Position numbers and translations under genes: made by a program | Source of the DNA: Peribacillus loiseleuriae | Lineage (GTDB): Bacteria; Bacillota; Bacilli; Bacillales; DSM-1321 | Length of the DNA stretch: 64,000 nt | Direction of reading: 5' to 3' | Assembly (NCBI RefSeq): GCF_001183985.1 | Contig: NZ_LFZW01000001.1 | Location: 3,524,059 to 3,588,058, forward strand | The notes under the pieces: generated by a model | The model's input: only the letters and a program-made list of their open reading frames with translations | Told to the model about the DNA's origin: nothing | Databases searched by the model: none | Shown here: positions 1 to 64,000 of the stretch, in pieces | Layout: the number at the start of each line of letters is the position of its first letter | Numbering within the stretch: position 1 is the first letter of the stretch

Positions 1-604
1 CTGCTCTTTCTATTTTTATTTCAATGATTATTTATTTATACTTTTTAAAGAAAAATGAACAATCGCTCGTATAGAGCAGAATCTTGGAGTATACGAAATG
101 GCATTGCTAGGATATCAAGATCATTTTCACCGCTCATACCTTAATAGAGATCGAGACGGTACGACCAAAAGGTAACCCTTTCAACCACTCCACCTTCTGT
201 TCCAACTGTGTATCTAGTTTGCAACCCATAATCTGTTACATAGCAAATATAAAGAGCCCGTTATGAAAAAATTCGGATCATAACAGGCTCGTATTTTATG
301 TATTTTTTTAAAATGCTCGTTACACAAAAACCCTTCATTGAGTATTTTTATCAAGTATACTAATTTAATTCTTTGAAAATCTCGACGCCTTGCGGGAGAG
401 GAATTAGGCGAATGACGCAATAAGCAAGGTTACAAATAACGGAATGGACGAAACCACACCATATACTTCGTTAGTTTAATAAATACTAAGATATTGAATC
501 CTCAATCATTTTCATCATTCACACGATCTTGGCGATGAATTTTATATCTTTATCATCTTTCACGGTATAATAGGATTATTGTTAAGGGATAGGAGTGAAA
601 GGAT
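1..604. other. Upstream intergenic region, no intact gene
   Basis: I see no gene with a credible start and ribosome binding site. A minus-strand stretch of about 30 codons ending near position 50 reads sensibly but has no Shine-Dalgarno and may be debris. A hairpin lies at 254-290. A TATAAT box at 566-571 probably serves the GntR-family gene at 605; its -35 element is weak. Confidence 0.4.
254..290. terminator. Imperfect hairpin, probable terminator
   Basis: GAGCC-c-GTTATGA pairs with TCATAAC-a-GGCTC around a short loop, with one mismatch. T-rich sequence follows on both strands, so it could end transcription in either direction. Confidence 0.5.
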
Positions 605-1282
605 ATGACAAATCATTCATCTTCATTTTCAAAAGTAATAGGTAGAAAATTAACAGATGAAATCATTGAGCAATTAAAGAATAAAATTTTCTCAGGTGAG
701 TATAAAGTGGGGGATCGTCTTCCTCCTGAACCTCAGCTTATGGAAGAATTTGCGGTAGGTCGTTCCACCCTTCGCGAAGCCATAAAAGTACTTGTTCACG
801 CAAGAATTCTCGAAGTAAAACAAGGAAAAGGCACACACATTTTGTCTTTGGAATGGACGAATGAAACTTCTTTTAATCAACTGCTCAACCAAGCTGATCA
901 GAATGATGTATATGAAGCACGCGCGATGTTAGATCAAGAAGTCGCAAGATTAGCTGCAAGGCGAAGAACAGATGAAGATTTATTGCAGATAAAAACCTGT
1001 TTGGATCAACGTTATAAAGCGTTACAGCAAGGAAATTATGCGACATATGTAGAAGCAGATATTGATTTCCATTTAGCCATTGCCAAAGCAAGCGGGAATC
1101 AGGTCCTATATAATCTATATCAATCCTTCATTCCTGTTCTACGGAAAATCTTGAGTAGCCTTATTGTACATGTAACCAATTATAACGATAACTCAGAGAT
1201 TCATGAGGATTTATATCAAGCCATCTTAGCGCAAGATGAAGAAAAAGCCATTCATTCTGTGAACCAAAATCTGGAGCAATAA
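605..1282 (+). CDS. FadR-subfamily GntR transcriptional regulator
   Basis: A 225-residue DNA-binding regulator. Residues about 12-80 form the GntR winged helix (GDRLPPEPQLMEEF, RSTLREAIKVL, KQGKGTHI). Residues about 98-220 form an FCD ligand-binding domain with the expected metal-ligand pattern (DIDFHLAIAKASGN, then EIHEDLYQAI and a later His). FCD proteins usually sense small carboxylates or sugar acids. The ATG at 605 follows a purine-rich AGGAGTGAAAGG. The next gene, a CynX-type transporter, starts 63 bases downstream on the same strand, so the regulator probably controls it. The effector cannot be read from sequence. Confidence 0.9.
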   Translation: MTNHSSSFSKVIGRKLTDEIIEQLKNKIFSGEYKVGDRLPPEPQLMEEFAVGRSTLREAIKVLVHARILEVKQGKGTHILSLEWTNETSFNQLLNQADQNDVYEARAMLDQEVARLAARRRTDEDLLQIKTCLDQRYKALQQGNYATYVEADIDFHLAIAKASGNQVLYNLYQSFIPVLRKILSSLIVHVTNYNDNSEIHEDLYQAILAQDEEKAIHSVNQNLEQ

Positions 1283-1345
1283 GCTCCTTTACAAAATCAA
1301 ACGTCTGATGATATGATGTTTTAAAATGTTCAAGGGAGTTTAAAG

Positions 1346-2512
1346 ATGAAAAAACAGATCCTATTTATCATCGTAGCACTATTTCTTGTTTCCTTAAATT
1401 TACGAATGAGCATTGCTTCGGTATCCCCTGTATTGGAGAGCATTAAACATGATTTAGCATTAACTAATGGCATGGTCAGTTTACTTACATCGATTCCGGT
1501 CATTTGTATGGGCTTTTTTGCATTTTTCGCAACAAGCATAAGTACTCGATTCGGATTAGAGAAAACCATTGCTTATTGTTTACTCTTAATTGGATTAGCA
1601 ACTGCTTTTCGTGCTTTTACAAATTCAGTACTGGCACTGCTTCTGACAGCTTTTCTGATTGGGATAGGTATAGCTATTGCAGGACCCCTAATTTCGGGAT
1701 ATATTAAAAAAAAATTTCCGAATCGAATTGGGATGATGATTGGTGTTTACTCTGTAGGAATGGGAATTGGTGCTTCATTAAGCGCTGGATTGATGATTCC
1801 CTTGCAAAAACAACTCAATGATTCATGGCAGCTTGCATTAGCAAGTTGGAGCATCTTTGCAGTGATCGGATTATTATGTTGGTATCCAATGCTGAAAAAA
1901 AGTGAGTTTGTGAAGCATTCAACAACGAAAAAGATTCCATTCCCATTTAAAAATAAAAAAGCATGGTTGTTTACTCTCATATTTGGTCTACAAGCTGGTA
2001 TATTTTATTGTATTAGCACCTGGTTAGCCCCCATCGCACAATCCATGGGTTTTAGTGGAGAGCAATCGGGGACAATTATTACCTTATTTACAATTATTCA
2101 AATGATTTTTAGCTTTTCCATTCCCTCATTAGCAGATGTCTATAAAAACGAAAAGGCATGGTTAATGGGAAGTACATTATTTGTTTTACTTGGTTTGTTT
2201 TGCATCGTCTTTGATCTAGCGAATCCTTGGCTTGCAACCATTCTGATTGGAATTGGCCTTGGAGGATTATTCCCGCTCGCCTTGGCTCTTCCATTAAACG
2301 CTGTTTCTTCGTCAAGTGAAGCAAGTTCTTGGACTTCCATGATGCAAGGGGTTGGCTATATGATTGGTGGAATTATTCCGATTATCGCTGGATTATTAAG
2401 AGATTATATTGCATATGATAAACAAGTCTTTGTATTAATGATGGTGCTTTGTTTGGTCCTATTGATTTCGTTACTAGGATGGAAAAATAAGAAAGTTACT
2501 CCCTACTATTGA
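1346..2512 (+). CDS. MFS transporter, CynX/NimT (YycB-like) family
   Basis: A 388-residue major facilitator with about 12 hydrophobic segments. The N-terminus (LNLRMSIASVSPVLESI) matches the conserved start of the CynX/NimT subfamily, whose known members move cyanate or nitroimidazoles; many Bacillus homologues have no assigned substrate. AAGGGAG sits 7 bases before the ATG. It lies directly after a FadR/GntR regulator on the same strand, and the two probably form one regulator-transporter unit. Direction of transport is not evident. Confidence 0.88.
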   Translation: MKKQILFIIVALFLVSLNLRMSIASVSPVLESIKHDLALTNGMVSLLTSIPVICMGFFAFFATSISTRFGLEKTIAYCLLLIGLATAFRAFTNSVLALLLTAFLIGIGIAIAGPLISGYIKKKFPNRIGMMIGVYSVGMGIGASLSAGLMIPLQKQLNDSWQLALASWSIFAVIGLLCWYPMLKKSEFVKHSTTKKIPFPFKNKKAWLFTLIFGLQAGIFYCISTWLAPIAQSMGFSGEQSGTIITLFTIIQMIFSFSIPSLADVYKNEKAWLMGSTLFVLLGLFCIVFDLANPWLATILIGIGLGGLFPLALALPLNAVSSSSEASSWTSMMQGVGYMIGGIIPIIAGLLRDYIAYDKQVFVLMMVLCLVLLISLLGWKNKKVTPYY

Positions 2513-2569
2513 GACATTGTATGAATCATAACGAAAAATTCGTAAAAGCTCCATTCGTGTTTTGTTCAT

Positions 2570-2605
2570 CCCCCACCTATTTATTCACAAAAATTAAGGT
2601 GGGGG
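2570..2605. terminator. Inverted repeat between convergent genes
   Basis: A perfect 9-bp stem (CCCCCACCT / AGGTGGGGG) with an 18-base A/T-rich loop lies between the MFS gene and the small minus-strand gene at 2637. No clear T-tract follows on either strand, so the terminator role is inferred from position. Confidence 0.45.
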
Positions 2606-2636
2606 TAGTACAGCCTGTTCCCCCGGATAAAAGTGA

Positions 2637-2783
2637 TTATTTATTTTTAATTTCTTCTAATAGAAAAATAACCTTATCATTCTGTTCAATGATTATTTGA
2701 TTTTGCTGCCTAAATCTTGCAAAATCAAACAGAAATATGATTAAAATCGCCAAAAACAGGAACACCAAAATAAGTTCAAACAT
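2637..2783 (-). CDS. Small single-pass membrane protein, 48 aa
   Basis: Starts MFELILVFLF and has one strongly hydrophobic segment (residues 2-19), then an amphipathic charged tail rich in Q, E and K (RQQNQIII, EQNDKVIFLLEEIKNK). The Shine-Dalgarno GGAGGTGAG lies just before the ATG at 2783. The hydrophobic N-terminus plus coiled-coil-like tail resembles many small Bacillus membrane proteins of the YrzO kind, but I do not recognise it with certainty. It has its own RBS and stands alone between convergent and downstream genes. Confidence 0.6.
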   Translation of the reverse strand: MFELILVFLFLAILIIFLFDFARFRQQNQIIIEQNDKVIFLLEEIKNK

Positions 2784-2856
2784 CAACTCACCTCCGTATG
2801 TCAAATACATTCTAAATTATACCATTTTATTTTCTACTAATCATTTAATGGAATAA

Positions 2857-2881
2857 GAAAAAGCTTGCAGTAAACAAGCTC
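2857..2881 (-). terminator. Terminator of the sigma/anti-sigma operon
   Basis: Read on the minus strand, AGCTTG-TTTACTG-CAAGCT is followed by TTTTCTT. It lies about 60 bases past the anti-sigma stop codon. Confidence 0.65.
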
Positions 2882-2940
2882 TTTACATCAGTAAGAAACG
2901 AAAGGAACCGCTAGTTGGACTCGCGCAATACGGCAGTTTT

Positions 2941-3999
2941 TTAAGGTAGTGTCACTGTAAAACTTTCAAATTCGATATTAGCCCCTTTGAAAGGCTTGAG
3001 TTCAGTTAGCGTTTCATTTCCTTGCGCGTCAATTCTCACACTGCTTCCCTTTATCGATTGAACAAGATAAGGCGTAATTATCAACTCTTTCACATTGTCA
3101 ACGATTGGGTCGATTAGACGAGTGCCAGTTAAATGTTGCTTTCTAGCAATGTTTTCTAATTTGCTTCCACCAGAATGAGAAACAAGTTCATGGCCTTTCA
3201 CGTCACTTACTTTGAAGTCTAGCATACCAGATAAATAGCCTGTTTTTTCTGACTCCGCACTAAAGGTAAGGAGCAATCCGGCTGGACTTACTTTTAAATC
3301 CGTAACTGTGAGATCTATGCCATAAGCTTTCTGAGTATGATGAATCGCAACAGACTGAACATTTGCTTGAGTGCTAACCGGAATCGAGAAGTCCCACAGC
3401 TTGCCATCCTTTCCTTTAAACGTTAAGCCTAGCGTAAAAGCTTCAGGCAATTTTTCAAATGCATCAATACTAGCAATGCCAGTTCGATGGGTCAGAGATA
3501 TTTCGGTTTCTTTATAGTCGCCAGCGTGTGAAAAGCTTTTCCCATCCACCGTGAACGTTGGCCCTGAGGACAAATAGAATTCTTCTATCGGCTGCTCTGA
3601 TTCAATTGAAAATCCAATCGTAAATCGCGTTTCATCATAGAAAACTTCATGAAGTGTAATGGAAGTGCCTTCTACCATTTTCGTCATGTCTACTTTATCT
3701 GTTAAACCTTGCTTACTGACCTGCTCCAAACCGCGATCTCCGGACGTACTAAATATCGTTCCTATAATCGGAATGTGTGAAACGATAGTAGCCATAGCAG
3801 GTGAGATGATTGCCGAACTGAGTAACAAACCGAACATAACCACAGCAACCCCTACGCTATACAACATTTTGTTTCGAAAGGAATTTTTTCTTTTTGGCGC
3901 ACTTCCTCGAATCGTGTTCAAAATAATGGCATCCAACTTATCAACCGGCACGTGAATATTATCAATTTCTTCTTTAAACGATCGAATTTTGTCTGTCAT
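2941..3999 (-). CDS. DUF4179-type membrane anti-sigma factor
   Basis: 352 residues. A short cytoplasmic N-terminus (about 1-45; IDNIHVPVDKLDAIILNTI) precedes one transmembrane helix (about 46-70; VGVAVVMFGLLLSSAIIS) and a large extracytoplasmic beta-rich region, as in DUF4179/DUF5643 proteins encoded after ECF sigma factors. Its start overlaps the sigma-factor gene by 26 bp, so the two are translationally coupled. By family logic it holds the sigma factor at the membrane until an envelope signal releases it. The signal is unknown. Confidence 0.82.
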   Translation of the reverse strand: MTDKIRSFKEEIDNIHVPVDKLDAIILNTIRGSAPKRKNSFRNKMLYSVGVAVVMFGLLLSSAIISPAMATIVSHIPIIGTIFSTSGDRGLEQVSKQGLTDKVDMTKMVEGTSITLHEVFYDETRFTIGFSIESEQPIEEFYLSSGPTFTVDGKSFSHAGDYKETEISLTHRTGIASIDAFEKLPEAFTLGLTFKGKDGKLWDFSIPVSTQANVQSVAIHHTQKAYGIDLTVTDLKVSPAGLLLTFSAESEKTGYLSGMLDFKVSDVKGHELVSHSGGSKLENIARKQHLTGTRLIDPIVDNVKELIITPYLVQSIKGSSVRIDAQGNETLTELKPFKGANIEFESFTVTLP

Positions 4000-4522
4000 C
4001 GAAATAAGCCCCTTTCATTTTTTTCTTCAACATCGCTAACCCACGACGAATATTCGTCTTTACCGTACCTTCGGGGCAGTTGAGAATCGTGGCAATTTGC
4101 TTCACTGTATAATCTTCATAAAAACGCAGCAGTAGGACGGTTTTGTACTTCTCCTCGATTTCATCCATTGCCTGAAATAAATCGAGTTGATCCTCAAGAT
4201 CTAAAGGCTCCATCTCGCTCATATTTTCTAGCATTTCATGACTGTTCAAAACGATTTTTTGTTTCTTTTTCAATGTTGCAATTGCCGTGTTTATTAAAAT
4301 CCGCGTCACCCAAGTAGAGAAATAATCGTTGTTTTTTAGTGTAGCGATTGATGCAAATGCTTTATAGATGCTTTCTTGAAACACTTCAAGCGCATCGTCT
4401 TCATTTCGCATATACACATAGGCCAGTTTGTACAATTTTTCTTTCTCTTCATGAATCAATGTTTGAAAGGCTTCCGCATCGCCTTGTTTGGCGCGCTTTA
4501 CTATTTTTGATTTTATTTTCAA
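3974..4522 (-). CDS. ECF-type RNA polymerase sigma factor
   Basis: 182 residues. Region 2 is at about 20-85 (DDALEVFQESIYKAF; FSTWVTRILINTA) and region 4 at about 120-170 (LLLRFYEDYTVKQIATILN; PEGTVKTNIRRGL). The best start is a TTG at 4522, 8 bases after a strong AAGGAGG; no in-frame ATG fits the spacing. The downstream overlapping gene is its probable anti-sigma factor. I found no convincing ECF self-recognition promoter upstream: a TGAAAC motif sits in the hairpin at 4635-4658 but lacks a CGTA/CGTC element at the right distance. Confidence 0.88.
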   Translation of the reverse strand: MKIKSKIVKRAKQGDAEAFQTLIHEEKEKLYKLAYVYMRNEDDALEVFQESIYKAFASIATLKNNDYFSTWVTRILINTAIATLKKKQKIVLNSHEMLENMSEMEPLDLEDQLDLFQAMDEIEEKYKTVLLLRFYEDYTVKQIATILNCPEGTVKTNIRRGLAMLKKKMKGAYFDDRQNSIV

Positions 4523-4594
4523 TTATGCAACCTCCTTTTCTCTTCTCCCCTATTAGAGAAAAAGGAACAACAAAACGATTCAACTTTTATTTAT

Positions 4595-4782
4595 TTTTAT
4601 AAAAGGCTATGTTAAACAAGATTTTTGGCTCATTCGTGTGAAACTCTGGTTTCACACGCCTTTCAAGCATTGCTTGAAAGGTAGCCTCGAAATCCATAAT
4701 ACGGAAGCCAATCGGATTGAGACCATGTATGTAAGTTTCCTGAAAAAAATATTTTCTCTAGTAGCTGAATAAGAAACCGTTA
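4595..4782 (-). other. Open minus-strand frame without a start, probable gene tail
   Basis: Between the sigma factor and the dioxygenase gene, one minus-strand frame is open for about 60 codons and ends at 4595 (…RIMDFEATFQAML, then PEFHTNEPK). It has protein-like composition but no start codon with an RBS, and its upstream end is a stop. It may be the 3' end of a lost gene. It contains the twin hairpins listed separately. I do not recognise the family. Confidence 0.25.
4635..4681. repeat. Two adjacent perfect 10-bp hairpins
   Basis: CGTGTGAAAC-TCTG-GTTTCACACG (4635-4658) is followed with no gap by CCTTTCAAGC-ATT-GCTTGAAAGG (4659-4681). Both stems are perfect. They lie about 110-160 bases upstream of the ECF sigma start and 200 bases before the divergent dioxygenase gene. 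There is no T-tract, so they are not ordinary terminators. Confidence 0.6.
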
Positions 4783-4883
4783 TAAACGTGTGGTTCATGA
4801 TATAATTATCATACAAAATCGCTTACATAAACAAAATGAGTTAATAGTTCTGAATATTAAATATTCTGAGGAGTCGATGAAAG

Positions 4884-5519
4884 TTGACAATCGCTAGTAA
4901 AGAACAAACAATTTTTAATCACATTGGCAATAAAATCAAAACAGAAGATAGAGAGATTAATATCATTGCTAGATTAGAAGAACCACTCATCGTAATTTTA
5001 GGAAATGTTTTGAGTGACGAAGAATGTGACGAACTAATTAGATTGTCAAAAGACAAAATGCATCGTTCCAAAATTGGCGCTACCCACGATGTCAATGAGA
5101 TAAGAACAAGCAGTAGTATGTTTTTTCAAGAAAATGAAAATGACACCATTACCAACATTGAAAAAAGAATAGCATCGATTATGAATATACCCATTGAACA
5201 TGGGGAAGGGATTCAAATTCTTAAATATACTCCTGGTCAAGAATATAAAGCTCATTTTGATTTTTTTACTTCTACAAATAAAGCAACAAATAATAATAGA
5301 ATTAGCACAATGGTCATGTACTTAAATGATCTGGAGCATGGCGGAGAAACCTTTTTTCCTAAACTAAATTTTTCAGTCTCCCCCCAAAAAGGAATGGCGG
5401 TATATTTCGAATATTTCTATAACGATAAAAGCGTAAACGAACTAACTTTACATGGTGGAGCGCCCGTTATTACTGGAGAAAAGTGGGTTGCAACACAATG
5501 GATGAAAAGACAAAAATAG
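4884..5519 (+). CDS. 2-oxoglutarate/Fe(II) dioxygenase, prolyl-4-hydroxylase-like
   Basis: 211 residues, close in length and motif spacing to the Bacillus anthracis-type P4H. The double-stranded beta-helix core carries the iron triad HxD…H as H124, D126 (AHFDFF) and H190 (LTLHGGAPV), and K200 (TGEKWVATQW) for the 2-oxoglutarate carboxylate. It should hydroxylate prolyl residues in peptides or proteins; the target is unknown. The start is a TTG at 4884, about 10 bases after GAGGAG; an ATG six bases upstream is out of frame and stops quickly. A TATAAT with an upstream TG lies at 4801-4806. Monocistronic. Confidence 0.88.
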   Translation: MTIASKEQTIFNHIGNKIKTEDREINIIARLEEPLIVILGNVLSDEECDELIRLSKDKMHRSKIGATHDVNEIRTSSSMFFQENENDTITNIEKRIASIMNIPIEHGEGIQILKYTPGQEYKAHFDFFTSTNKATNNNRISTMVMYLNDLEHGGETFFPKLNFSVSPQKGMAVYFEYFYNDKSVNELTLHGGAPVITGEKWVATQWMKRQK

Positions 5520-5687
5520 GATATTTTTCACCTGTATTCTTACGTTCCAAGACGGACATATCCTCTCAAAAATCATTGTAAGGACTTAAACTTATTCGTG
5601 TCCTAAAAGAATATACTAGCACTAAGTAAACCCTACCAGCACATAAATCGCACCCTTTTCAAAGACATAAAAAAGGTTTGGCCACAA

Positions 5688-5730
5688 AAAGAAGATGATT
5701 TCTGTATTCTACAGGAAAGGCATCTTCTTT
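5688..5730. terminator. Terminator-like hairpin between convergent units
   Basis: AAAGAAGATG pairs with CATCTTCTTT. The loop contains a second small pairing (TTTCTGTA / TACAGGAAA). It lies after the dioxygenase gene and at the 3' end of the minus-strand pseudogene. Confidence 0.55.
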
Positions 5731-5735
5731 ACATT

Positions 5736-6312
5736 CTATATGTATTTAAAATGGGGATGGTACGTCAAATACATCGCACATCTTATTTTATACCAAAATA
5801 GCACCCGTTCGTTGAAGATGGAATCTCTTAATGAATCTAGATTTTTTACGAATGGAAGACCATAATATTGATACTTTATAATCACCGTTTCTATTGGTCG
5901 ATCAGATACAATACTTATTCCGTAACTGACATCTTTTTCAGTAGCAGTCCCTTTATCCATTTTTTCATATTGCATCTGCGGCGATGTTTTCGGTTGTATC
6001 GTCACAGATTCTAAATTTTTAATGTCATATTCTCCTGCCACAGCCTCAAATGAGTCTGTTAAAGCAAAACCTTTTAATGAATTACTTACTTGTACCTTTA
6101 ACTTTTTGGGCTGTTCATTGTTATTAATAAGGACACTTGTAATTTTTATCTCTTGAAAACCTTTATTTCGGCCCCCCAACTAGTACGATATATTTTTCTT
6201 TGTCAAAGGCTACAGTTCCATCAACTAATGGTTAATTTAGTTTGATATAGATAAAAGAGCACACCATGATTAATCCAATAGTCATAGCCAATCTAATTAC
6301 TGCTTTTTTCAT
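5736..6312 (-). pseudogene. Broken gene for a membrane-anchored or secreted protein
   Basis: From an ATG at 6312 (RBS CGGAGGAAG) the minus strand encodes a typical signal/anchor (MKKAVIRLAMTIGLIM…). It hits an in-frame TAA after about 26 codons, then stays open to a run of six G at about 6173-6178, where one extra base shifts the frame. After that the protein continues (…RNKGFQEIKITSVLI) to 5736. Removing one G restores the junction. The body looks like an extracytoplasmic beta-rich domain; I do not recognise a family. The stop codon makes a sequencing error alone an insufficient explanation. Confidence 0.65.
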
Positions 6313-7017
6313 TTATTCTTACTTCCTCCGTTCCAAGACTCCGTTTTTGTACTCCTCTATAAATTCATATTTTTCTCCCTGTGTAAGATTTTTTTAACAT
6401 CTTATCATTAGTCCTATTTAAATCCGGTTTAATACCCAATTTATGGTCGAACTAACCTACCGTTACAACTCTTGCACTCGTTTCATATTTTAAGCGTAAT
6501 TTGATCATTAACAAAAATCAATCATTGATTTCCCTTCTATTTCCACAGCAATGTTTGTTTTTCCCAATCTGTTGGACTTTCTTGCTTTTAATAAATTTTG
6601 AGCTTTTTAATTTTCATGGGAGCAATCTAAGAAAATACTTTTATTTATTCAATCGGTTTCTTTTCATTATTCTTCATTATAGTAAACTCTCTTATAAATG
6701 TACCTACACACATTGAACAGCCAATAACTGAGAGTAGCATAACCCCTCTAACGAAAGTGAATGGCGAAAATATTACTTGTAAACTTCCTGTAATCTTGAA
6801 TTAAGGAAAAAACAAGATAGTTCGTTCCGTTACTCAAATTTGCTTCGATATAGGTTAGTCCTGCAACAAGGGCCACAATTAAATAAATCACCGTCATAGT
6901 AAGAAAAAATCGATAACATTCTACTGTTTTTTGGTGCTACGCTACACGAAATCGACGAGGTAAGTGCATGTAAAAAGTACTTCCGAATCGTAATAATATC
7001 CATTTGACTTAACTAGT
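6313..7017. other. Decayed intergenic region
   Basis: No intact gene. On the minus strand at about 6765-6930 there is a readable hydrophobic stretch (LTMTVIYLIVALVAGL, then TYIEANLSNGTNYLVFSLI) without a start, ending in a stop. This looks like a fragment of a small membrane protein. The rest is A/T-rich sequence with no motif I can name. Confidence 0.4.
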
Positions 7018-7047
7018 TAAAACAAAACAGCCGACCAAAGTCAGCTG
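7018..7047 (-). terminator. Terminator at the end of the mur operon
   Basis: On the minus strand CAGCTGAC-TTTG-GTCGGCTG (8 bp, one G-U pair) is followed by TTTTGTTTT. It is about 145 bases after the murR stop. The + strand between (about 7065-7175) reads as roughly 35 codons (ending VMIYMHN) with no start; probably debris. Confidence 0.7.
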
Positions 7048-7190
7048 CTCTTATATCTTCTTCATTCTTAACGGCGAAATTTCTATTCGATTGGTTAGAA
7101 CAATTTTTACAAGTCAAAGAACAAAATGAAAGGCACCTTGTCTCTATTGAGAAATTCCGAGTGATGATTTACATGCATAACTAAGCAACA

Positions 7191-8045
7191 CTACTGATAT
7201 TTTAAAACAGAATTTCGCGATCGGACAATTTTTTGAATGCTGTCGTCATAGTATTTTGAGACATATGCATAGAATATGAGGTCGATCGTTAAAAATTGAG
7301 CGAATAAGGAGCTTGATGCTGCACTGCGGAATTGTGCTTCGGGTGCCCGAACATGATGTAAGGATATATCAACACTGTTGGATAATGAATTACTACCGAA
7401 TCGAGAGAGTCCAATTGTTTGACAGCCGGATTCTTTAGCGATATTGACTAAACGCAGAAGCTCTGGCGTTTCACCGCTATTCGATATTCCGAAGAAGACA
7501 GATTTTTGGTTAGATGCCGCAAGTGCTGCTGCATAAATATGAGCATCTTGGTAAGCAATTACAACTTTCCCTAATCGAGACCATTTTTGCATCATATTTT
7601 CCGCGACGAGCCATGATGCTCCTAGACCAAAGATATAGATGATCTCTGCATTTCTGATACTTTCTACTGTTTTATCAATCATCTCTTCCTTCAATTCCAT
7701 AGCTGTTTCTTGAATTACTTGAACTGAATTTGAAACGATTTTTTCTTTAATGGACTGGATCGTTTCATTCGGCTCAATATCATAAAAGCCGCTCTTAAGC
7801 GGACGAGAGATTTGGGACGACAATGAAACTTTCAATTCTGAAAATCCAGCCACTTCAATGGAGCGACAAAGCCGTATGACTGCGGCACTGCTGGCATTGG
7901 CATTGGCTGCTAGCTCATGTACCGTCATTCGTACGATTTCATTTGCGTGTTCTAAAATATATTGAGCTATTTTCCTTTCGGATTTTGGTAATTCCTCAAG
8001 TACACTTTCGATTCTTAATAAGATATTTACAGAATTCGTAGTCAT
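7191..8045 (-). CDS. murR: MurR/RpiR-family transcriptional regulator
   Basis: 284 residues: an N-terminal RpiR helix-turn-helix (about 1-77; MTVHELAANANASSAAVIRLCRS, shown in part) and a SIS sugar-phosphate isomerase domain (about 110-250; IYIFGLGASWLVAENM, SNSGETPELLRLV). RpiR proteins of this type sense phosphorylated amino sugars; MurR of E. coli responds to MurNAc-6-phosphate. It is the last gene of the ten-gene operon, with an RBS (AAGGGGGAGA) and only 10 bases after murK. The specific ligand is inferred from the neighbours. Confidence 0.85.
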   Translation of the reverse strand: MTTNSVNILLRIESVLEELPKSERKIAQYILEHANEIVRMTVHELAANANASSAAVIRLCRSIEVAGFSELKVSLSSQISRPLKSGFYDIEPNETIQSIKEKIVSNSVQVIQETAMELKEEMIDKTVESIRNAEIIYIFGLGASWLVAENMMQKWSRLGKVVIAYQDAHIYAAALAASNQKSVFFGISNSGETPELLRLVNIAKESGCQTIGLSRFGSNSLSNSVDISLHHVRAPEAQFRSAASSSLFAQFLTIDLIFYAYVSKYYDDSIQKIVRSRNSVLKYQ

Positions 8046-8055
8046 TCTCCCCCTT

Positions 8056-8955
8056 CTAATCTTTCATTTTCTCCATCGCTAAGTAGTAACAGCCCAATGT
8101 AGAGGACACCTCATCGAGTACAAATTGAGTTTCTGGAAGCATTGCCTTTAATTTATCAATAAAAGCTTCCTGTACGATAGGTATATTTGTCAAGATGCCA
8201 CCTTTAATGGCTACTGTTACTTGCGCTGGAAAAGGAAGTTTATGATAAACAGCAAGTGTAGTATTGGCTAAATGACAGCCCGCTTCCATAAGGATTGTTT
8301 GAGCTATGTCATCACCGGCTTTCGCCTGATCAACTATTAAGGGTACAATCGAAGCAATCTCGCCCTTAGACGATGAGTAAATAAACTTCTTTATGTCCGC
8401 AACGCTTTTATAACCAAGCTTTGTCAATATTTGTCCCGTTAAAGGACTATAAGCTTGTTGATTATCCTCTTCATACGTCATTCTTTTAAATGCTTCTAAA
8501 GCAATCCAGTAACCGCTGCCTTGATCACCGAGAAGATGTCCCCATCCTCCTGCCATTTTATAAACCCGATTATGAACAGCCATACTAACAGACCCTGTAC
8601 CAGCAATGGTCAAGATCCCCTCTTTCCCTTTAAGCAAGGCCGCATGAGCGATGATGCCGTCATTCTCAATCGTGAAGGGGATGTTAAACGAACGACGTAT
8701 CGACTCTTCGATCGTACGCGTGTCGGTTACCCCACCATAGCCAGCCAATCCTAAATAGAGATAACAGCAATCCCTTTTTTTTAATGGAAGAAGACATTGC
8801 GTAATGGCATCTATAATATGAAAAATGGCCTGGTCTTCGTTGATGAGTAGATTCCCATATCCAGACATACCGGTACTTATCAGATTCCCATTCAGATCAT
8901 AGGCTGCCGCTTCTGTTTTCGTACCTCCACCATCAACACCGATGAGATATTTCAT
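8056..8955 (-). CDS. murK: BadF/BadG-family amino-sugar kinase (MurK-like)
   Basis: 299 residues of the ASKHA fold. The phosphate-1 loop is at the N-terminus (IGVDGGGTKTEAAAYD), with later motifs GIIAHAAL, ILTIAGTGSVSMAV and GGWGHLLGDQGSGYWIA. Relatives phosphorylate GlcNAc and/or MurNAc; the Clostridium MurK acts on both. In this operon it would phosphorylate the free GlcNAc released when MurNAc-6P-GlcNAc is cleaved. GAGGGGAAATACAT precedes the ATG. Whether it accepts GlcNAc, MurNAc or glucosamine cannot be read from sequence. Confidence 0.85.
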   Translation of the reverse strand: MKYLIGVDGGGTKTEAAAYDLNGNLISTGMSGYGNLLINEDQAIFHIIDAITQCLLPLKKRDCCYLYLGLAGYGGVTDTRTIEESIRRSFNIPFTIENDGIIAHAALLKGKEGILTIAGTGSVSMAVHNRVYKMAGGWGHLLGDQGSGYWIALEAFKRMTYEEDNQQAYSPLTGQILTKLGYKSVADIKKFIYSSSKGEIASIVPLIVDQAKAGDDIAQTILMEAGCHLANTTLAVYHKLPFPAQVTVAIKGGILTNIPIVQEAFIDKLKAMLPETQFVLDEVSSTLGCYYLAMEKMKD

Positions 8956-9073
8956 ATGTATTTCCCCTCTTTAACGATTTTATCACAAAAAGGCCGGCCC
9001 CCAAGCCCAATAGTATAGAAAATCATCAATCGTAAAACAAGGGAGCCCAACCTATTAAATTAATCTCTGCTAT

Positions 9074-10159
9074 CTATTTTAACGCGAATTGAAACTTACC
9101 CCATGGTTCTAGAAAATCGAGAAGGAAAATTTCTGTTTCAGCAATCCGTCCTACCACATTTGTTTTCCCTGAATTCTCCATACCCTTTAACGCGATTTGC
9201 AATTCTCCCTTATATTGACCGTAAAGCTCATTTTCGATCAGGATATCACCACGGCGAATGTTTGGCGTAAAGGTCGGTTTAAATTCTTCTTGCTTGTATT
9301 TCACACGTGATTGCGTCGATCTAATCAGATAGTCAGACACATCACCACGGTAAAAATGAAATTCATCAAGCACAATTTTTTTCTCTAACTCTGTAATGGT
9401 ATCAAAAAGCTCGGTGTTAAACGTTAGCATTTGAGGATTAAGCCCACTTAATGCCTGCATTTCGGCTTCTGAAGCATAGGCATTTGCGATGAGGATATCA
9501 TCGATTAGACCTGTTGCCAGTAAATGCTTCGCTTGCGTGACAATTGGCAACTCTCTGTGCATTTCTAGTGTACATAACCCTTCTGTAACAGGCCAGGGTC
9601 CGAATGTCGCTTCATGTGAATTGACAAAAGCAGACGTCCGAATATTATGGCGTTTAAAAAGCTCACAGCACGTAACAAAGTGGGAATAGCTTAACCCAGC
9701 ATAGCGATGAGGATAAAAATTATGTGAGCCTACTAGATTTTCTGTATTTGGCTTATATGCCATGATGTTATCTAAATATTGAGTCGCGTTACTCATATTG
9801 ATTTCGATTTTCAGACCATACGGATTATGGGTCATGATCGCTTCTTCATTTCCTGTAAAGCCCAAATCAAGGCGAATTCCATACGCTCCTAAATTGGCGA
9901 AGAACGACAAATCATGATAAGAAATTCCTAATGCGCCAAACACCCGTGGAGCTATATCGACCATAACCTCCATGTCCAATTCATTGGCAAAAGTAATCGT
10001 TTCTTTAAACGTACTCATGATTTCGTCTTGATTTCCATCAACGGAAAGCAGGCATGTGAAGACTTTCTTGAAGCCATATTTATGGGCTAATGCAATATAC
10101 GCTTTATCTTTTTCTAGGGTTGAATGCTCGGGGTATATCGAAATCCCTAATTTCCTCAT
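9074..10159 (-). CDS. mupG: MupG-family (DUF871) 6-phospho-N-acetylmuramidase
   Basis: 361 residues. An N-terminal TIM-barrel (about 1-235; RKLGISIYPEHSTLEKDKAY, LGAYGIRLDLGFTG) and a C-terminal DUF871 domain (GDILIENELYGQYKGELQI). In Staphylococcus aureus MupG cleaves the disaccharide MurNAc-6-phosphate-GlcNAc taken up by a PTS. It sits between the PTS IIA gene and murK, so its product would feed the etherase MurQ and the kinase. GGGAGG precedes the ATG. This gene is the strongest sign that the operon handles a wall-derived disaccharide. Confidence 0.87.
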   Translation of the reverse strand: MRKLGISIYPEHSTLEKDKAYIALAHKYGFKKVFTCLLSVDGNQDEIMSTFKETITFANELDMEVMVDIAPRVFGALGISYHDLSFFANLGAYGIRLDLGFTGNEEAIMTHNPYGLKIEINMSNATQYLDNIMAYKPNTENLVGSHNFYPHRYAGLSYSHFVTCCELFKRHNIRTSAFVNSHEATFGPWPVTEGLCTLEMHRELPIVTQAKHLLATGLIDDILIANAYASEAEMQALSGLNPQMLTFNTELFDTITELEKKIVLDEFHFYRGDVSDYLIRSTQSRVKYKQEEFKPTFTPNIRRGDILIENELYGQYKGELQIALKGMENSGKTNVVGRIAETEIFLLDFLEPWGKFQFALK

Positions 10160-10176
10160 AAAAAAGTGCCTCCCAT

Positions 10177-10509
10177 TTAATTCTGTTTTGGTGCAAGTTT
10201 TTTTACAATACGTATCATATGTTCGATTAATTTTTGCTCACTTATCGCTGTCATTAAGTGATCTTGCGCGTGAATCATCAAGAGTGATTTTTCATTTGGA
10301 ACACCGTTCAGTTCATTTTGAATTAATTTCGTTTGTGTATTATGAGCAAGCGTTAATTCATCAGCTGCTTGTTTAATAAGTTCCTCCGCCTTGTCAAAAT
10401 CAAAGTCCTCAGCAGCCGTTAGTGCTTCATAGGCAAGTCCTCTTGCATTGCCGCCATGTGCTATAATTTCAAAGATTTCAATCTCATTATTAGTTGATTC
10501 AGATTTCAT
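10177..10509 (-). CDS. PTS IIA component, lactose/cellobiose/chitobiose family
   Basis: About 110 residues, all-helical IIA-Lac type. The conserved histidine region is MIHAQDHLMTA, and the N-terminus has the family GGNARGLAYEAL motif. AAAGGAG lies 9 bases before the ATG at 10509; a GTG at 10518 is also in frame but overlaps the ribosome site. IIA passes phosphate from HPr to the IIB cysteine encoded upstream in the same operon. IIA is separated from IIB and IIC by GH4 and anmK. Confidence 0.92.
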   Translation of the reverse strand: MKSESTNNEIEIFEIIAHGGNARGLAYEALTAAEDFDFDKAEELIKQAADELTLAHNTQTKLIQNELNGVPNEKSLLMIHAQDHLMTAISEQKLIEHMIRIVKKLAPKQN

Positions 10510-10530
10510 GTTGAACACTCCTTTAAATTT

Positions 10531-11679
10531 TTAGTATGGGACTGGTGTAATATTACCTAGAATCACAGACTGCTTTGCACCGGTGGCACTCGGTACATTG
10601 TTTGGTAAGTGATTCATCGTTTCGTTGGCTAATATTGCAAATGCGATGGCCTCCTTCGCTTCAGACGAATAGCCAAAATCCTCTTGTTTGAAAACACTGC
10701 AATGTCCTGCCAATTCTGCTTGCAGCATATTCATGAGCGTATCATTATAGCTACCACCGCCGCCAACAATCACTTCATCAATTGTAGTAGTTGGAAAGAT
10801 GAATTTCTTATAGTTTTCAGCGATGGATTTTGCGGTAAACATCGTCATCGTGGCTACAAAATCTTCCTTTGAGAGATGTGAATAATCGGTAATTAGCCGA
10901 TCAACAAGTTTTGCTCCGAACAATTCCCTTCCCGTTGATTTAGGAGGTGGTGTAAGGATATATGGCATCCGCATACATTGCTGAAGCAGTGTTTCATTAA
11001 CTTGACCGCTTTTGCCAATTGCTCCACTCTTGTCATAGGGCATTCCATAAAACTTCTGACAAATATGGTCAATCATCATATTTCCAGGACCGGTATCAAA
11101 GGCACGTACATCATCTAACGTAGCATCTTTTGGAAGAACCGTTACGTTGCCGATTCCGCCAATATTTTGCAGAAGTCTCGACTTTTCGCAGCTTCCATAG
11201 AGAATAAGTTCGGTATATGGTACAAGTGGTGCTCCTTGACCGCTAGCAGCCATATCCATTGTTCGGAAGTTAGAAACAACTATCGTTTTTGTCCGATAAG
11301 CAATGACGGCTGCTTCGCCAATTTGCAACGTCGATGGGATGAATTTCCCTGCTTTAATTGGTTGATGGTAAATGGTTTGTCCATGTGAACCAATATAATC
11401 TAGCTGATCCAAAGGGAAACGAGCTTTCTGACAAATAGCTATAACGGCATCTGCAAAGATTTCACCTAATTGAAAATTTAAAGAACAAATCTGTTGACTT
11501 GAAGAAGTTTCAATAGAAAGAGCATCATGGATTTCTTGTTTGATTTCATTTGCAAAGGGGATCGAAATAAAGTCGATCAGTTCAACCTTTGATTTCAAAC
11601 CGCAATCTTCTATTTTCACTAATGCAGCGTCTACACCGTCTAGTGACGTCCCAGACATTAATCCTACAACATATGCCAA
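10531..11679 (-). CDS. anmK: Anhydro-N-acetylmuramic acid kinase
   Basis: About 382 residues with AnmK signatures: [18 protein letters not shown] at the N-terminus, [39 protein letters not shown] and [14 protein letters not shown]. AnmK hydrolyses the 1,6-anhydro ring and phosphorylates to MurNAc-6P, which MurQ then processes. I prefer the TTG at 11679 (5 bases after GAGGTGG) over a GTG at 11688 that sits in the ribosome site. Anhydro sugars arise from lytic transglycosylases, so their use by a Gram-positive is worth noting. It is 21 bases after the GH4 gene. Confidence 0.92.
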
Positions 11680-11700
11680 TGGTTCCACCTCAATCGTTCA

Positions 11701-13035
11701 TTATATAGTCGACTTTTGAAAGAATGATGGTAAATATTCTTTATGGGCTTCAAGTAATTCTTGCAGGACTACTTCAGCCAAATCATCACTAGAAACAAGT
11801 GGATTAATCGTTAATGCAAGAAGTGCTTTATCGTATGAACCCGTTACAGCTGCCTCGGCGCCTACTCTTTCAAATGATTTAATTTGCTGAACCAATCCTT
11901 GAACTTGAACGGGTAATTCTCCGATTGTCAGTGGAACTGGACCTTGCTTTGTAACTACGCAGCTTACTTCAACCGCAGAATCGTCATCTATTCCAGTAAT
12001 GGATCCATTATTTTTCACATTTAGTACTTGGATGTCTTTTTTATCATTATAAATAGACGAAATGACATTACAAGCTGCATCGCTATAGTAGGCCCCGCCA
12101 CGTTTTTCTAATTGTGGTGGTTTGATATCTAAGGTCTCATCCTTATATAAGGCAAATAATGAATCTTCTAATTCTTTTACGATTTCGGCACGAGTCTGTC
12201 CATCTTTAAATGCTTCGAGTTCTTCTTCCAAGATTTCTTTTGTTTTATAAAAATAGCGGTGATATGGGCATGGTACTACGCCGAGTGCTTTCAAAAATCT
12301 TGGATTCCAAGGAAGGGGTGCAATGTTTTTCATCGTCATTTGACTATCAGGATTACCCAATAATTCAAGCACTCTTCCCGTAACCTCCTCCCCATCTAAG
12401 TAGACATTCGTTCCGTATAGCATGTGGTTAAGACCAGCAAAATTGATATGTACCCTTTTCATATCAGCATGTAATAGTTTCGAAATCGTCATATGCATAT
12501 TAAAAGGGACATTACACACACCAATTACTTTATCATGTTTACTGTAACGCAATAGTGCCTCTGTCACCATTCCCGCGGGATTAGTAAAGTTAATCAGCCA
12601 AGCATCTGGGCAAAGCTCTTGCATTTCTTCTGCAATTTCTAGTAAAACAGGGATCGTACGCAATCCTTTTAATAACCCACCTGCCCCATTTGTTTCCTGG
12701 CCTATTAAGCCATGCTGTAATGGGATACGTTCATCCTTAACTCGAGCATCGAGTAAGCCAACACGCATTTGCGTTGTAACAAAGTCAGCATTCTGCAAAG
12801 CCATACTTCGATTTAGTGTTAGATGGATTTCCATTGGGACTCCAGCCTTTTTCACCATTCTTTTGGCCATATTGCCAACGATTTCAAGTTTTTCTCTACC
12901 TGCTTCGATATCGACTAACCATAGTTCCCTAACTGGCAGCTCATCATAACGGTTAATAAACCCTTCAACTAGCTCCGGTGTATAGCTTGATCCTCCCCCA
13001 ATGGTTACAATCTTGATTCCCTCTTGAGTTGTCAT
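11701..13035 (-). CDS. GH4 6-phospho-beta-glycosidase (LicH/ChbF type)
   Basis: 444 residues. An NAD-binding N-terminus (IVTIGGGSSYTPELVEG), NFTNPAGMVTEAL, and metal/catalytic residues C174-N175 (GVCNVPFNMH) and H204 (AGLNHMLYG). GH4 enzymes use NAD and Mn for redox-assisted hydrolysis of phosphorylated disaccharides. The CNVP signature groups it with 6-phospho-beta-glucosidases such as LicH, CelF and ChbF. In this operon the natural substrate may be phosphorylated chitobiose or another GlcNAc-containing disaccharide rather than cellobiose. AAGGGGG precedes the ATG. Confidence 0.92.
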   Translation of the reverse strand: MTTQEGIKIVTIGGGSSYTPELVEGFINRYDELPVRELWLVDIEAGREKLEIVGNMAKRMVKKAGVPMEIHLTLNRSMALQNADFVTTQMRVGLLDARVKDERIPLQHGLIGQETNGAGGLLKGLRTIPVLLEIAEEMQELCPDAWLINFTNPAGMVTEALLRYSKHDKVIGVCNVPFNMHMTISKLLHADMKRVHINFAGLNHMLYGTNVYLDGEEVTGRVLELLGNPDSQMTMKNIAPLPWNPRFLKALGVVPCPYHRYFYKTKEILEEELEAFKDGQTRAEIVKELEDSLFALYKDETLDIKPPQLEKRGGAYYSDAACNVISSIYNDKKDIQVLNVKNNGSITGIDDDSAVEVSCVVTKQGPVPLTIGELPVQVQGLVQQIKSFERVGAEAAVTGSYDKALLALTINPLVSSDDLAEVVLQELLEAHKEYLPSFFQKSTI

Positions 13036-13080
13036 CCAATGTGTCCCCCTTTAATAGTTGATAACGTCAACCTTTTTACA

Positions 13081-13371
13081 TTATCTATAGACAATCAAAT
13101 AGCAAACCATTGCACAAAAGATCAATAAAGAAAAAAATAAGGTAAGGATTTGCTTTATTCCTTTACACTTTCCTTCAATGAACACAAGAACTGCTGTTAG
13201 TCCAACACTAATCACAAATGTATTCCCTATATATAGTGCCATATACTTATCTACTCCAATAATTTGTAAAAGAGGAGTAAAGAGAAGATTAAAAATAAGA
13301 ACAAAGCTGAAAAATAAAAAGGCACCCTTATAGCTAAAAAAGTGAAGCTTAGGTGATGTATTCACTTTCAT
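13081..13371 (-). CDS. Small integral membrane protein in the amino-sugar operon
   Basis: About 96 residues (MKVNTSPKLHFFSYK…) with three predicted transmembrane segments (FLFFSFVLIFNLLFTPLL; MALYIGNTFVISVGLTAVLV; LTLFFSLLIFCAMVCYLI). The ATG at 13371 or GTG at 13365 after AGGGGGA is more likely than a TTG about 50 bases upstream. It lies between PTS IIC and GH4 in the same direction. I recognise no family. A role beside the PTS is only inferred from position. Confidence 0.6.
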   Translation of the reverse strand: MKVNTSPKLHFFSYKGAFLFFSFVLIFNLLFTPLLQIIGVDKYMALYIGNTFVISVGLTAVLVFIEGKCKGIKQILTLFFSLLIFCAMVCYLIVYR

Positions 13372-13450
13372 TCCCCCTATCTCTAGTAAATAGAGAAGGG
13401 AGCTCGGAGCATCTTGTCCCAAACTCCCTTTTACCTCATGCTAGAAAACA

Positions 13451-14746
13451 TTAACGGCTCATAACACTTTCACTGTGTATTGTCGTGTTTTCTTCCACTT
13501 CTTGTGTGACCAATTTTTTATCGTACATCTTAAAGAATGGTAAATACATCAAAACTGACACAGTAATATTGATAAATACGAGGACAACTGCACGCCAATC
13601 CCCACCTGTTGACAGATAAGCTCCAATTGGTGCTGGCAAGGTCCACGGCACCATAATATAAGTAGGATTTACCAATCCTATCGATGTTGCAATATAAGCA
13701 ATGGTCGTACCTATTAATGGTGTAATGATAAATGGGATAATTAAGATTGGATTTAATACAATCGGCATTCCGAAAATAACTGGCTCGTTAATATTAAAAA
13801 GGCTTGGAATGATGGTCGTCTTTGCCATTGCTTTACTGTATTGAGATTTCGCCGATATTAACATGGCAATAACCAAACCTAATGTTGCCCCAGATCCGCC
13901 AATCCAAATAAACCATTGAAAAAATGTTTCTGGAGCAATATGTGGCATCGCATTTCCGGCAGCAACTGCTGCAGAGTTATTTGCTAAATACACTTCCCAA
14001 ACAGGACGTGCGACTGCACCAACCACTGACACGCCATGAATCCCGAAAGACCAGAAAAACGTAATTAAGAATACCGGAATCATCACGCCAATGTAAGTGT
14101 CCCCAGCCTTAACAAGTGGTGCAACCGCTTTATCGATAAGCGAATGCAAATCAATTCCAAACACTATAGTAATGAATGTCATAATCGTTAAAACAAGAAC
14201 CACTGGAATTAACGCTTCAAAGGAACGCGCTACTGAAGTAGGAACAGAACTTGGCATTTTAATCGTTATTTTCTTTGCTTTGCAAAAACGTAATACTTCT
14301 ACAGAGAATATCGATACAAGCATGCCAACAAAGAGCCCATGCCCACCAAGATTAGCCATTGGTAAGACAAAACCAACATTATCCATCACTTGAACACCGA
14401 TTGTAAATAAGAATGCGGCTGTGGATAGTAACGCTCCAGATAATGGATCCAGCTTATAGCTTTGAGACAAACTAAATCCTATTCCAAATGTTATATACAA
14501 AGTCATAATAAACATTGTCAATCGATAAGGTATAAGGATTTCAGCAATGTGATTAGCAGACCATATTCCAATTGCCGATTCTGCGCTAACTGGTGGAAAG
14601 GCTATAAGTAGAAAAATACTTCCGAAAATTATAAATGGCAATGCCGAAACTACCCCATCACGAATTGCTCGCAAGTGTTTTTGCTCTGATAATTTAGCCA
14701 TAGGAGTGGAAAGATTATTTTCTAGAAAATCTACAAATTTGTTCAT
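13451..14746 (-). CDS. PTS IIC permease, cellobiose/diacetylchitobiose type
   Basis: 431 residues, about 10 transmembrane segments, of the CelB/ChbC/LicC type. Typical parts are RDGVVSALPFIIFGSIFLL near the N-terminus, HGLFVGMLVSIFSVEVL, FFWSFGIHGVSVVG, and PSLFNINEPVIFGMPIVLNP, which carries the sugar-binding His/Glu region. It is the membrane channel for the IIB and IIA encoded in the same operon. AAAAAGGAGAAG precedes the ATG. Substrate is inferred to be a GlcNAc- or MurNAc-containing disaccharide. Confidence 0.93.
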   Translation of the reverse strand: MNKFVDFLENNLSTPMAKLSEQKHLRAIRDGVVSALPFIIFGSIFLLIAFPPVSAESAIGIWSANHIAEILIPYRLTMFIMTLYITFGIGFSLSQSYKLDPLSGALLSTAAFLFTIGVQVMDNVGFVLPMANLGGHGLFVGMLVSIFSVEVLRFCKAKKITIKMPSSVPTSVARSFEALIPVVLVLTIMTFITIVFGIDLHSLIDKAVAPLVKAGDTYIGVMIPVFLITFFWSFGIHGVSVVGAVARPVWEVYLANNSAAVAAGNAMPHIAPETFFQWFIWIGGSGATLGLVIAMLISAKSQYSKAMAKTTIIPSLFNINEPVIFGMPIVLNPILIIPFIITPLIGTTIAYIATSIGLVNPTYIMVPWTLPAPIGAYLSTGGDWRAVVLVFINITVSVLMYLPFFKMYDKKLVTQEVEENTTIHSESVMSR

Positions 14747-14784
14747 ATTCTACTTCTCCTTTTTAGTTATCTCAATCTCCTGAA

Positions 14785-15090
14785 CTATTTCACTTGCTCC
14801 ATTACTAATTTTAATAAAGTAGGGCCGCCAAGTGGGCTGTATGCTCGAGGGGGGATAATCTGACAAGGAACACCCGCAGTATCAGCAGATTCTTTGAAAC
14901 TATCAAAACGGTGCTTTACTTGAGGTGCTACCATGGCTATATCCCATCCGTTTCTTACTTCCGAATCGAATTCCTGTGTCCCAACAGCTAACACGTCTAA
15001 TTCTACTCCTTTTTTCTCCCCTTCCTTTTTTAAAGCGTTCACAACAATCGCACTTGACATTCCACCAGAACATACAAACAATACTTTCAT
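14785..15090 (-). CDS. PTS IIB component, lactose/cellobiose family
   Basis: 101 residues. The phosphorylated cysteine is C7 in VLFVCSGGMSSAIVVNALKK, the hallmark of IIB-Lac/Cel domains. GAGGAGG precedes the ATG at 15090. It is second in the operon, 25 bases after murQ and 38 bases before IIC. It accepts phosphate from the IIA at 10177 and passes it to sugar during uptake. Confidence 0.93.
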   Translation of the reverse strand: MKVLFVCSGGMSSAIVVNALKKEGEKKGVELDVLAVGTQEFDSEVRNGWDIAMVAPQVKHRFDSFKESADTAGVPCQIIPPRAYSPLGGPTLLKLVMEQVK

Positions 15091-15115
15091 TTCATTTCCT
15101 CCTCATAATTATGCT

Positions 15116-16000
15116 TTAAATTGCATTCCTTACAAAGCCATTTGCGGCCTCTAATCTTTGTATAGCCTCTTCACATGAAATGTTTGCTACAATCATAACA
15201 ATGGCAATTTTTGGTTTTTTATTCGCTTTTTCTAAATAGTCTTCAGCCATTTCATACTTACAATTTGTGGCATCCATAATCATTCGTTTCGCTCGTTCGA
15301 CAAGTTTCTCATTTGTAAGTTGTAGATCGACCATTAAGTTACCATATACCTTGCCAATTCCAATCATCGAAGCAGTTGAAAGCATATTACATACTAGCTT
15401 TTGAGCAGTACCTGCTTTTAATCGGGTTGATCCTGTCAATACTTCTGCTCCACTCACTACCTCAATGGCTATATCTGAAACCTTGCCAATTTCCGAATGT
15501 CGATTACAACTGATTGCAATCGTTTTGGCACCAAGTTGCTTTGCGAATTGCAAACCTGAAACAACATACGGTGTACGTCCACTGGCGGCGATTCCAACTA
15601 GAACATCTTTGCTTGTAAATTGAATGCCGGTTAAATCTTTAGGAGCTAATTCAATGTTGTCTTCTGCACCTTCTACCGCTTTGATAAAGGCATTTTCCCC
15701 CCCGGCAATCAGACCCACTACCTCATTTGGAGAAGTATTAAAAGTTGGTGGGCATTCAACAGCGTCCAACAAACCAATTCGACCACTTGTTCCCGCTCCC
15801 ATGTAAATTAACCTTCCTCCATTTTTCATAGCTGCAACAATCAATTCCACAGCCATTGCAATTTTGGGTAGCTCCTTCTGCACAGCATCGGTAACTTTGA
15901 TATTCTCTGCGTTCATCACCTCCAGAAATTCAAGCGTCTCCATTTCATCCAAACGCATGGTTTTCTCATTACGACCTTCAGTTGTTAAATGTTCTAACAT
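15116..16000 (-). CDS. murQ: N-acetylmuramic acid 6-phosphate etherase
   Basis: About 294 residues, single SIS domain. Signatures include GRLIYMGAGTSGRIGLLDAV, ECPPTFNTSP and VGIAASGRTPYVVSGL. MurQ removes the lactyl ether of MurNAc-6P to give GlcNAc-6P. I choose the ATG at 16000 (8 bases after AAGAGGA) over the ATG at 16009, which lies inside the ribosome site. It is the first gene of the operon, behind a promoter with a cre box. Confidence 0.95.
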   Translation of the reverse strand: MLEHLTTEGRNEKTMRLDEMETLEFLEVMNAENIKVTDAVQKELPKIAMAVELIVAAMKNGGRLIYMGAGTSGRIGLLDAVECPPTFNTSPNEVVGLIAGGENAFIKAVEGAEDNIELAPKDLTGIQFTSKDVLVGIAASGRTPYVVSGLQFAKQLGAKTIAISCNRHSEIGKVSDIAIEVVSGAEVLTGSTRLKAGTAQKLVCNMLSTASMIGIGKVYGNLMVDLQLTNEKLVERAKRMIMDATNCKYEMAEDYLEKANKKPKIAIVMIVANISCEEAIQRLEAANGFVRNAI

Positions 16001-16036
16001 TCCTATCATCCTCTTATATTAGTCGTTTTCATTTAT

Positions 16037-16050
16037 TGTTAACGCTTTCT
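16037..16050 (-). promoter_or_regulatory. cre box (CcpA) at the mur operon promoter
   Basis: Minus-strand AGAAAGCGTTAACA matches the cre consensus TGWAANCGNTNWCA at all but the first base. It lies between the -10 box and the murQ start, a typical position for CcpA repression, so the operon should be shut off by preferred carbon sources. Confidence 0.75.
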
Positions 16051-16056
16051 AAAGAA

Positions 16057-16085
16057 AGAATATCATCTCTGAAATAAAATTACAA
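16057..16085 (-). promoter_or_regulatory. Sigma-A-type promoter of the mur operon
   Basis: On the minus strand: -35 TTGTAA (16080-16085), 17-base spacer, -10 TATTCT (16057-16062). It is just upstream of the cre box and about 60 bases before murQ. Confidence 0.6.
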
Positions 16086-16172
16086 TAAATTTTATAAATA
16101 TTAATATTAAATTTCAAATTGAAAGAAAAAATTCATTTAACATACAAAAGAAGACAGAGAATATCATGTTCT

Positions 16173-16309
16173 GAGGCCACTGAAAAAGTAACGCTTTTTG
16201 AAAGTATCGAAAATTTCCATCAATATACAAATAATAAAAGAAGCTAACAACCCATATGTAGTAGGTCGTTAGCTTCTTTTTTCTTTAAGCGGACTTTTTC
16301 AGTGCCCTC
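16173..16309. mobile_element. MITE-like element or IS-end remnant
   Basis: 137 bp bounded by 17-bp inverted repeats with one mismatch (GAGGCCACTGAAAAAGT and ACTTTTTCAGTGCCCTC). It contains a 13-bp hairpin (AAAAGAAGCTAAC at 16236-16248 with GTTAGCTTCTTTT at 16268-16280) that would also act as a terminator on the + strand. There is no coding capacity. The ends resemble those of a Bacillus IS, suggesting an internally deleted derivative. Confidence 0.5.
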
Positions 16310-16490
16310 TCATGCTCTCTGTCTCCGTCATTTTAAAAAGAAAAAAAGACCAGTGAATCGTTTGGTCGATGTTTTCTCTCATTCTATTTGTGCAATCCAT
16401 TCATTTCATTCAATTGCACTACTCGTTCTGCTTACGACAGAAATTCGCAGTGAAAATTCAAGGAAGATCGCCTTTATCGTGCTTTCTTCA

Positions 16491-16586
16491 GCGAAAGGGT
16501 CAGACCTCAGCAACTACTTTAGATCGATCATACTTAGTATTTTACTACTATATATGGTGATTAGAGTGCGAGGTCAGACCCTTTTA
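16491..16586. repeat. Palindromic AGGGTCAGACC element, copy 1
   Basis: GCGAAAGGGTCAGACCT at one end and AGGTCAGACCCTTTTAT at the other bound a 96-bp element. A second copy lies at 41329-41425 with the same ends and length but a diverged core. No gene is inside. Confidence 0.65.
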
Positions 16587-16607
16587 TAGATCAGCCAGCC
16601 TGTTTTA

Positions 16608-16877
16608 TTACCAACTTGCTTTCTTCACGCCAGGAATTTGTCCTTTATGTGCATAGTCCCTAAAAGCAATCCGAGACATTTTGAACTTTCTTAAAAATCC
16701 TCTTGGTCTTCCGGTTACTTCACATCTATTTTTCAAACGCGTCGGTGAAGAATCTCGCGGCAGTTTACTTAGAGCCACATAATCCCCTTTTTCTTTAAGC
16801 TCCTGACGGATAGCTGCATATTTCATCACCGTTTCTTGTCTCTTTTTCTCTTTTACAACTTTAGACTTTTTCGCCAT
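16608..16877 (-). CDS. rpsN: 30S ribosomal protein S14, zinc-independent paralogue
   Basis: 89 residues ([15 protein letters not shown]…), the longer S14 form without the CxxC…CxxC zinc ribbon. The conserved C-terminus is present ([27 protein letters not shown]). In B. subtilis the equivalent (YhzA) replaces zinc-containing S14 under zinc starvation and is Zur-controlled. A Zur-like box lies 150 bases upstream at 17022-17044, and zinc-free L33 and a COG0523 GTPase are neighbours. CGGAAAATGG precedes the ATG; an RBS-like GGAGAATCGG is 8 bases further up. Confidence 0.95.
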
Positions 16878-17021
16878 TTTCCGATTCTCCTTTACGTACT
16901 TTAGATAAATGAAACTTCAATCAATAGGGGTTTTCTTCATCCCCCCACTGATCGTTAATCCCGTTCTAGTGTCGCTACTATCTCCACATAGCAAAGATAA
17001 AGCGACACTACGAAAGGGAGA

Positions 17022-17044
17022 TAAAACAAAATCATTACGTTTTA
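17022..17044 (-). promoter_or_regulatory. Zur-like operator upstream of rpsN
   Basis: Minus-strand half TAAAACGTAAT, one central base, then ATTTTGTTTTA: an 11-1-11 near-palindrome like the Bacillus Zur box core CGTAATnATTACG. It lies between the rpmG stop and rpsN. The same left half occurs in the boxes at 18685, 18783 and 24101. Confidence 0.65.
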
Positions 17045-17081
17045 TAAATTAAAGCCTGACTCTTAATAATTGGTGTTCTAC

Positions 17082-17231
17082 TTATTTTGTTTCTCTGTGC
17101 AAAGTACGTTTTTTCAATTTTGGACAATATTTCATAAGCTCAATACGATCGGGATTATTCCGTTTATTCTTCGTTGTCATGTAATTCCGATCTCCTGTTT
17201 CTGTACATGCTAATGTAATATTCACTCTCAT
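17082..17231 (-). CDS. rpmG: 50S ribosomal protein L33, zinc-free type
   Basis: 49 residues ([19 protein letters not shown], ending [10 protein letters not shown]). It keeps only two isolated cysteines (LACTETG and KYCPKL) instead of the paired CxxC knuckles of zinc-binding L33, so it is a C-minus paralogue like B. subtilis RpmGC. GAGGAGGAAACATA precedes the ATG at 17231. Together with the adjacent zinc-free S14 it would let ribosomes release zinc during starvation. Confidence 0.93.
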
Positions 17232-17333
17232 TATGTTTCCTCCTCATGGACTTATCTAGGTTTTATATATGAAACAAATATGGCGTTAAAACGCCATCAT
17301 TTACTATGAAGGATCCATCCTGTATCACGCTAC

Positions 17334-17462
17334 ACTCACCTAATCACAATGGCGGCTACGCGAAGCCGGATTTTGGATGCTTTCTCGATAAAATCAGTAT
17401 ACCTGATAAATAGATTGGCTATATTAGGTAGCCGCGAAGACCCGTCCCCATGTCCTTCATAC
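17334..17462 (+). repeat. Dispersed mosaic repeat, copy A
   Basis: Lies between the COG0523 GTPase gene and rpmG and touches the 3' end of the GTPase gene. It shares long blocks with copy C (22425-22612, opposite orientation): GCGAAGCCGGATTTT, GGATGCTTTCTCGAT, GTATACCTG and CCCCATGTCCTTCATAC. GGCTAC/GTAGCC near its ends can pair. Confidence 0.7.
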
Positions 17463-18641
17463 AAATGAAGGCAGGGGATCGATAAATTTCGTCCAATCCT
17501 GTACCATTTCTTCTTCTGTAAGCAAGCATGCATCCAATGTCTGCTCGATTTGCTTTTGATCCATACTGATGCCGATCATGACTAATTCTGTTATACGGTC
17601 ACCATATGTATCGTCCCAGCGATTGAGAAGGTCAGGTTCTTCTGCCAATAGTTGTTTTCGTTCCGCTTCCGGATAAGCTGCTATCCAATTGCCTGCTCCT
17701 TGAATGGCCAAAGATGGTCCGGCTTGCGATAATAGTCCAGACATATCATTTCTAGTCGCTAACCAAATAAATCCCTTTGCTCGAACGATCTCAACGGGCC
17801 ATTCTTCCAACCAAGACAAAAGCCTCTCAGGATGGAACGGCTTCTGACGACGATACACGAACGAAGATATGCCATACTCCTCTGTTTCTGGAACATGCTC
17901 TTCGTTTAATTCTTTTAGCCAACCCGCTCCTTGACTAGACGTTTCAAAATCAAACAGACCCGTGTTTAATAATTGATCAAGTGGGACCTTAGAATATTCA
18001 CTCTCGATAATCCGCGCTTCTGGATTAAACTTTTGCAAAACGGCTTTTAATTCCTGAATATTGGAATGGGCTACTACATCTACTTTATTCAGCACAATCA
18101 CGTTTGCAAATTCAATTTGATCCATTAATAAATCGGCTACTTCCCTTGTATCCGTTTCATCAACGGCCTGTTTACGATCAAGCAGACTTTCTCCAGAAGC
18201 ATAATCATGCCAAAAGCGGTTCGCATCGAGAACCGTCACCATCGTATCCAGCTTGCAGTATTTAGACAAGTCGATTCCTAAACTTTCATCCACATATGTA
18301 AATGTTTGAGCTACTGGAATGGGTTCACTAATCCCACTTGATTCAATGACGATATAATCGATGTCACCTAGCTTTGCCAACTTCTCTACTTCAATTAGTA
18401 GATCTTCTCTGAGCGTGCAGCAAATACAACCATTTTGCATTTCCACCAATTTCTCGTCCGTTTTCTGGAAGCCACCTTGTTTAACTAATGCAGCATCTAT
18501 GTTTACTTCACTCATATCATTGACGATAACAGCTACTTTCAATTGCTCACGGTTCGCTAAAATATGATTGAGCAAAGTCGTTTTTCCTGAACCAAGATAC
18601 CCGCTCAGTACGGCAACTGGAATCTTTTGATTACCCAACAT
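17457..18641 (-). CDS. COG0523 (CobW/YciC-type) GTPase, putative zinc metallochaperone
   Basis: About 394 residues. Walker [13 protein letters not shown], the diagnostic zinc-binding GCICC ([15 protein letters not shown]), [15 protein letters not shown] and NKVD motifs, then a C-terminal CobW_C domain. GGGAG precedes the ATG at 18641; a GTG at 18647 is in frame but worse placed. Two Zur-like boxes lie upstream (18685-18707, 18783-18805), and zinc-free ribosomal proteins follow downstream. By analogy with YciC and ZNG1 it delivers zinc to client enzymes under starvation. Confidence 0.9.
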
Positions 18642-18684
18642 GTTCACTCCCTCACGCGAAATCTCCTTAGGTTATTCCAACTCA

Positions 18685-18707
18685 CAAATCAAAATTATTA
18701 CGTTTTA
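18685..18707 (-). promoter_or_regulatory. Zur-like operator proximal to the COG0523 gene
   Basis: Minus-strand TAAAACGTAAT-A-ATTTTGATTTG, 44 bases upstream of the COG0523 start. The half site is identical to the other Zur-like boxes in this region. Confidence 0.65.
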
Positions 18708-18782
18708 TATCTCAATAAAATGAATAGCGTTTTGATAGACCTAAGGAAAACCTCATTTGCGTTTACATTTGCTTAATCATTA

Positions 18783-18805
18783 TAAAACGTAATAATTCCT
18801 ATTTG
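18783..18805 (+). promoter_or_regulatory. Second Zur-like operator upstream of the COG0523 gene
   Basis: Plus-strand TAAAACGTAAT-A-ATTCCTATTTG, in inverted orientation to the proximal box and 76 bases away. It could serve the COG0523 promoter as an auxiliary site or be left over from a lost divergent gene. Confidence 0.55.
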
Positions 18806-18826
18806 CAAGTGTTTTTTTAAAATTAA

Positions 18827-18958
18827 TAACATCCATGAGTATTTGCTCTAAAACTAAAACAATGAAAAAGGTTTAGTTTTTTTAAAATTGTATAACTTTA
18901 TAAAAAAATTGTACGGAGCAGATTTTTTAGAAGCCCCACCCCTTTTCCACACAAAAAA
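18827..18958 (+). repeat. Dispersed mosaic repeat, copy B
   Basis: Contains ATCCATGAGTATTTGCTCTA, AAACTAAAACAATGAAAAAG, AAAATTGTATA and GAAGCCCCACCCCTTTTCCA, matching copies D and E. It is the most diverged copy. Confidence 0.6.
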
Positions 18959-19164
18959 CAGGACGATTCACTATATGACATGGGTGTCATCCAATCACTA
19001 GGCACTTTAAGATGTATTGCACAATCAGGACAGGTCAGATGAAGAAGGAATGCCAAAAAATTTGTCGAAATAGTATCGTATACCTTCAGTAGAAAGTAGC
19101 TCTCTCTACATTTGTGAAAAGGTAAAATAAACCTGAACAAAAGCTAAAATAAGGAGGAGTACAA

Positions 19165-20922
19165 GTGAAAAAAATTATGAATAAACCAGAAACTCTCGTC
19201 GCAGAGATGTGCAACGGGATGGTCATGGCGCATCCGGAACTCGAGTTCATCCAGAAGTATAAGATTATAAAGAAAAAAGAAATGAACGAAAATAAGGTAA
19301 CTTTGATTAGCGGTGGCGGAAGTGGCCATGAACCGGCACATGCGGGGTTGGTAGGAAAAGGGATGTTAGATGCCGCCGTATGTGGAGATGTGTTTGCCTC
19401 CCCTTCACAAATACAAGTATATCAAGCAATTAAAGCAACCGCTAACAAACAAGGTACTCTACTCATTATTAAAAATTACAGTGGCGATATTATGAACTTT
19501 AAAAATGGAGCCTATTTAGCTACTGAGGATGGTATTCAAGTAGAATATATCAAGGTAGAGGATGATATTGCCGTAGAAGACAGTCTCTATACAGTAGGAC
19601 GCCGTGGCGTTGCCGGAGTCGTGTTGGTACATAAAATAGCTGGAGCAGCAGCAGAAGATGGTAGAGAATTAATGGAGGTCAAGGCCGTAGCGGAAAAAGC
19701 TGCGAAAAATGTTCGAACCATCGGTCTAGCACTAACTTCCTGTACGGTTCCCGCTAATGGATCACCCACATTCCAACTAGGTGAGGATGAGATGGAATAT
19801 GGCGTCGGCATTCATGGTGAACCAGGCATCAAACGGGAAAAAGTGATGACCGCAGATCAGTTGGCCCTACGTATGACCACAGACCTTTTGGCTGATTTAG
19901 GACTAGATGATGATGACCCTGCAGAAATTGCTCTTCTAGTAAATGGCTTTGGTGGCACACCGTTACAAGAGCTCTACCTTTTTAACCATGCGGTTACCCG
20001 AGAGTTGAACAACAGAAATAGACGCATTTATCGAACGTTTGTCGGTAATTACATGACGAGCATTGATATGGCCGGTATTTCCCTGACCGTGATGAAACTA
20101 GACGATGAGCTAAAAACATTACTATCTAGAGAATGTCATACACCTGCGTTTAGAGTCGATGGACCCACTTCTCCTGTTGAGTACGTTGACATTGAGGCTC
20201 ACGTAGAAACAAAGCCTGTTTTCTTTGAGACGGAAACGGCAGAAGAACACGCTATTATCAAGGATGACGTACTCACGTTACATACTATCATTTATCTTGT
20301 CGATAAAATGAGCGAAGTCATTATCAAGAACGAAGGACCGTTCTGCGAATTGGATACACATGCTGGCGATGGCGATTTTGGAATGAGTGTCTCGAAAGGA
20401 TTCAAGCAATTAAAACGAGAATGGAGCACGATTTTGAATCAAGACCGTTTAACGATCGGGACCTTTCTAGATGCATGCTCCATAATCATTATGGAACATT
20501 GTGGCGGTGCTTCTGGTCCAATTTGGGGCGCGGCATTCCGAGCTGCCGGTAAAGCTAGTCATGAAAAAATGGAATTAACAGTCGGAGAGTTTGCTGAAAT
20601 GTTGCATGCTTCAGTCAAAGGGATACAGTTCATTGGTGAGCGATCTTTCGGAAGAGGAGCAGAAGTAGGCGATAAAACCCTTGTGGATGCGCTTGTGCCT
20701 TGTGCAAATTCTTGGTCAGAAAGTGCAGCAGCTAGTGAGGACTTTAAGACCGCTTTTGAAAAAGGGGCAGCGGCGGCTGTCGCAGGAGCCGAATATACAA
20801 AGGAAATCGTTGCTCGAATGGGCCGCGCTGGTACGGTTGGCGAAAGAAGCCTGGGTTATCCGGATGCTGGAGCCACTGCTCTAGGAATTATTTTTACGGA
20901 ACTCTCTCGCAGTCTAAGATAA
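19165..20922 (+). CDS. ATP-dependent dihydroxyacetone kinase, DhaK-DhaL fusion
   Basis: 585 residues. DhaK domain (about 1-330) with GGGSGHEPAHAG, CGDVFASPS and the substrate-binding histidine H217 in GVGIHGEPG; DhaL domain (about 370-585) with THAGDGDFGMSVSKG, GGASGPIWGAAFR and GERSLGYPDAGA. The fused form uses ATP rather than a PTS protein, like Citrobacter DhaK. It converts dihydroxyacetone to DHAP. The GTG start at 19165 is 7 bases after AAGGAGG. Monocistronic, ended by a strong hairpin. Confidence 0.95.
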   Translation: MKKIMNKPETLVAEMCNGMVMAHPELEFIQKYKIIKKKEMNENKVTLISGGGSGHEPAHAGLVGKGMLDAAVCGDVFASPSQIQVYQAIKATANKQGTLLIIKNYSGDIMNFKNGAYLATEDGIQVEYIKVEDDIAVEDSLYTVGRRGVAGVVLVHKIAGAAAEDGRELMEVKAVAEKAAKNVRTIGLALTSCTVPANGSPTFQLGEDEMEYGVGIHGEPGIKREKVMTADQLALRMTTDLLADLGLDDDDPAEIALLVNGFGGTPLQELYLFNHAVTRELNNRNRRIYRTFVGNYMTSIDMAGISLTVMKLDDELKTLLSRECHTPAFRVDGPTSPVEYVDIEAHVETKPVFFETETAEEHAIIKDDVLTLHTIIYLVDKMSEVIIKNEGPFCELDTHAGDGDFGMSVSKGFKQLKREWSTILNQDRLTIGTFLDACSIIIMEHCGGASGPIWGAAFRAAGKASHEKMELTVGEFAEMLHASVKGIQFIGERSFGRGAEVGDKTLVDALVPCANSWSESAAASEDFKTAFEKGAAAAVAGAEYTKEIVARMGRAGTVGERSLGYPDAGATALGIIFTELSRSLR

Positions 20923-20950
20923 AACCAGCTTTTCTTGCCATAACATCACA

Positions 20951-20990
20951 AAAAGCGAGTGAAATAGTCATCTATTTCACTCGCTTTTTC
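20951..20990. terminator. Strong bidirectional terminator
   Basis: AAAAGCGAGTGAAATAG pairs perfectly with CTATTTCACTCGCTTTT around a 4-base loop. A/T tracts on both sides allow termination of dhaK (+) and of the DUF3100 operon (-). Confidence 0.9.
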
Positions 20991-21071
20991 ATCACCCGAA
21001 TCATCAGGTATCACGATTTCTACCAGTATAAGAACCCACTTTCTGTAATAGAATAACACGATCACAAAAAA

Positions 21072-21515
21072 TTAATGAAATTTACCAGTTAATCGAAAAC
21101 CAATTTCTGCTACCAGAGTGGATAATAGAAATGTTCCTGTATATACAACTAGTGAGATTACAACAATACGCCATCCTAGTTTTTTAAACTCTTTCAAATC
21201 TTTCCCGAAAGAGAGGCCGGCATACGCCAAAATAGGTGTTGCCAAGGCCATAAAATTCACTTGTTCTGTTACTTTAATGATTGATCCATTTCCAGGGAAT
21301 ATGGGCGTTGTAATCAATAATGCTAACATAGACACCCAAATAACGATTGGTAGCTTAATAGGGAATATTTTAGTGAAAAAGAACCCTAATATCGTAACAG
21401 CAACAATGATCATCATACCTGGTAATGCATCAATAGGGGAAACATTGTAGCCAATCCAATTTCCCATAAGAGCTATTATTCCAATCATTACAAACGTCAA
21501 TATTTTATCTTTCAT
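21072..21515 (-). CDS. Membrane protein partner of the DUF3100 protein
   Basis: 147 residues with five predicted transmembrane segments (ILTFVMIGIIALMGNWIGY; GMMIIVAVTILGFFF; LPIVIWVSMLALLI; LATPILAYAGLSFG; RIVVISLVVYTGTFLL). It follows the DUF3100 gene by 39 bases on the same strand and may be the second half of a two-part permease. I cannot assign a named family with confidence. Confidence 0.7.
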   Translation of the reverse strand: MKDKILTFVMIGIIALMGNWIGYNVSPIDALPGMMIIVAVTILGFFFTKIFPIKLPIVIWVSMLALLITTPIFPGNGSIIKVTEQVNFMALATPILAYAGLSFGKDLKEFKKLGWRIVVISLVVYTGTFLLSTLVAEIGFRLTGKFH

Positions 21516-21554
21516 ATAAAATCTCCTCTTTTATGTCCTGCGCTCTAATATTTT

Positions 21555-22361
21555 TCATTTGATCTGTTTTGATTTTCTCCCCAAAATAGGTTCAAGTTTT
21601 TTGTATAAATAATTTGTAAATGGGAGTGAAAAGAATACACAAATATATGTTCCTAAAATGGTTGTAATTAAGTTAGCGGCACCAGCAAAAACCGCGATAT
21701 CCTTTGCAGATTCCGGGAAAATAACGGCTAATGCACCAGACATAGCAGCCATCATACTACCTGAACCTACTCCAGCACCCATGGCTAGTGAAATGGGATG
21801 AAACCAACCAGTTTGAGCCATAAAACTCGCTAACACCGACAGATATAAAGCCCCAAACAAAGTACCACAAACATATACGCCTAGTGCTCCCCGTCCTTCT
21901 GGTGAATCAGAACCGTATTTTTCAGCAATAATGGCCAAGTTAGGTTCTCGATCAATTGAAAAAGTGGCTCCAATTGCTTCTCTTTTCATCCCAAGTAGTA
22001 AAGCGATCGGTAAACCTAATAGGATGGTCCCTGCAAAATGGCCTACTTCTTGTAATCCTAAAGAAAGTCCCGCCTCAAAGATCTTCGGTAATGAGGGTCC
22101 CATTAACATGCCTAATTTGGCTACAAATAGCATGAATGAAATTCCTAAAATATTGGCTGCTACATTCATTTCTTTCATTTTTAAAATTTTTAAAGACGGT
22201 AAACTAATAATGGCTCCGATAATTAATGCATACAACATTGGAAATAATGCAATGGCTCCAATTCCTATGTTAAACGTTTTTACGCCGATAAATTCTGTCA
22301 TGCATACTAATACCAAAACGAATAAATGAATTTTCCAATTACGCAAAGAATTTTCTTGCAT
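21555..22361 (-). CDS. DUF3100-family membrane protein, probable transporter
   Basis: 268 residues with about seven membrane segments (IHLFVLVLVCMTEFIGV at the N-terminus; GAGVGSGSMMAAMSGAL; FAGAANLITTILGTYICVFF). The glycine-rich GAGVGSGSMMAAM stretch looks like a substrate-path loop. DUF3100 genes are often found beside M20 peptidases; here the M20 gene is immediately upstream, separated only by repeat copy C. Probably imports or exports the hydrolase substrate or product; unproven. Confidence 0.75.
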   Translation of the reverse strand: MQENSLRNWKIHLFVLVLVCMTEFIGVKTFNIGIGAIALFPMLYALIIGAIISLPSLKILKMKEMNVAANILGISFMLFVAKLGMLMGPSLPKIFEAGLSLGLQEVGHFAGTILLGLPIALLLGMKREAIGATFSIDREPNLAIIAEKYGSDSPEGRGALGVYVCGTLFGALYLSVLASFMAQTGWFHPISLAMGAGVGSGSMMAAMSGALAVIFPESAKDIAVFAGAANLITTILGTYICVFFSLPFTNYLYKKLEPILGRKSKQIK

Positions 22362-22424
22362 TTATTTGCACTCCTTTTCTATAAATTGTGCTGATTCTAA
22401 AAAAGAAAAACAGAACGATTATTA

Positions 22425-22612
22425 TTTTGTATGAAGGACATGGGGGCGAGGCTTCGCGACTTACTCATATAGTTAATCTACTTAGCAGGTATACTTATAT
22501 GATCGAGAAAGCATCCGAAAATCCGGCTTCGCACCGCCACCTTCATAAGGTGATGCAATTTGAGAACCTGAACCTTTTGGGGATCAGATACTCATGGATA
22601 TTTTTTAACTTA
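22425..22612 (-). repeat. Dispersed mosaic repeat, copy C (longest)
   Basis: Read on the minus strand it carries the 5' block of copies B, D and E (ATATCCATGAGTATCTGATC, AAAAGGTTCAGGTTCT, CTTATGAAGGTGGCGGTG) joined to the 3' block of copy A (GCGAAGCCGGATTTT to ATGTCCTTCATAC). It lies between the M20 and DUF3100 genes and overlaps the last bases of the M20 gene. Confidence 0.7.
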
Positions 22613-23836
22613 TTGAATTTTTTCAGTAGTATTTATGGCTAGTCCAACGATAAGGGAAATCCCTTGGATCATCGCCTTTTCATCTGGTAAAAATACGTCA
22701 CTATGTAGCTTCATAGGATTCTCTGGATTTTCTCCTACTCCTAAGAAGACAAATGTGCCAGGGACTTTCTCTAAATAGAAAGCAAAATCTTCACTTGCCA
22801 TACTTGGTCTACTTAACCACTGCACTGAACCTTCTCCAAATAAATCAGTAGCAATCGCACAAGCATGTTCATTAAATGTTGGATCATTCATTGCAACAGG
22901 ATACCCTACTGTAAAGTTATAGTTTATTTCAACTTCTAATTTAAGAGCAGAAGCTACTCCTTCGATAATTCGTCGAATACTTTCCGCTACTTCCTTACGA
23001 GTGTTCTCATTAAGTGTTCGTACAGTTCCTTTGAAACTAGCTTTTTCAGGAATGATATTATAGCCATCCCCCGCTTCAATGGTTCCGATTGTTATAACGA
23101 CAGAATCTACTGGATCCGTTTCTCTACTAACAATGGTTTGTAGAGCTGTTACAACATGAGCAGCACCCACAATTGCATCTACTCCTTGATGAGGCGCTGC
23201 CCCATGACCTTGTTTACCTTTTAAAACAATATCAAAAGTATCCATGCTCGCCATCATCGGACCGTTTCTAAAACCATATACTCCGGTCGGTAACTCAGGC
23301 CAAACATGAAATGCAAAAGCATGGTCAACGGTAGGATTACTTAATACACCTTCATCAACCATCATGATTCCTCCGCCCTTCATCTCTTCAGCAGGTTGAA
23401 AAATAAATTTTATCGTACCCGAAATATGTTGCTTATTTTGAGATAAAATATTAGCGGCAGATAGTAACATTGCGGTATGCATATCATGTCCACAGGCATG
23501 CATAATTCCTGGATTTTTAGATTTGTAGCTTACATCTGTTTTCTCCTGAATCGGTAAAGCATCTATATCAGCTCGTAAAGCCAGCACAGGCCCTTCTTTC
23601 TCTCCACGAAGAATACCAATAACACCTGTCTTCGCTACTCCCGTAATCACTTCAATTCCGAGATCTTGTAAATGATTTGCGATCATTTCAGCCGTTTTAT
23701 GCTCTTCAAATCCAAGCTCAGGATTTTCATGGATCTTTCTTCTTAATCTCACGGCTTCTTCATAGATTCCAACTGTTTGCTCTACTATTTCAGCTGATTT
23801 TAATGAATTTGAAAATTTTTTGATACTCATGATCAT
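22610..23836 (-). CDS. M20-family amidohydrolase (N-acyl-amino-acid deacylase type)
   Basis: 408 residues. Metal-binding ACGHDMHTAMLLSAA, QPAEEMKGGG and the C-terminal LHSDVFLPDEKA place it in the M20D group with hippurate/N-acyl-L-amino-acid and IAA-conjugate hydrolases. The dimerisation domain is at about residues 195-310 (HGAAPHQGVDAIVGAAHVV). It should release an amino acid from an N-acyl conjugate. First gene of a set with DUF3100 and a second membrane protein. A 7-bp inverted repeat lies at 23925-23949 upstream. Confidence 0.9.
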   Translation of the reverse strand: MIMSIKKFSNSLKSAEIVEQTVGIYEEAVRLRRKIHENPELGFEEHKTAEMIANHLQDLGIEVITGVAKTGVIGILRGEKEGPVLALRADIDALPIQEKTDVSYKSKNPGIMHACGHDMHTAMLLSAANILSQNKQHISGTIKFIFQPAEEMKGGGIMMVDEGVLSNPTVDHAFAFHVWPELPTGVYGFRNGPMMASMDTFDIVLKGKQGHGAAPHQGVDAIVGAAHVVTALQTIVSRETDPVDSVVITIGTIEAGDGYNIIPEKASFKGTVRTLNENTRKEVAESIRRIIEGVASALKLEVEINYNFTVGYPVAMNDPTFNEHACAIATDLFGEGSVQWLSRPSMASEDFAFYLEKVPGTFVFLGVGENPENPMKLHSDVFLPDEKAMIQGISLIVGLAINTTEKIQ

Positions 23837-23924
23837 TCATCCCCTAAAAAAAGAATATACAAAGTATTATAATCAAAAAGAATATTCACAAAAAAATCTT
23901 TAATTTGATAATTCCGAATATATA

Positions 23925-23949
23925 TTGATATACTATACTACCATATCAA
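23925..23949. promoter_or_regulatory. Inverted repeat, candidate operator for the M20 operon
   Basis: TTGATAT - 11 bases - ATATCAA, about 90 bases upstream of the M20 gene. No regulator gene is adjacent. Confidence 0.35.
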
Positions 23950-24100
23950 ATATTAACTGTAAATCTGAAAAATACAATTGTATTTTCGAAACTTTTTTTG
24001 CTCTATATGCAAAAAAAATCTAGCTTCCCTTCATTAAATTTTTTACATATTGGAATTAGTAAGATACATATAGCATAACTATACGTATTATCAGATTTTA

Positions 24101-24123
24101 TAAAACGTAACAATTACGAATTA
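24101..24123 (+). promoter_or_regulatory. Zur-like operator upstream of the YcgR/YcgQ pair
   Basis: TAAAACGTAAC-A-ATTACGAATTA, the most symmetrical of the four boxes and very close to the Bacillus Zur consensus. It is 105 bases upstream of the permease start. Confidence 0.75.
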
Positions 24124-24227
24124 TATCTTATAATATTTCCTTCCATCACTCTCTTTTTAGTACTCAACTCGCTAGACTTGCATATCTTTTTGATAGGACT
24201 ACTAGATATAAGGAGGTACATTTTGTT

Positions 24228-25226
24228 GTGACCAATTTATCGAAGCGACTAAAAGACAGTGTAAGCTTCCTACTATTTTGTTCATTTGTCTTTCTTTTTC
24301 TATTTGCAGAAATGGTTAATACCAATACAATTTTTGATCATATTCCTAGCTCTTTTTTTAACGTGAATACGATCTTCCTTAGTATTATTTTAGAAGCCAT
24401 CCCTTTTATTTTATTAGGCGTTTTTGTATCCGCCCTTATTCAAACGTTTGTATCAGAAAATATGATACATAGATTATTGCCACGTAATGTTTATCTAGCC
24501 GTTATACCTGCAGCTTTGCTAGGTCTTATTTTTCCCATTTGTGAATGCGCCATTATTCCAGTCGTTCGGAGGCTTATCAAGAAAGGACTGCCCGCACATG
24601 TTGGTGTTGTTTTTATGCTCAGCGCCCCGATCATTAATCCTGTCGTCTATGCGTCTACTTATTTCGCCTTTCAAAGTACACCCTATATGGCGAACGCCAG
24701 AATGGTTGTTAGTTTTATTAGTGCCATGGTCATTGGCTTGGTGATGTACCAATTATTTAAGTGGGACACGATCTTAAAAGAAAGAAAAGAAAGACATCAC
24801 CACCACCATACACGAGGAAATAAACTTGCAGACACGTTATATCATGCTAGTGATGAATTATTCGATACAGGTAAATATTTATTCATCGGCGCTTTTTGCG
24901 CGAGTCTTTTTCAGACGTTTTTGGACCGTAATCTTTTATTATCAATCGGGACAAGCTCAACACTAGCACCAGGTGTCATGATGGGTTTTGCGTATATATT
25001 GTCCGTCTGCTCGAATGCCGATGCTTTTGTTGCTGCATCATTTGGATCGACCTTTTCAAAAGGGGCATTACTTGCTTTTCTCGTTTTCGGTCCAATGATT
25101 GACATCAAGAACACCTTAATGCTATTCGCTTATTTTAGAAAAAGATTTGTCTGTTTGCTAGCGATCGTTACTTTTATATGTGTCTATTTGACCGTCTATC
25201 TTTTTCATCTGATCTTTCACTTTTAA
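24228..25226 (+). CDS. COG0701 permease (YcgR/UPF0718-like)
   Basis: 332 residues with about eight membrane helices. Both family cysteine motifs are present: IFPICECAIIPVVRRLIKKG and SVCSNADAFVAASF. A central cytoplasmic loop carries a striking HHHHH run (KERHHHHHTRGN, about residue 190), a likely metal-binding patch. The GTG start follows AAGGAGGT by 10 bases. It precedes a COG3689 partner by 57 bases. With a Zur-like box upstream, a role in zinc or other metal handling is likely but unproven. Confidence 0.88.
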   Translation: MTNLSKRLKDSVSFLLFCSFVFLFLFAEMVNTNTIFDHIPSSFFNVNTIFLSIILEAIPFILLGVFVSALIQTFVSENMIHRLLPRNVYLAVIPAALLGLIFPICECAIIPVVRRLIKKGLPAHVGVVFMLSAPIINPVVYASTYFAFQSTPYMANARMVVSFISAMVIGLVMYQLFKWDTILKERKERHHHHHTRGNKLADTLYHASDELFDTGKYLFIGAFCASLFQTFLDRNLLLSIGTSSTLAPGVMMGFAYILSVCSNADAFVAASFGSTFSKGALLAFLVFGPMIDIKNTLMLFAYFRKRFVCLLAIVTFICVYLTVYLFHLIFHF

Positions 25227-25283
25227 GCTTTACTAAACAAATTCGCCATCAGACATAACCAATTTTTAAAGAAGAGGTGTGTT

Positions 25284-26195
25284 ATGAATCGTAATCAAGA
25301 TCAAAAATCCCATCATCTGATAAGAGGAATTATCTTAATTGGTTTTATGCTCCTACTCTTTAAATTAATCCTGACCAACAACATCTCCCTCTTGATTGCG
25401 CCGAAGATGGTCCATTTTATTTACTTCACCCTTTTTATTTTACTTATTTTAGGGGTTGTATTAGTTTTAAAAGGAACGTCTAATGAGAAATATAGGTATG
25501 ACTGTGAGTGCGCCGATCACCATTCCTATCCCCAAACATTCTTTAAAAGCTTATTTCTTTATTCATTGTTTATCATCCCTATTGCAACAGGATTCTTATT
25601 TTCCGATCATGTACTTGGTAGCTCTGTAGTCATGAACCGAACGATCAAACTCGGCGCCTATTCACAAGACTCCTTTTCAAAAAATACGAATGCATTATCA
25701 CAATCAAATGCGACTTCTTCTAATCCTAGTAGTAATGACCCTAATGCCGATCTGTCTGCTGAAAAACCAGACCCCATTTCAGAAACGGAATATTCCGCCT
25801 TAGAAAAGAAATTACTCCTGGAAAAAAAAATGATTATCGATGATGATCTTTACGTACCTATGATGAATATTATCCAAGATCACCAATCTAGTATGATTGG
25901 TAAATCGATTACGACGAAAGGGTTTGTGTATCGGGAAAAAAAATCCATGCAAGATCAAATCATCGTCGCCAGATTTGGAATCACTTGCTGTGTTGCCGAT
26001 GCCTCCGTATACGGCATCATGGCACAAGGCAATGTCGCAAGTTTACCTAACGACGAGTGGGTACAAGTAACAGGCACAATCGAGCAAACGATATACAACA
26101 GCGCTTCCATTCCAATCATCAAAATCAAACAAGTAAAAAAAATTCCTAAACCAAAAAATCCATATGTTTATGATGTGGGAGTGAGAATCGATTAA
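25284..26195 (+). CDS. YcgQ-like (TIGR03943/COG3689) membrane protein
   Basis: 303 residues. Two to four N-terminal transmembrane segments (GIILIGFMLLLFKLIL; FIYFTLFILLILGVVLVL; SLFIIPIATGFLFS), a low-complexity Ser/Asn linker (about 130-165) and an extracytoplasmic domain with FGITCCVADASVYGIM and WVQVTGTIE. A CECADHH cluster near residue 75 could bind metal. It is the usual partner of COG0701 permeases and probably co-transcribed with the gene before it. Confidence 0.87.
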   Translation: MNRNQDQKSHHLIRGIILIGFMLLLFKLILTNNISLLIAPKMVHFIYFTLFILLILGVVLVLKGTSNEKYRYDCECADHHSYPQTFFKSLFLYSLFIIPIATGFLFSDHVLGSSVVMNRTIKLGAYSQDSFSKNTNALSQSNATSSNPSSNDPNADLSAEKPDPISETEYSALEKKLLLEKKMIIDDDLYVPMMNIIQDHQSSMIGKSITTKGFVYREKKSMQDQIIVARFGITCCVADASVYGIMAQGNVASLPNDEWVQVTGTIEQTIYNSASIPIIKIKQVKKIPKPKNPYVYDVGVRID

Positions 26196-26197
26196 AG

Positions 26198-26250
26198 TGG
26201 TGCCTGACCCCGATGTGTTAAAGCTTTAACATATCGGGGGTCAGGCATCA
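26198..26250. repeat. Palindromic GGTGCCTGACCCC element, copy 1
   Basis: TGGTGCCTGACCCC…AAGCTT…GGGGGTCAGGCATCA, a near-perfect 53-bp palindrome between convergent genes. A sister copy lies at 37187-37238. It may act as a terminator for both flanking genes. Confidence 0.7.
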
Positions 26251-26261
26251 TTACCATATAT

Positions 26262-27455
26262 CTATTTGTTTTTTGGATAGTCAGAAAACCCGGGATATCT
26301 CACAACAGGCCATTTCTCTTTGCGTAGCAAATCGAGCAATTCTGATCCAACATGTAAGTTGCTTTGAACTAATTCTTTGGGAGTCAGTGCCATCCATTGA
26401 TTCAGCGATACGTCTTCAAAGCGGTTGCTTTTGAACATCTCTAAAAACCATAACGTTTCGGTACCGGTATTTTGAATATAGTGTCCAGTAGCAAAGGGTA
26501 CATATCCAACATCCCCTGCTCTATAATCAAATGTACGAGCTGCGCCGTTTCCAGTAAATACAGTCATTCGCCCTTGTCCGGTGAGGTAATACTGCCACTC
26601 GTCGTTATTGGGATGCCAATGAAGTTCCCTCATTGCACCCGGTTCAATCTCAACGAGTGCTGCTGCGATTGTTTTTGAAATTGGAAAGTTAGAAGAGTCC
26701 ACAATTCGTACACTACCACCGGGCGTTTTAATTGGTGTTTGTTTCACCAGCTCGTGCTTGAAGGTTAAAGGAACTTCTCCATAGGGTGATTGGACTTCTT
26801 GACTTTCCAGTGAACCGGGTACCTCGCCCTGATAGATATATACCTGTTTAGAAGGTATGGTATTAAAAGTACTCTCTGGTACTCCGAAATTGGCCGACAG
26901 AACATCTTTTGGGGTATGTGCAAACCAATCAGAGATGGATAAGGTGGAAAGATCGGAAAAATTTCCGTCATCGAAGACGAGCAGAAATTCGCAATGTTCC
27001 AACCCTTGAATCGAATGTGGGATACCTGGTGGGAAGTACCAAAGATCTCCTGGGCCAACGTCGGCAATGAAATTTCGACCTTGCTGGTCAACCACCGTTA
27101 TACGTGCCCGTCCTAACAGCATATAAGACCATTCTGCTTGTTTATGCCAATGGAGTTCACGTACCCCACCGGCAGTTAAGCTCATATTTACTCCAGCAAG
27201 CGTGGTCGCAATAGGTAGTTCCCTGGCGGTGATCTCCCGGGACCATCCTCCGTGATTCAATGTCATAGAAGTGTCTGAGAATGAGAATTTCAAATTAGGA
27301 ACCAAGCCTGCATCTGTAATAGGTGGGACAAGCATATTCGGATTTTGAAGATCCCGCATTATATTACGTGGTCCAGAATCAATTCCTCCAGCACCATCAC
27401 TTCTAATTGGCTGTGGCACATTTCTGTCCACTTGTTTACTAATTCGGTTTTCCAT
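26262..27455 (-). CDS. Bicupin oxalate decarboxylase
   Basis: About 397 residues, two cupin domains each with Mn ligands: [16 protein letters not shown] plus the [10 protein letters not shown] His in the first, and [15 protein letters not shown] plus the [11 protein letters not shown] His in the second. OxdC/OxdD family, converting oxalate to formate and CO2. The lid loop, SENST in B. subtilis OxdC with the catalytic Glu, reads SDLST here, so Glu is replaced by Asp. AGAGGTG lies 7 bases before the ATG at 27455. Monocistronic. Confidence 0.9.
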
Positions 27456-27609
27456 CAAAAAGCACCTCTTTTATGGGATCAAACAGAAAAAAACCTTTAT
27501 CGTAGTGTATGATTTGGTCTAGATGACTGTGCCTATCGTCAGATAAATATGCGTATAGGTGTGTCACTTCATGATTTTAAACACACTATATCTTAGCCTA
27601 TGTAAGTGC

Positions 27610-27626
27610 CTCCTTTAAAAAAGGAG
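27610..27626 (+). promoter_or_regulatory. Hairpin covering the Shine-Dalgarno of a 16-codon ORF
   Basis: CTCCTTT-AAA-AAAGGAG: a perfect 7-bp stem with a 3-base loop whose 3' arm is the ribosome site of the tiny ORF at 27637. Folding would block translation. Confidence 0.5.
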
Positions 27627-27636
27627 TTGTTTGTAA

Positions 27637-27687
27637 ATGTCAGGTTTTGTTGATGGTGGTTGTGGATTCGGTGGAGGCTTCTGCTAA
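27637..27687 (+). CDS. Tiny Gly/Cys-rich peptide, YjcZ-like N-terminus
   Basis: A 16-codon ORF, MSGFVDGGCGFGGGFC. Its start closely resembles YjcZ-family sporulation peptides (MSGYVGGG-type start, GGGFA), but the hydrophobic tail of that family is missing. AAAGGAG lies about 10 bases upstream inside a hairpin, and a terminator follows directly, so it looks like a complete small transcription unit rather than random sequence. It could also be a truncated relic. Confidence 0.45.
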   Translation: MSGFVDGGCGFGGGFC

Positions 27688-27700
27688 AACGTAACAAATA

Positions 27701-27733
27701 GGGCGGCCATCATGGCCGTCCTTCTTTATTTTT
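27701..27733 (+). terminator. Terminator after the tiny ORF
   Basis: GGGCGGCCA-TCA-TGGCCGTCC (one G-U pair) followed by TTCTTTATTTTTT. Confidence 0.8.
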
Positions 27734-27736
27734 TCA

Positions 27737-28036
27737 TTTGGGCGTTTTAGTATTGGATGTATCATGGCACTGGCATTTGATTGGGCAGCATGTAAAAGTA
27801 CAACTTTCCAGTCGGACAGAATCATCATAATCATCAGATAACAAAATTCTTGCATCCGCATGGTTCAAACCTGTAAGAGAAGAAGCAGGTGCTTTCTGTT
27901 CGTAAAACCAAGGGAAACTTACTTCAATCTTTGCATTTTTTTGATCTAAACGTTCTGATAATTCATGAATGAAATCAGATAGTTGCGTAAAGTCTAAAAC
28001 GCTCTGGCCTAATCCCAAGAACACACAAAGCAGCAA
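27737..28036 (-). pseudogene. Fragment of FolE2-type GTP cyclohydrolase
   Basis: About 65 codons align by eye with the middle of GTP cyclohydrolase IB: SVLDFTQLSDFIHELSERLD then KIEVSFPWFYEQKAPASSL, compared with LDF…LL…KISVSFPFF…KTAPVS of the Neisseria enzyme. After that the frame loses similarity and ends in a Cys-rich tail where the family has its TSLCPCSK zinc motif, suggesting frameshift decay. N- and C-terminal parts are missing. FolE2 is a Zur-regulated zinc-sparing enzyme in Bacillus, which fits the nearby zinc genes. Confidence 0.5.
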
Positions 28037-28064
28037 CGGAACTTGTTACAGTTCACGTTACTGC
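28030..28064 (-). terminator. Probable metE terminator
   Basis: Minus-strand GCAGTAACGTGAAC and GTTCCGTTGCTGC form an imperfect stem with one bulge, just past the metE stop. The T-tract is weak. Confidence 0.45.
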
Positions 28065-28074
28065 TTTACTTTTC

Positions 28075-30381
28075 TTATATATTTACCGTCTGCTCTGCAT
28101 TAAGTTTTTCTCTCGTTTGTTCTGCCGCTTCAATCATGACTTTAAGTGCTGCTACTGTTTCATTAATGCCACGTGTTTTTAATCCGCAGTCTGGATTGAT
28201 CCAGAACAGTTTTGGATCAAGCACTTGAAGGGCACGATCAATGTTTCTTGTCAGTTCTTCAATTTTTGGTACACGTGGACTATGGATGTCGTATACTCCA
28301 AGACCGATGCCTTGATCATACGTATTTTCTTCAAATGCGTAAATTAATTCACCATGACTTCTTGATGTTTCAATTGAAATAACATCAGCATCGAGCGCTT
28401 TAATAGCATCGATAATATTCTTAAAGTCTGAATAACACATATGGGTATGAATTTGTGTATCGTTTTGCACGGACGTTGTTGCAAGTTTAAACGCGTAAAC
28501 CGCAGCATTCAGATAGCTTTCCCGGTTTTCATGCTTTAACGGTAGCCCTTCACGAATGGCCGGCTCGTCCACTTGAATCATACGAATTCCATTTTCCTCA
28601 AGCGCCTCAACTTCTTTTCTAAGCGCAAGAGCAATTTGATTTGTTACATCATTGCGTGAAATGTCATCACGTACAAACGACCAATTTAAAATGGTAATTG
28701 GGCCTGTAAGCATTCCCTTTACAGGTTTGTCTGTTAACGATTGGGCATATACGGTTTCTTCAACTGTCATCGATTTTTTATATGATACGTCCCCATAAAT
28801 AAGCGGTGGCTTCACGCATCGGGAACCATATGATTGTACCCAACCAAATTTCGTAAATTGAAAGCCTGCTAATTTTTCACCAAAAAATTCAACCATGTCT
28901 GTACGTTCAAATTCTCCATGTACAAACACATCAAGGCCGATTTCTTCTTGAATTTCAATCCACTTTTTAATTTCCGCTTTTATATATTCTTCATATGCTG
29001 CATCAGTTATCTCGCCTTTACGCCATTTTAAACGCTGTTTTCGTACTTCTTGGGTTTGTGGGAAGCTTCCAATTGTTGTCGTTGGAAGAAGTGGCAATTG
29101 GAAAGCCTCCTCTTGAATCCCTTGTCGAACGTTAAATATAGCTTCACGTTCTGCTTTATACGTATGCAAGTTTTGAATGGCTTCCTGAACTTGCGTATTG
29201 TTTCGAATTGAAGATTCATTTAATGTTTGAATCGCATTTGTACTTACTTCAATTTCTTTCTCGATCGCTTCTTTCCCATCTTGCAAGCCTTTTGTAAGTA
29301 TAACAAGTTCATGTAATTTTTCATCAGCAAATGATAATGCACCCTTCAGAACCCCATCGAGTGTTTCTTCGCTTTTTACTGTTACAGGTACATGCAATAA
29401 GCTTGATGAAGGCTGGACAATAAGTTGATTTTTGGAAACAATCTCCGAAATCTCTGCAAGAATTGCATACTTTTCATCAAGATTCGCACGCCAGATGTTA
29501 CGTCCGTCAATGACTCCAGCAGCAAGCACCTTATCTTCTGGGAAACCATGTTTTTTCAATGCAGCAAGGTTCTGACCGCGATCATGTGCAAAGTCTAGTC
29601 CAATACCTTGTACAGGAAGTGAGATGACATCTTCGTAATGTTCAATGCTGTCAAAATAAGTTTGTAAAATTACTTTTACGTTTGGTGCTGCTTCATTTAA
29701 TGTTTGGTAAACATCATTAAATAATGAAATCTCTTCTTTTAATAGAGTTGTAGATAAAATCGGTTCATCGATTTGTACCCACTCTACGCCTTCTTCTTGC
29801 AATTCACGTAAAATGTTGGCATAAAGCGGTACAAATTGATCAACAACTGCTTTGAAATCATTTTCTTTATAGCCTTTTGACAGCTTTACAAATGTTACAG
29901 GCCCTAAGATAACAGGCTTTCCATTAATACCAAGTTTTTGTTTTGCCTCTTTATAAAATTGAAGTGGACGGTTTTCGACAAGAGTCGGTACTGCTCCGTC
30001 CAACTCTGGAACAATATAGTGATAGTTTGTGTTAAACCATTTCGTCATTTCAGATGCAACCGCACCTGTAGTGCCCCGTGCAATATCAAAATATGTTTCA
30101 AGCGATACTTTACCACCAGCGTATTCAAAACGCTTCGGTACAATACCGAACATTACCGCTGTATCAAGTACATGGTCATACAAACTAAAGTCGCCGACTG
30201 GGATCAAGTCAATTCCTTGATCATTTTGTTTCTGAAGATGCTTTAGACGAATCTCCTCAATTTGATCTAAAAATTCCGCTTTTTCTAGTTTACCTGTCCA
30301 AAACTGTTCAAGTGCTTTTTTCCATTCACGTTTTTCGCCAATTCTTGGATAACCTAAATTCGAGCTTTTAACTTTACTCAT
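28075..30381 (-). CDS. metE: Cobalamin-independent methionine synthase
   Basis: 768 residues, full length. N-terminal barrel ([19 protein letters not shown]) and C-terminal catalytic barrel with zinc ligands in [10 protein letters not shown] (His, Cys) and [11 protein letters not shown] (Cys), plus [10 protein letters not shown]. It transfers methyl from methyltetrahydrofolate polyglutamate to homocysteine. Its expression is controlled by two riboswitches in a 700-base leader: SAM-I first, then cobalamin. Both should turn it off when methionine or B12 is plentiful. It is also a zinc enzyme near zinc-starvation genes. Confidence 0.97.
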
Positions 30382-30556
30382 TGTTTTTTACACTCCTTGT
30401 ATGTTTGAATTTTTATCCTCAACTAACAAAAGCACAGGGCGCCATATTCAACCTTGGGCAATAAGATGCTCAAGAATAGAAGGTGTTCTTCTCCTCCGTC
30501 CATTCTTAACTGACTAGACCCCAACACTTTGTTCAAAAAGGTATACGTTCTTTTCT

Positions 30557-30591
30557 AAAAAATCCCCCTTTTCAAATGGAAAAGAGAGATT
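30557..30591 (-). terminator. Riboswitch-controlled terminator 2 (cobalamin)
   Basis: Minus-strand AATCTCTCTTTTC pairs with GAAAAGGGGGATT (13 bp with two G-U pairs), followed by TTTT. It lies about 100 bases after the cobalamin aptamer and 175 bases before metE. Confidence 0.75.
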
Positions 30592-30685
30592 CATACGCAC
30601 ACTTAACTAGAGTTGAGACATTCTAATTTTCCCAACACGTATTCCTCACTCCTCCCTATACACCCGTAGAGTACAAGCGAATACA

Positions 30686-30847
30686 ACAGGCAGGTCTCCT
30701 GACTTAGGTTCATCGCTTCTTATCCCTTCCCATTTCGATATGAAATAGTGGCAATTTGATAAGTCGCTCCCCATCACAGTGGCGGGACCGCGCCGGAATT
30801 TCACCGGACTTCCCTTTTGAGCTGGGAATTCATTTACCCAGCACCTG
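30686..30847 (-). promoter_or_regulatory. Cobalamin riboswitch
   Basis: Minus strand contains AAAGGGAAGTCCGGTGAAAT, CCCGCCACTGTGATGG, and the B12 box AGTCAGGAGACCTGCCTG in the right order and spacing. A side hairpin GCTGGG/CCCAGC sits near its 5' end. It is the second aptamer in the metE leader and precedes terminator 2. Confidence 0.93.
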
Positions 30848-30908
30848 ATGCATTTTATATGAAATTTTTTAATAACAAAGAATCTCTTAACCTACGCTTT
30901 CCTGAAGA

Positions 30909-30943
30909 CAAAAAGCCCCCCTATTTTATAGTAGAGAGGCTTT
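30909..30943 (-). terminator. Riboswitch-controlled terminator 1 (SAM)
   Basis: Minus-strand AAAGCCTCTCTAC…TAGGGGGGCTTTTTG forms a strong stem with G-U pairs and a T-tract, 20 bases after the SAM aptamer. Confidence 0.85.
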
Positions 30944-30961
30944 CATCATTTATGGAATCCC

Positions 30962-31072
30962 CTCTTATTTGTCAAAGCATTACGCTTTGCAGGATTTAGC
31001 ACCTTTTCAACAAAGCTGTTGAATGGTTGCCGGGCTTCATAGGGCCAGTCCCTCCGCCTCTCTTCATAAGAG
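30962..31072 (-). promoter_or_regulatory. SAM-I (S-box) riboswitch
   Basis: Minus strand begins CTCTTATGAAGAGAGGCGGA, then GGGACTGGCCCTATGAAGCC, CGGCAACC and GGTGCTAAATCCTGC. P1 closes between CTCTTAT and ATAAGAG. It is the first element in the metE leader. Confidence 0.95.
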
Positions 31073-31108
31073 TTTTTATTTTTTTATAATGTTTTGAATA
31101 TAACAATA

Positions 31109-31138
31109 ACAATACCATCATAAACAATAGTTTGTCAA
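31109..31138 (-). promoter_or_regulatory. metE leader promoter
   Basis: Minus-strand -35 TTGACA (31133-31138), 18-base spacer, -10 TATTGT (31109-31114), about 37 bases before the S-box. Confidence 0.55.
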
Positions 31139-31330
31139 AGGTAATTTTCTGAAAATATTAAAAATAATCATTTTTCTTTTAATTGAACGTGCATTTTCTG
31201 AGGAAAAACCTGCCCTTATGGAATCTTCATAAAAGCTCCCAATTCTTGAATAAGCAAAGAACCTCTATAGATTGATATTACGAAATAACGGTAATCATAA
31301 AACAGCAATACTATAGATGTTAAGTGATAA

Positions 31331-31431
31331 AAAAGTTGTTTAATTTACAATAAAGTCGTTTAAAAAATAATAAAGTTGTTTAAAAAAATGTGAGTCATTC
31401 TATTCAACAATCGGTCCATATTCTTGAATAA
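31331..31431. repeat. 20-bp-period repeats and TTCAACA…TTGAATAA segment, left copy
   Basis: AAAGTTGTTTAA, AAAGTCGTTTAA and AAAGTTGTTTAA at 20-bp spacing, then TATTCAACAATCGGTCC…TTGAATAA. Related sequence (TTTAAACGACTT, TATTCAACAAATGG…TTGAATAA) occurs at 34966-35070. Confidence 0.4.
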
Positions 31432-31692
31432 CACTCAAAAAATAAATTGGATATTTAGGTTAAATAAGTCACAGAAAAAACACCTTAATAAGAGGTGTTT
31501 TTAATTTAGCTGAAACTACGTATTTAACAATAAATCCTTCTACTTTGTTTTCATTAGATATTTGGCGATGCTCTAAGAAAAACGTATTCTTTAATATAGG
31601 CTATACATATAAAGCTACACCTTTTTGGCCATTCAATCCTTTCAAATCAAATATATCTAACATTCTTTTATTGCACATATAATTTTTTACAT

Positions 31693-31739
31693 AAAAAACT
31701 GCAAATAATCAATTTTAGAATCAATTATTTGCAGTTTAA
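31693..31739 (-). terminator. Terminator of the aldo/keto reductase gene
   Basis: Minus-strand AAACTGCAAATAATTGATTC…ATTATTTGCAGTTT, followed by TTTATG; long A/T-rich stem of at least 14 bp. Confidence 0.75.
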
Positions 31740-31787
31740 ATATTTCATTTGAATAATGGTAGGATTCTTACTTTCCTAAGTTTGTTA

Positions 31788-32720
31788 TTATTGGAATGTG
31801 CGATCGATTTCTTGAATTTCTTCTGCTGTTAATACAACATCTAATGTTTTTAAGTTATCGAGTACTTGTTCTGCTCTCTTTGCACCTGGAATCACAACAT
31901 CAATGGAATCACGTGTTAAATACCAAGCTAAGACAACATGAGCTACATCTGTTTGTTTCGCATGAGCAATCTCACGAATCTTTTCTACATTTTCTAAGTT
32001 TTGTGCGAATGCTTCTCCTTGTAAATACGGCATATTGGAACGAAAATCGTTAAATACCATGTCTTTATTGTATTTACCTGCTAATATACCAGCTGCAAGT
32101 GGGAAGTAAGGAATAAATGAAATATTGTTTTTTGTTGTATATGGGAATAATTCTTTTTCAGCAGATCGTTGTAATAGGTTATATTCACCTTGATACACAT
32201 CGACATAACCGTCTTTATTGGCTTCTTTCAACTGCTCAATAGAGAAATTAGATACCCCGATTGCTCTAATTTTCCCCTCATCTTTTAATTGTTTTAAAGT
32301 ACCAACCGCTTCATACTTTGGTGTATTTTCATCTGGTTCATGAATGTAAAATAAATCGATGTAGTCCGTTTGCAGACGATTTAAGCTCTCCTCAACGGTT
32401 TGTTTTAAAAAGTGCGGAGAATTATCGATCACAACATCTTGTCCAACAAATTTATGCGCTCCTTTTGTTGCAAGAATAATATCACTACGCTTTCCTGTTT
32501 CTTTAATCACTTCCCCGACTAATTCTTCAGAACGGCCTGGTCCATAAATAAAAGCTGTATCTATAAAATTGACACCGTGATTAATGGCTTTTCGCACTAA
32601 CTCTTTTCCTGCTTTATCATCTAAATTAGGATAAATATTGTGTCCTCCAACAGCATTCGTCCCAAGCCCAATCGGGTTAACGTATATACCTGTTTTTCCT
32701 AATTGTGTTTGCTTCTTCAT
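31788..32720 (-). CDS. Aldo/keto reductase
   Basis: 310 residues, TIM-barrel AKR of the YhdN/IolS type. The catalytic set is present: D and Y in [20 protein letters not shown] in [11 protein letters not shown] in [17 protein letters not shown]-binding C-terminus [16 protein letters not shown]. Reduces aldehydes or ketones; substrate unknown. Monocistronic with its own terminator. The remnant of an IclR regulator lies just upstream. Confidence 0.93.
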
Positions 32721-32784
32721 CTTTCATTCCTCTTTTCATTCTTTATTTTGAAAACGGGTTGAACCGTGTATTCCTAAGAGCCTT

Positions 32785-33205
32785 TCAAATCAAAAACCTA
32801 TCTATTTCATTTGTGATTTCTTTACTGCCTTCGATTACTTTCCTCGTTAAGCTTCGCATATGGCTCCTCTTTATTTTTTCACTAGGACCAGCGATTGCGA
32901 CTGCTGCTATGATTTGATTGTCACGAAACACAGGAGCTGCTATACAACGAACCCATAAAAATCTCTTTTTATCATCTATCGCAAACTCTTGTTTTTTAGC
33001 GATATCTAAATTATAGAAAAAAACTCTTGATCTACAAATGTATGATCAGTCGCTTGCGTAAAAGAAAGACGGGAAAAAAGATCTTTTTGTTCATTTGGAT
33101 TTAAATAGCCAATATCACTTTCCCCAAGGCGCTTAGATGAGCAGAAGAACGATTGCCAATTTCCTGAAGGAAAGATTCTTTGAAACTATAAAGGTAACTT
33201 TTTGA
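32785..33205 (-). pseudogene. IclR-family regulator, truncated and frameshifted
   Basis: The effector-binding half of an IclR regulator can be read across two frames: SSAHLSALGKVILA near 33100-33148, an interrupted middle (…NPNEQKDLFSRLSFTQATDH when reframed), then FLWVRCIAAPVFRDNQIIAA and KIKRSHMRSLTRKVIEGSKE to the stop at 32785. The N-terminal HTH is absent, and at least one frameshift disrupts the middle. Non-functional. Confidence 0.8.
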
Positions 33206-33262
33206 GATAGTCTAGAAACTAGAATGAATTACCATGCTGGTATTTTATTTAACCGTTTCAAA

Positions 33263-33889
33263 TTAGAATTTTACAGCAGCTTTTTCAACATTTTCTAAAC
33301 CGTCTGCAATAATTTCTTGTGACCGGTCAGGATACTGGTTATGACCTTCAATTACCACTGTTTCAGGATTTGTAATACCCCATAAACTTATAATATTTTT
33401 CACTAAGTTTATAGCCATTTCAGCTGCAGCCATTCCTTCTAAAGCAAAGTCTGAACCACGAGCGTTTAATAACATTACTTTTTTATCACCAGCATACCCA
33501 ATTGGACCTTCAGCTGTGTAATTAAACATTTTACCAGCCTGTGCCAGATAAGAAAGGTACGTGATAAGTGGTGCAGGTACAGTTGAATTCCATAAAGGAA
33601 AAGCAAACACCACTTTATCCACTGAAAGGAATTGATCTAAATATTTATCAACTAAATTAGCTGCTTTTTCTTCTTCAGTTGTAAGCTCCAACCCTTGGTT
33701 ACGTTTATAAACTCCAGTCATTGCAGTATTACCATAGTAAGGCAACTCTTCCTTAAATAAATCTAACTCAATAATTTCATCTGTACGATTTGCTTCTTTG
33801 TATGTCTTTAAAAATGTTTCATACATTTTAGTGCTTACTGCTTGTTCTGCAGGTCGATCATTGACTTGGATAAATAATACTTTTGACAT
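33263..33889 (-). CDS. FMN-dependent NADH-azoreductase (AzoR-type)
   Basis: About 208 residues of the flavodoxin-like NAD(P)H dehydrogenase family (SKVLFIQVNDRPAEQAVSTK; FAFPLWNSTVPAPLITYLSY; NARGSDFALEG). The ATG at 33889 lies 9 bases after AGAGGAG; an in-frame ATG 75 bases upstream adds a basic tail atypical of the family. It reduces quinones and azo dyes. A TetR regulator is divergent (34197), with two palindromes between, so induction by electrophiles is likely. Confidence 0.9.
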   Translation of the reverse strand: MSKVLFIQVNDRPAEQAVSTKMYETFLKTYKEANRTDEIIELDLFKEELPYYGNTAMTGVYKRNQGLELTTEEEKAANLVDKYLDQFLSVDKVVFAFPLWNSTVPAPLITYLSYLAQAGKMFNYTAEGPIGYAGDKKVMLLNARGSDFALEGMAAAEMAINLVKNIISLWGITNPETVVIEGHNQYPDRSQEIIADGLENVEKAAVKF

Positions 33890-34050
33890 TGTTCTATTCT
33901 CCTCTGTAGTTGTATTTTGATTTTTATTTCTAAATAACTTGCTTAAAAATCCTATTCTCCTCACCTAAATTTTCTCTCTATTTTGTGTTTTCCCAGAAAA
34001 TTTATGTTTCCCATGTTTTTGAAGCTCAATTTACTAATCACTCACTTTAA

Positions 34051-34086
34051 TCAACAGTTGTTGAATAATTAACAGCTGTTGGTTAA
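34051..34086. promoter_or_regulatory. Two palindromes between azoreductase and tetR
   Basis: TCAACAGTTGTTGA (34051-34064) and TTAACAGCTGTTGGTTAA (34069-34086) share the core AACAGnTGTT with centres 18-19 bases apart. They are good candidates for the TetR operator. Confidence 0.6.
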
Positions 34087-34196
34087 TATTATAAAGAGCA
34101 CAAGAAAAAACTCAATCGTTAAAATTTTAATTTTTGTTCATTAATAAACAAAAGTTGTGAATTTGTTAATTATCATAAAGAAGGTGGTCATACGGA

Positions 34197-34763
34197 ATGC
34201 CGAAAGTGGATAGAAGAATAATGAAGACCAAGGAGGCAATCAATAATGCCTTTATTCAATTGATGTCTGAACGGGATTTCAACAAAATTACTATCAATGA
34301 TATCTCGGAGAGAGCCAATATTAATCGAGGAACAATTTATCTTCACTATACGGACAAATTTGATTTGTTAGACAAATGCATCGATGAACATTTAGGTAAT
34401 ATGTTAAATTTCTGTACTTCAACAAAAACAGGGGAAGAAAGATTAAATATCTTTCATTCCCTACTGCCTATGTTTAAATATTTTGAAGAAAATTATTTAC
34501 TTTACTCCTCTATGCTATCTAATAAAGGTATATCTTGTTTTCATGATAAGATGATACGAATGAGCATAAATGGAATTAACGAGCTAATTAATACGGGAAA
34601 GATTAATCAAGAATATAACAAAGATGTTGACATTCAATTTATGGCATCTGCTTTTGTCGGAACAGTTGAGTGGTGGATTAAAAATGATATGCCACATTCT
34701 CCTCAATTTATGGCACAACAATTATGGAACATTTTTGAAAGAAATCAACTTTTCAATCCGTGA
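34197..34763 (+). CDS. TetR/AcrR-family regulator
   Basis: 188 residues. HTH at about 10-55 (RIMKTKEAINNAFIQLMSER; ISERANINRGTIYLHYTDK) and a C-terminal TetR_C_8-like ligand domain. AAGGTGG lies about 10 bases before the ATG. It is divergent from the azoreductase gene and probably represses it and itself through the two shared AACAGnTGTT palindromes. Confidence 0.9.
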   Translation: MPKVDRRIMKTKEAINNAFIQLMSERDFNKITINDISERANINRGTIYLHYTDKFDLLDKCIDEHLGNMLNFCTSTKTGEERLNIFHSLLPMFKYFEENYLLYSSMLSNKGISCFHDKMIRMSINGINELINTGKINQEYNKDVDIQFMASAFVGTVEWWIKNDMPHSPQFMAQQLWNIFERNQLFNP

Positions 34764-35248
34764 ATGTCGAAGCCCGAACAGCTGCAAATAAAAAAAATGA
34801 CTCCAAACAGAAATCATCTTTTTATAGTGTTAATCAATACTTGCAGAATTTTGCAATATTGTATATGACTCATACTACTTTATTGGCAGTGCTCTAGGTA
34901 GTGGTATAGGTAGTGGTATAGGTAGTATTCGTGAGCTAATTAGGATTTTATAGGATATTCCTTCTTATTCAACAAATGGTGCTTATCTTGAATAAAGTTT
35001 TGCAAGGATCTTTAACAATCGGGCGCAATTGTTTAATAAAACTTAGATTTTTAAACGACTTATTGTTATATTTTTTAGTATAGTGAAGTATCTTACATCA
35101 AAAGTTAAACAACTATATTTTTAACCCCGTCCTAAATTTAGAACGGGGTTATGCTTGTTTAAGTTTTTAAGATTAAATAACTTTATTGTCATTTTACTAT
35201 AGGCAGTTCTATTCATTCTTTATAGTACAAATACGAAGATAAATAAAC
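34764..35248. other. Intergenic region with gene debris and short repeats
   Basis: No gene. A 12-bp unit AGGTAGTGGTAT is repeated about 2.5 times at 34894-34926; in one frame it reads GSGIGSGIGSIRELIRIL but has no start. TATTCAACAAATGG…TTGAATAA (34966-34994) and TTTAAACGACTT (35050) echo 31331-31431. A terminator lies at 35123-35150. Confidence 0.45.
35123..35150 (+). terminator. Hairpin between convergent tetR genes
   Basis: AACCCCGT…ACGGGGTT, with an inner CTAAATTTAG palindrome; 8-bp outer stem followed by ATGCTTGTTT. Confidence 0.6.
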
Positions 35249-35812
35249 TTATTTCATCTGAATGCCATTCCAAAAAATATCCCAAGTAATCTGTTGTACT
35301 TTTTCATACATGTGATTAGGTACATAAACTAACTGAATATCAAGCCCATCTAATAGAGTTACAAAGGCAATGGTACATTCTTCAGAGCTTCGTCGAAATG
35401 TATGTTTAGCAAAACAAGCGTTAATAGCTTCTTTCAGCGTTCCAAGATAAATACCGTATTGAGAGGATATAAATTCATAAGCTTCTAGTGGAGAAAAAAA
35501 GGAAAACATATACAGAAACGTTACGTTAGGGTTTGTTAGAAAACGATTTTTATGCTCCGTTAATAAATTATACAGCTGTACTTCTAAAAGTTCCTCTACA
35601 TGAACCTCAAAATAATGATTGATAAACGCTTGCTCTTCTTCTATGACTTCTTTGTATAATTCAAAAAATAAATCCTTTTTGGTCGAATAGTGATAAGAAA
35701 GAGACTGCTTTCTCATTCCTGCATCTTCCGCAATCTGGGCCATTTTCGTTCCCTCGTATCCATATTGATTAAAATGTTTAATTGCTATTTTTTTTATCTT
35801 TTCTTTACTCAT
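35249..35812 (-). CDS. TetR/AcrR-family regulator of the downstream MFS pair
   Basis: 187 residues. HTH at about 5-50 (IKHFNQYGYEGTKMAQIAED; RKQSLSYHYSTKKDLFFEL). GGGAGGTCAAG precedes the ATG. It follows the MFS gene by 41 bases on the same strand, so the two probably share a promoter upstream of the MFS gene, where a TGACC-TG-GGTCA palindrome lies. Confidence 0.88.
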   Translation of the reverse strand: MSKEKIKKIAIKHFNQYGYEGTKMAQIAEDAGMRKQSLSYHYSTKKDLFFELYKEVIEEEQAFINHYFEVHVEELLEVQLYNLLTEHKNRFLTNPNVTFLYMFSFFSPLEAYEFISSQYGIYLGTLKEAINACFAKHTFRRSSEECTIAFVTLLDGLDIQLVYVPNHMYEKVQQITWDIFWNGIQMK

Positions 35813-35853
35813 CTTGACCTCCCTTAGTAAAAATAAAATTGGAGCCTCTTTCT

Positions 35854-37059
35854 CTATACTATTTTTCTCTTCTTTCTAATTTGTATGTTGAAAGAAGTAT
35901 AAGTTACATATACAAGTAGATACAATACATAAGACCCGATTGAAACATAAAATATAGCCTGATAGGAAAAGGACTCTGCAACAACTCCAAGTAGAAGAGA
36001 GCCTCCACCAATCCCTAAATCAAAGAAATTGAAAAATGTACCTATCGCATTTTCGTGATCTTGTTCTTCAACTAGATTCAAACATACTGTTTGAAGGGCA
36101 GGGAAAATAGCTCCAAACCCAAATCCATACAGGAACCCTGCAATGAGAAACTGAAACTCATTTTGAGCAACTATTAGTACAATAAAACCAGCAATGGTAA
36201 TCATTCCAGCAGGTATTAAAACGGATGCAGGTCCTAGGTTGTCAAACATTTTTCCAGAAACCAACCTCACTAGAAAACCAGCAGCAGCTACCATGAAGAA
36301 AAACCATGCAACATTTTCAAAACCTTTATCGATTGCGTATAAAGCAGAAAAGGATATGATTCCACCTGCGCTTATTCCCGCCAGAAAAATGAGAATGGCC
36401 GGAAATAAAACTCGTTTTTCTATTAATTTGAAAATAGTGGTTGGAGTATTTTCGTTTCCTAAGTTATTTGCTGACTTAGGCTTTCTAGAAATGAATACGG
36501 CGATTAATAAGGCTAATAATGTGATAGCCATACAGCTCATAAATAAACTCTGGAAATGATAGGTTTGTAAGATACTAACCCCTATAAGTGGCCCAACAGA
36601 CATGGCTATCGTCTCTCCAACACCGAAATACCCAATTCCTTCTCCACGGCGTTCCTCTGGAATGCTTTCAGCTGCGATGGTTGTAAAATAGGTTGTGGCC
36701 AAGCCAAAACCAAAACCATGAATGACTCTTACAAGAAGCATGATCGATATACCTGACGATAGGTAGTATGCGCCTGTAGAAAGGGCACATATAGCAATAC
36801 CGATTATTAATAAATATTTCTTATCCATTTTTGTAGCAAGAACACCTGCAAATGGTCGAATGAGAATAGCTGAAAATACAAATATTCCTGTCACTAATCC
36901 AATCTGTGTAGCATCTCCTCCAATATCTGAAACAAATAGAGGTAAGGTCGGAAGCAACATCTCAAAAGCCCCAAATAATAATGCATTAGCCAACATAACA
37001 AAAATAAAAGAACGACTCCATAGCTTGACCTTTGAAGTTTGTTTTGTAAGAACGGTCAT
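35854..37059 (-). CDS. MFS drug/metabolite exporter (YfcJ/AraJ-like)
   Basis: 401 residues, 12 membrane segments, with an MFS motif A-like RPFAGVLATKMDKKYLL after TM2 and GFGFGLATTYFTTIAAESIP between TM4 and TM5. The ATG at 37059 (8 bases after GCGAGGG) fits better than one 15 bases upstream. It is coupled to a TetR gene, typical of efflux pumps for toxic compounds. Substrate unknown. Confidence 0.88.
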   Translation of the reverse strand: MTVLTKQTSKVKLWSRSFIFVMLANALLFGAFEMLLPTLPLFVSDIGGDATQIGLVTGIFVFSAILIRPFAGVLATKMDKKYLLIIGIAICALSTGAYYLSSGISIMLLVRVIHGFGFGLATTYFTTIAAESIPEERRGEGIGYFGVGETIAMSVGPLIGVSILQTYHFQSLFMSCMAITLLALLIAVFISRKPKSANNLGNENTPTTIFKLIEKRVLFPAILIFLAGISAGGIISFSALYAIDKGFENVAWFFFMVAAAGFLVRLVSGKMFDNLGPASVLIPAGMITIAGFIVLIVAQNEFQFLIAGFLYGFGFGAIFPALQTVCLNLVEEQDHENAIGTFFNFFDLGIGGGSLLLGVVAESFSYQAIFYVSIGSYVLYLLVYVTYTSFNIQIRKKRKIV

Positions 37060-37105
37060 ATAAATCCCTCGCATTATAAATTATATCGCTAAGATACAAC
37101 ACACA

Positions 37106-37134
37106 CTTTACATGACCTGGGTCAGTTTGTAAAG
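37106..37134. promoter_or_regulatory. Candidate TetR operator for the MFS-tetR operon
   Basis: TGACC-TG-GGTCA (37113-37124) inside a larger imperfect palindrome CTTTAC…GTAAAG, about 50 bases upstream of the MFS start. Confidence 0.6.
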
Positions 37135-37186
37135 CGGAATATTTAGAATTTTAGGTAAACTATCCTGTTTGTCCAATATGTAAAGA

Positions 37187-37238
37187 GGTGCCTGCCCCCC
37201 GATATGCTAAAGCTTTAGCGTATCGGGGGGCAGGCACC
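37187..37238. repeat. Palindromic GGTGCCTGMCCCC element, copy 2
   Basis: GGTGCCTGCCCCCCGATA…AAGCTT…CGGGGGGCAGGCACC; 52-bp palindrome with one mismatch pair in about 26-bp arms. Same architecture as 26198-26250, but with C/G substituted in the CTGMCC core on both arms, so pairing is kept. Confidence 0.7.
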
Positions 37239-37251
37239 ATATTAAAAACAG

Positions 37252-37275
37252 AGCCAGTCTTTAAAAAGACTGGCT
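37252..37275 (-). terminator. Terminator of the NlpC/P60 gene
   Basis: Minus-strand AGCCAGTCTTTTT-AAAGACTGGCT followed by CTGTTTTT. Confidence 0.85.
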
Positions 37276-37288
37276 TCCATGTCTATCA

Positions 37289-37963
37289 TTATATTCGTTT
37301 TGCTCCTATATATCTTGCAGACCAATAACTGTTATTCAAAGAACTAATGCTCACGCCATTTGATGAGGAGCTATGTATGAATTGATTACCCCCGATATAA
37401 ATCCCTGCATGTGAAGCACCAGACTGATATGTTTCAAAAAAGACTACATCGCCGACTTGTGGCTTGGATACTTTTACGCCCTTTTTATAAATACCAGAGA
37501 CCGTTCTTGGTAAACTGACATTTTCACTTTCTTTATACACATACGAAAGGAAGCCGCTGCAATCAAAACCTTTAGGCGTAGTTCCTCCCCATACATACCG
37601 GACATTTAATTGTTTCTTCGCTACTTTAACCAATTCGCTCGATTGATTCGACGAACTATTATTCACTTGAGCTGCTTTTGTTACTCCCAATAATTTATAT
37701 GTATTTGCACCGACAACACCATCCGCTTTCAATCCCTTGCTTGCTTGAAACTTTTTTACTGCACTTTCAGTAGCTGTACCAAAGTATGTTGTCGTTTTTT
37801 GATTGGTGAAGTAGCCTTTCGACTTTAAAACCTCTTGTAATTGTTGAACTTCTATATGAGTCATTCCACTTTTTAATGTTTGATCACCCAATGCAGCATG
37901 ACTAACGATTGGATTTGAAAGCAATAAGCCAGTCAATGCAAATGATGCAATAATCTTTTTCAT
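37289..37963 (-). CDS. Secreted NlpC/P60 peptidoglycan endopeptidase
   Basis: 224 residues. Signal peptide (about 1-24; IIASFALTGLLLSNPIVSHA), a peptidoglycan-binding_1 domain (about 35-95; VQQLQEVLKSKGYF, GTATESAVKKFQASKGLKAD), and a C-terminal NlpC/P60 domain with catalytic Cys in KGFDCSGFLSYVY and His in GASHAGIYIGGNQFIHSS. It should cut the gamma-D-Glu-to-diamino-acid bond in stem peptides. AGGAAAT precedes the ATG. Monocistronic with its own terminator. Confidence 0.93.
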   Translation of the reverse strand: MKKIIASFALTGLLLSNPIVSHAALGDQTLKSGMTHIEVQQLQEVLKSKGYFTNQKTTTYFGTATESAVKKFQASKGLKADGVVGANTYKLLGVTKAAQVNNSSSNQSSELVKVAKKQLNVRYVWGGTTPKGFDCSGFLSYVYKESENVSLPRTVSGIYKKGVKVSKPQVGDVVFFETYQSGASHAGIYIGGNQFIHSSSSNGVSISSLNNSYWSARYIGAKRI

Positions 37964-38248
37964 GTACTATATTTCCTCCGATAAAATCTCTTTTTCTTTG
38001 ATTTTATCATCATAACGTGACAGACATATATACCTTTGTTTACATTTTCATTACAAAATTGTGCAAAAAGCGTGCAAATAGGACAAAATACTTGTAATCT
38101 ACGACAGCATAGTCCCTCTTATCGTATAAAAACAACATGGGAAGCAATAGATTACGATAAAATAAGAATTGAAGGAACAAAATAAGTAGGCTATTATTCA
38201 AGAAGGATAAGTCAATTAATTTTTAACAGAAAGGCATGGCGGATTACT

Positions 38249-39007
38249 TTGACTGAAAAAAATTTTGATGTAATCGAGCATCTAGATGAGTTACGTAAAA
38301 GACTGATCATTTCTGCTTTAGCTTTCTTCGTATTTCTAATAATTGGTTTTATATTTGTAAAAAAGATTTACTTCTTTTTCATGGGAAATCTTGATTACAA
38401 ATTGCTGATCTTGGGACCTAGTGATATTATGTGGATTTATTTTCACATTGCGTCCATTGTAGCTATTGCAGGAACGATTCCAGTTGCAGCCTGGCAAATT
38501 TGGTTGTTTGTACGTCCTGCTTTAAAGCCACATGAAAGAAAAGCAGTTTTAGCCTATATACCGGGGCTATTTATTCTATTTATTTGCGGATTAGCATTTG
38601 GCTACTACTTCATATTTCCAAACATCTTACGTTTTCTTCTCAATTTAAGTAGCGACTTAATGACAACATCTTTCACGGCAGATAAATACTTCAGCTTTTT
38701 AATCAATATTACTTTACCATTTGGTATCGCATTTGAACTACCACTCATCATGATGTTTTTAACGACACTTGGAATTGTAAATCCTTATACGATCGCTAAA
38801 TTAAGAAAATATGCCTATTTTATTTTGGTGGTTATTGCTTCTATGATCTCTCCACCTGAATTTATTTCTCATATTTCGGTAGCTATCCCATTAATTCTTA
38901 TCTATGAAATAAGCGTTTTTCTATCTAAGTTCGTTTATAAACGAAAGCAAAGAGATATAAAATTGACAAATACAAAAGAATTAACTAATAATGAATCTCC
39001 AAAGTAA
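38249..39007 (+). CDS. tatC: Sec-independent translocase subunit TatC
   Basis: 252 residues with six transmembrane helices. Signature parts are VIEHLDELRKRLIISA at the N-terminus, AAWQIWLFVRPALKPHERKA, FGYYFIFPNILRFLL, FGIAFELPLIMMFLT and LRKYAYFILVVIASMISPPE. The start is a TTG at 38249; an ATG upstream is out of frame. TatC recognises twin-arginine signals. No tatA gene is seen upstream or downstream, so it would depend on a TatA encoded elsewhere. It precedes a truncated PAP2 gene. Confidence 0.93.
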   Translation: MTEKNFDVIEHLDELRKRLIISALAFFVFLIIGFIFVKKIYFFFMGNLDYKLLILGPSDIMWIYFHIASIVAIAGTIPVAAWQIWLFVRPALKPHERKAVLAYIPGLFILFICGLAFGYYFIFPNILRFLLNLSSDLMTTSFTADKYFSFLINITLPFGIAFELPLIMMFLTTLGIVNPYTIAKLRKYAYFILVVIASMISPPEFISHISVAIPLILIYEISVFLSKFVYKRKQRDIKLTNTKELTNNESPK

Positions 39008-39015
39008 ACGTTGAG

Positions 39016-39285
39016 TTGATTGAAAATTTGATTTTTAAGTATATTGAAAGGACCATCAAATGGGTGGTTTCACATTATAAAAGCATCGGGATCCCCATAT
39101 TTATTTTAGCTCTATTAGCCGGTTTTTCTCGCATCTGGGCGGGACTTCATTATCCGTTTGACGTAGTAGGCAGTTTAATGGTCACAGTTGTCGTTTCTTA
39201 TACGATTGTGAAATTATCAAGATTATTCGACTCACTTTTGAACTACCCACCACTTACTTTTGGGCATTGCGCTTCACAAAATTGA
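39016..39285 (+). pseudogene. PAP2 phosphatase C-terminal fragment
   Basis: An 89-codon frame from a TTG encodes only the end of a PAP2 phosphatase: SRIWAGLHYPFDVVGSLMVT is the family's third motif (SR-x5-H-x3-D), preceded by one membrane segment. The K-x6-RP and PSGH motifs are missing, so it cannot be active alone. It starts 8 bases after tatC. Probably a deletion relic. Confidence 0.7.
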
Positions 39286-39390
39286 AGTGGGAATTTTCTT
39301 GCCTGGAATGATAAACTGGATTATTTTTACCTATGACTCGATTTTTGGCAAAAGAAACAGATCTAATAAATCTTCTCGAACTTAAAACTT

Positions 39391-39520
39391 TAAAAAAATA
39401 TCCATGAGCATCTAATCCCAACTAAGACAATGAAAAAGGTTCAGGTTCTAAGATTTGTATCTCCTTATGAAGGGGACAGTGCGGTGTTGATTTTGCGAAG
39501 CCCCACCGCTTTTTCCACAA
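39391..39520 (+). repeat. Dispersed mosaic repeat, copy D
   Basis: AAAAAATATCCATGAGCATC, ATGAAAAAGGTTCAGGTTCT, CTTATGAAGG and GATTTTGCGAAGCCCCACCG align with copies B, C and E. Confidence 0.7.
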
Positions 39521-39560
39521 AAGAAGGAAACGAATTCACATACCGTTTCCTTCTTTTTTT
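39521..39560. terminator. Strong hairpin terminator
   Basis: AAGAAGGAAACG…CGTTTCCTTCTT with a T7 tract on the + strand and CTTTTG on the other; lies at the 3' end of the minus-strand gene at 39595. Confidence 0.85.
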
Positions 39561-39594
39561 GTTTTAAAGAATTTCTAAGCAAAGGGTCGAATTC

Positions 39595-39945
39595 TTATGA
39601 GATACCTTCTTGACTGATTTGAGTGTGAAATGAATAGTATTGTTTAAAAAAGGTAATAGCTTCCTGGGCATCCTGTATGTTCAATTTTCTGCATAGATTA
39701 GCTAACGCTAGTAGTTTATCAGTCACGAACTTTTGTTTGTCAGTAGCAAGTACGTAATAAATGAGAGTTTTTATGACAGGGGGTGGCAGCTTCATTTCAC
39801 TCAGCTTACGAAGAACATCTGAGCTAGAACGAAGGGATGGCACGTATTCCTGAACTTCTTTAAACACTTCTTCCGTTGATTGCGTTTCCATAAATCGGGC
39901 TAATTTTCTTTCCTTTTCTTCTAGAAGCTTAGTATCATTACGCAT
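39595..39945 (-). CDS. Hypothetical protein with DnaD/DnaB2-like helical domain
   Basis: 116 residues. The N-terminal half is charged and helical (KLLEEKERKLARFMETQSTE). The C-terminal half, LPPPVIKTLIYYVLATDKQK followed by ALANLCRKLNIQDAQEAITF, resembles the helical DnaB_2/DnaD domain of Bacillus replication-initiation proteins (GLPPGVIN-type motif). AAGGAG lies 8 bases before the ATG at 39945. I cannot assign a function; a replication or DNA-binding role is speculative. Confidence 0.55.
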   Translation of the reverse strand: MRNDTKLLEEKERKLARFMETQSTEEVFKEVQEYVPSLRSSSDVLRKLSEMKLPPPVIKTLIYYVLATDKQKFVTDKLLALANLCRKLNIQDAQEAITFFKQYYSFHTQISQEGIS

Positions 39946-40010
39946 TTCCTGTTCTCCTTCCAATCAACCGTTTCAAACTAATCTAGTAAGTTCTTAATAA
40001 ATGGAACATA

Positions 40011-40136
40011 TCATCCATGAACGTCTGCTCTAAAACTAAAGCGATGAAAAAGGTTCAGGCTCTTAAATTGTATGACCTTATGAAGGTGGCGTTGCGGTGC
40101 TGATTTTGCGAAGCCCTACCCTTTTCCACAAAAAAA
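40011..40136 (+). repeat. Dispersed mosaic repeat, copy E
   Basis: ATCCATGAACGTCTGCTCTA, AAACTAAAGCGATGAAAAAG, GTTCAGGCTCTTAAATTGTA, CCTTATGAAGGTGGCG and TTGCGAAGCCCTACCCTTTT. It is upstream of the gene at 39595 and about 620 bases from copy D in the same orientation. Confidence 0.7.
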
Positions 40137-40162
40137 CGGATGTTTCTCTTATTCTTAGCCTA

Positions 40163-40255
40163 TTACTCCAGAAATAAGTCAAAAACGATAGTGATTAGCC
40201 ATAGAACAGAAAGTGCACCCGAAAGATATATACTTAAATAGAGTAAAATTTCCAT
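40163..40255 (-). CDS. 30-residue hydrophobic peptide
   Basis: A single predicted transmembrane peptide (MEILLYLSIYLSGALSVLWL…VFDLFLE) with only three acidic residues and no lysine or arginine. AAGGAG lies 5-6 bases before the ATG. It is alone between repeat copy E and decayed DNA. Good translation signals make it a real candidate, but no family is recognised. Confidence 0.5.
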   Translation of the reverse strand: MEILLYLSIYLSGALSVLWLITIVFDLFLE

Positions 40256-40604
40256 CGCGACTCCTTCTTAGCTTACCTTGTTCTCCTTTTCTTGCCGTGA
40301 CGAATCGTAACGCAAGAGATCGAGTTGTTGTGAGCTAGGGAATTCTATCAACATTTTGTACACGATATATTGACACTTGATGACCTAGAAACTTGGCTTG
40401 CTCGCTACTAAAAGAACTGAATAATCAACATAATCGTCGGTAAATGATTGGTAAAAAGATGAAAGTTTCCTTTTTCTGATAGTCAGCTAGAATCAAGCTA
40501 TTTTCTAAAGCCAACTAGTTTATTCAAATAGTGGGTAAAATATAATCCCAACTAGTTTTTATTACACGATTCGTTTTTAACTGGATCCTATTACATGAAG
40601 CCAA
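40256..40604. other. Intergenic stretch without recognisable genes
   Basis: Nothing coding is supported. CCAACTAGTTT occurs twice (about 40513 and 40550), about 37 bases apart. Confidence 0.4.
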
Positions 40605-40755
40605 AATCATTAGTTAGTAGGTTCTTCTGGATTCCTCTCAACATTTGCAGGCTCTTCTTAGGGATTCTTATCTTCTTTCATATCTTGCTACAGGCGGCGG
40701 TAAGCATCACGCAAAGGGCAAGAGCTGATAGTTTCCAATATGCTTTAAATACCAT
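40605..40755 (-). pseudogene. Decayed lipoprotein gene
   Basis: ATG at 40755 with GAGGAG encodes a clear lipoprotein signal (WKLSALALCVMLTAACSK) with lipobox TAAC, then a stop after 25 codons. In the next frame a typical charged linker continues (MKEDKNP-stop-EEPANVERNPEEPTN). A frameshift and a stop have destroyed the gene. Confidence 0.5.
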
Positions 40756-41067
40756 TTTGCTCCTCATTCAAAGTTATCATCACAAATATTTAATTACGGG
40801 GATTTTCAACTCCCTTCTTTTAAAACTAAAGCCATTATAAACAAGCTATTTTTAAAATTTTGTCGATTCATTCAATATTTTCTATTTGTAATCGAATTGT
40901 TATCTGTTCTTAACAAAAGAAACAAACTTGTAATTTCTTTCACTGCTTTATGTCTAAGAAAACTTCCTCTTTAAAGTAGGGCTACACATAAAAAACATTG
41001 ATTTCTTTAAAATTTAAAAAGTTTATGACAATGAAATAAATGATTTTTAGATTCAGGTAATTTAACT

Positions 41068-41310
41068 ATGAATGAAGAAAATAAAGACGGGGCTGAATTA
41101 GGTTATACGTTACTGCCAAAACATGTTGGAAAAGGATTTGACAGTAACATCGCAAAAATTTTGCTAGAAAGAACCAAGGTTATTAATTTGAAAAGAATAA
41201 CAGCAATAATTGCCCCTAATAATCTTCCGTCTAGAAAAATATTAATGAAAATGGGCTTTGAATTGTAAAGACTTTGTGAAATGGATGGTTTACCTAGAGA
41301 ACTTCTATTT
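41068..41310 (+). pseudogene. GNAT acetyltransferase fragment
   Basis: Encodes the C-terminal half of a RimJ-like GNAT enzyme: ELGYTLLPKHVGKGFDSNIA (acetyl-CoA loop region, normally GKGYA) and IIAPNNLPSRKILMKMGFEL. A TAA interrupts the frame, after which the usual C-terminus (CEMDGLPRELL) is still readable. The N-terminal half is missing. Confidence 0.75.
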
Positions 41311-41328
41311 AAGATTTTAGTATTTAGA

Positions 41329-41425
41329 GCGAAAGGGTCAGACCCCGCAACTATTTATACCGTTCAACTTAAGCATAAGTATCACTATGAACGGTATATG
41401 TAGTGCGTGGTCTGACCCTTTTTAA
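41329..41425. repeat. Palindromic AGGGTCAGACC element, copy 2
   Basis: GCGAAAGGGTCAGACCCCGC at the left end and GCGTGGTCTGACCCTTTTTAA at the right (shown approximately), with an inner TACCGTTCA/TGAACGGTA stem. Same length and ends as 16491-16586. It lies after the alpha-galactosidase gene and may act as its terminator. Confidence 0.65.
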
Positions 41426-41452
41426 GACAACCTCTAAACCACTCGAAAATTC

Positions 41453-42781
41453 TTATTTCATATAAGCCTTAGATTCTTTTTTCGTAAACTGTGGCAACCA
41501 ATCACCATGTGCTTCAATCATTTCATCACACATGGAGATAATGTCGTCCATTGATAGTTCTGAGCTTGTGTGTGGATCAAGCATAGCCGCTTGGTACACA
41601 TGCTCTCGTTTTCCAGTAATCGCTGCCTCGATAGTGAGGAGTTGTGTATTAATATTTGTCCTGTTAAGTGCAGCTAGTTGCTCGGGTAGATCACCGATGT
41701 AGGTCGGCATAATGCCATTGCGATCGACAACACACGGTACCTCAACAACTGCATTTTCCGGAAGATTACTAATCAAACGACCTGTATTTAATACATTTCC
41801 ACCAAATTTGAACGGAACATTTGTCTCCATTGCCTCAATAATTCTTGAGCCATACTCCTGTGAACGAGTATGTGTTAGCTGACTGTTGTTCACCATATCT
41901 TCGCGCATCGATTCCCAGCTCTCAAGTTGAGAAACACAACGACGCGGATATTCATCAAGCGGAATATTGAATCTTTCAATCAGCTCAGGATAGTTACTCT
42001 TGATAAAATATGGGTGATACTCTGCATTATGCTCAGAAGATTCCGTAATATAGTAGCCAAACTTATCCATTAATTCGTAGCGAACCATATCATCATGCTT
42101 GTGTTTTTGTTTTTCCTTCGCCCGACGTTTGATTTCTGGATATAAATCCTTGCCATCTCGTTTGACCTCTAATAGCCATGCCATATGGTTAATACCAGCG
42201 ATCCGTTCTTCAATTCCTTCATGGTCCATTTCCAAGTCTCTGAACAAATGCTCAGTACAAACTTGAACACTATGGCATAATCCAATCGTTTTCACGTTTG
42301 TGTAGCGCAGCATCGCACCGGTTAAACTTGCCATCGGATTTGTGTAATTTAAGAAAAGGGCATCCGGACAAACCTCTTCAATATCCTTTGCAAAATCCAA
42401 CATCACTGGAATGGTTCGTAGTGCTCGGAAAATCCCGCCAATCCCCGTCGTATCAGCAATCGTTTGCTGTAAACCGTATTTTTTAGGTATTTCAAAGTCG
42501 ATTACAGTACTAGGTTTGTAGCCACCAACCTGGATCGCATTTATCACATATTTCGCTCCATTTAGCGCTTCTTTTCGATCAGAGTATGATTGAATCGTTA
42601 CATTGCTATTGTAGTTTTGCTTTAAATTATTCAACATATTTTCAGAGTCTTTTAGACGTTGCTCATCGATATCGAAAAGGGCAAACTCAAACCCAGCTAA
42701 TGCTGGTACAAACAAACAATCTCCTAGAACGTTTTTAGCAAAAATGGTACTTCCTGCTCCAATAAATGTAATTTTAGACAT
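41453..42781 (-). CDS. melA: GH4 alpha-galactosidase (MelA type)
   Basis: 442 residues. NAD-binding ITFIGAGSTIFAKNVLGDCL, NYTNPMASLTGAML, and metal/catalytic C169-H170 (GLCHSVQ) and H199 (GINHMAW). The CHSVQ signature marks the alpha-galactosidase branch of GH4, distinct from the CNVP branch seen at 11701. It follows the ABC permease genes, so the substrate is probably an imported, unphosphorylated alpha-galactoside such as melibiose or raffinose. It needs NAD and Mn. Confidence 0.9.
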   Translation of the reverse strand: MSKITFIGAGSTIFAKNVLGDCLFVPALAGFEFALFDIDEQRLKDSENMLNNLKQNYNSNVTIQSYSDRKEALNGAKYVINAIQVGGYKPSTVIDFEIPKKYGLQQTIADTTGIGGIFRALRTIPVMLDFAKDIEEVCPDALFLNYTNPMASLTGAMLRYTNVKTIGLCHSVQVCTEHLFRDLEMDHEGIEERIAGINHMAWLLEVKRDGKDLYPEIKRRAKEKQKHKHDDMVRYELMDKFGYYITESSEHNAEYHPYFIKSNYPELIERFNIPLDEYPRRCVSQLESWESMREDMVNNSQLTHTRSQEYGSRIIEAMETNVPFKFGGNVLNTGRLISNLPENAVVEVPCVVDRNGIMPTYIGDLPEQLAALNRTNINTQLLTIEAAITGKREHVYQAAMLDPHTSSELSMDDIISMCDEMIEAHGDWLPQFTKKESKAYMK

Positions 42782-42815
42782 ATTTCATCTTCCTTCCTTA
42801 TCCCTGTTTTTATGA

Positions 42816-43646
42816 TTAACCTTTTACTGAACCCGCTGCTAACCCTTTAATGAAGTATTTTTGTAAGAATAAAAATAAAATGGTCATTGGTAACATCGAC
42901 ATTAAGGCTGCTGCTGCTACTAAGTTTAGTTTATTTTGATTGGAACCAAAGAAATTAGCTAAAGAAACGGTTAATGTATGCATAGCACTATCTTGTAAGA
43001 AGAAGATCGCAAACTGGTAATCATTCCAAATGTATACACAAGATATAATCAGAATCGATGCGGTTATTGGTTTTAACAACGGAAACACGATTCTAAAGAA
43101 AATCCCTAACGTACTAGCCCCATCAATCTTTGCAGCTTCTTCTAATTCCTTTGGTATCGTTGACCGAATGAAGCCTGCATATAAAAAGATCGTTAATGGC
43201 ATAAACGCGGCAACATTATTGAAAATCGCCACTTCATACGTATTCATCATGCCAAAATCGACAACCAAATTGTACAAAGGTACTAACGCAGTCAATGGTG
43301 GGATAATCATAATGGCGATAAATAAGAAGTAAAAAAACTTATTTAATTTTGTTTGCCGACGTGCCAGTGGATAGGCGGCCATTGATCCTAACACGATCAA
43401 TAATACGGCCGAAAACAGTGTGATAATGGCCGAATTGATAAACGAATTCCCTAAGTTGGTAAGTTCCCACGCCTCGGAAAAGTTTTCGAAACTTATTTGC
43501 TCAGGAAAAGCCCATTTTGAACTAAAATCACCTTTCGCTTTTAAAGAAGTCGTAATTAAAATATAGAAAGGAATGATATGAACGAGCGTAATGAAAATGG
43601 CTAACCCAGCAAACAATCGTTTCTTTTTCTTGTCTGTGTATGTCAT
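42816..43646 (-). CDS. Sugar ABC transporter permease (MalG/MsmG-like)
   Basis: 276 residues, six membrane segments, with the EAA loop KELEEAAKIDGASTLGIFFR that contacts the ATPase. CUT1-family carbohydrate permease. It overlaps the preceding permease stop by one base (TAATG). No ATPase gene is in this cluster, so a shared MsmX-type ATPase encoded elsewhere is expected. Confidence 0.92.
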   Translation of the reverse strand: MTYTDKKKKRLFAGLAIFITLVHIIPFYILITTSLKAKGDFSSKWAFPEQISFENFSEAWELTNLGNSFINSAIITLFSAVLLIVLGSMAAYPLARRQTKLNKFFYFLFIAIMIIPPLTALVPLYNLVVDFGMMNTYEVAIFNNVAAFMPLTIFLYAGFIRSTIPKELEEAAKIDGASTLGIFFRIVFPLLKPITASILIISCVYIWNDYQFAIFFLQDSAMHTLTVSLANFFGSNQNKLNLVAAAALMSMLPMTILFLFLQKYFIKGLAAGSVKG

Positions 43647-44575
43647 TATGCTTCGACCTCTTTTCGTCTAAAGTAAACGAGAGCAGCTAAGCTTAAAATA
43701 AGGATGATCACAGCCATAAAAACACCTTGCGTGGCTGCATAACCAGCATCCTGTCTTTTAAAATACAGATCATACATAAACGTTGACATCGATTGCGAGG
43801 CATTTCCTGGTCCTCCACCCGTTAAGGCAATAATTACATCAAATAATTTCAAACCACCGATAATATTGAGCACCATATTAATCGTGATGGATGGCATTAA
43901 CAAAGGGAGGGTAATATTTTTAAATTGCTGAAGGGCAGAGGCACCATCAATTTGCGCTGCTTCATAATAATCTTTTGAGATGCTTTGTAACCCCGCTAAA
44001 TAAATAATCATAGCAACGCCCACATATTGATATGTATTGACAAATACGATGATCCACGTATTCCACTCCGGATTTGCTAATGCATTGATTTTTTCTAAGC
44101 CTAAGAAAAGCAAGACGTCATTCAGTGCTCCACCTTGATAAGCAAAGAAAAAGTACCAAATATATCCCATGATTAACGGACTAATAATAACCGGAAGATA
44201 AATCACCGTTCGGGTAATGGCTTTCATTCGAATGCTTTGATTTAGCAATAACGCATATAATAAGCCAATAATATTTTGCAAAATGGTACTACCCATTCCG
44301 TAAAGTAAGGTATTTTTGACAACGAGCCACGTTGTAGGATCTGTAAACATTCGTTTGTATTGGTCAAAACCTACCCAATCATAACTTTGCGAAAAACCGT
44401 TCCAATTCGTAAACGATAACTGAATCCCATTTAAAAATGGATATAAAATAAACAGAAAAACGATGACCAAGCTTGGTGTGTACATCCACCAAAGAGAAGA
44501 TGGCTTTTTCTCTTTTCGCTTCGGTGCTTTCTTGGCAACGGCTACCTTTCTTCTCGCTACTAGTTCGCTCATCAT
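43646..44575 (-). CDS. Sugar ABC transporter permease (MalF/MsmF-like)
   Basis: 309 residues. Six transmembrane segments and the EAA loop [19 protein letters not shown] basic N-terminal tail ([17 protein letters not shown]) precedes TM1. AAGGAG precedes the ATG. Partner of the permease at 42816 and the binding protein at 44662. Confidence 0.92.
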
Positions 44576-44661
44576 ATCAACTCCTTATTTAGACGCGCTA
44601 AAGCGTTATGGTGGATAAGGGAGTCGCCATCCTTCAATAACTCCCTTATTCATACACGTAG

Positions 44662-45924
44662 CTACTGTTTTCTTAAACGATTATATTCTTCGCCCATTTT
44701 TTTCGATAACTTTTCAGGCGTTAAGCTACCTGAAAGCAATTCTTGACCCGTCGTCCCCATAACATCCCACATGCCACTTGGTAAATACACACGATCAAAG
44801 TAAGGTTGTACATCAATATCCTCAAATTCTTTATAGTATTTAGAGAAATAGTTTTCCGCATCAACAGTCGTTAAAGCATCTGGTGCTGATGTACCTTCAG
44901 CAATCGTTTTAATATTTTCTGGTTGAGCGATAAAATCAAGAAAACGTCTTGCCTCATCCGCATGCTTTGTGTTTTTAAATATCGCTAAAGTATGACGCTC
45001 ACCGCCAATCCAACTTGGCTGATCTCCTTCATGAATCGCAGGTATTGGCATCGTCCCTATTTTTACATCTGGGTTTAATTCGGTTGCATCAGGACCAAGT
45101 GAGCCTGCAACAAACGTGAAAGCAATCTTATTTTGGGCAATTAACTCCGTTGCTTGTTGCAATTGAGCTGTTAAAACATCTTCATTTAACAACCCTTTGT
45201 CTTGCATTTCTTTCATTTTTTCAGCGAGCAGCGTGTAATTATTCCAGTCAAATGTTCCATCTACTAATTGATCGCCATAGCTATTCTTCTGATCGGTAAT
45301 CAGTAATGGTGTCGCAAACTCGTCAAAAATTTGAGCAATATTAGATTTGTCACTACCAGGAATCCATAATGGTGTAACTTCTCCATCGCTTTTTTCTTTA
45401 ACTGTTTCTAAAGCTTCCATAAACTCATCTAACGTTGCCGGTGGTTCAATGCCATACTCGTCTAACACATCAACATTATAGCTAATCCCATCTTTTGCTT
45501 GATTTAATGGAAACGCATACACTTTTCCTTGTTCATCCTTAATAATTTGATTTAGCGCTGGATCAAGATTCGCGACCCAATCCATATCCTTTAAATCGGT
45601 GACATATTCACCATATCGAAGCTGTGACCAGCCATGTGTATCAAATAAATCTGGCATATCATTCGCAGCCATCTTGACACGAAGCATATCTTCATAATCT
45701 CCAGGCGAATTCACTTCAATCTTTATTTTAGGATTTGCCTCTTCGAACTTGGCAACAACACTTGCAAATGCCTTTTTTTCCCCTTCATTATTCATCGATG
45801 AGAAAAGAGATAATGTGATTGTACCGTCCGCTCCACCAGTCTTATTTGATGAACTTCTTGAGCATCCCGAAACAATTAAACTGAAAGCTACTATAAGCAA
45901 GAACATATTCAGATACTTTTTCAT
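44662..45924 (-). CDS. Sugar-binding lipoprotein of ABC transporter (MsmE-like)
   Basis: 420 residues. Lipoprotein signal with lipobox VSGC (residues about 15-21), then a CUT1 solute-binding fold (GTITLSLFSSMNNEGEKKAF; WIGGERHTLAIFKNTKHADE). It should deliver alpha-galactosides to the permease pair downstream. First structural gene of the operon, separated by 313 bases from the LacI regulator. Confidence 0.92.
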   Translation of the reverse strand: MKKYLNMFLLIVAFSLIVSGCSRSSSNKTGGADGTITLSLFSSMNNEGEKKAFASVVAKFEEANPKIKIEVNSPGDYEDMLRVKMAANDMPDLFDTHGWSQLRYGEYVTDLKDMDWVANLDPALNQIIKDEQGKVYAFPLNQAKDGISYNVDVLDEYGIEPPATLDEFMEALETVKEKSDGEVTPLWIPGSDKSNIAQIFDEFATPLLITDQKNSYGDQLVDGTFDWNNYTLLAEKMKEMQDKGLLNEDVLTAQLQQATELIAQNKIAFTFVAGSLGPDATELNPDVKIGTMPIPAIHEGDQPSWIGGERHTLAIFKNTKHADEARRFLDFIAQPENIKTIAEGTSAPDALTTVDAENYFSKYYKEFEDIDVQPYFDRVYLPSGMWDVMGTTGQELLSGSLTPEKLSKKMGEEYNRLRKQ

Positions 45925-46237
45925 CGTATTTCTCCCCTATTTTCTTAGTAAAATAAATGGTTCTTTCGGTAACTAGTAACACATTATTTTTTGCTAAAAC
46001 GGATGAAGTTAACATATAATAGAGATCTAGTTCTTTTCTCTTATTGAGAATAGTAGAGATGGAAAAGTTAACTGAAAGATCGTTGATAAACATCTATTCT
46101 GCCAAATGGATGTTTATCTCTTTCTATGGCTTTTCATCTCTTTTTTTATACTCACAAACTGCCAGTTCCTCACCTCCTTAATAGTGAAGCATTTAATAAA
46201 AGCATATTAGGTCTGAAACAATGAAACCTTTTCGAAT
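45925..46237. other. Intergenic region between regulator and alpha-galactoside operon
   Basis: Contains a 10-bp inverted repeat at 46085-46118 and two copies of GTTAACTT about 50 bases apart (minus strand). No gene; a minus-strand frame through here lacks an RBS. Confidence 0.45.
46085..46118. promoter_or_regulatory. Inverted repeat upstream of the sugar-binding protein gene
   Basis: GATAAACATC - 14 bases - GATGTTTATC. No T-tract follows. It could be an operator or a weak terminator of the LacI gene. Confidence 0.35.
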
Positions 46238-47305
<1,068 letters not shown>

Positions 47306-47369
47306 TCAAACTAATATTATCACTATCTTTTACTGAATATTTACTTGTTACGTAAATAATACCAATAAT

Positions 47370-47383
47370 TTAAAACGCTTTCA
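47370..47383 (-). promoter_or_regulatory. cre box upstream of the LacI gene
   Basis: Minus-strand TGAAAGCGTTTTAA matches the cre consensus TGWAANCGNTNWCA except for the C near the end. It is about 95 bases upstream of the LacI start and may also be a LacI-family operator. Confidence 0.6.
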
Positions 47384-47612
47384 ATACTTTTTTTAGAAAA
47401 TTCTATCTATTTTTTATGAAAAATGGACATTTTTTCCGTATTAATATAACTTCATTCGAAAGGCACTCATTTAACTTTAGTAAAATTCACTGAAATTCCT
47501 TTCAACTAAATGAAAATCGGAGTAATCTTCCGATAAAGTTTTACTAATCACTTATCCTTTACTCCTTAAACAGTTCATATTTATTTCTTTGGTCGTTATC
47601 GCAATAAATAAA

Positions 47613-47640
47613 GGGCGACCTTCTTTATTGAAGATCGCCC
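47613..47640 (-). terminator. Terminator of the DUF3139 pseudogene unit
   Basis: Minus-strand GGGCGATCTTC-AATAAA-GAAGGTCGCCC followed by TTTATTTATT. Confidence 0.8.
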
Positions 47641-47741
47641 AAGTTAGCTGAATATAGATGCTCTACTAAAATTCATTTAATTTTTCATGCCGAAAAGCCA
47701 ATAGAACTTCTGTGTCGCAGCTGGAACTTAGACATTTGCGA

Positions 47742-48161
47742 TTAATCTCTATTGTCCAAATACCCGATTTCACTATGATTCGTTTTCGTCGTAATCATAT
47801 CTCCATAATGGTTCTCTGCAATTAAGGATTCTTTTTCACAAAATTGGATAACTTCCTTCCCTCTTTTTGTTACACCATAAAGATATTCAAACTGAGGTTC
47901 GTCTTTAAAAACACCTTATGTGACCTTGATAGACATCATAATTGATGCTATGTTTGGGCTGTATATACGATTGTTTCATAATATCATCTTCTGAATAACC
48001 CATTTTTCTAAGTAAAGTGGGATATACTTATTGACGAGATATTTGTCATAAGGGTTACCATTATTAAGGAGATATCTGATAACAAAGGGGATGGAAAGTA
48101 TTATTAACAAAAGGCCACCAAATATTATTGTTAATCCCTTTCTTTTTGTAAGAAATTGCAT
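47742..48161 (-). pseudogene. DUF3139-like protein gene, two frameshifts
   Basis: The protein can be read across three frames: an N-terminal anchor and NPYDKYLVNKYIPLYLEK from the ATG at 48161 (RBS GAGAGGAG), then GYSEDDIMKQSYIQPKHSIN, then DEPQFEYLYGVTKRGKEVIQ and ITTKTNHSEIGYLDNRD to 47742. This is the usual layout of small DUF3139 proteins. Two frameshifts (near 48010 and 47912) disrupt it. Its terminator survives. Confidence 0.75.
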
Positions 48162-48241
48162 AACCTACGCTCCTCTCTTTCTTAAACTTATAGTTCTCTT
48201 TTTACATCTTGATTCCTTCTTAGAAGTAGCTGCTTCCTCAC

Positions 48242-49384
48242 TTAAGCGAATTTTTGTTGCTTCGGTTCTTCGATTACATTCATATATTGCCAAAGTAATT
48301 GTTCAAATATCGTATCCCATTTTTGCGAGACCGCATACTTTCTTCCTTCTATCCCCATCTGATCCCGTACTTGAACATGATGAATAAGGTGCAAAATCGA
48401 ATCGGTAAATGCCTGCGCATTCCCTGACTGGCATAAATATCCAGTTATCCCTTCTTGAATAATATGTTTTACCCCGCCTGCATTCGCGCAAATGACGGGA
48501 GTGCCGCTTGCAAGAGCTTCAAGAACCACATTGCCAAATGTTTCGGTTGAAGAAGGAAAAACAAATACATCTGATGCAGCATAAATCTCCGCTAATTTTT
48601 CATCTCTTAAATAGCCAGTAAACATCATGTTTTCGGGAGCTTCATTTTCAAGCTCTTCACGCATCGGACCATCTCCTATGATTACCCATTGAATGTACTC
48701 ATTTATGTAAGCTGGAATTGATTTTGCGATGGCAAGGAGGGTTTTTACATCTTTCTCAGGAGCTAATCTGCCTACATACGTAAGCAAGTATTTTTTTTGA
48801 ATGCCATATTGCTTGCGTACCGCTTTTTTTTCATAATAAGGGTGATAAAGATTGCAATCGACACCTCTACCCCAAAGCTCCAAATTCTTGAACCCATGAC
48901 GTTTTAAGTGTTCTAGCGTATCATTTGATGGCACAAAGATTTTTTTAAACGGTCGATGAAACCAATTCATATATCGCCAAAGCAGTTTAGAGAGAAATTC
49001 CATGTTATAAAATTGTAAGTAATGATCAAAATCGGTATGATAGGAGCCGACTAATGGAATGTTTAATTTTTTTGCATAATATGCACCACAAAGCCCAATA
49101 TTAAATGGAGTTGCGACATGAATCAAATCTGGAGAGAAATCCTGTAATTCTGATTTGACTTGACTTAGATTGGGAAAAGCCAAACGACATTCAGGATATA
49201 AGAAAAAAGACAGACTTTTAAAACGGTGTATATGACTAGTTACATACTCATCCGATTGTGATTTAGGCGCAAAGATTTTAAAAGAAATATTCTGTTTCCC
49301 TAAATAATCCGTAAATCGTTTCAGCGTACGGGCCACGCCATTTATATCTGGATCAAAGGTATCTGTGAAAATGGCAATCTTCAT
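48242..49384 (-). CDS. Glycosyltransferase family 4
   Basis: 380 residues, GT-B fold. N-terminal MKIAIFTDTFDPDINGVART is typical of diacylglycerol/phosphatidylinositol glycosyltransferases and related GT4 enzymes. The EX7E motif is in SSTETFGNVVLEALASGTPV. GGAGGA precedes the ATG at 49384. With the UDP-glucose dehydrogenase and PAP2 genes upstream, a UDP-glucuronate-using lipid or wall glycosyltransferase is plausible; donor and acceptor are not proven. Confidence 0.9.
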   Translation of the reverse strand: MKIAIFTDTFDPDINGVARTLKRFTDYLGKQNISFKIFAPKSQSDEYVTSHIHRFKSLSFFLYPECRLAFPNLSQVKSELQDFSPDLIHVATPFNIGLCGAYYAKKLNIPLVGSYHTDFDHYLQFYNMEFLSKLLWRYMNWFHRPFKKIFVPSNDTLEHLKRHGFKNLELWGRGVDCNLYHPYYEKKAVRKQYGIQKKYLLTYVGRLAPEKDVKTLLAIAKSIPAYINEYIQWVIIGDGPMREELENEAPENMMFTGYLRDEKLAEIYAASDVFVFPSSTETFGNVVLEALASGTPVICANAGGVKHIIQEGITGYLCQSGNAQAFTDSILHLIHHVQVRDQMGIEGRKYAVSQKWDTIFEQLLWQYMNVIEEPKQQKFA

Positions 49385-49466
49385 GAGATTCCTCCTCATT
49401 AGAAAAGCATAAGAACCGATTCAAGACAAGGATAATTACGTATGTTTCTTCCCTCTCGGCACCGCA

Positions 49467-49997
49467 TTACACACTTAGTAAGTAATAGCAAAGACTTCCA
49501 ATGCATGACCCAAGTACGACACCAGCCAAAACATCTGAAGGATAATGAAGGCCTAAGTAGATCCGTGATAAGCCTACAAGCATGCCTAAAGGAAGTAAGA
49601 TGAATGCAATTACTGGTATAAAAAGGACATTAGGAATAATAACTGAAAAAATCGACGTTGTATGACCGGAAGGAAACGAATGGTCTTGTAACGGATTCGC
49701 ATGAAAATTTGTTTTTTCTATGATTAAATACGGTCTTTTTCTTGGGAAAATCTTCTTGACAATATGAACCGGTATATGACTTACTGCTAAAGCTAGTGCG
49801 CTGGAAATAGCCGTCATTCTCGACGGACCTGTCTGGATGATGATCAGAATCAGCACAGTCGCGATTGTACATGTAGCTCCGCCTAAATGTGTAATATTTC
49901 TGAAAAATAAATTTAAATGTTTGTTGTTAAAGTGGCGATTTACTTTCTGTAATAATCGACATTCGAAGTCATAAAAGGTAAGTAACATTCTTTCCAT
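49467..49997 (-). CDS. PAP2-family membrane phosphatase
   Basis: 176 residues with five to six membrane segments and all three motifs: KKIFPRKRPYL, PSGHTTSIFS and SRIYLGLHYPSDVLAG. Members dephosphorylate undecaprenyl pyrophosphate, phosphatidic acid or phosphatidylglycerol phosphate. It sits 12 bases after ugd and before a GT4 gene, so it may supply or recycle the lipid acceptor of that pathway. Confidence 0.92.
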   Translation of the reverse strand: MERMLLTFYDFECRLLQKVNRHFNNKHLNLFFRNITHLGGATCTIATVLILIIIQTGPSRMTAISSALALAVSHIPVHIVKKIFPRKRPYLIIEKTNFHANPLQDHSFPSGHTTSIFSVIIPNVLFIPVIAFILLPLGMLVGLSRIYLGLHYPSDVLAGVVLGSCIGSLCYYLLSV

Positions 49998-50009
49998 GGT
50001 CTGCCTCCA

Positions 50010-51341
50010 TTAATAGGTCTCGCTTTTCTTATAATCATTTGTAACAATCGGTCTACCTATCGAAATATAGGTAATTCGGTGTTTGCGAATTTCTTTGAGA
50101 GAATAACAATTTCGCCCATCGATGACAATTGGTTTCTTCATATATAACTCGAAAAAATCTAATGGAATTTGCTTAATTTCTTCCCACTCTGTCGCAATGA
50201 TGGCTACGTCCGCATGGAGTAGCGCATGCCGAATGTCCTGGGTATACTCGATTGTGTTTCCTAAAACTTGTAGCGCATTTGACATCGCAATCGGGTCAAA
50301 TGCTGTAATGATTGCCCCCTCTTTCAATAATTCCTTGATAATGCTCAAAGAAGCTGCTTGCCGAACATCATCTGTATTCGGCTTAAACGACAGGCCGAGC
50401 AGCGTTACCTTCTTGCTCTTTAGTGATCCGATTACTTCCTTTGCCTTTGAAACTGGGAGTGATGCTTGACGATTGTTCACTTCAATAACAGCCTTTAAAA
50501 GATCAAATGAGTGTTGATTATTTCCAGCGAGCTGAACAAGTGCTTTCGTATCTTTTGGAAAACAAGACCCTCCATAGCCAATGCCCGCTTGAAGAAAATA
50601 AGGACCAATTCGTTGATCTTTGCCAATCCCATTTGTTACTTCTTCTATATTTGCACCAACCTTCTCACAAATCATGGCAATTTCATTGATAAAACTAATT
50701 TTTGTTGCCAGAAAAGCATTGGCGGCATATTTAATCATTTCTGCACTTTTTAGATCTGTTTTTATTATCGGAATGTCTAGCGGAAGATAGATTTGTTCAA
50801 TAATAGCTGCTGCTTTTGAACAATCCGTACCAATTACAATACGATCTCCGTAAAAAAAATCGACCACTGCAGATCCTTCTCTAAGAAACTCAGGATTGGC
50901 GACCACTTCTGCATGGAGATTTGCAGGTTTATGACGATGAATAATCTCGCTTATTTGATCGTTTGTTCCAACAGGTACGGTGCTCTTTGTACAAACAATG
51001 ACATCATTCTTCATGAACTGGGCAATCGAATGGGCGACCTCACGCACGTATGCTAAATTCGCCGTGCCATCTTGTTGCTCTGGCGTCCCTACCGCAATAA
51101 AAATAATCTCAGCATTTCCATAGGCATATTGTGAGTTGGTTGTAAAATGCAATCTGCCACACGCCACATTTTTTTCAAGTAGATCTTCTACCCCCGGTTC
51201 ATAAATCGGCGAACGGCCGGATTGTAACATGGCAATCTTCTCTTCTTGAATGTCTGAGCATATCACCTGATGACCCAATTCAGCTAAACAAACACCCGTA
51301 ACCAGCCCGACATAACCAGTTCCAGCAATGGTAATATTCAT
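50010..51341 (-). CDS. ugd: UDP-glucose 6-dehydrogenase
   Basis: 443 residues. NAD-binding ITIAGTGYVGLVTGVCLAEL, central NEFINEIA-type segment (FINEIAMICEKVGANIEEV) and catalytic cysteine in GIGYGGSCFPKDTKAL; C-terminal KVTLLGLSFKPNTDDVRQA. Makes UDP-glucuronate. GGGGGGATTGG precedes the ATG. First gene of the ugd-PAP2-GT4 set. It belongs to the TuaD/Ugd group; no teichuronic acid genes are adjacent. Confidence 0.95.
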   Translation of the reverse strand: MNITIAGTGYVGLVTGVCLAELGHQVICSDIQEEKIAMLQSGRSPIYEPGVEDLLEKNVACGRLHFTTNSQYAYGNAEIIFIAVGTPEQQDGTANLAYVREVAHSIAQFMKNDVIVCTKSTVPVGTNDQISEIIHRHKPANLHAEVVANPEFLREGSAVVDFFYGDRIVIGTDCSKAAAIIEQIYLPLDIPIIKTDLKSAEMIKYAANAFLATKISFINEIAMICEKVGANIEEVTNGIGKDQRIGPYFLQAGIGYGGSCFPKDTKALVQLAGNNQHSFDLLKAVIEVNNRQASLPVSKAKEVIGSLKSKKVTLLGLSFKPNTDDVRQAASLSIIKELLKEGAIITAFDPIAMSNALQVLGNTIEYTQDIRHALLHADVAIIATEWEEIKQIPLDFFELYMKKPIVIDGRNCYSLKEIRKHRITYISIGRPIVTNDYKKSETY

Positions 51342-51889
51342 CCAATCCCCCCTCGTAAATAAAGTTTATTCTTCTTTATTTTATTAAAGAAAGTCCATTC
51401 TTTTCTTGTTCTAGCGTTAAGAGATTGTAAATATTTTGTAATTTCAAATAAATTGATTACGTGGGCATGACACTCGTCTAACCAACTGCTCGAGACTGGC
51501 GCCAAAATTGCCAATCTCGCTCGAAAAGTATGGGTTCCGGCGCGTAAATTCGAAATACGGCTCGAAAATCACGGCTCTCGCTGGTAAAGTGCCCAATTGG
51601 GCTCGTAAATTCAAAATCTGGCTCGTAAACTACTCAATCCGGCGCGTAATTCTGAATCTCGCTCGATTTGCGTTTATTAGGCTTACTTTTAGCACCAGGC
51701 AGGTTCGGAATTTGCTATTTGCTTTCGATTCCTCTACATGTTGCTCCCATTTTTCATTTAGTAAGCTTTAAAATCTTAGAAAAAACGAGAATTCCGTCAT
51801 TCAGTTTCAATGCCTTTTTAAAAACTTTTCTTCCCATACTACTTTTTCCATTTTAGCGATTATAAAGAGAGTGAAAGGAGGTGAGTAAC
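51342..51889. other. Intergenic region with a 21-bp tandem array
   Basis: Holds the array at 51496-51676. An open + frame runs through it only because 21 is a multiple of 3; it has no RBS. Confidence 0.6.
51496..51676. repeat. About nine imperfect 19-21-bp tandem units
   Basis: Units share C(T/C)(G/C)GC(T/G)CGTAAATTC-AAAT, for example TGGGCTCGTAAATTCAAAAT and CTGGCTCGTAAACTACTCAA. The first and last units are the most diverged. GC content is higher than in the flanks. No spacers, so this is not a CRISPR array. Confidence 0.7.
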
Positions 51890-52108
51890 TTGGCAAACGA
51901 AATTCTTGAAGCTGTAACGATTCGCTTAGAGTTTGAAACAGGCTTGGATGAAAAAGGCATGCCGATCGTGAAGCGTAAATCATTTTCCAATGTAAAAACG
52001 GATGCTACGTCAGATGAAATTTTGCAAGCGTCAGCGACGATCGCAGGGTTACAATTGTATCCCCTATCAAAAGTCGCTCAAATTGAGACAACCGTTCTAT
52101 CCCATTAA
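51890..52108 (+). CDS. DUF1659 protein
   Basis: 72 residues (ANEILEAVTIRLEFETGLDE…, then TSDEILQASATIAGLQLYPL). DUF1659 proteins are small, widespread in Bacillus, and usually encoded directly before a DUF2922 protein, as here. The TTG at 51890 is 8 bases after AAAGGAGG; a GTG at 51881 overlaps the ribosome site. Function unknown. Confidence 0.85.
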   Translation: MANEILEAVTIRLEFETGLDEKGMPIVKRKSFSNVKTDATSDEILQASATIAGLQLYPLSKVAQIETTVLSH

Positions 52109-52137
52109 TTTTTTAAATGAAGAAAGGGGTGAAGATA

Positions 52138-52356
52138 ATGGCCAAAACATTAGAATTATTGTTTCTAACCGAAGGCGGTAAATCAGCGACTCTTTCCATT
52201 ACCGACCCTATTGAACCGGTGGATGTGGGAAAAGTGAAAACGGCTATGGATGAAATGATCGCGAGTAATGTTTTCACAACAGCGTCTGGATCATTCATTA
52301 ATGCGAAAGGGGCAAGAGTTGTTGAACGTCATATAGATGAATATGCAGTACATTAA
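52138..52356 (+). CDS. DUF2922 protein
   Basis: 72 residues (AKTLELLFLTEGGKSATLSI…, then VDVGKVKTAMDEMIASNVF). Usual partner of DUF1659. GAAAGGGGTGA precedes the ATG at 52138; an ATG 21 bases upstream lacks an RBS. Co-transcribed with the preceding gene and ended by the hairpin at 52360. Function unknown. Confidence 0.85.
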   Translation: MAKTLELLFLTEGGKSATLSITDPIEPVDVGKVKTAMDEMIASNVFTTASGSFINAKGARVVERHIDEYAVH

Positions 52357-52359
52357 TCA

Positions 52360-52407
52360 AAAGAGGCCCGAAGCTGTTCCTTCATTAGGATAGCCTCGGG
52401 CCTCTTT
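52360..52407. terminator. Bidirectional terminator
   Basis: AAAGAGGCCCGAAGCT…AGCCTCGGGCCTCTTT, a long stem with one mismatch between convergent units. Confidence 0.88.
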
Positions 52408-52412
52408 GCCGA

Positions 52413-53603
52413 TCATTTAATGTTTGACGCCCCCCATTTTCGATTGCCAATAAGATAGATGATCAAAATGAGAATCATGAAAATGGCAGAGTAACTGAAA
52501 GTCATCCCGTAGCCGACAAAGCCAACGATGCTTCCTAGCCCAATAGAGCCAACTGCCATTCCAAGATCCATAAAAATTAACAGCATGGAATTAGCTGTCG
52601 CATTTTTTTCCTGTGGGACGAGGCTTAAGGCCAAAGCTTGAATGGTTGGCTGAATGACTGCATAAGCGACTCCAAAAAAGAAACCACTAACCAAAACCAA
52701 GCCAATATGATGGGATATCCCTAACAAGATTAAGCCAATCGCACCCGATATAGTCGCTGGTATCATTAAAATTTTATGACCGAACCGGTCGAAGATTTTC
52801 CCTGAAAAGATTCTGACGATAATCATCGTAATCGCTTGTACAGTGAAAAACTGAGAAATACTGCCGCCAATATGAGTCTCCTTCCCTAGTGCTCCCATAA
52901 AGTTCACGGTTCCTGCGATCGCCATATAGTTTAAGGAGACAATGATACTTGGAAGAAATACGCGACGATCAAACATATATTTGTAGAATGGCTCACTAGA
53001 CGTTTTCTTTTTAACAGGCTTCTCTTTTTTGATTTTTTTGATAAATAAGCTACCAACAAATGAAAGAAGTACAAGAGTAAATATAACAAGTAGCAACATG
53101 TTAAAGGAAAAACGACCGAGAAGGAATATCGCCAGCATGTTTCCCACTGTCAAGCCAATGCTCGTTGCCATGGCAAAAAATACAAGCCCTTCCCCTAAAC
53201 GTGAACTTGGTACAAGACTGCTCGATAATGTAAAAAGTAACACCGTGGTAATCGAAAAGCCAACCCCTTGAAGGACACGAATGAAAAGCAAATATCCGAT
53301 AGAATCATTTAGAAAGCTTAAACCGATCGTTCCCATGAAGTACACAAGCGAAATTAGCAACAGCACTTTCATATTCAGTTTTTGAATAAGAATTCCTGAC
53401 GCAAAGCGGGTGACAAGAGACGCTATCATAAAAGCCGTCGTCATCGACCCAGCTAAAGCTGGATTTTTACTAATCTCTGTAATATGTATCGAAAACCCGG
53501 CTGTCAGCATATAAAAGCCGATAAATAGAATCAGTGTCGATAGGACAATTGTTATGTATTGCCTCGTCCATAATTTTTCTTTTCCAGCTTTCATTATCAC
53601 CAT
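52413..53603 (-). CDS. MFS transporter (drug-efflux type)
   Basis: 396 residues, 12 membrane segments with a central basic loop (KKIKKEKPVKKKTSSEP). Related in layout to the MFS gene at 35854 (RVLQGVGFSITTVLLFTLSS). The start is the ATG at 53603 or an in-frame ATG 9 bases later, near AAAGGAAATGGTGAT. No regulator adjacent. Substrate unknown. Confidence 0.87.
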   Translation of the reverse strand: MVIMKAGKEKLWTRQYITIVLSTLILFIGFYMLTAGFSIHITEISKNPALAGSMTTAFMIASLVTRFASGILIQKLNMKVLLLISLVYFMGTIGLSFLNDSIGYLLFIRVLQGVGFSITTVLLFTLSSSLVPSSRLGEGLVFFAMATSIGLTVGNMLAIFLLGRFSFNMLLLVIFTLVLLSFVGSLFIKKIKKEKPVKKKTSSEPFYKYMFDRRVFLPSIIVSLNYMAIAGTVNFMGALGKETHIGGSISQFFTVQAITMIIVRIFSGKIFDRFGHKILMIPATISGAIGLILLGISHHIGLVLVSGFFFGVAYAVIQPTIQALALSLVPQEKNATANSMLLIFMDLGMAVGSIGLGSIVGFVGYGMTFSYSAIFMILILIIYLIGNRKWGASNIK

Positions 53604-53743
53604 TTCCTTTATTTAGCCCATCATTCTTGTAGATGGCCACTCCGTTCTTTTATTCTTTCTAAAGCAGCTGATTCTATTCCACTATGGAGATTCCATGCAT
53701 TTCATAGTGTTTTTTTGACAACAAACTTGTTTATTACAGCCAA

Positions 53744-53776
53744 CGAAAAAAAGAAAGCTCCATCAATAGCTTTCTT
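53744..53776 (-). terminator. Terminator of the ROK-ABC-lyase operon
   Basis: Minus-strand AAGAAAGCT-ATTGATGG-AGCTTTCTT followed by TTTTTCG. Confidence 0.85.
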
Positions 53777-53798
53777 CCCATCATTGTTAGACGTCATA

Positions 53799-55283
53799 TT
53801 AATAGGCCAATAAAGCCTGCCTCTTTTCGTTCAATTCTCTAACGATTTTCTCATATTCCGCTAACTGTTGCTTCAGCTGATTCTTTCTATTCCCAATCAT
53901 CCGCATTACTTCTTTCGGATTCGGGCCACCTTGAATCTTTCTAATTCCCACAAAATATTCAGGTGAGATGATTTTCTGCCATTCTGCTTCGGTAATTTGC
54001 ACCGAAACAAATTCAGCAATGATCTTGTTGATGTCTTGTGTGTCCCAGTCATATAACTCCTTCCGTTCACAAATCGATTGTTTGGCGATGTGACTAGCTA
54101 TGGAATGAGCTTTTCTAAACGGGATTCCATAATCACGAGAAAGCGTATCGGCTAATTCTGTTACTGTGATACTTGATTTGGCAGCCATTTTCTTTGCATG
54201 CTCTTCATTTACTTTTAACGTAGCAATGACGGCATACATTAGTTTCATCACGCGACTTGCGTTTGTAAAGGCGCGATATAAATGTGGCTGTAGGTCATCT
54301 TCTGTATCGACGATGTCGCCAAATGGCGTATTATGAATCATCTGAATCGCACTAAGCGCGTCCCCATAACTACTACTGGCAATTGAGCGGGAATGTTCAA
54401 TCGAAACAGGATTTCTTTTTTGCGGCATGATGCTGCTCACTTGTACATACGGATCGGCCACATAAAAGGTGCCAAACTCTCTTGTCACATGTTGCAAGAA
54501 ATCTTGTATCCATCTGCCGGTATTCACCATGCACGTCATCAGTGCTGTTGCTGTTTCGATTAAATAATCCGCTCCGGCAATCGAATCATAAGAGTTTTCA
54601 ACAATCTCATCAAAACCGAGCAGTTCAGCGGTACGATTGCGACTAATGGGAAAACCCGTTGTCGTCAAAGCAGCCGCTCCTAGCGGAGATTGGTTCACCG
54701 TTTTATAGGCAGCCCAGAACCGGCCGACATCTCTTTGCAACACATCATAAATCGCTAGAAAATAATGACCTAATGTTGTCGGCTGTGCTGGTTGTGTATG
54801 CGTATACCCAGTGATATACGTTTCAGTATGCTTTTCTGCCTGCACCAATAATGATTCGCTCAATTGATTGGCATAGCCGATGAATTGCAGAAGATGGCCC
54901 CGCAAAACGAGCCGATACATCGCAACGCCCATATCATTCCGGCTACGACCGATATGAATCTTGCCTGCCAACTCATCTCCAATTTCTTCACCAATCTTTG
55001 CTTCCATCATGAAAAATAAATCTTCAAATTGCGGCTGGTAGGATACTAAAGTCAGATCTGTTTGTGCCACCTTCCGAATGCCAGCCAACATCGTATTGGC
55101 TTCCTCCACTTTAATGATTTTCTGTTCACAAAGCATAATCACATGGGCCCGATGAATATCAAACATGACATGAAATAAGTAATCTCGTTGATCATTAAAA
55201 ACCGGCTTTAACAACTCTTCAACATAGGTTTTCCCCGGAAATACACGGCCTTCATTTTTGATAAATTCATCCAACTTGCTCAT
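53799..55283 (-). CDS. Argininosuccinate-lyase-family enzyme
   Basis: 494 residues, fumarase/aspartase superfamily. Conserved parts are KIHIGRSRNDMGVAMYRL, GYTHTQPAQPTTLGHYFL, LGAAALTTTGFPISR and the signature SSIMPQKRNPVS. Compared with canonical ArgH (GSSxMPQKKNPD) the residues flanking the signature differ (V before SSIM, V after NP), and the protein is somewhat longer. No argG is near. It closes an ABC-importer operon, so it may cleave an imported C-N-linked succinyl compound, as EDDS lyase does, rather than make arginine. Substrate unknown. Confidence 0.85.
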   Translation of the reverse strand: MSKLDEFIKNEGRVFPGKTYVEELLKPVFNDQRDYLFHVMFDIHRAHVIMLCEQKIIKVEEANTMLAGIRKVAQTDLTLVSYQPQFEDLFFMMEAKIGEEIGDELAGKIHIGRSRNDMGVAMYRLVLRGHLLQFIGYANQLSESLLVQAEKHTETYITGYTHTQPAQPTTLGHYFLAIYDVLQRDVGRFWAAYKTVNQSPLGAAALTTTGFPISRNRTAELLGFDEIVENSYDSIAGADYLIETATALMTCMVNTGRWIQDFLQHVTREFGTFYVADPYVQVSSIMPQKRNPVSIEHSRSIASSSYGDALSAIQMIHNTPFGDIVDTEDDLQPHLYRAFTNASRVMKLMYAVIATLKVNEEHAKKMAAKSSITVTELADTLSRDYGIPFRKAHSIASHIAKQSICERKELYDWDTQDINKIIAEFVSVQITEAEWQKIISPEYFVGIRKIQGGPNPKEVMRMIGNRKNQLKQQLAEYEKIVRELNEKRQALLAY

Positions 55284-55297
55284 TTTTACACCACCAT

Positions 55298-56998
55298 TTA
55301 TAAGGCTTTTTCAGCTTTAATTCCAAAAAATTTGTTCGAAATAAAGAGGACTATCACAATCAACGTAATCTGAATCATCCCGTAAGCAGCAGCCTGCCCC
55401 ATATTGAACATGCGAAGCTGGTTCATAATTTCAATCGATATGGGTCGGTTTGAAATCGTATACAATAAGACAGACGTTGGAAATTCGCCAACCGATTCAA
55501 TAAACGCTAATAATGTCCCTGATAAAACACCAGGCATAATAATTGGCAAAATCACTTTTCTAAACGTATAAAACCACTTGGCTCCTAAATTTCTCGCTGC
55601 CTCCTCAATGGAATCATCCAACTGTTCTAACACTGCGTTCGTCGAGCGGACAACGAGCGGAATATGCCGGATGAAATAGGCAAGCGGCAAAATCCAATAT
55701 GTGCCAACTAATATTTGACCGAAAGAAAAAACGCTCGGCTCATTAAAAGCGAAAACTAAATTCATCCCAATAACAGTCGCCGGCAATGCCCACGGAATCA
55801 TGACGAGAATATCAACGAAGCTTTTGCCAACAAATTTTCGTTTTACCAACACATAAGAAGCGATTACACCAAAAACCAAGTTTCCTACCGTAGCAATTAC
55901 AGCCATGATTAAGCTGTTTTTTAACGGCTTGAATATATTTGGGTCCGCAAACAAAAGCCGATAATTCTCAACATTAAATACCGACGGGTACGTTTGCCAC
56001 GTCCATGTCCCATCTGGTACAAGTGAAAGCAACAAGATCGTAAAATGCGGCAAAAGTAAAACCAATACGCCAATCATACCAAAGCCAACCATCACCCACT
56101 TCAGCAGTGGATTTTTCACTTCACTCCTGTGTGCACCAATTCCTTTTGTAGCCATTCGATAATCTTTCCGATTTTGATACCAACGCATAAATAATAGAAA
56201 GGAAATTGAAACAATCGAGAGTATGACCGATTGTGTCGCAGCAATTTCCATATCGCCATTAATTTTCGAGAAATAAATTTGTAGACTCAAAACCCGATAT
56301 CCACCCGCTAATAGAAACGGAGCACTGAATGAAGCCATTGAGATCATAAATACAAGCAATGACGCAGCAACGATGGCAGGTGTTAATAATGGCAATGTCA
56401 CCTTCCAAAACACTTTGAACTTATTTGCCCCTAAATTGTAAGCCGCCTCTTCTAAAGAAGGGTCGATTTTATTAATCGCGGCTGATACCGTCATATAGAA
56501 ATACACATACATCGTATAGGCATGCACAATCAAAATTCCGGAAACGCCGCCAATTTTAAAAGGGACTTTTTCCAGACCAAACAAATCTTTCATCGCGTTC
56601 GGAATCATTCCAGATTCCCCATACAAAAACATAAATGCCATTACACCGACTAGTGATGGTAGAACGATTGGCAAAATTGCGGCCGTTGAAAAGAAACTTC
56701 GACCCGGAAAATCGTAACGGTTAAAAATAATCGCCAGTGGAATCCCGATTAAGGCACTAACGAATACACTCAAAATCGAAATATACACCGAGTTCCATAA
56801 AGCTTCTAAGTTGGTTTTCGATTCCTGCACGAAAAAGTCCTGATAATTTCCGAATGAAATCGCCCCGTCTTTTTGTAAGCTTTCAAAAAAGGTTCGTAAA
56901 GACGGATAAAGAACATAGGCGACGAGCACGAATACGACTGGGATTAGAAGCCAAATCGTTAATCTCGTATCACGGTTTTTAATCATTGGCATCACCAC
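55298..56998 (-). CDS. Fused double ABC permease (FbpB/AfuB type)
   Basis: 566 residues, two binding-protein-dependent permease domains in tandem (about 1-270 and 290-566), each with an EAA loop: SLEEAAYNLGANKFKVFWKV and SIEEAARNLGAKWFYTFRKV. This fused form is typical of iron, phosphonate or hexose-phosphate importers. It overlaps the ATPase gene by 20 bp. The true start may be an ATG 6 or 12 bases downstream of the GTG at 56998. Confidence 0.9.
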   Translation of the reverse strand: MVMPMIKNRDTRLTIWLLIPVVFVLVAYVLYPSLRTFFESLQKDGAISFGNYQDFFVQESKTNLEALWNSVYISILSVFVSALIGIPLAIIFNRYDFPGRSFFSTAAILPIVLPSLVGVMAFMFLYGESGMIPNAMKDLFGLEKVPFKIGGVSGILIVHAYTMYVYFYMTVSAAINKIDPSLEEAAYNLGANKFKVFWKVTLPLLTPAIVAASLLVFMISMASFSAPFLLAGGYRVLSLQIYFSKINGDMEIAATQSVILSIVSISFLLFMRWYQNRKDYRMATKGIGAHRSEVKNPLLKWVMVGFGMIGVLVLLLPHFTILLLSLVPDGTWTWQTYPSVFNVENYRLLFADPNIFKPLKNSLIMAVIATVGNLVFGVIASYVLVKRKFVGKSFVDILVMIPWALPATVIGMNLVFAFNEPSVFSFGQILVGTYWILPLAYFIRHIPLVVRSTNAVLEQLDDSIEEAARNLGAKWFYTFRKVILPIIMPGVLSGTLLAFIESVGEFPTSVLLYTISNRPISIEIMNQLRMFNMGQAAAYGMIQITLIVIVLFISNKFFGIKAEKAL

Positions 56999-58085
56999 TT
57001 ATGACAGGAATCAGGCGGAGTTGTTTTTCAGGAAGTTCTACATACACGTCCTTCCCTTGATAAAAATAGCCGAATTCATGGGTATTCAACACATCCACCC
57101 GTAATGTTACATGTCCAACTTGTACCAGCACATTAACAATCGATCCAAAAAATTGCACAGCTTCTATTTTCCCCTTTAAAACATTCGTTTGATCTTCAGC
57201 AGTATCGAGAATTCGAATGGCTTCAGGACGAATGGAAACAGCCAAATCCCCTTTATTTAACTCGCCTTCATTCGCGTGATTATGGACAATAAGTTTTACT
57301 GGTTCGCCATCATTTTTTAACGTAACCGCTATATTCTCTTGTTCGACACGATTGACTTGAACAGGCAATAGATTAATTTCTCCGATAAAACTTGCTACGA
57401 AATCATTGGCAGGCTGGTTATAAATTTCTGCAGGTGTCCCAACTTGATGACATACCCCATAATTGAAAACAGCTATCCGATCACTCATCGATAACGCCTC
57501 TGCCTGATCATGTGTCACATAAATGGTCGTAATCTTATAATCCCGCTGCAGCCGTAAAATCTCTGCTCTCATTTCATCGCGAAGCTTAGCATCTAAATTA
57601 CTTAACGGCTCATCCAACAAGAGGATTTCCGGTTCGATAACGAGTGCTCTGGCCAAAGCTACCCGCTGCTGTTGTCCGCCACTCAACTGGCTCACTTGTC
57701 GATTCGAATAATTCTCTAGTCTCACTTTACGTAGCACTTCCAGTACCTTGCCTTTTACATCAGCAGCTGAAACCTTTCGCACACGCAAGCCAAATGCTAC
57801 ATTTTCAAACACCGTCATGTGAGGAAAAAGAGCATAGTTTTGAAAAACCATGCCCGTATTCCGTTTCTCAGGAGGTACTCGCGTCATATCTCTTTCGCCA
57901 AAGCGGACGACACCTTTTGTTGGATAATAAAACCCAGCGATCATTCGAAGGGTTGTCGTTTTCCCACAACCACTTGGTCCTAAAAAGGTGAAGAACTCGC
58001 CGTCTTTAATATCTAGATTCAAGTGATTGACAGCTATCGTTTTGCCGAAGGCTTTTTGGACATTCTCTATTTGTATCGACGCCAT
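56979..58085 (-). CDS. ABC transporter ATP-binding protein (PotA/FbpC type)
   Basis: About 368 residues. Walker A GPSGCGKTTTLRMIAG, Q-loop FQNYALFPHM, signature LSGGQQQRVALARAL, Walker B ILLLDEPLSNLD, His switch YVTHDQAEALSM, and a C-terminal TOBE domain (SIRPEAIRI). Powers the fused permease. ATG at 58085, 14 bases after the binding-protein stop. Confidence 0.93.
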   Translation of the reverse strand: MASIQIENVQKAFGKTIAVNHLNLDIKDGEFFTFLGPSGCGKTTTLRMIAGFYYPTKGVVRFGERDMTRVPPEKRNTGMVFQNYALFPHMTVFENVAFGLRVRKVSAADVKGKVLEVLRKVRLENYSNRQVSQLSGGQQQRVALARALVIEPEILLLDEPLSNLDAKLRDEMRAEILRLQRDYKITTIYVTHDQAEALSMSDRIAVFNYGVCHQVGTPAEIYNQPANDFVASFIGEINLLPVQVNRVEQENIAVTLKNDGEPVKLIVHNHANEGELNKGDLAVSIRPEAIRILDTAEDQTNVLKGKIEAVQFFGSIVNVLVQVGHVTLRVDVLNTHEFGYFYQGKDVYVELPEKQLRLIPVISGDAND

Positions 58086-58099
58086 CAAAACGCACTTCC

Positions 58100-59191
58100 T
58101 TATTCTTTAATTTCTTTATTTCCGCTTTTAATATTTTCATCCCAATATTTCATCCATTCATCGCCTTTTTCTTGGAAAACGTTCCAGTCAATATCCATCG
58201 CTTTAATTTCTGTATTCGTGATCCAGTCAGGTAAGTCCGTCACATCACTTCTTGTCGGAATTCGATAAAATTCCTCTGCTAAGATTTTCGCAGCTTCTGG
58301 TGTATTGACAAACTCATAAAAGGCCTCTGCTGCTTTTGGATGCTTGGCTCCTTCAACAATCGCAATTCCTTCAGTCAACACCGGTGTCCCACTTTCAGGG
58401 ATGACAAACTCAAACGGATAATTTTTATTTTCCTTCAACATCACGACATCTGGCATCGCCCAAACAGACAGTGAACCTTCTCCTTTGGCCACTTTGTTAT
58501 ACATCATTTCTGGGTTAGCTGAATATTCTTTCGTGTTTTGGTCGAGCTTCGTCAACCAATCATAGCCTGCTTTTGGATCATTCGTGTCTTTATACGTACG
58601 ATAAATCATCGAAGAAAAAATCGTTCTCATCGTTCCTGATGCAAGCGGATAGCGGATGATAATTTCATCTTTCCACTTCGGATCAAGCAACTCATCCCAA
58701 TCTTTCGGAACTTCGTCTTTTGAAAGCTTTTTGCTGTTATACATGATGACTTCAGGCGTCTGGCTCGTACCTGTCCAATACCAATCTGGATCACGGAATC
58801 CTTCATCAAGACTAGTAGAATAAGTAGGTTGATAGGCAGCTAACAGACCATCGTCCTTTGCTTGGTTAAAGTTCGTGGAAGGGGCTCCCCACCAAACATC
58901 GGCCTGTGGATTATTCTTCTCTGATCGCACACGGTCAAGAATTTCCTGAGAGCCCATATCCAGCCACTCTACATCAATGTTATATTTTTCTTCAAATTGC
59001 TTCTCAAACTTGGATAATATGTCTTTTCCATGTGGTGAATACACGACAATCTTATCTTCCAACGCATTTTTTTCTTCCTTTGCACCGTCTGCATTCGAAT
59101 TTGTCTTCGTATTTGTATTACTACATCCAGAAATCAATAACGCTGCAGATAATGTCAACACGGAAACAATTGACTTTTTCTTATTTTTCAT
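58100..59191 (-). CDS. ABC solute-binding lipoprotein (FbpA/PotD-like)
   Basis: 363 residues. Lipobox LISGC (residues about 19-23), then an extracellular-binding-protein family 1 fold (KIVVYSPHGKDILSKFEKQF; ADVWWGAPSTNFNQAKDDGL). The adjacent tyrosines that bind Fe in FbpA are not evident, so iron is less likely than an organic substrate. Its start overlaps the ROK stop by four bases (ATGA), so the two are coupled. GAGGGGGA precedes the ATG. Confidence 0.88.
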   Translation of the reverse strand: MKNKKKSIVSVLTLSAALLISGCSNTNTKTNSNADGAKEEKNALEDKIVVYSPHGKDILSKFEKQFEEKYNIDVEWLDMGSQEILDRVRSEKNNPQADVWWGAPSTNFNQAKDDGLLAAYQPTYSTSLDEGFRDPDWYWTGTSQTPEVIMYNSKKLSKDEVPKDWDELLDPKWKDEIIIRYPLASGTMRTIFSSMIYRTYKDTNDPKAGYDWLTKLDQNTKEYSANPEMMYNKVAKGEGSLSVWAMPDVVMLKENKNYPFEFVIPESGTPVLTEGIAIVEGAKHPKAAEAFYEFVNTPEAAKILAEEFYRIPTRSDVTDLPDWITNTEIKAMDIDWNVFQEKGDEWMKYWDENIKSGNKEIKE

Positions 59192-60417
59192 AAAAAATCC
59201 CCCTCATCATGAACATTCAAAATGCTCTCATGTTCTCTCAAAAATAGTGATACCGCTCCTAAGACGCCTGCGTTTTCTCCAAGCCTTGAAGTTGTTATTT
59301 CTACTAGACTTGGCAGATAAGGTTCTACAATCTCTTGAATTCTAGGTAAAATGTATGCAGCTGAATGTAATACACCACCTCCTAAAATAACAATCTCTGG
59401 ATTTAGTAAACTTGTAGCATTGACAATTGCGTACGCCAAATGTTCAAGCGCTTCATCAATAACCGCAGTCGCTAGAATGTCTCCTTTTTTTGCAAACCAA
59501 AAAGCTTCTTCGCCTACTAATTCAGAGGACTTCGCCTGTTCATATAATGCATGCTCAGGGTCATTTTGGACAGCTCTGGTAAAATGTGCGCCAATCGACT
59601 TCCCTCCAGCGACACTTTCCAAATAGCCATATCTGTGGAAAATCGGCTTAAATTCACGTTTCATCTCGTCTTTGTTCGTCACCATATAGCCAATTTCTCC
59701 AGCTGCACTTGATGCCCCTCTATATAATTGGTTATTCAAGATGATACCGCTGCCAATTCCTGTGCCAACCGCAATAAACAGCACATTTCGTTTATTCTTT
59801 GCGTTCCCCAACCACTGTTCACCAAGTGCAGCCGCATTCACATCATTGTCGACATAAATCGGAAAATCAAAGTAGCGTCTTGCTTCTGCTATAAACGGAT
59901 ATTGAATCCATCCTAAGCTCGGAGCCTCAATCACTAAGCCGCTTTTCGTTTGAGTGATCCCGGGAATACCTACGCCCATTCCTAAAATCCGCTCTTTCGC
60001 AATCTGATTCTTGGTAATCAATCGATCCGTTTCAAGCGCCATTTGCTTAAGGAGGCCGGATTGCAAATACGTAGTTGTTGAAAAACTCGTTTCAGCAAGA
60101 ATGTTGCCATTTAAGTCACATAGCACGATTTTTACATTCGTCCCACCAATATCTGCTCCGATGATAAAAGCTTTTCGTTCATTAAAGAATAGCTGAATCG
60201 GTCGCCTCCCACCTTGGGAAGAGGATTCACCGCTTCCTTTCTCGACGACCCATTTTTCATAGATGAGTTCATCTACAAGTTGAGAAACAGTCGGTTTGCT
60301 GAGACCAAGCTTAACCGCTATCTCAGCTCTTGAGATCGGCGAACAATCTTTTATACATTGAATAATTCTTTTTTTATTAACGAATTTTAGATGACTGGGT
60401 GTTCGTTTAAAACTCAT
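59188..60417 (-). CDS. ROK-family transcriptional repressor (XylR/NagC-like)
   Basis: About 409 residues. Winged HTH (about 20-65; SRAEIAVKLGLSKPTVSQLV) and ROK sugar-kinase-like domain (IGADIGGTNVKIVLCDLNG; YVDNDVNAAALGEQWLG; VAVGTGIGSGIILNNQLYRG). The usual zinc motif CxCGxxGCxE is missing; the equivalent region reads FHRYGYLESVAGG. The Asp of DND is kept. It heads the ABC-lyase operon and is divergent from the PIG-L gene. Two palindromes in the divergent region are probable operators. Effector likely a sugar or amino sugar. Confidence 0.9.
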   Translation of the reverse strand: MSFKRTPSHLKFVNKKRIIQCIKDCSPISRAEIAVKLGLSKPTVSQLVDELIYEKWVVEKGSGESSSQGGRRPIQLFFNERKAFIIGADIGGTNVKIVLCDLNGNILAETSFSTTTYLQSGLLKQMALETDRLITKNQIAKERILGMGVGIPGITQTKSGLVIEAPSLGWIQYPFIAEARRYFDFPIYVDNDVNAAALGEQWLGNAKNKRNVLFIAVGTGIGSGIILNNQLYRGASSAAGEIGYMVTNKDEMKREFKPIFHRYGYLESVAGGKSIGAHFTRAVQNDPEHALYEQAKSSELVGEEAFWFAKKGDILATAVIDEALEHLAYAIVNATSLLNPEIVILGGGVLHSAAYILPRIQEIVEPYLPSLVEITTSRLGENAGVLGAVSLFLREHESILNVHDEGDFL

Positions 60418-60436
60418 CACATCACGGCCTTACCTG

Positions 60437-60467
60437 TTTAGTTAGTCAATCTACCTAATTAACTAAA
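60437..60467. promoter_or_regulatory. Candidate ROK operator 1
   Basis: TTTAGTTA - 15 bases - TAACTAAA, the architecture of XylR-type operators, 20 bases upstream of the ROK start. Confidence 0.65.
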
Positions 60468-60603
60468 ATATACCTTATTAGGATAATATGAACAAGTTAT
60501 TTTTTAATTATTTTAAATATTCGGTTTTTAATAGTTATTAAGTATCATTTACAATTATAACCAAGCGTGCTATTTATTTAGATAAGCTTTTTTTATCCAG
60601 TTC

Positions 60604-60622
60604 GTTAGGTAATATTACTAAC
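60604..60622. promoter_or_regulatory. Candidate ROK operator 2
   Basis: GTTAGGTAATATTACTAAC, a near-perfect 19-bp palindrome about 55 bases upstream of the PIG-L gene. It shares the GTTAG/CTAAC theme with operator 1. Confidence 0.55.
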
Positions 60623-60676
60623 CTACTAGGCATAGACTTCAAAGAAGCTTAACTAAAATCGAAAGGGGTTACAAGT

Positions 60677-63184
60677 ATGAAAAAGGTTTTAATCACTTGG
60701 CTTTCTCTCGTGATCGTATTTTCACTCGTACCGATCACAGGTAGTGCAAACGAACCGAACAAACCAGATGTGGCGTTGTGGAATGCAGTCAAACCGCTTG
60801 AAACGACCGTTACATTCTTAAACAGTGGCGCTCATCCTGATGATGAACGCAGCGATTTTCTCGCCTTTTTATCGAGGGGATTAGGTGTAAAAACATCAAG
60901 TCTGATCGCCAACCGCGGGGAAGGCGGACAAAATGAAATCGGCAATGAACTGGATAATGCTCTCGGAATTATCCGCTCTAGAGAAATGATTGAAGCAGCC
61001 AAAATTACCGGAGTAAAAGCTTATCATCTTAGTGAAACAACCTCTGATCCGATTTATGATTTCGGCTTTTCGAAAACATCTGCAGAAACATTAGCAAAAT
61101 GGGGCGAAGATTTAACGTATGAACGGGTGATTCGCTTTATCCGTACATATCAGCCCGATATTTTGATGCCATCCTTTCAAGATGATGATACCCAGCATGG
61201 CCATCATCGTACCATGACGATTTTAAGTGAACGAGCTTTTAAAGATGCAGCAGATCCAAAAATTTTCCCACAACAATTGAAACAAGGACTATCGGTATGG
61301 CAAGTGAAAAAGTTATACCTACCTGTTTCCACTAAAGAGCAAGCGACTACATCTATCGAAATTGGTGCCTTTGACCCCATATATGGCATGACCTATCCAC
61401 AACTAGGCGAACAATCACGTTATATGCACAAAAGCCAAGGAATGGGCTCTGATATCCCAGCAGCACCTCGCCAAGTTCATTTAGAATTGAAACAAACTGC
61501 TGTTGACACAAAAGGCAAGTCAGACCTATTTGCCGGAGTTCCTTATAATTTTACCGAGTGGTCTGCTAAACTGCCAAGCTCAGCGTCAAAATTAAGGACT
61601 GAATTCATAAATGTGCAGCGAAATTTGAACGCGGTTGTTGCCGCCTATCCAAATGAACATCATGTCTTCACAACATCACAAACCGCACTGTCTGATGTAA
61701 GGTCACTTACAGCACAAATAAAGAAGGCAAGGCTTGGCAATGAGTTGGAAAATGATTTACTCCACAAGCTTTCCTTAAAAGAAGAACAGTTACAAACTGT
61801 CAGTTATGTCTCTTCAGGCTTAGACGTTCAAGCAAAAGCAGCTTCTACCATCCTTACAAAAGAGCAAAAAACAAGCGCAACCGTTACCGTGAAGAATACA
61901 GGTGAGCAAACGTTGAAAAAAGTCACAGCTTCATTGGATACGCCAAAAGGCTGGAAAGCAAAAACAAAATCGAAAGCAATCAATCTAGCGCCCAATCAAT
62001 CAACGACCATTACCTACGAGATTGACGTGCCAAAAGATGCAGACTATTATCACGCCTATCATGAACCAGCACTTACAACAATCATTTCTTATGAATTCGG
62101 GAATACTAAAACAACAGTAATCGAGGAATTAGAAGGCACCGTCGCTGTTCTACCAGATGTCAGTCTCACCCTTTCTCCTGAAGACATCGTCGTCAACACC
62201 GCAGACAGGCAAAAAGAAATACCAGTGACCGTCACGGTGAAAAATTATCGAGATGGAAAAACATCCGCTAACATTGCTTTACACACACCAAAGGATTGGA
62301 AAGTTTCTCCTAGCAAATCAACCGTTTCATTTACGAAAAAATCAGAAGAAAAGCAAGTGAAGTTCACTGTTACACCACCGAAAACGATTCAAGATGGGAA
62401 GTATACGCTAACAGCTCAAGCTACGGTCAATGGAAAAACATTCAATTCGACAATTCAAGAAATTTCCTATGACCACATCGGAACGTTCTATTATCAATAT
62501 CCAGCTGCAATCAACACCGTTGCATTTGAGCTATTAAAGCCAGCCTCATTAAAAGTTGGCTATATTGAAAGCGGATTCGACAAAGTAGCCGATTACTTAA
62601 GTAACGCAGGTCTTACTATTACGAAACTGACAGCAACAGATTTAGCATCCGGTGACTTAAGTCAATACGATACGATTGTGACCGGCATTCGCGCTTACTT
62701 GTCACGCGAAGATTTAAAAGCAAATAATGCTCGCTTACTGCAATATGTAGAAAATGGCGGACATCTTGTTGTGCAATATCACAAACCTGGAGATGGATGG
62801 GATGAAAAAACGACGGCTCCCTATCCACTTACAATTGGCAATCCATCGATTAAATGGAGAGTGACCGATGAAAAGGCTGCAGTCAACGTCCTAAAACCAG
62901 AATCAGCGCTTTTCAACTACCCGAACAAAATCACAACAAAAGATTGGGACAATTGGGTGCAAGAAAGAGGATTATACTTCCCAATGAAGTGGGATCCACA
63001 CTTTGAAACATTCATTTCCATGGCCGATCCAAATGAAGAACCATTTGATAGTGGCATCCTGATGGCACAATACGGCAAAGGGACCTATCTCTACACCAAT
63101 CTTGTCCTCTACCGCCAAATCCAAAGCCAAGTGCCAGGCGGATATCGGATTTTGACAAACTTGATTAGTTACGGAGCGGAATAA
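60677..63184 (+). CDS. Secreted PIG-L deacetylase with NEW3-like and ThuA-like domains
   Basis: 835 residues. Signal peptide (about 1-24; ITWLSLVIVFSLVPITGSA). PIG-L/LmbE deacetylase domain (about 45-230) with zinc ligands in SGAHPDDERSDF and the His of DTQHGHHRTMT. Two NEW3-type beta-sandwich repeats (about 385-480, TVTVKNTGEQTLKKVTASLD; about 500-600, VTVTVKNYRDGKTSANIALH). C-terminal glutamine-amidotransferase/ThuA-like domain (about 620-835; YDTIVTGIRAYLS, GGHLVVQYHKPGDGW). AAAGGGG precedes the ATG. It probably removes N-acetyl groups from extracellular amino sugars. Confidence 0.88.
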   Translation: MKKVLITWLSLVIVFSLVPITGSANEPNKPDVALWNAVKPLETTVTFLNSGAHPDDERSDFLAFLSRGLGVKTSSLIANRGEGGQNEIGNELDNALGIIRSREMIEAAKITGVKAYHLSETTSDPIYDFGFSKTSAETLAKWGEDLTYERVIRFIRTYQPDILMPSFQDDDTQHGHHRTMTILSERAFKDAADPKIFPQQLKQGLSVWQVKKLYLPVSTKEQATTSIEIGAFDPIYGMTYPQLGEQSRYMHKSQGMGSDIPAAPRQVHLELKQTAVDTKGKSDLFAGVPYNFTEWSAKLPSSASKLRTEFINVQRNLNAVVAAYPNEHHVFTTSQTALSDVRSLTAQIKKARLGNELENDLLHKLSLKEEQLQTVSYVSSGLDVQAKAASTILTKEQKTSATVTVKNTGEQTLKKVTASLDTPKGWKAKTKSKAINLAPNQSTTITYEIDVPKDADYYHAYHEPALTTIISYEFGNTKTTVIEELEGTVAVLPDVSLTLSPEDIVVNTADRQKEIPVTVTVKNYRDGKTSANIALHTPKDWKVSPSKSTVSFTKKSEEKQVKFTVTPPKTIQDGKYTLTAQATVNGKTFNSTIQEISYDHIGTFYYQYPAAINTVAFELLKPASLKVGYIESGFDKVADYLSNAGLTITKLTATDLASGDLSQYDTIVTGIRAYLSREDLKANNARLLQYVENGGHLVVQYHKPGDGWDEKTTAPYPLTIGNPSIKWRVTDEKAAVNVLKPESALFNYPNKITTKDWDNWVQERGLYFPMKWDPHFETFISMADPNEEPFDSGILMAQYGKGTYLYTNLVLYRQIQSQVPGGYRILTNLISYGAE

Positions 63185-63420
63185 ATACATGAATAAGCCT
63201 ATGCATGCGTGATGTGTGCATAGGCTTATTGTTAGGTCGGGACCGACATGAAGCTGAGGCAATGTTTTCATGACTGGCGCTTAATATTAACTTTAGGCGT
63301 GGTAATTCATTAAATCATTAATCTAAATTTAGGAAGTCAAGACTAAAAATGACACTAGTTAGTTATGAAGTTATTTCAAAAACCGATAGATAAGGTGAGC
63401 GTATCAATAACTTTTCAATA
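63185..63420. other. Intergenic region between convergent genes
   Basis: Contains the hairpin at 63192-63230 and otherwise nothing recognisable. Confidence 0.5.
63192..63230. terminator. Hairpin after the PIG-L gene
   Basis: AATAAGCCTATGCA…TGCATAGGCTTATT, a perfect 14-bp stem; weak T-tract (TTATTGTTA). Confidence 0.75.
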
Positions 63421-64000
63421 TTAATCATTTTCCAAGCCTTCTAATCGCTTTTTAACTTCATGTAATGATGGCATTCCTCGCTGAGCTCCTAGTCTCTCCA
63501 CAGAAAGTGATGCTGAAGCATTTGCAAATTGGATGGCCTCTTTAAATGCGAAGCCTTTACTTATTGCAAAACCAAATGAACCATTAAAAGTATCACCAGC
63601 ACCCGTTGTATCGGTAACTGTTGTCTTATATCCATCAACTTGAACAACCTCTGAACCATTGTAATAGGTTGCTCCCGCTTCCCCTTGTGTAACAATTAAT
63701 TTATTGGGAAATTCCTTCAAAATCTCCTCCGAATATTCTCCAAATAATTCAATACATTCCGTCTCATTAGGTGTTATATAGGTTGCCATATCAATCATTT
63801 TCTTTGTACACGAAGACGCTGGTGCTGGATTTAATAGAACTGGGACGTTTTGTTCATGACAAATGTTAAGTACTTCTTCTACCGTCTCTGATAAAATTTC
63901 CAATTGAACAATGACAATATCACTGCTCGCTAAAAGTGCTTTGACATGTTGGACATTTGAAGGAGTTAAATTGTAATTGGCACCTGGGACGACAATAATA
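63421..64000 (-). CDS. Ribokinase-family (PfkB) sugar kinase, 5' end outside window
   Basis: The frame is open to the window edge, so only the C-terminal ~193 residues are present. PfkB signatures: LLNPAPA, ITPNETECIELFG, LIVTQGEAGATYYNG, and the catalytic TDTTGAGDTFNGSFGFAIS. The upstream part (VVPGANYNLTPSNVQHVKAL) matches ribokinase (GANA-type motif). An internal TTG at 63903 is not the real start. Likely ribokinase; probably part of an rbs-type locus beyond the window. Confidence 0.88.
   Translation of the reverse strand, partial: IIVVPGANYNLTPSNVQHVKALLASSDIVIVQLEILSETVEEVLNICHEQNVPVLLNPAPASSCTKKMIDMATYITPNETECIELFGEYSEEILKEFPNKLIVTQGEAGATYYNGSEVVQVDGYKTTVTDTTGAGDTFNGSFGFAISKGFAFKEAIQFANASASLSVERLGAQRGMPSLHEVKKRLEGLEND

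Follow-up and report, generated by a model that had tools for sequence, protein, structure and literature searches.

Results and Discussion

The window analysed here, a 64,000-nucleotide stretch of the genome of the soil-type bacterium Peribacillus loiseleuriae, carries a divergent locus of six genes. Under the control of a ROK protein, these genes probably serve the catabolism of glucosamine-malate compounds, with bacillithiol and its fragments GlcNAc-Mal and GlcN-Mal as the most likely substrates. From ORF calls and Pfam, a PIG-L gene on the forward strand stands opposite to an operon for a ROK regulator, a solute-binding protein (SBP), an ATPase, a fused permease and a lyase:

60677..63184, + strand: PIG-L N-deacylase (LmbE/CE14), 835 aa (ORF, Pfam)
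60605..60621, no strand: operator-like palindrome TTAGGTAATATTACTAA, upstream of the PIG-L start (read in the sequence)
60437..60467, no strand: operator-like inverted repeat TTTAGTTA ... TAACTAAA, directly upstream of the ROK start (repeat search)
59188..60420, - strand: ROK-family transcriptional regulator, 410 aa (ORF; Pfam ROK and HTH)
58100..59191, - strand: SBP, lipoprotein solute-binding protein (Pfam; lipobox by eye)
56979..58088, - strand: ABC transporter ATPase with TOBE_2 (Pfam ABC and TOBE, NCBIfam)
55298..56998, - strand: fused two-domain ABC permease (two BPD_transp_1 stretches, Pfam)
53799..55283, - strand: argininosuccinate-lyase-superfamily lyase, putatively a malyl-glucosaminide (glucosamine-malate) lyase forming fumarate (Pfam Lyase_1 and ASL_C2)
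53746..53776, - strand: intrinsic-terminator-like 9-bp stem and T-run, 3' of the lyase

The ROK and SBP genes overlap by 4 bp and the ATPase and permease genes by 20 bp, with gaps of 11 bp between SBP and ATPase and 14 bp between permease and lyase, so that the tightly packed run and the opposed PIG-L gene described in an earlier note on this DNA are borne out by ORF positions and Pfam. The next gene past the lyase, an MFS gene at 52413-53603, was dropped as an operon member and probably lies outside, because the stem and T-run (53776-53746) directly follow the lyase. The terminator consensus scan did not pick up this stem, and promoter and terminator consensus scans stayed at shuffle level (25 vs 25.3 and 9 vs 8.5). 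Reading 63421-63903 as a broken ribokinase proved wrong, as the window ends inside this gene, which is intact beyond that point.

With 337 bits the lyase scores above the cut-off of the ArgH model TIGR00838 (NCBIfam), but two other genes of the same genome reach 680 and 595 bits, which excludes it as the only ArgH. A phylogenetic tree separates 62 lyases from 22 ArgH (98/85; 100/99 without L210). Residues S114, R115, N116, T161, H162, S283, S284, K289, N291 and E296 are invariant in all 62 lyases, which also share the catalytic features of ArgH, i.e. the Ser loop SSxMPQKxN, the His in YTH and the Glu at 296. The Asp following K-N-P, found in 22/22 ArgH and in EDDS lyase, is replaced by V, S or I in 62/62 lyases, and the arginine-side segment YNKDxQEDK is present in 22/22 ArgH but in 0/62 lyases. 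At the level of sequence, the clade has kept the catalytic and fumarate-side residues and has lost the arginine-side signature. It resembles ArgH in its superfamily, in these retained residues and in the probable release of fumarate, and differs by the loss of YNKDxQEDK and of the Asp of KKNPD, by forming a clade of its own and by its sugar-catabolic neighbourhood. The closest named model, PRK06705/NF005218 ‘argininosuccinate lyase’, matches residues 5-484 of the lyase with 620 bits, below its cut-off of 883 bits, and its name gives no tested substrate.

To follow the gene set in other genomes we compiled 180 loci (L039-L218), which overlap in part as the same genome can come from two sources. 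They comprise 60 of the 89 places that a search of 397 genomes gave in 88 of them, the window's own included (L039-L098, 324-666 bits); the top 80 of at least 577 confirmed stretches, which lean towards the window's kin (L099-L178); 18 of the 19 additional places that 61 genomes of a single family yielded, plus 2 of 3 places in Clostridia found among 148 genomes (L179-L198); and 20 of 60 places listed, picked for low scores and variety (L199-L218). Removal of loci with identical lyase cores and of L211 and L212, which had no lyase call, left 162 loci. In addition, 16 of 41 plasmid records were examined. In the order-wide search 33/60 neighbourhoods of the lyase contain the full set of five partners, whereas 0/20 ArgH controls (picked from the next-scoring places of the 397-genome search, one of them shorter with 11.6 kb) contain any partner. 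A PIG-L deacylase is found near 86/162 lyases, and similar gene sets occur in Alphaproteobacteria and Deinococcus. The neighbourhood search proposed in the earlier note thus supports one conserved ROK-linked unit of uptake and cleavage, and the two findings named there as refuting it, a missing conserved association and a lyase that is the only ArgH of its genome, both fail as the association is conserved and two other genes are much better ArgH matches. Other substrates may apply to part of the clade, since L047, L050 and L051 adjoin genes of the alpha-glucosidase family and L093 adjoins ThuA and sugar-dehydrogenase-like genes (the latter by eye).

The large PIG-L protein starts with a Sec-like signal (by eye) and matches PIG-L (PF02585) with 53 bits and NPCBM_assoc with 74 bits. 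Its LmbE/PIG-L metal motifs AHPDDE (52-57) and HGHH (174-177, HGHHR) are invariant in 25 aligned sequences. While the signal peptide and two NEW3 stretches (Pfam) agree with the earlier description, the ThuA-like domain also claimed does not, as Pfam gave no hit at E<=0.001 and hhalign against one real ThuA protein a probability of 3.5%. The best NCBIfam model is Mca with 36 bits, far under cut-off, the BshB2/Bca model TIGR04000 gave no match at E<=0.001, and among solved structures the PIG-L profile finds LnmX (35 bits) and all else at E>0.05. Like BshB/Bca and MshB/Mca, which act on N-acylglucosamine cores, the protein belongs to this Pfam family, yet it differs from them in its 835 aa, its secretion signal, the NEW3 domains and a C-terminal part with no assigned fold. 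Some loci encode a small PIG-L and none of the large-type architecture. Judged from their N termini, the large PIG-Ls of the alphaproteobacterial L239 and L248 and of the Deinococcus L249 show no signal peptide, whereas L250 has one; deacylation outside the cell, as the earlier note had it, is not general.

Among solved structures the SBP comes closest to a binding protein for iron(III) transport (117 bits), followed by one that binds PLP (109 bits), and the best NCBIfam model is PhnS2 (115 bits, under cut-off). The regulator consists of HTH_24 and a ROK domain (188 bits, Pfam), and the operator-like palindromes previously noticed near both starts were found again. Of 59 ROK/PIG-L intergenic regions (from the window and 58 loci, some of them near-identical), 51 contain the pattern TTAGY-N(8-24)-RCTAA, compared to a mean of 3.7 and a maximum of 10 in mononucleotide shuffles. 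With NagC-type amino-sugar operons the locus has the ROK regulator in common, to which its relatives add a sugar kinase and NagB or NagB-II; it differs in that an ASL-superfamily lyase replaces the glycosidase and in its PhnS/AfuA-like importer.

We take the lyase product to be glucosamine because NagB, SIS deaminases, GlcNAc/MurNAc-type kinases and BshB2 adjoin related lyases. NagB follows the lyase on the same strand in two Bacillota loci (L085, 85-bp gap; L118, 4-bp overlap; a partial match of 171 bits at the edge of L148 was left out of the count) and is the last operon gene on a plasmid record of the alphaproteobacterium Paroceanicella; NagB-II-like SIS proteins scoring below cut-off are present in L198 and Roseomonas loci. 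A BadF kinase lies near the lyase in 35/162 loci, and the one searched (L157) has a MurNAc/GlcNAc kinase as nearest solved relative (162 bits). BshB2 proteins above the TIGR04000 cut-off, all small PIG-Ls, are encoded in the same run as the lyase in L152; in L209 and L213 the BshB2 gene is the one that comes next on the strand of the lyase, at a distance of about 0.5 and 0.4 kb. Each of these genomes has another BshB2 above cut-off. In three Clostridia a CUT1 importer, an Amidohydro_2 gene, a cysteine-desulfidase-type gene and the lyase form one run. The window's genome itself encodes BshC, BshB2 and, elsewhere, NagB. Bacillithiol is described as Cys-GlcN-malate, and the LmbE/PIG-L enzymes under review as acting on N-acylglucosamine cores (PMC4101496); in many Firmicutes bacillithiol is the main low-molecular-weight thiol (PMC4360819).

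For the pathway we infer the substrate, the order of steps, the place of deacylation, the cleaved bond, the repression and the inducer as follows. Outside the cell, the PIG-L enzyme would strip the glucosamine nitrogen of its acyl group, either acetyl or, as with Mca/Bca, cysteine, and the dianionic GlcN-malate would enter via the ABC importer. Beta-elimination by the lyase would then release the malate part as fumarate and leave free glucosamine, which could be phosphorylated and deaminated by NagB to fructose-6-phosphate, with fumarate entering the TCA cycle. The ROK protein would keep the two transcripts repressed as long as no sugar or sugar phosphate is present. The sequence of deacylation, import and cleavage with fumarate release suggested before fits this scheme, but ‘succinylated’ was too vague for a context that points to glucosamine joined to malate.

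Several observations count against glucosamine-malate compounds as substrates. The window operon holds no kinase, NagB, BshB2 or other GlcN-specific gene, its PIG-L is distant from BshB/Mca, and no disaccharide binder is among the nearest solved relatives of its SBP. NagB is rare (2/162 loci and one plasmid record), BshB2 above cut-off is confined to three loci and in two of them stands 0.4-0.5 kb from the lyase, only 8/60 loci of the order sample have NagB, a small PIG-L or a BadF kinase within seven genes, and 23/162 loci have no partner when ATPases are disregarded. Creatininase-family (14/162) and Amidohydro_2 genes (19/162) are not accounted for, proteins about 30% identical to the desulfidase-type protein of L169 are annotated as L-serine ammonia-lyase, and we know of no ASL-superfamily enzyme acting on an O-glycoside.

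As most known members of the superfamily cut C–N bonds, the lyase might instead cleave the C–N bond of an amino sugar with an N-(1,2-dicarboxyethyl) group, such as a glycation product derived from aspartate, and yield fumarate and glucosamine or a related amino sugar, with bacillithiol uninvolved. The GlcN-catabolic context fits this equally, and to our knowledge the cluster-bearing Alphaproteobacteria are not bacillithiol makers. We nevertheless consider it unlikely, as it leaves BshB2 in three loci, PIG-L near so many lyases and the clostridial desulfidase-type gene unexplained, and as the acidic residue of ArgH and of the amine-releasing EDDS lyase is missing in 62/62 lyases. Recycling of the cell's own bacillithiol or S-conjugates would suit a genome with BshC and BshB2, and the BshB2-type enzyme BA3888 acts as an S-conjugate amidase (PMC4360819). 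We consider it decidedly unlikely, as the core of the locus is formed by an importer and, in the window, by a PIG-L with a signal, and as three Clostridia and Tepidibacillus (genomes of unstated completeness) have the lyase but no BshC match.

EDDS lyase, a C–N lyase for aminopolycarboxylates, shares the superfamily and the action on fumarate adducts, and as a match to the window lyase (6g3d, 211.6 bits) it nearly equals Thermus ArgH (214.7 bits), which speaks for catabolism of an aminopolycarboxylate or metallophore. In the tree it falls on the ArgH side, a position that is unsure because of its very long branch. Its Gln159, Asp290 and Tyr320, located near the substrate according to PMC12363623, correspond in the lyase clade to His (His162, 62/62), V/S/I (62/62) and Ile (60/62). 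The analogy drawn in the earlier note thus holds at the superfamily level only, and such catabolism, which would also leave sugar kinases, NagB and sugar importers unexplained, appears very improbable. A divergent argininosuccinate lyase of an amino-acid locus with incidental neighbours would agree with the TIGR00838 score, but is hardly credible beside two better ArgH genes, the lost arginine-side signature and a conserved non-arginine context.

Conclusion

In summary we propose that the locus serves the use of glucosamine-malate compounds. A literature search of open-access papers found no published account of this gene set, in line with the earlier note, or of bacillithiol as a nutrient. 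It is about an even chance that bacillithiol is a shared nutrient, fully dismantled by Bacillota, Deinococcota and Pseudomonadota via a new type of enzyme, a glycoside-breaking lyase of the fumarase/ASL superfamily that eliminates the malate aglycone as fumarate. Clostridia without a BshC match could consume all three parts of the thiol, since their lyase run carries a probable cysteine desulfidase. If this is true, some of the genes that databases list as argH are misnamed; 12 of 13 signature-bearing plasmid records label the lyase argH/argininosuccinate lyase or plainly ‘lyase family protein’. For the ASL superfamily, a glycoside cleavage that starts from the aglycone would be new chemistry, and bacteria would feed on glucosamine-malate compounds, out of which the protective thiol bacillithiol is built, by turning them into glucosamine and fumarate.

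Results and Discussion

Open reading frames and domain matches bore out the gene picture of the earlier note, a run from a ROK regulator through an ABC importer to a lyase with a divergent, signal-bearing PIG-L enzyme containing NEW3 stretches, and only its label 'ThuA-like' for the latter enzyme found no support. The genes of the locus, in a window covering 64 kb of the 5.43 Mb host genome, are as follows.

60677–63184, plus strand, PIG-L enzyme, 835 aa, NEW3 stretches, N terminus Sec-like by eye, divergent to the genes below
59188–60420, minus strand, ROK regulator, 410 aa
58100–59191, minus strand, lipoprotein solute-binding protein (SBP)
56979–58088, minus strand, ABC ATPase
55298–56998, minus strand, fused permease
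53799–55283, minus strand, lyase, 494 aa

The minus-strand genes form one run in which two junctions overlap, by 4 and 20 bp, and the other two leave gaps of 11 and 14 bp; a terminator-like stem lies directly 3' of the lyase gene. Among the matches listed, the closest named relatives of the lyase are mostly from Peribacillus. Lyases 78–91% identical to it also occur in records named Paenibacillus sp. FJAT-29882, Sporosarcina globispora and Chryseobacterium sp. ISL-80; they resemble those of Peribacillus and Neobacillus, and the records are perhaps misnamed. A ribokinase-like gene (63421–64000) is cut by the window edge, and beyond it (L256, 1480–6405) nucleoside-hydrolase-like, PfkB-like and 705-aa ADP-ribosylglycohydrolase-like genes were seen by eye, perhaps all belonging to a nucleoside or ADP-ribose catabolic set. 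On the other side, glycosyltransferase, PAP2-like (by eye) and TuaD-like UDP-glucose dehydrogenase genes (48242–51341) perhaps form a teichuronic-acid or glycolipid set, and four adjacent ORFs (41453–45924) have, by size alone, the dimensions of a sugar ABC importer plus enzyme.

Judged from its sequence, the lyase is not an argininosuccinate lyase (ArgH). Three genes of the genome exceed the ArgH cut-off, and the case considered in the earlier note, that the lyase is the only ArgH, fails as the two others score higher (680 and 595 bits, against 337). The 595-bit gene (G000:C1:582992-584275, stretch L002) comes in addition to the 680-bit one, so that ArgH is duplicated in this genome. The PRK06705 model fits the lyase far better than the ArgH model (620 bits, under the PRK06705 cut-off of 883), and in an order-wide sample of 397 genomes it scored 324–666 bits at 89 places, spread over 88 genomes, the next score being 250. 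In the tree 62 such lyases are separated from 22 ArgH and EDDS lyase, the latter on a very long branch and of unsure placement, with a support of 98/85; the split from ArgH rises to 100/99 once the outlier L210 is removed. Ten catalytic and fumarate-side residues, common to ArgH, are invariant in all 62 lyases, whereas YNKDxQEDK of ArgH has given way to another segment, typically [FY]GDI[VN]DTEDDxQP, and the position after K-N-P holds V, S or I; 22 of 22 ArgH have Asp there, as does EDDS lyase. This pattern is compatible with an enzyme that releases fumarate but has another, perhaps uncharged, leaving group. Two lyases (L209, 8252–9756; L096, 8908–10319) are split over two overlapping ORFs, by frameshift or sequencing error.

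The neighbourhood search proposed in the earlier note confirmed that the five families are associated, as 33 of 60 order-sample neighbourhoods have PIG-L, ROK, SBP, ATPase and permease all no more than seven genes from the lyase, and 11 have none of them. Among 162 loci with non-identical lyases, a set in part (the best 80 of 577 matches) leaning to the window's kin, we found ROK near 97, permease 89, large PIG-L 86, SBP 86, BadF kinase 35, CUT1 sugar-importer SBP 31, Amidohydro_2 19, small PIG-L 15, creatininase family 14, desulfidase type 4 and NagB 2; ATPases disregarded, 23 had no partner. Using the same profiles and thresholds, partners were found in 0 of 20 ArgH control neighbourhoods. 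As TTAGY-N-RCTAA palindromes recur in 51 of 59 ROK/PIG-L intergenic regions (shuffled mean 3.7, maximum 10), PIG-L probably belongs to the ROK regulon.

In several separate lineages, enzymes of glucosamine catabolism adjoin the lyase. A NagB gene (TIGR00502, over cut-off) comes 85 bp after the lyase gene in L085 and overlaps its end by 4 bp in Tepidibacillus L118; these two lyases sit on different tree branches. The Paroceanicella operon reads SBP-MalF-MalG-lyase-ABC ATPase-ROK protein-NagB. SIS proteins after the lyase in clostridial L198 and Roseomonas match NagB-II among others, below cut-off, that of L198 scoring somewhat higher with GlmS. Kinases are of PfkB type in Aminobacter, Thalassospira, Roseinatronobacter and Deinococcus deserti, of ROK type in Roseomonas and Clostridia, and annotated 'carbohydrate kinase' in two more Deinococcus loci; for the one BadF-type kinase searched (L157) the closest solved relative is a MurNAc/GlcNAc kinase. 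A CUT1 carbohydrate importer replaces the window-type importer in several lineages. BadF kinase, NagB or small PIG-L occur near the lyase in only 8 of 60 order-sample loci, and the window operon holds no glucosamine-specific gene. Lyase relatives in L047, L050 and L051 have GH13 alpha-glucosidase-family genes and a ROK protein nearby, and perhaps a different substrate (L050 also has maltose-acetyltransferase-like and nucleoside-hydrolase-like genes), and the L093 lyase is likewise placed among other sugar genes.

To our knowledge, GlcN-malate, a fragment of bacillithiol (Cys-GlcN-malate), is the only widespread natural glucosamine-C4 dicarboxylate compound that the superfamily could cut. A Sporosarcina MAG (L152) carries DUF1806, the bacillithiol deacetylase/amidase BshB2, a CUT1 importer and the lyase in one run, and in two Paenibacillales loci (L209, L213) BshB2 is the next annotated same-strand gene, about 0.5 and 0.4 kb past the lyase. 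All three exceed the TIGR04000 cut-off and, since each genome has a further BshB2 over cut-off elsewhere, these copies look dedicated. The small PIG-L ending Paenibacillus and Brevibacillus operons best matches BshB2 below cut-off (117–118 bits; L157 and L170, the two scanned). BshC and BshB2 are both encoded in the window's genome, and three Clostridia and Tepidibacillus probably make no bacillithiol, because their genomes gave no BshC match. The three Clostridia share the gene order kinase-sized ROK protein-CUT1 importer-Amidohydro_2-SDH_alpha-ROK regulator-lyase. The only solved relatives of the L169 SDH_alpha protein at E<=0.01 are L-cysteine desulfidase (96 bits, near full length), as for the gene divergent to SBP in L214; however, database proteins about 30% identical are named L-serine ammonia-lyase. 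A YedE/FdhT-type sulfur or selenium transport gene lies 3' of the lyase in L179 (10475–11686, 506 bits), with a gene of the same size in L180–L182 and a similar sequence in L153.

With tblastn, lyase relatives (31–40% identity) were found in 41 plasmid records, 16 of which we examined for gene context. Thirteen share KRNPV and HN[TV]P[FY][GT]D[IM], and in all 13 the lyase has an SBP and two sugar-type permeases next to it or close by; seven have a PIG-L, two a deaminase and seven a sugar kinase in the same run (so annotated, or a kinase-sized ROK protein). The Haladaptatus, Haloarcula and Agrobacterium vitis records lack the signature, and in the stretches examined there CUT1 importer, PIG-L, sugar kinase and deaminase are all missing; ABC transporter genes of other kinds occur in A. 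vitis.

Conclusion

The proposed substrate of this lyase system, GlcN-malate, and its probable cleavage into fumarate and glucosamine are deduced entirely from gene context and residue patterns. Deacylation may take place inside the cell where PIG-L is small or is a large one without signal (L239, L248 and L249 of four N termini read), and as a guess creatininase or Amidohydro_2 may add another amide hydrolase. For the window locus the likely order is that PIG-L would free the amino group of GlcNAc-Mal or Cys-GlcN-Mal outside the cell, the ABC transporter would import the deacylated compound, the lyase would take malate off as fumarate, and glucosamine would be phosphorylated and then deaminated by NagB, whose gene lies elsewhere in the genome than the window operon.
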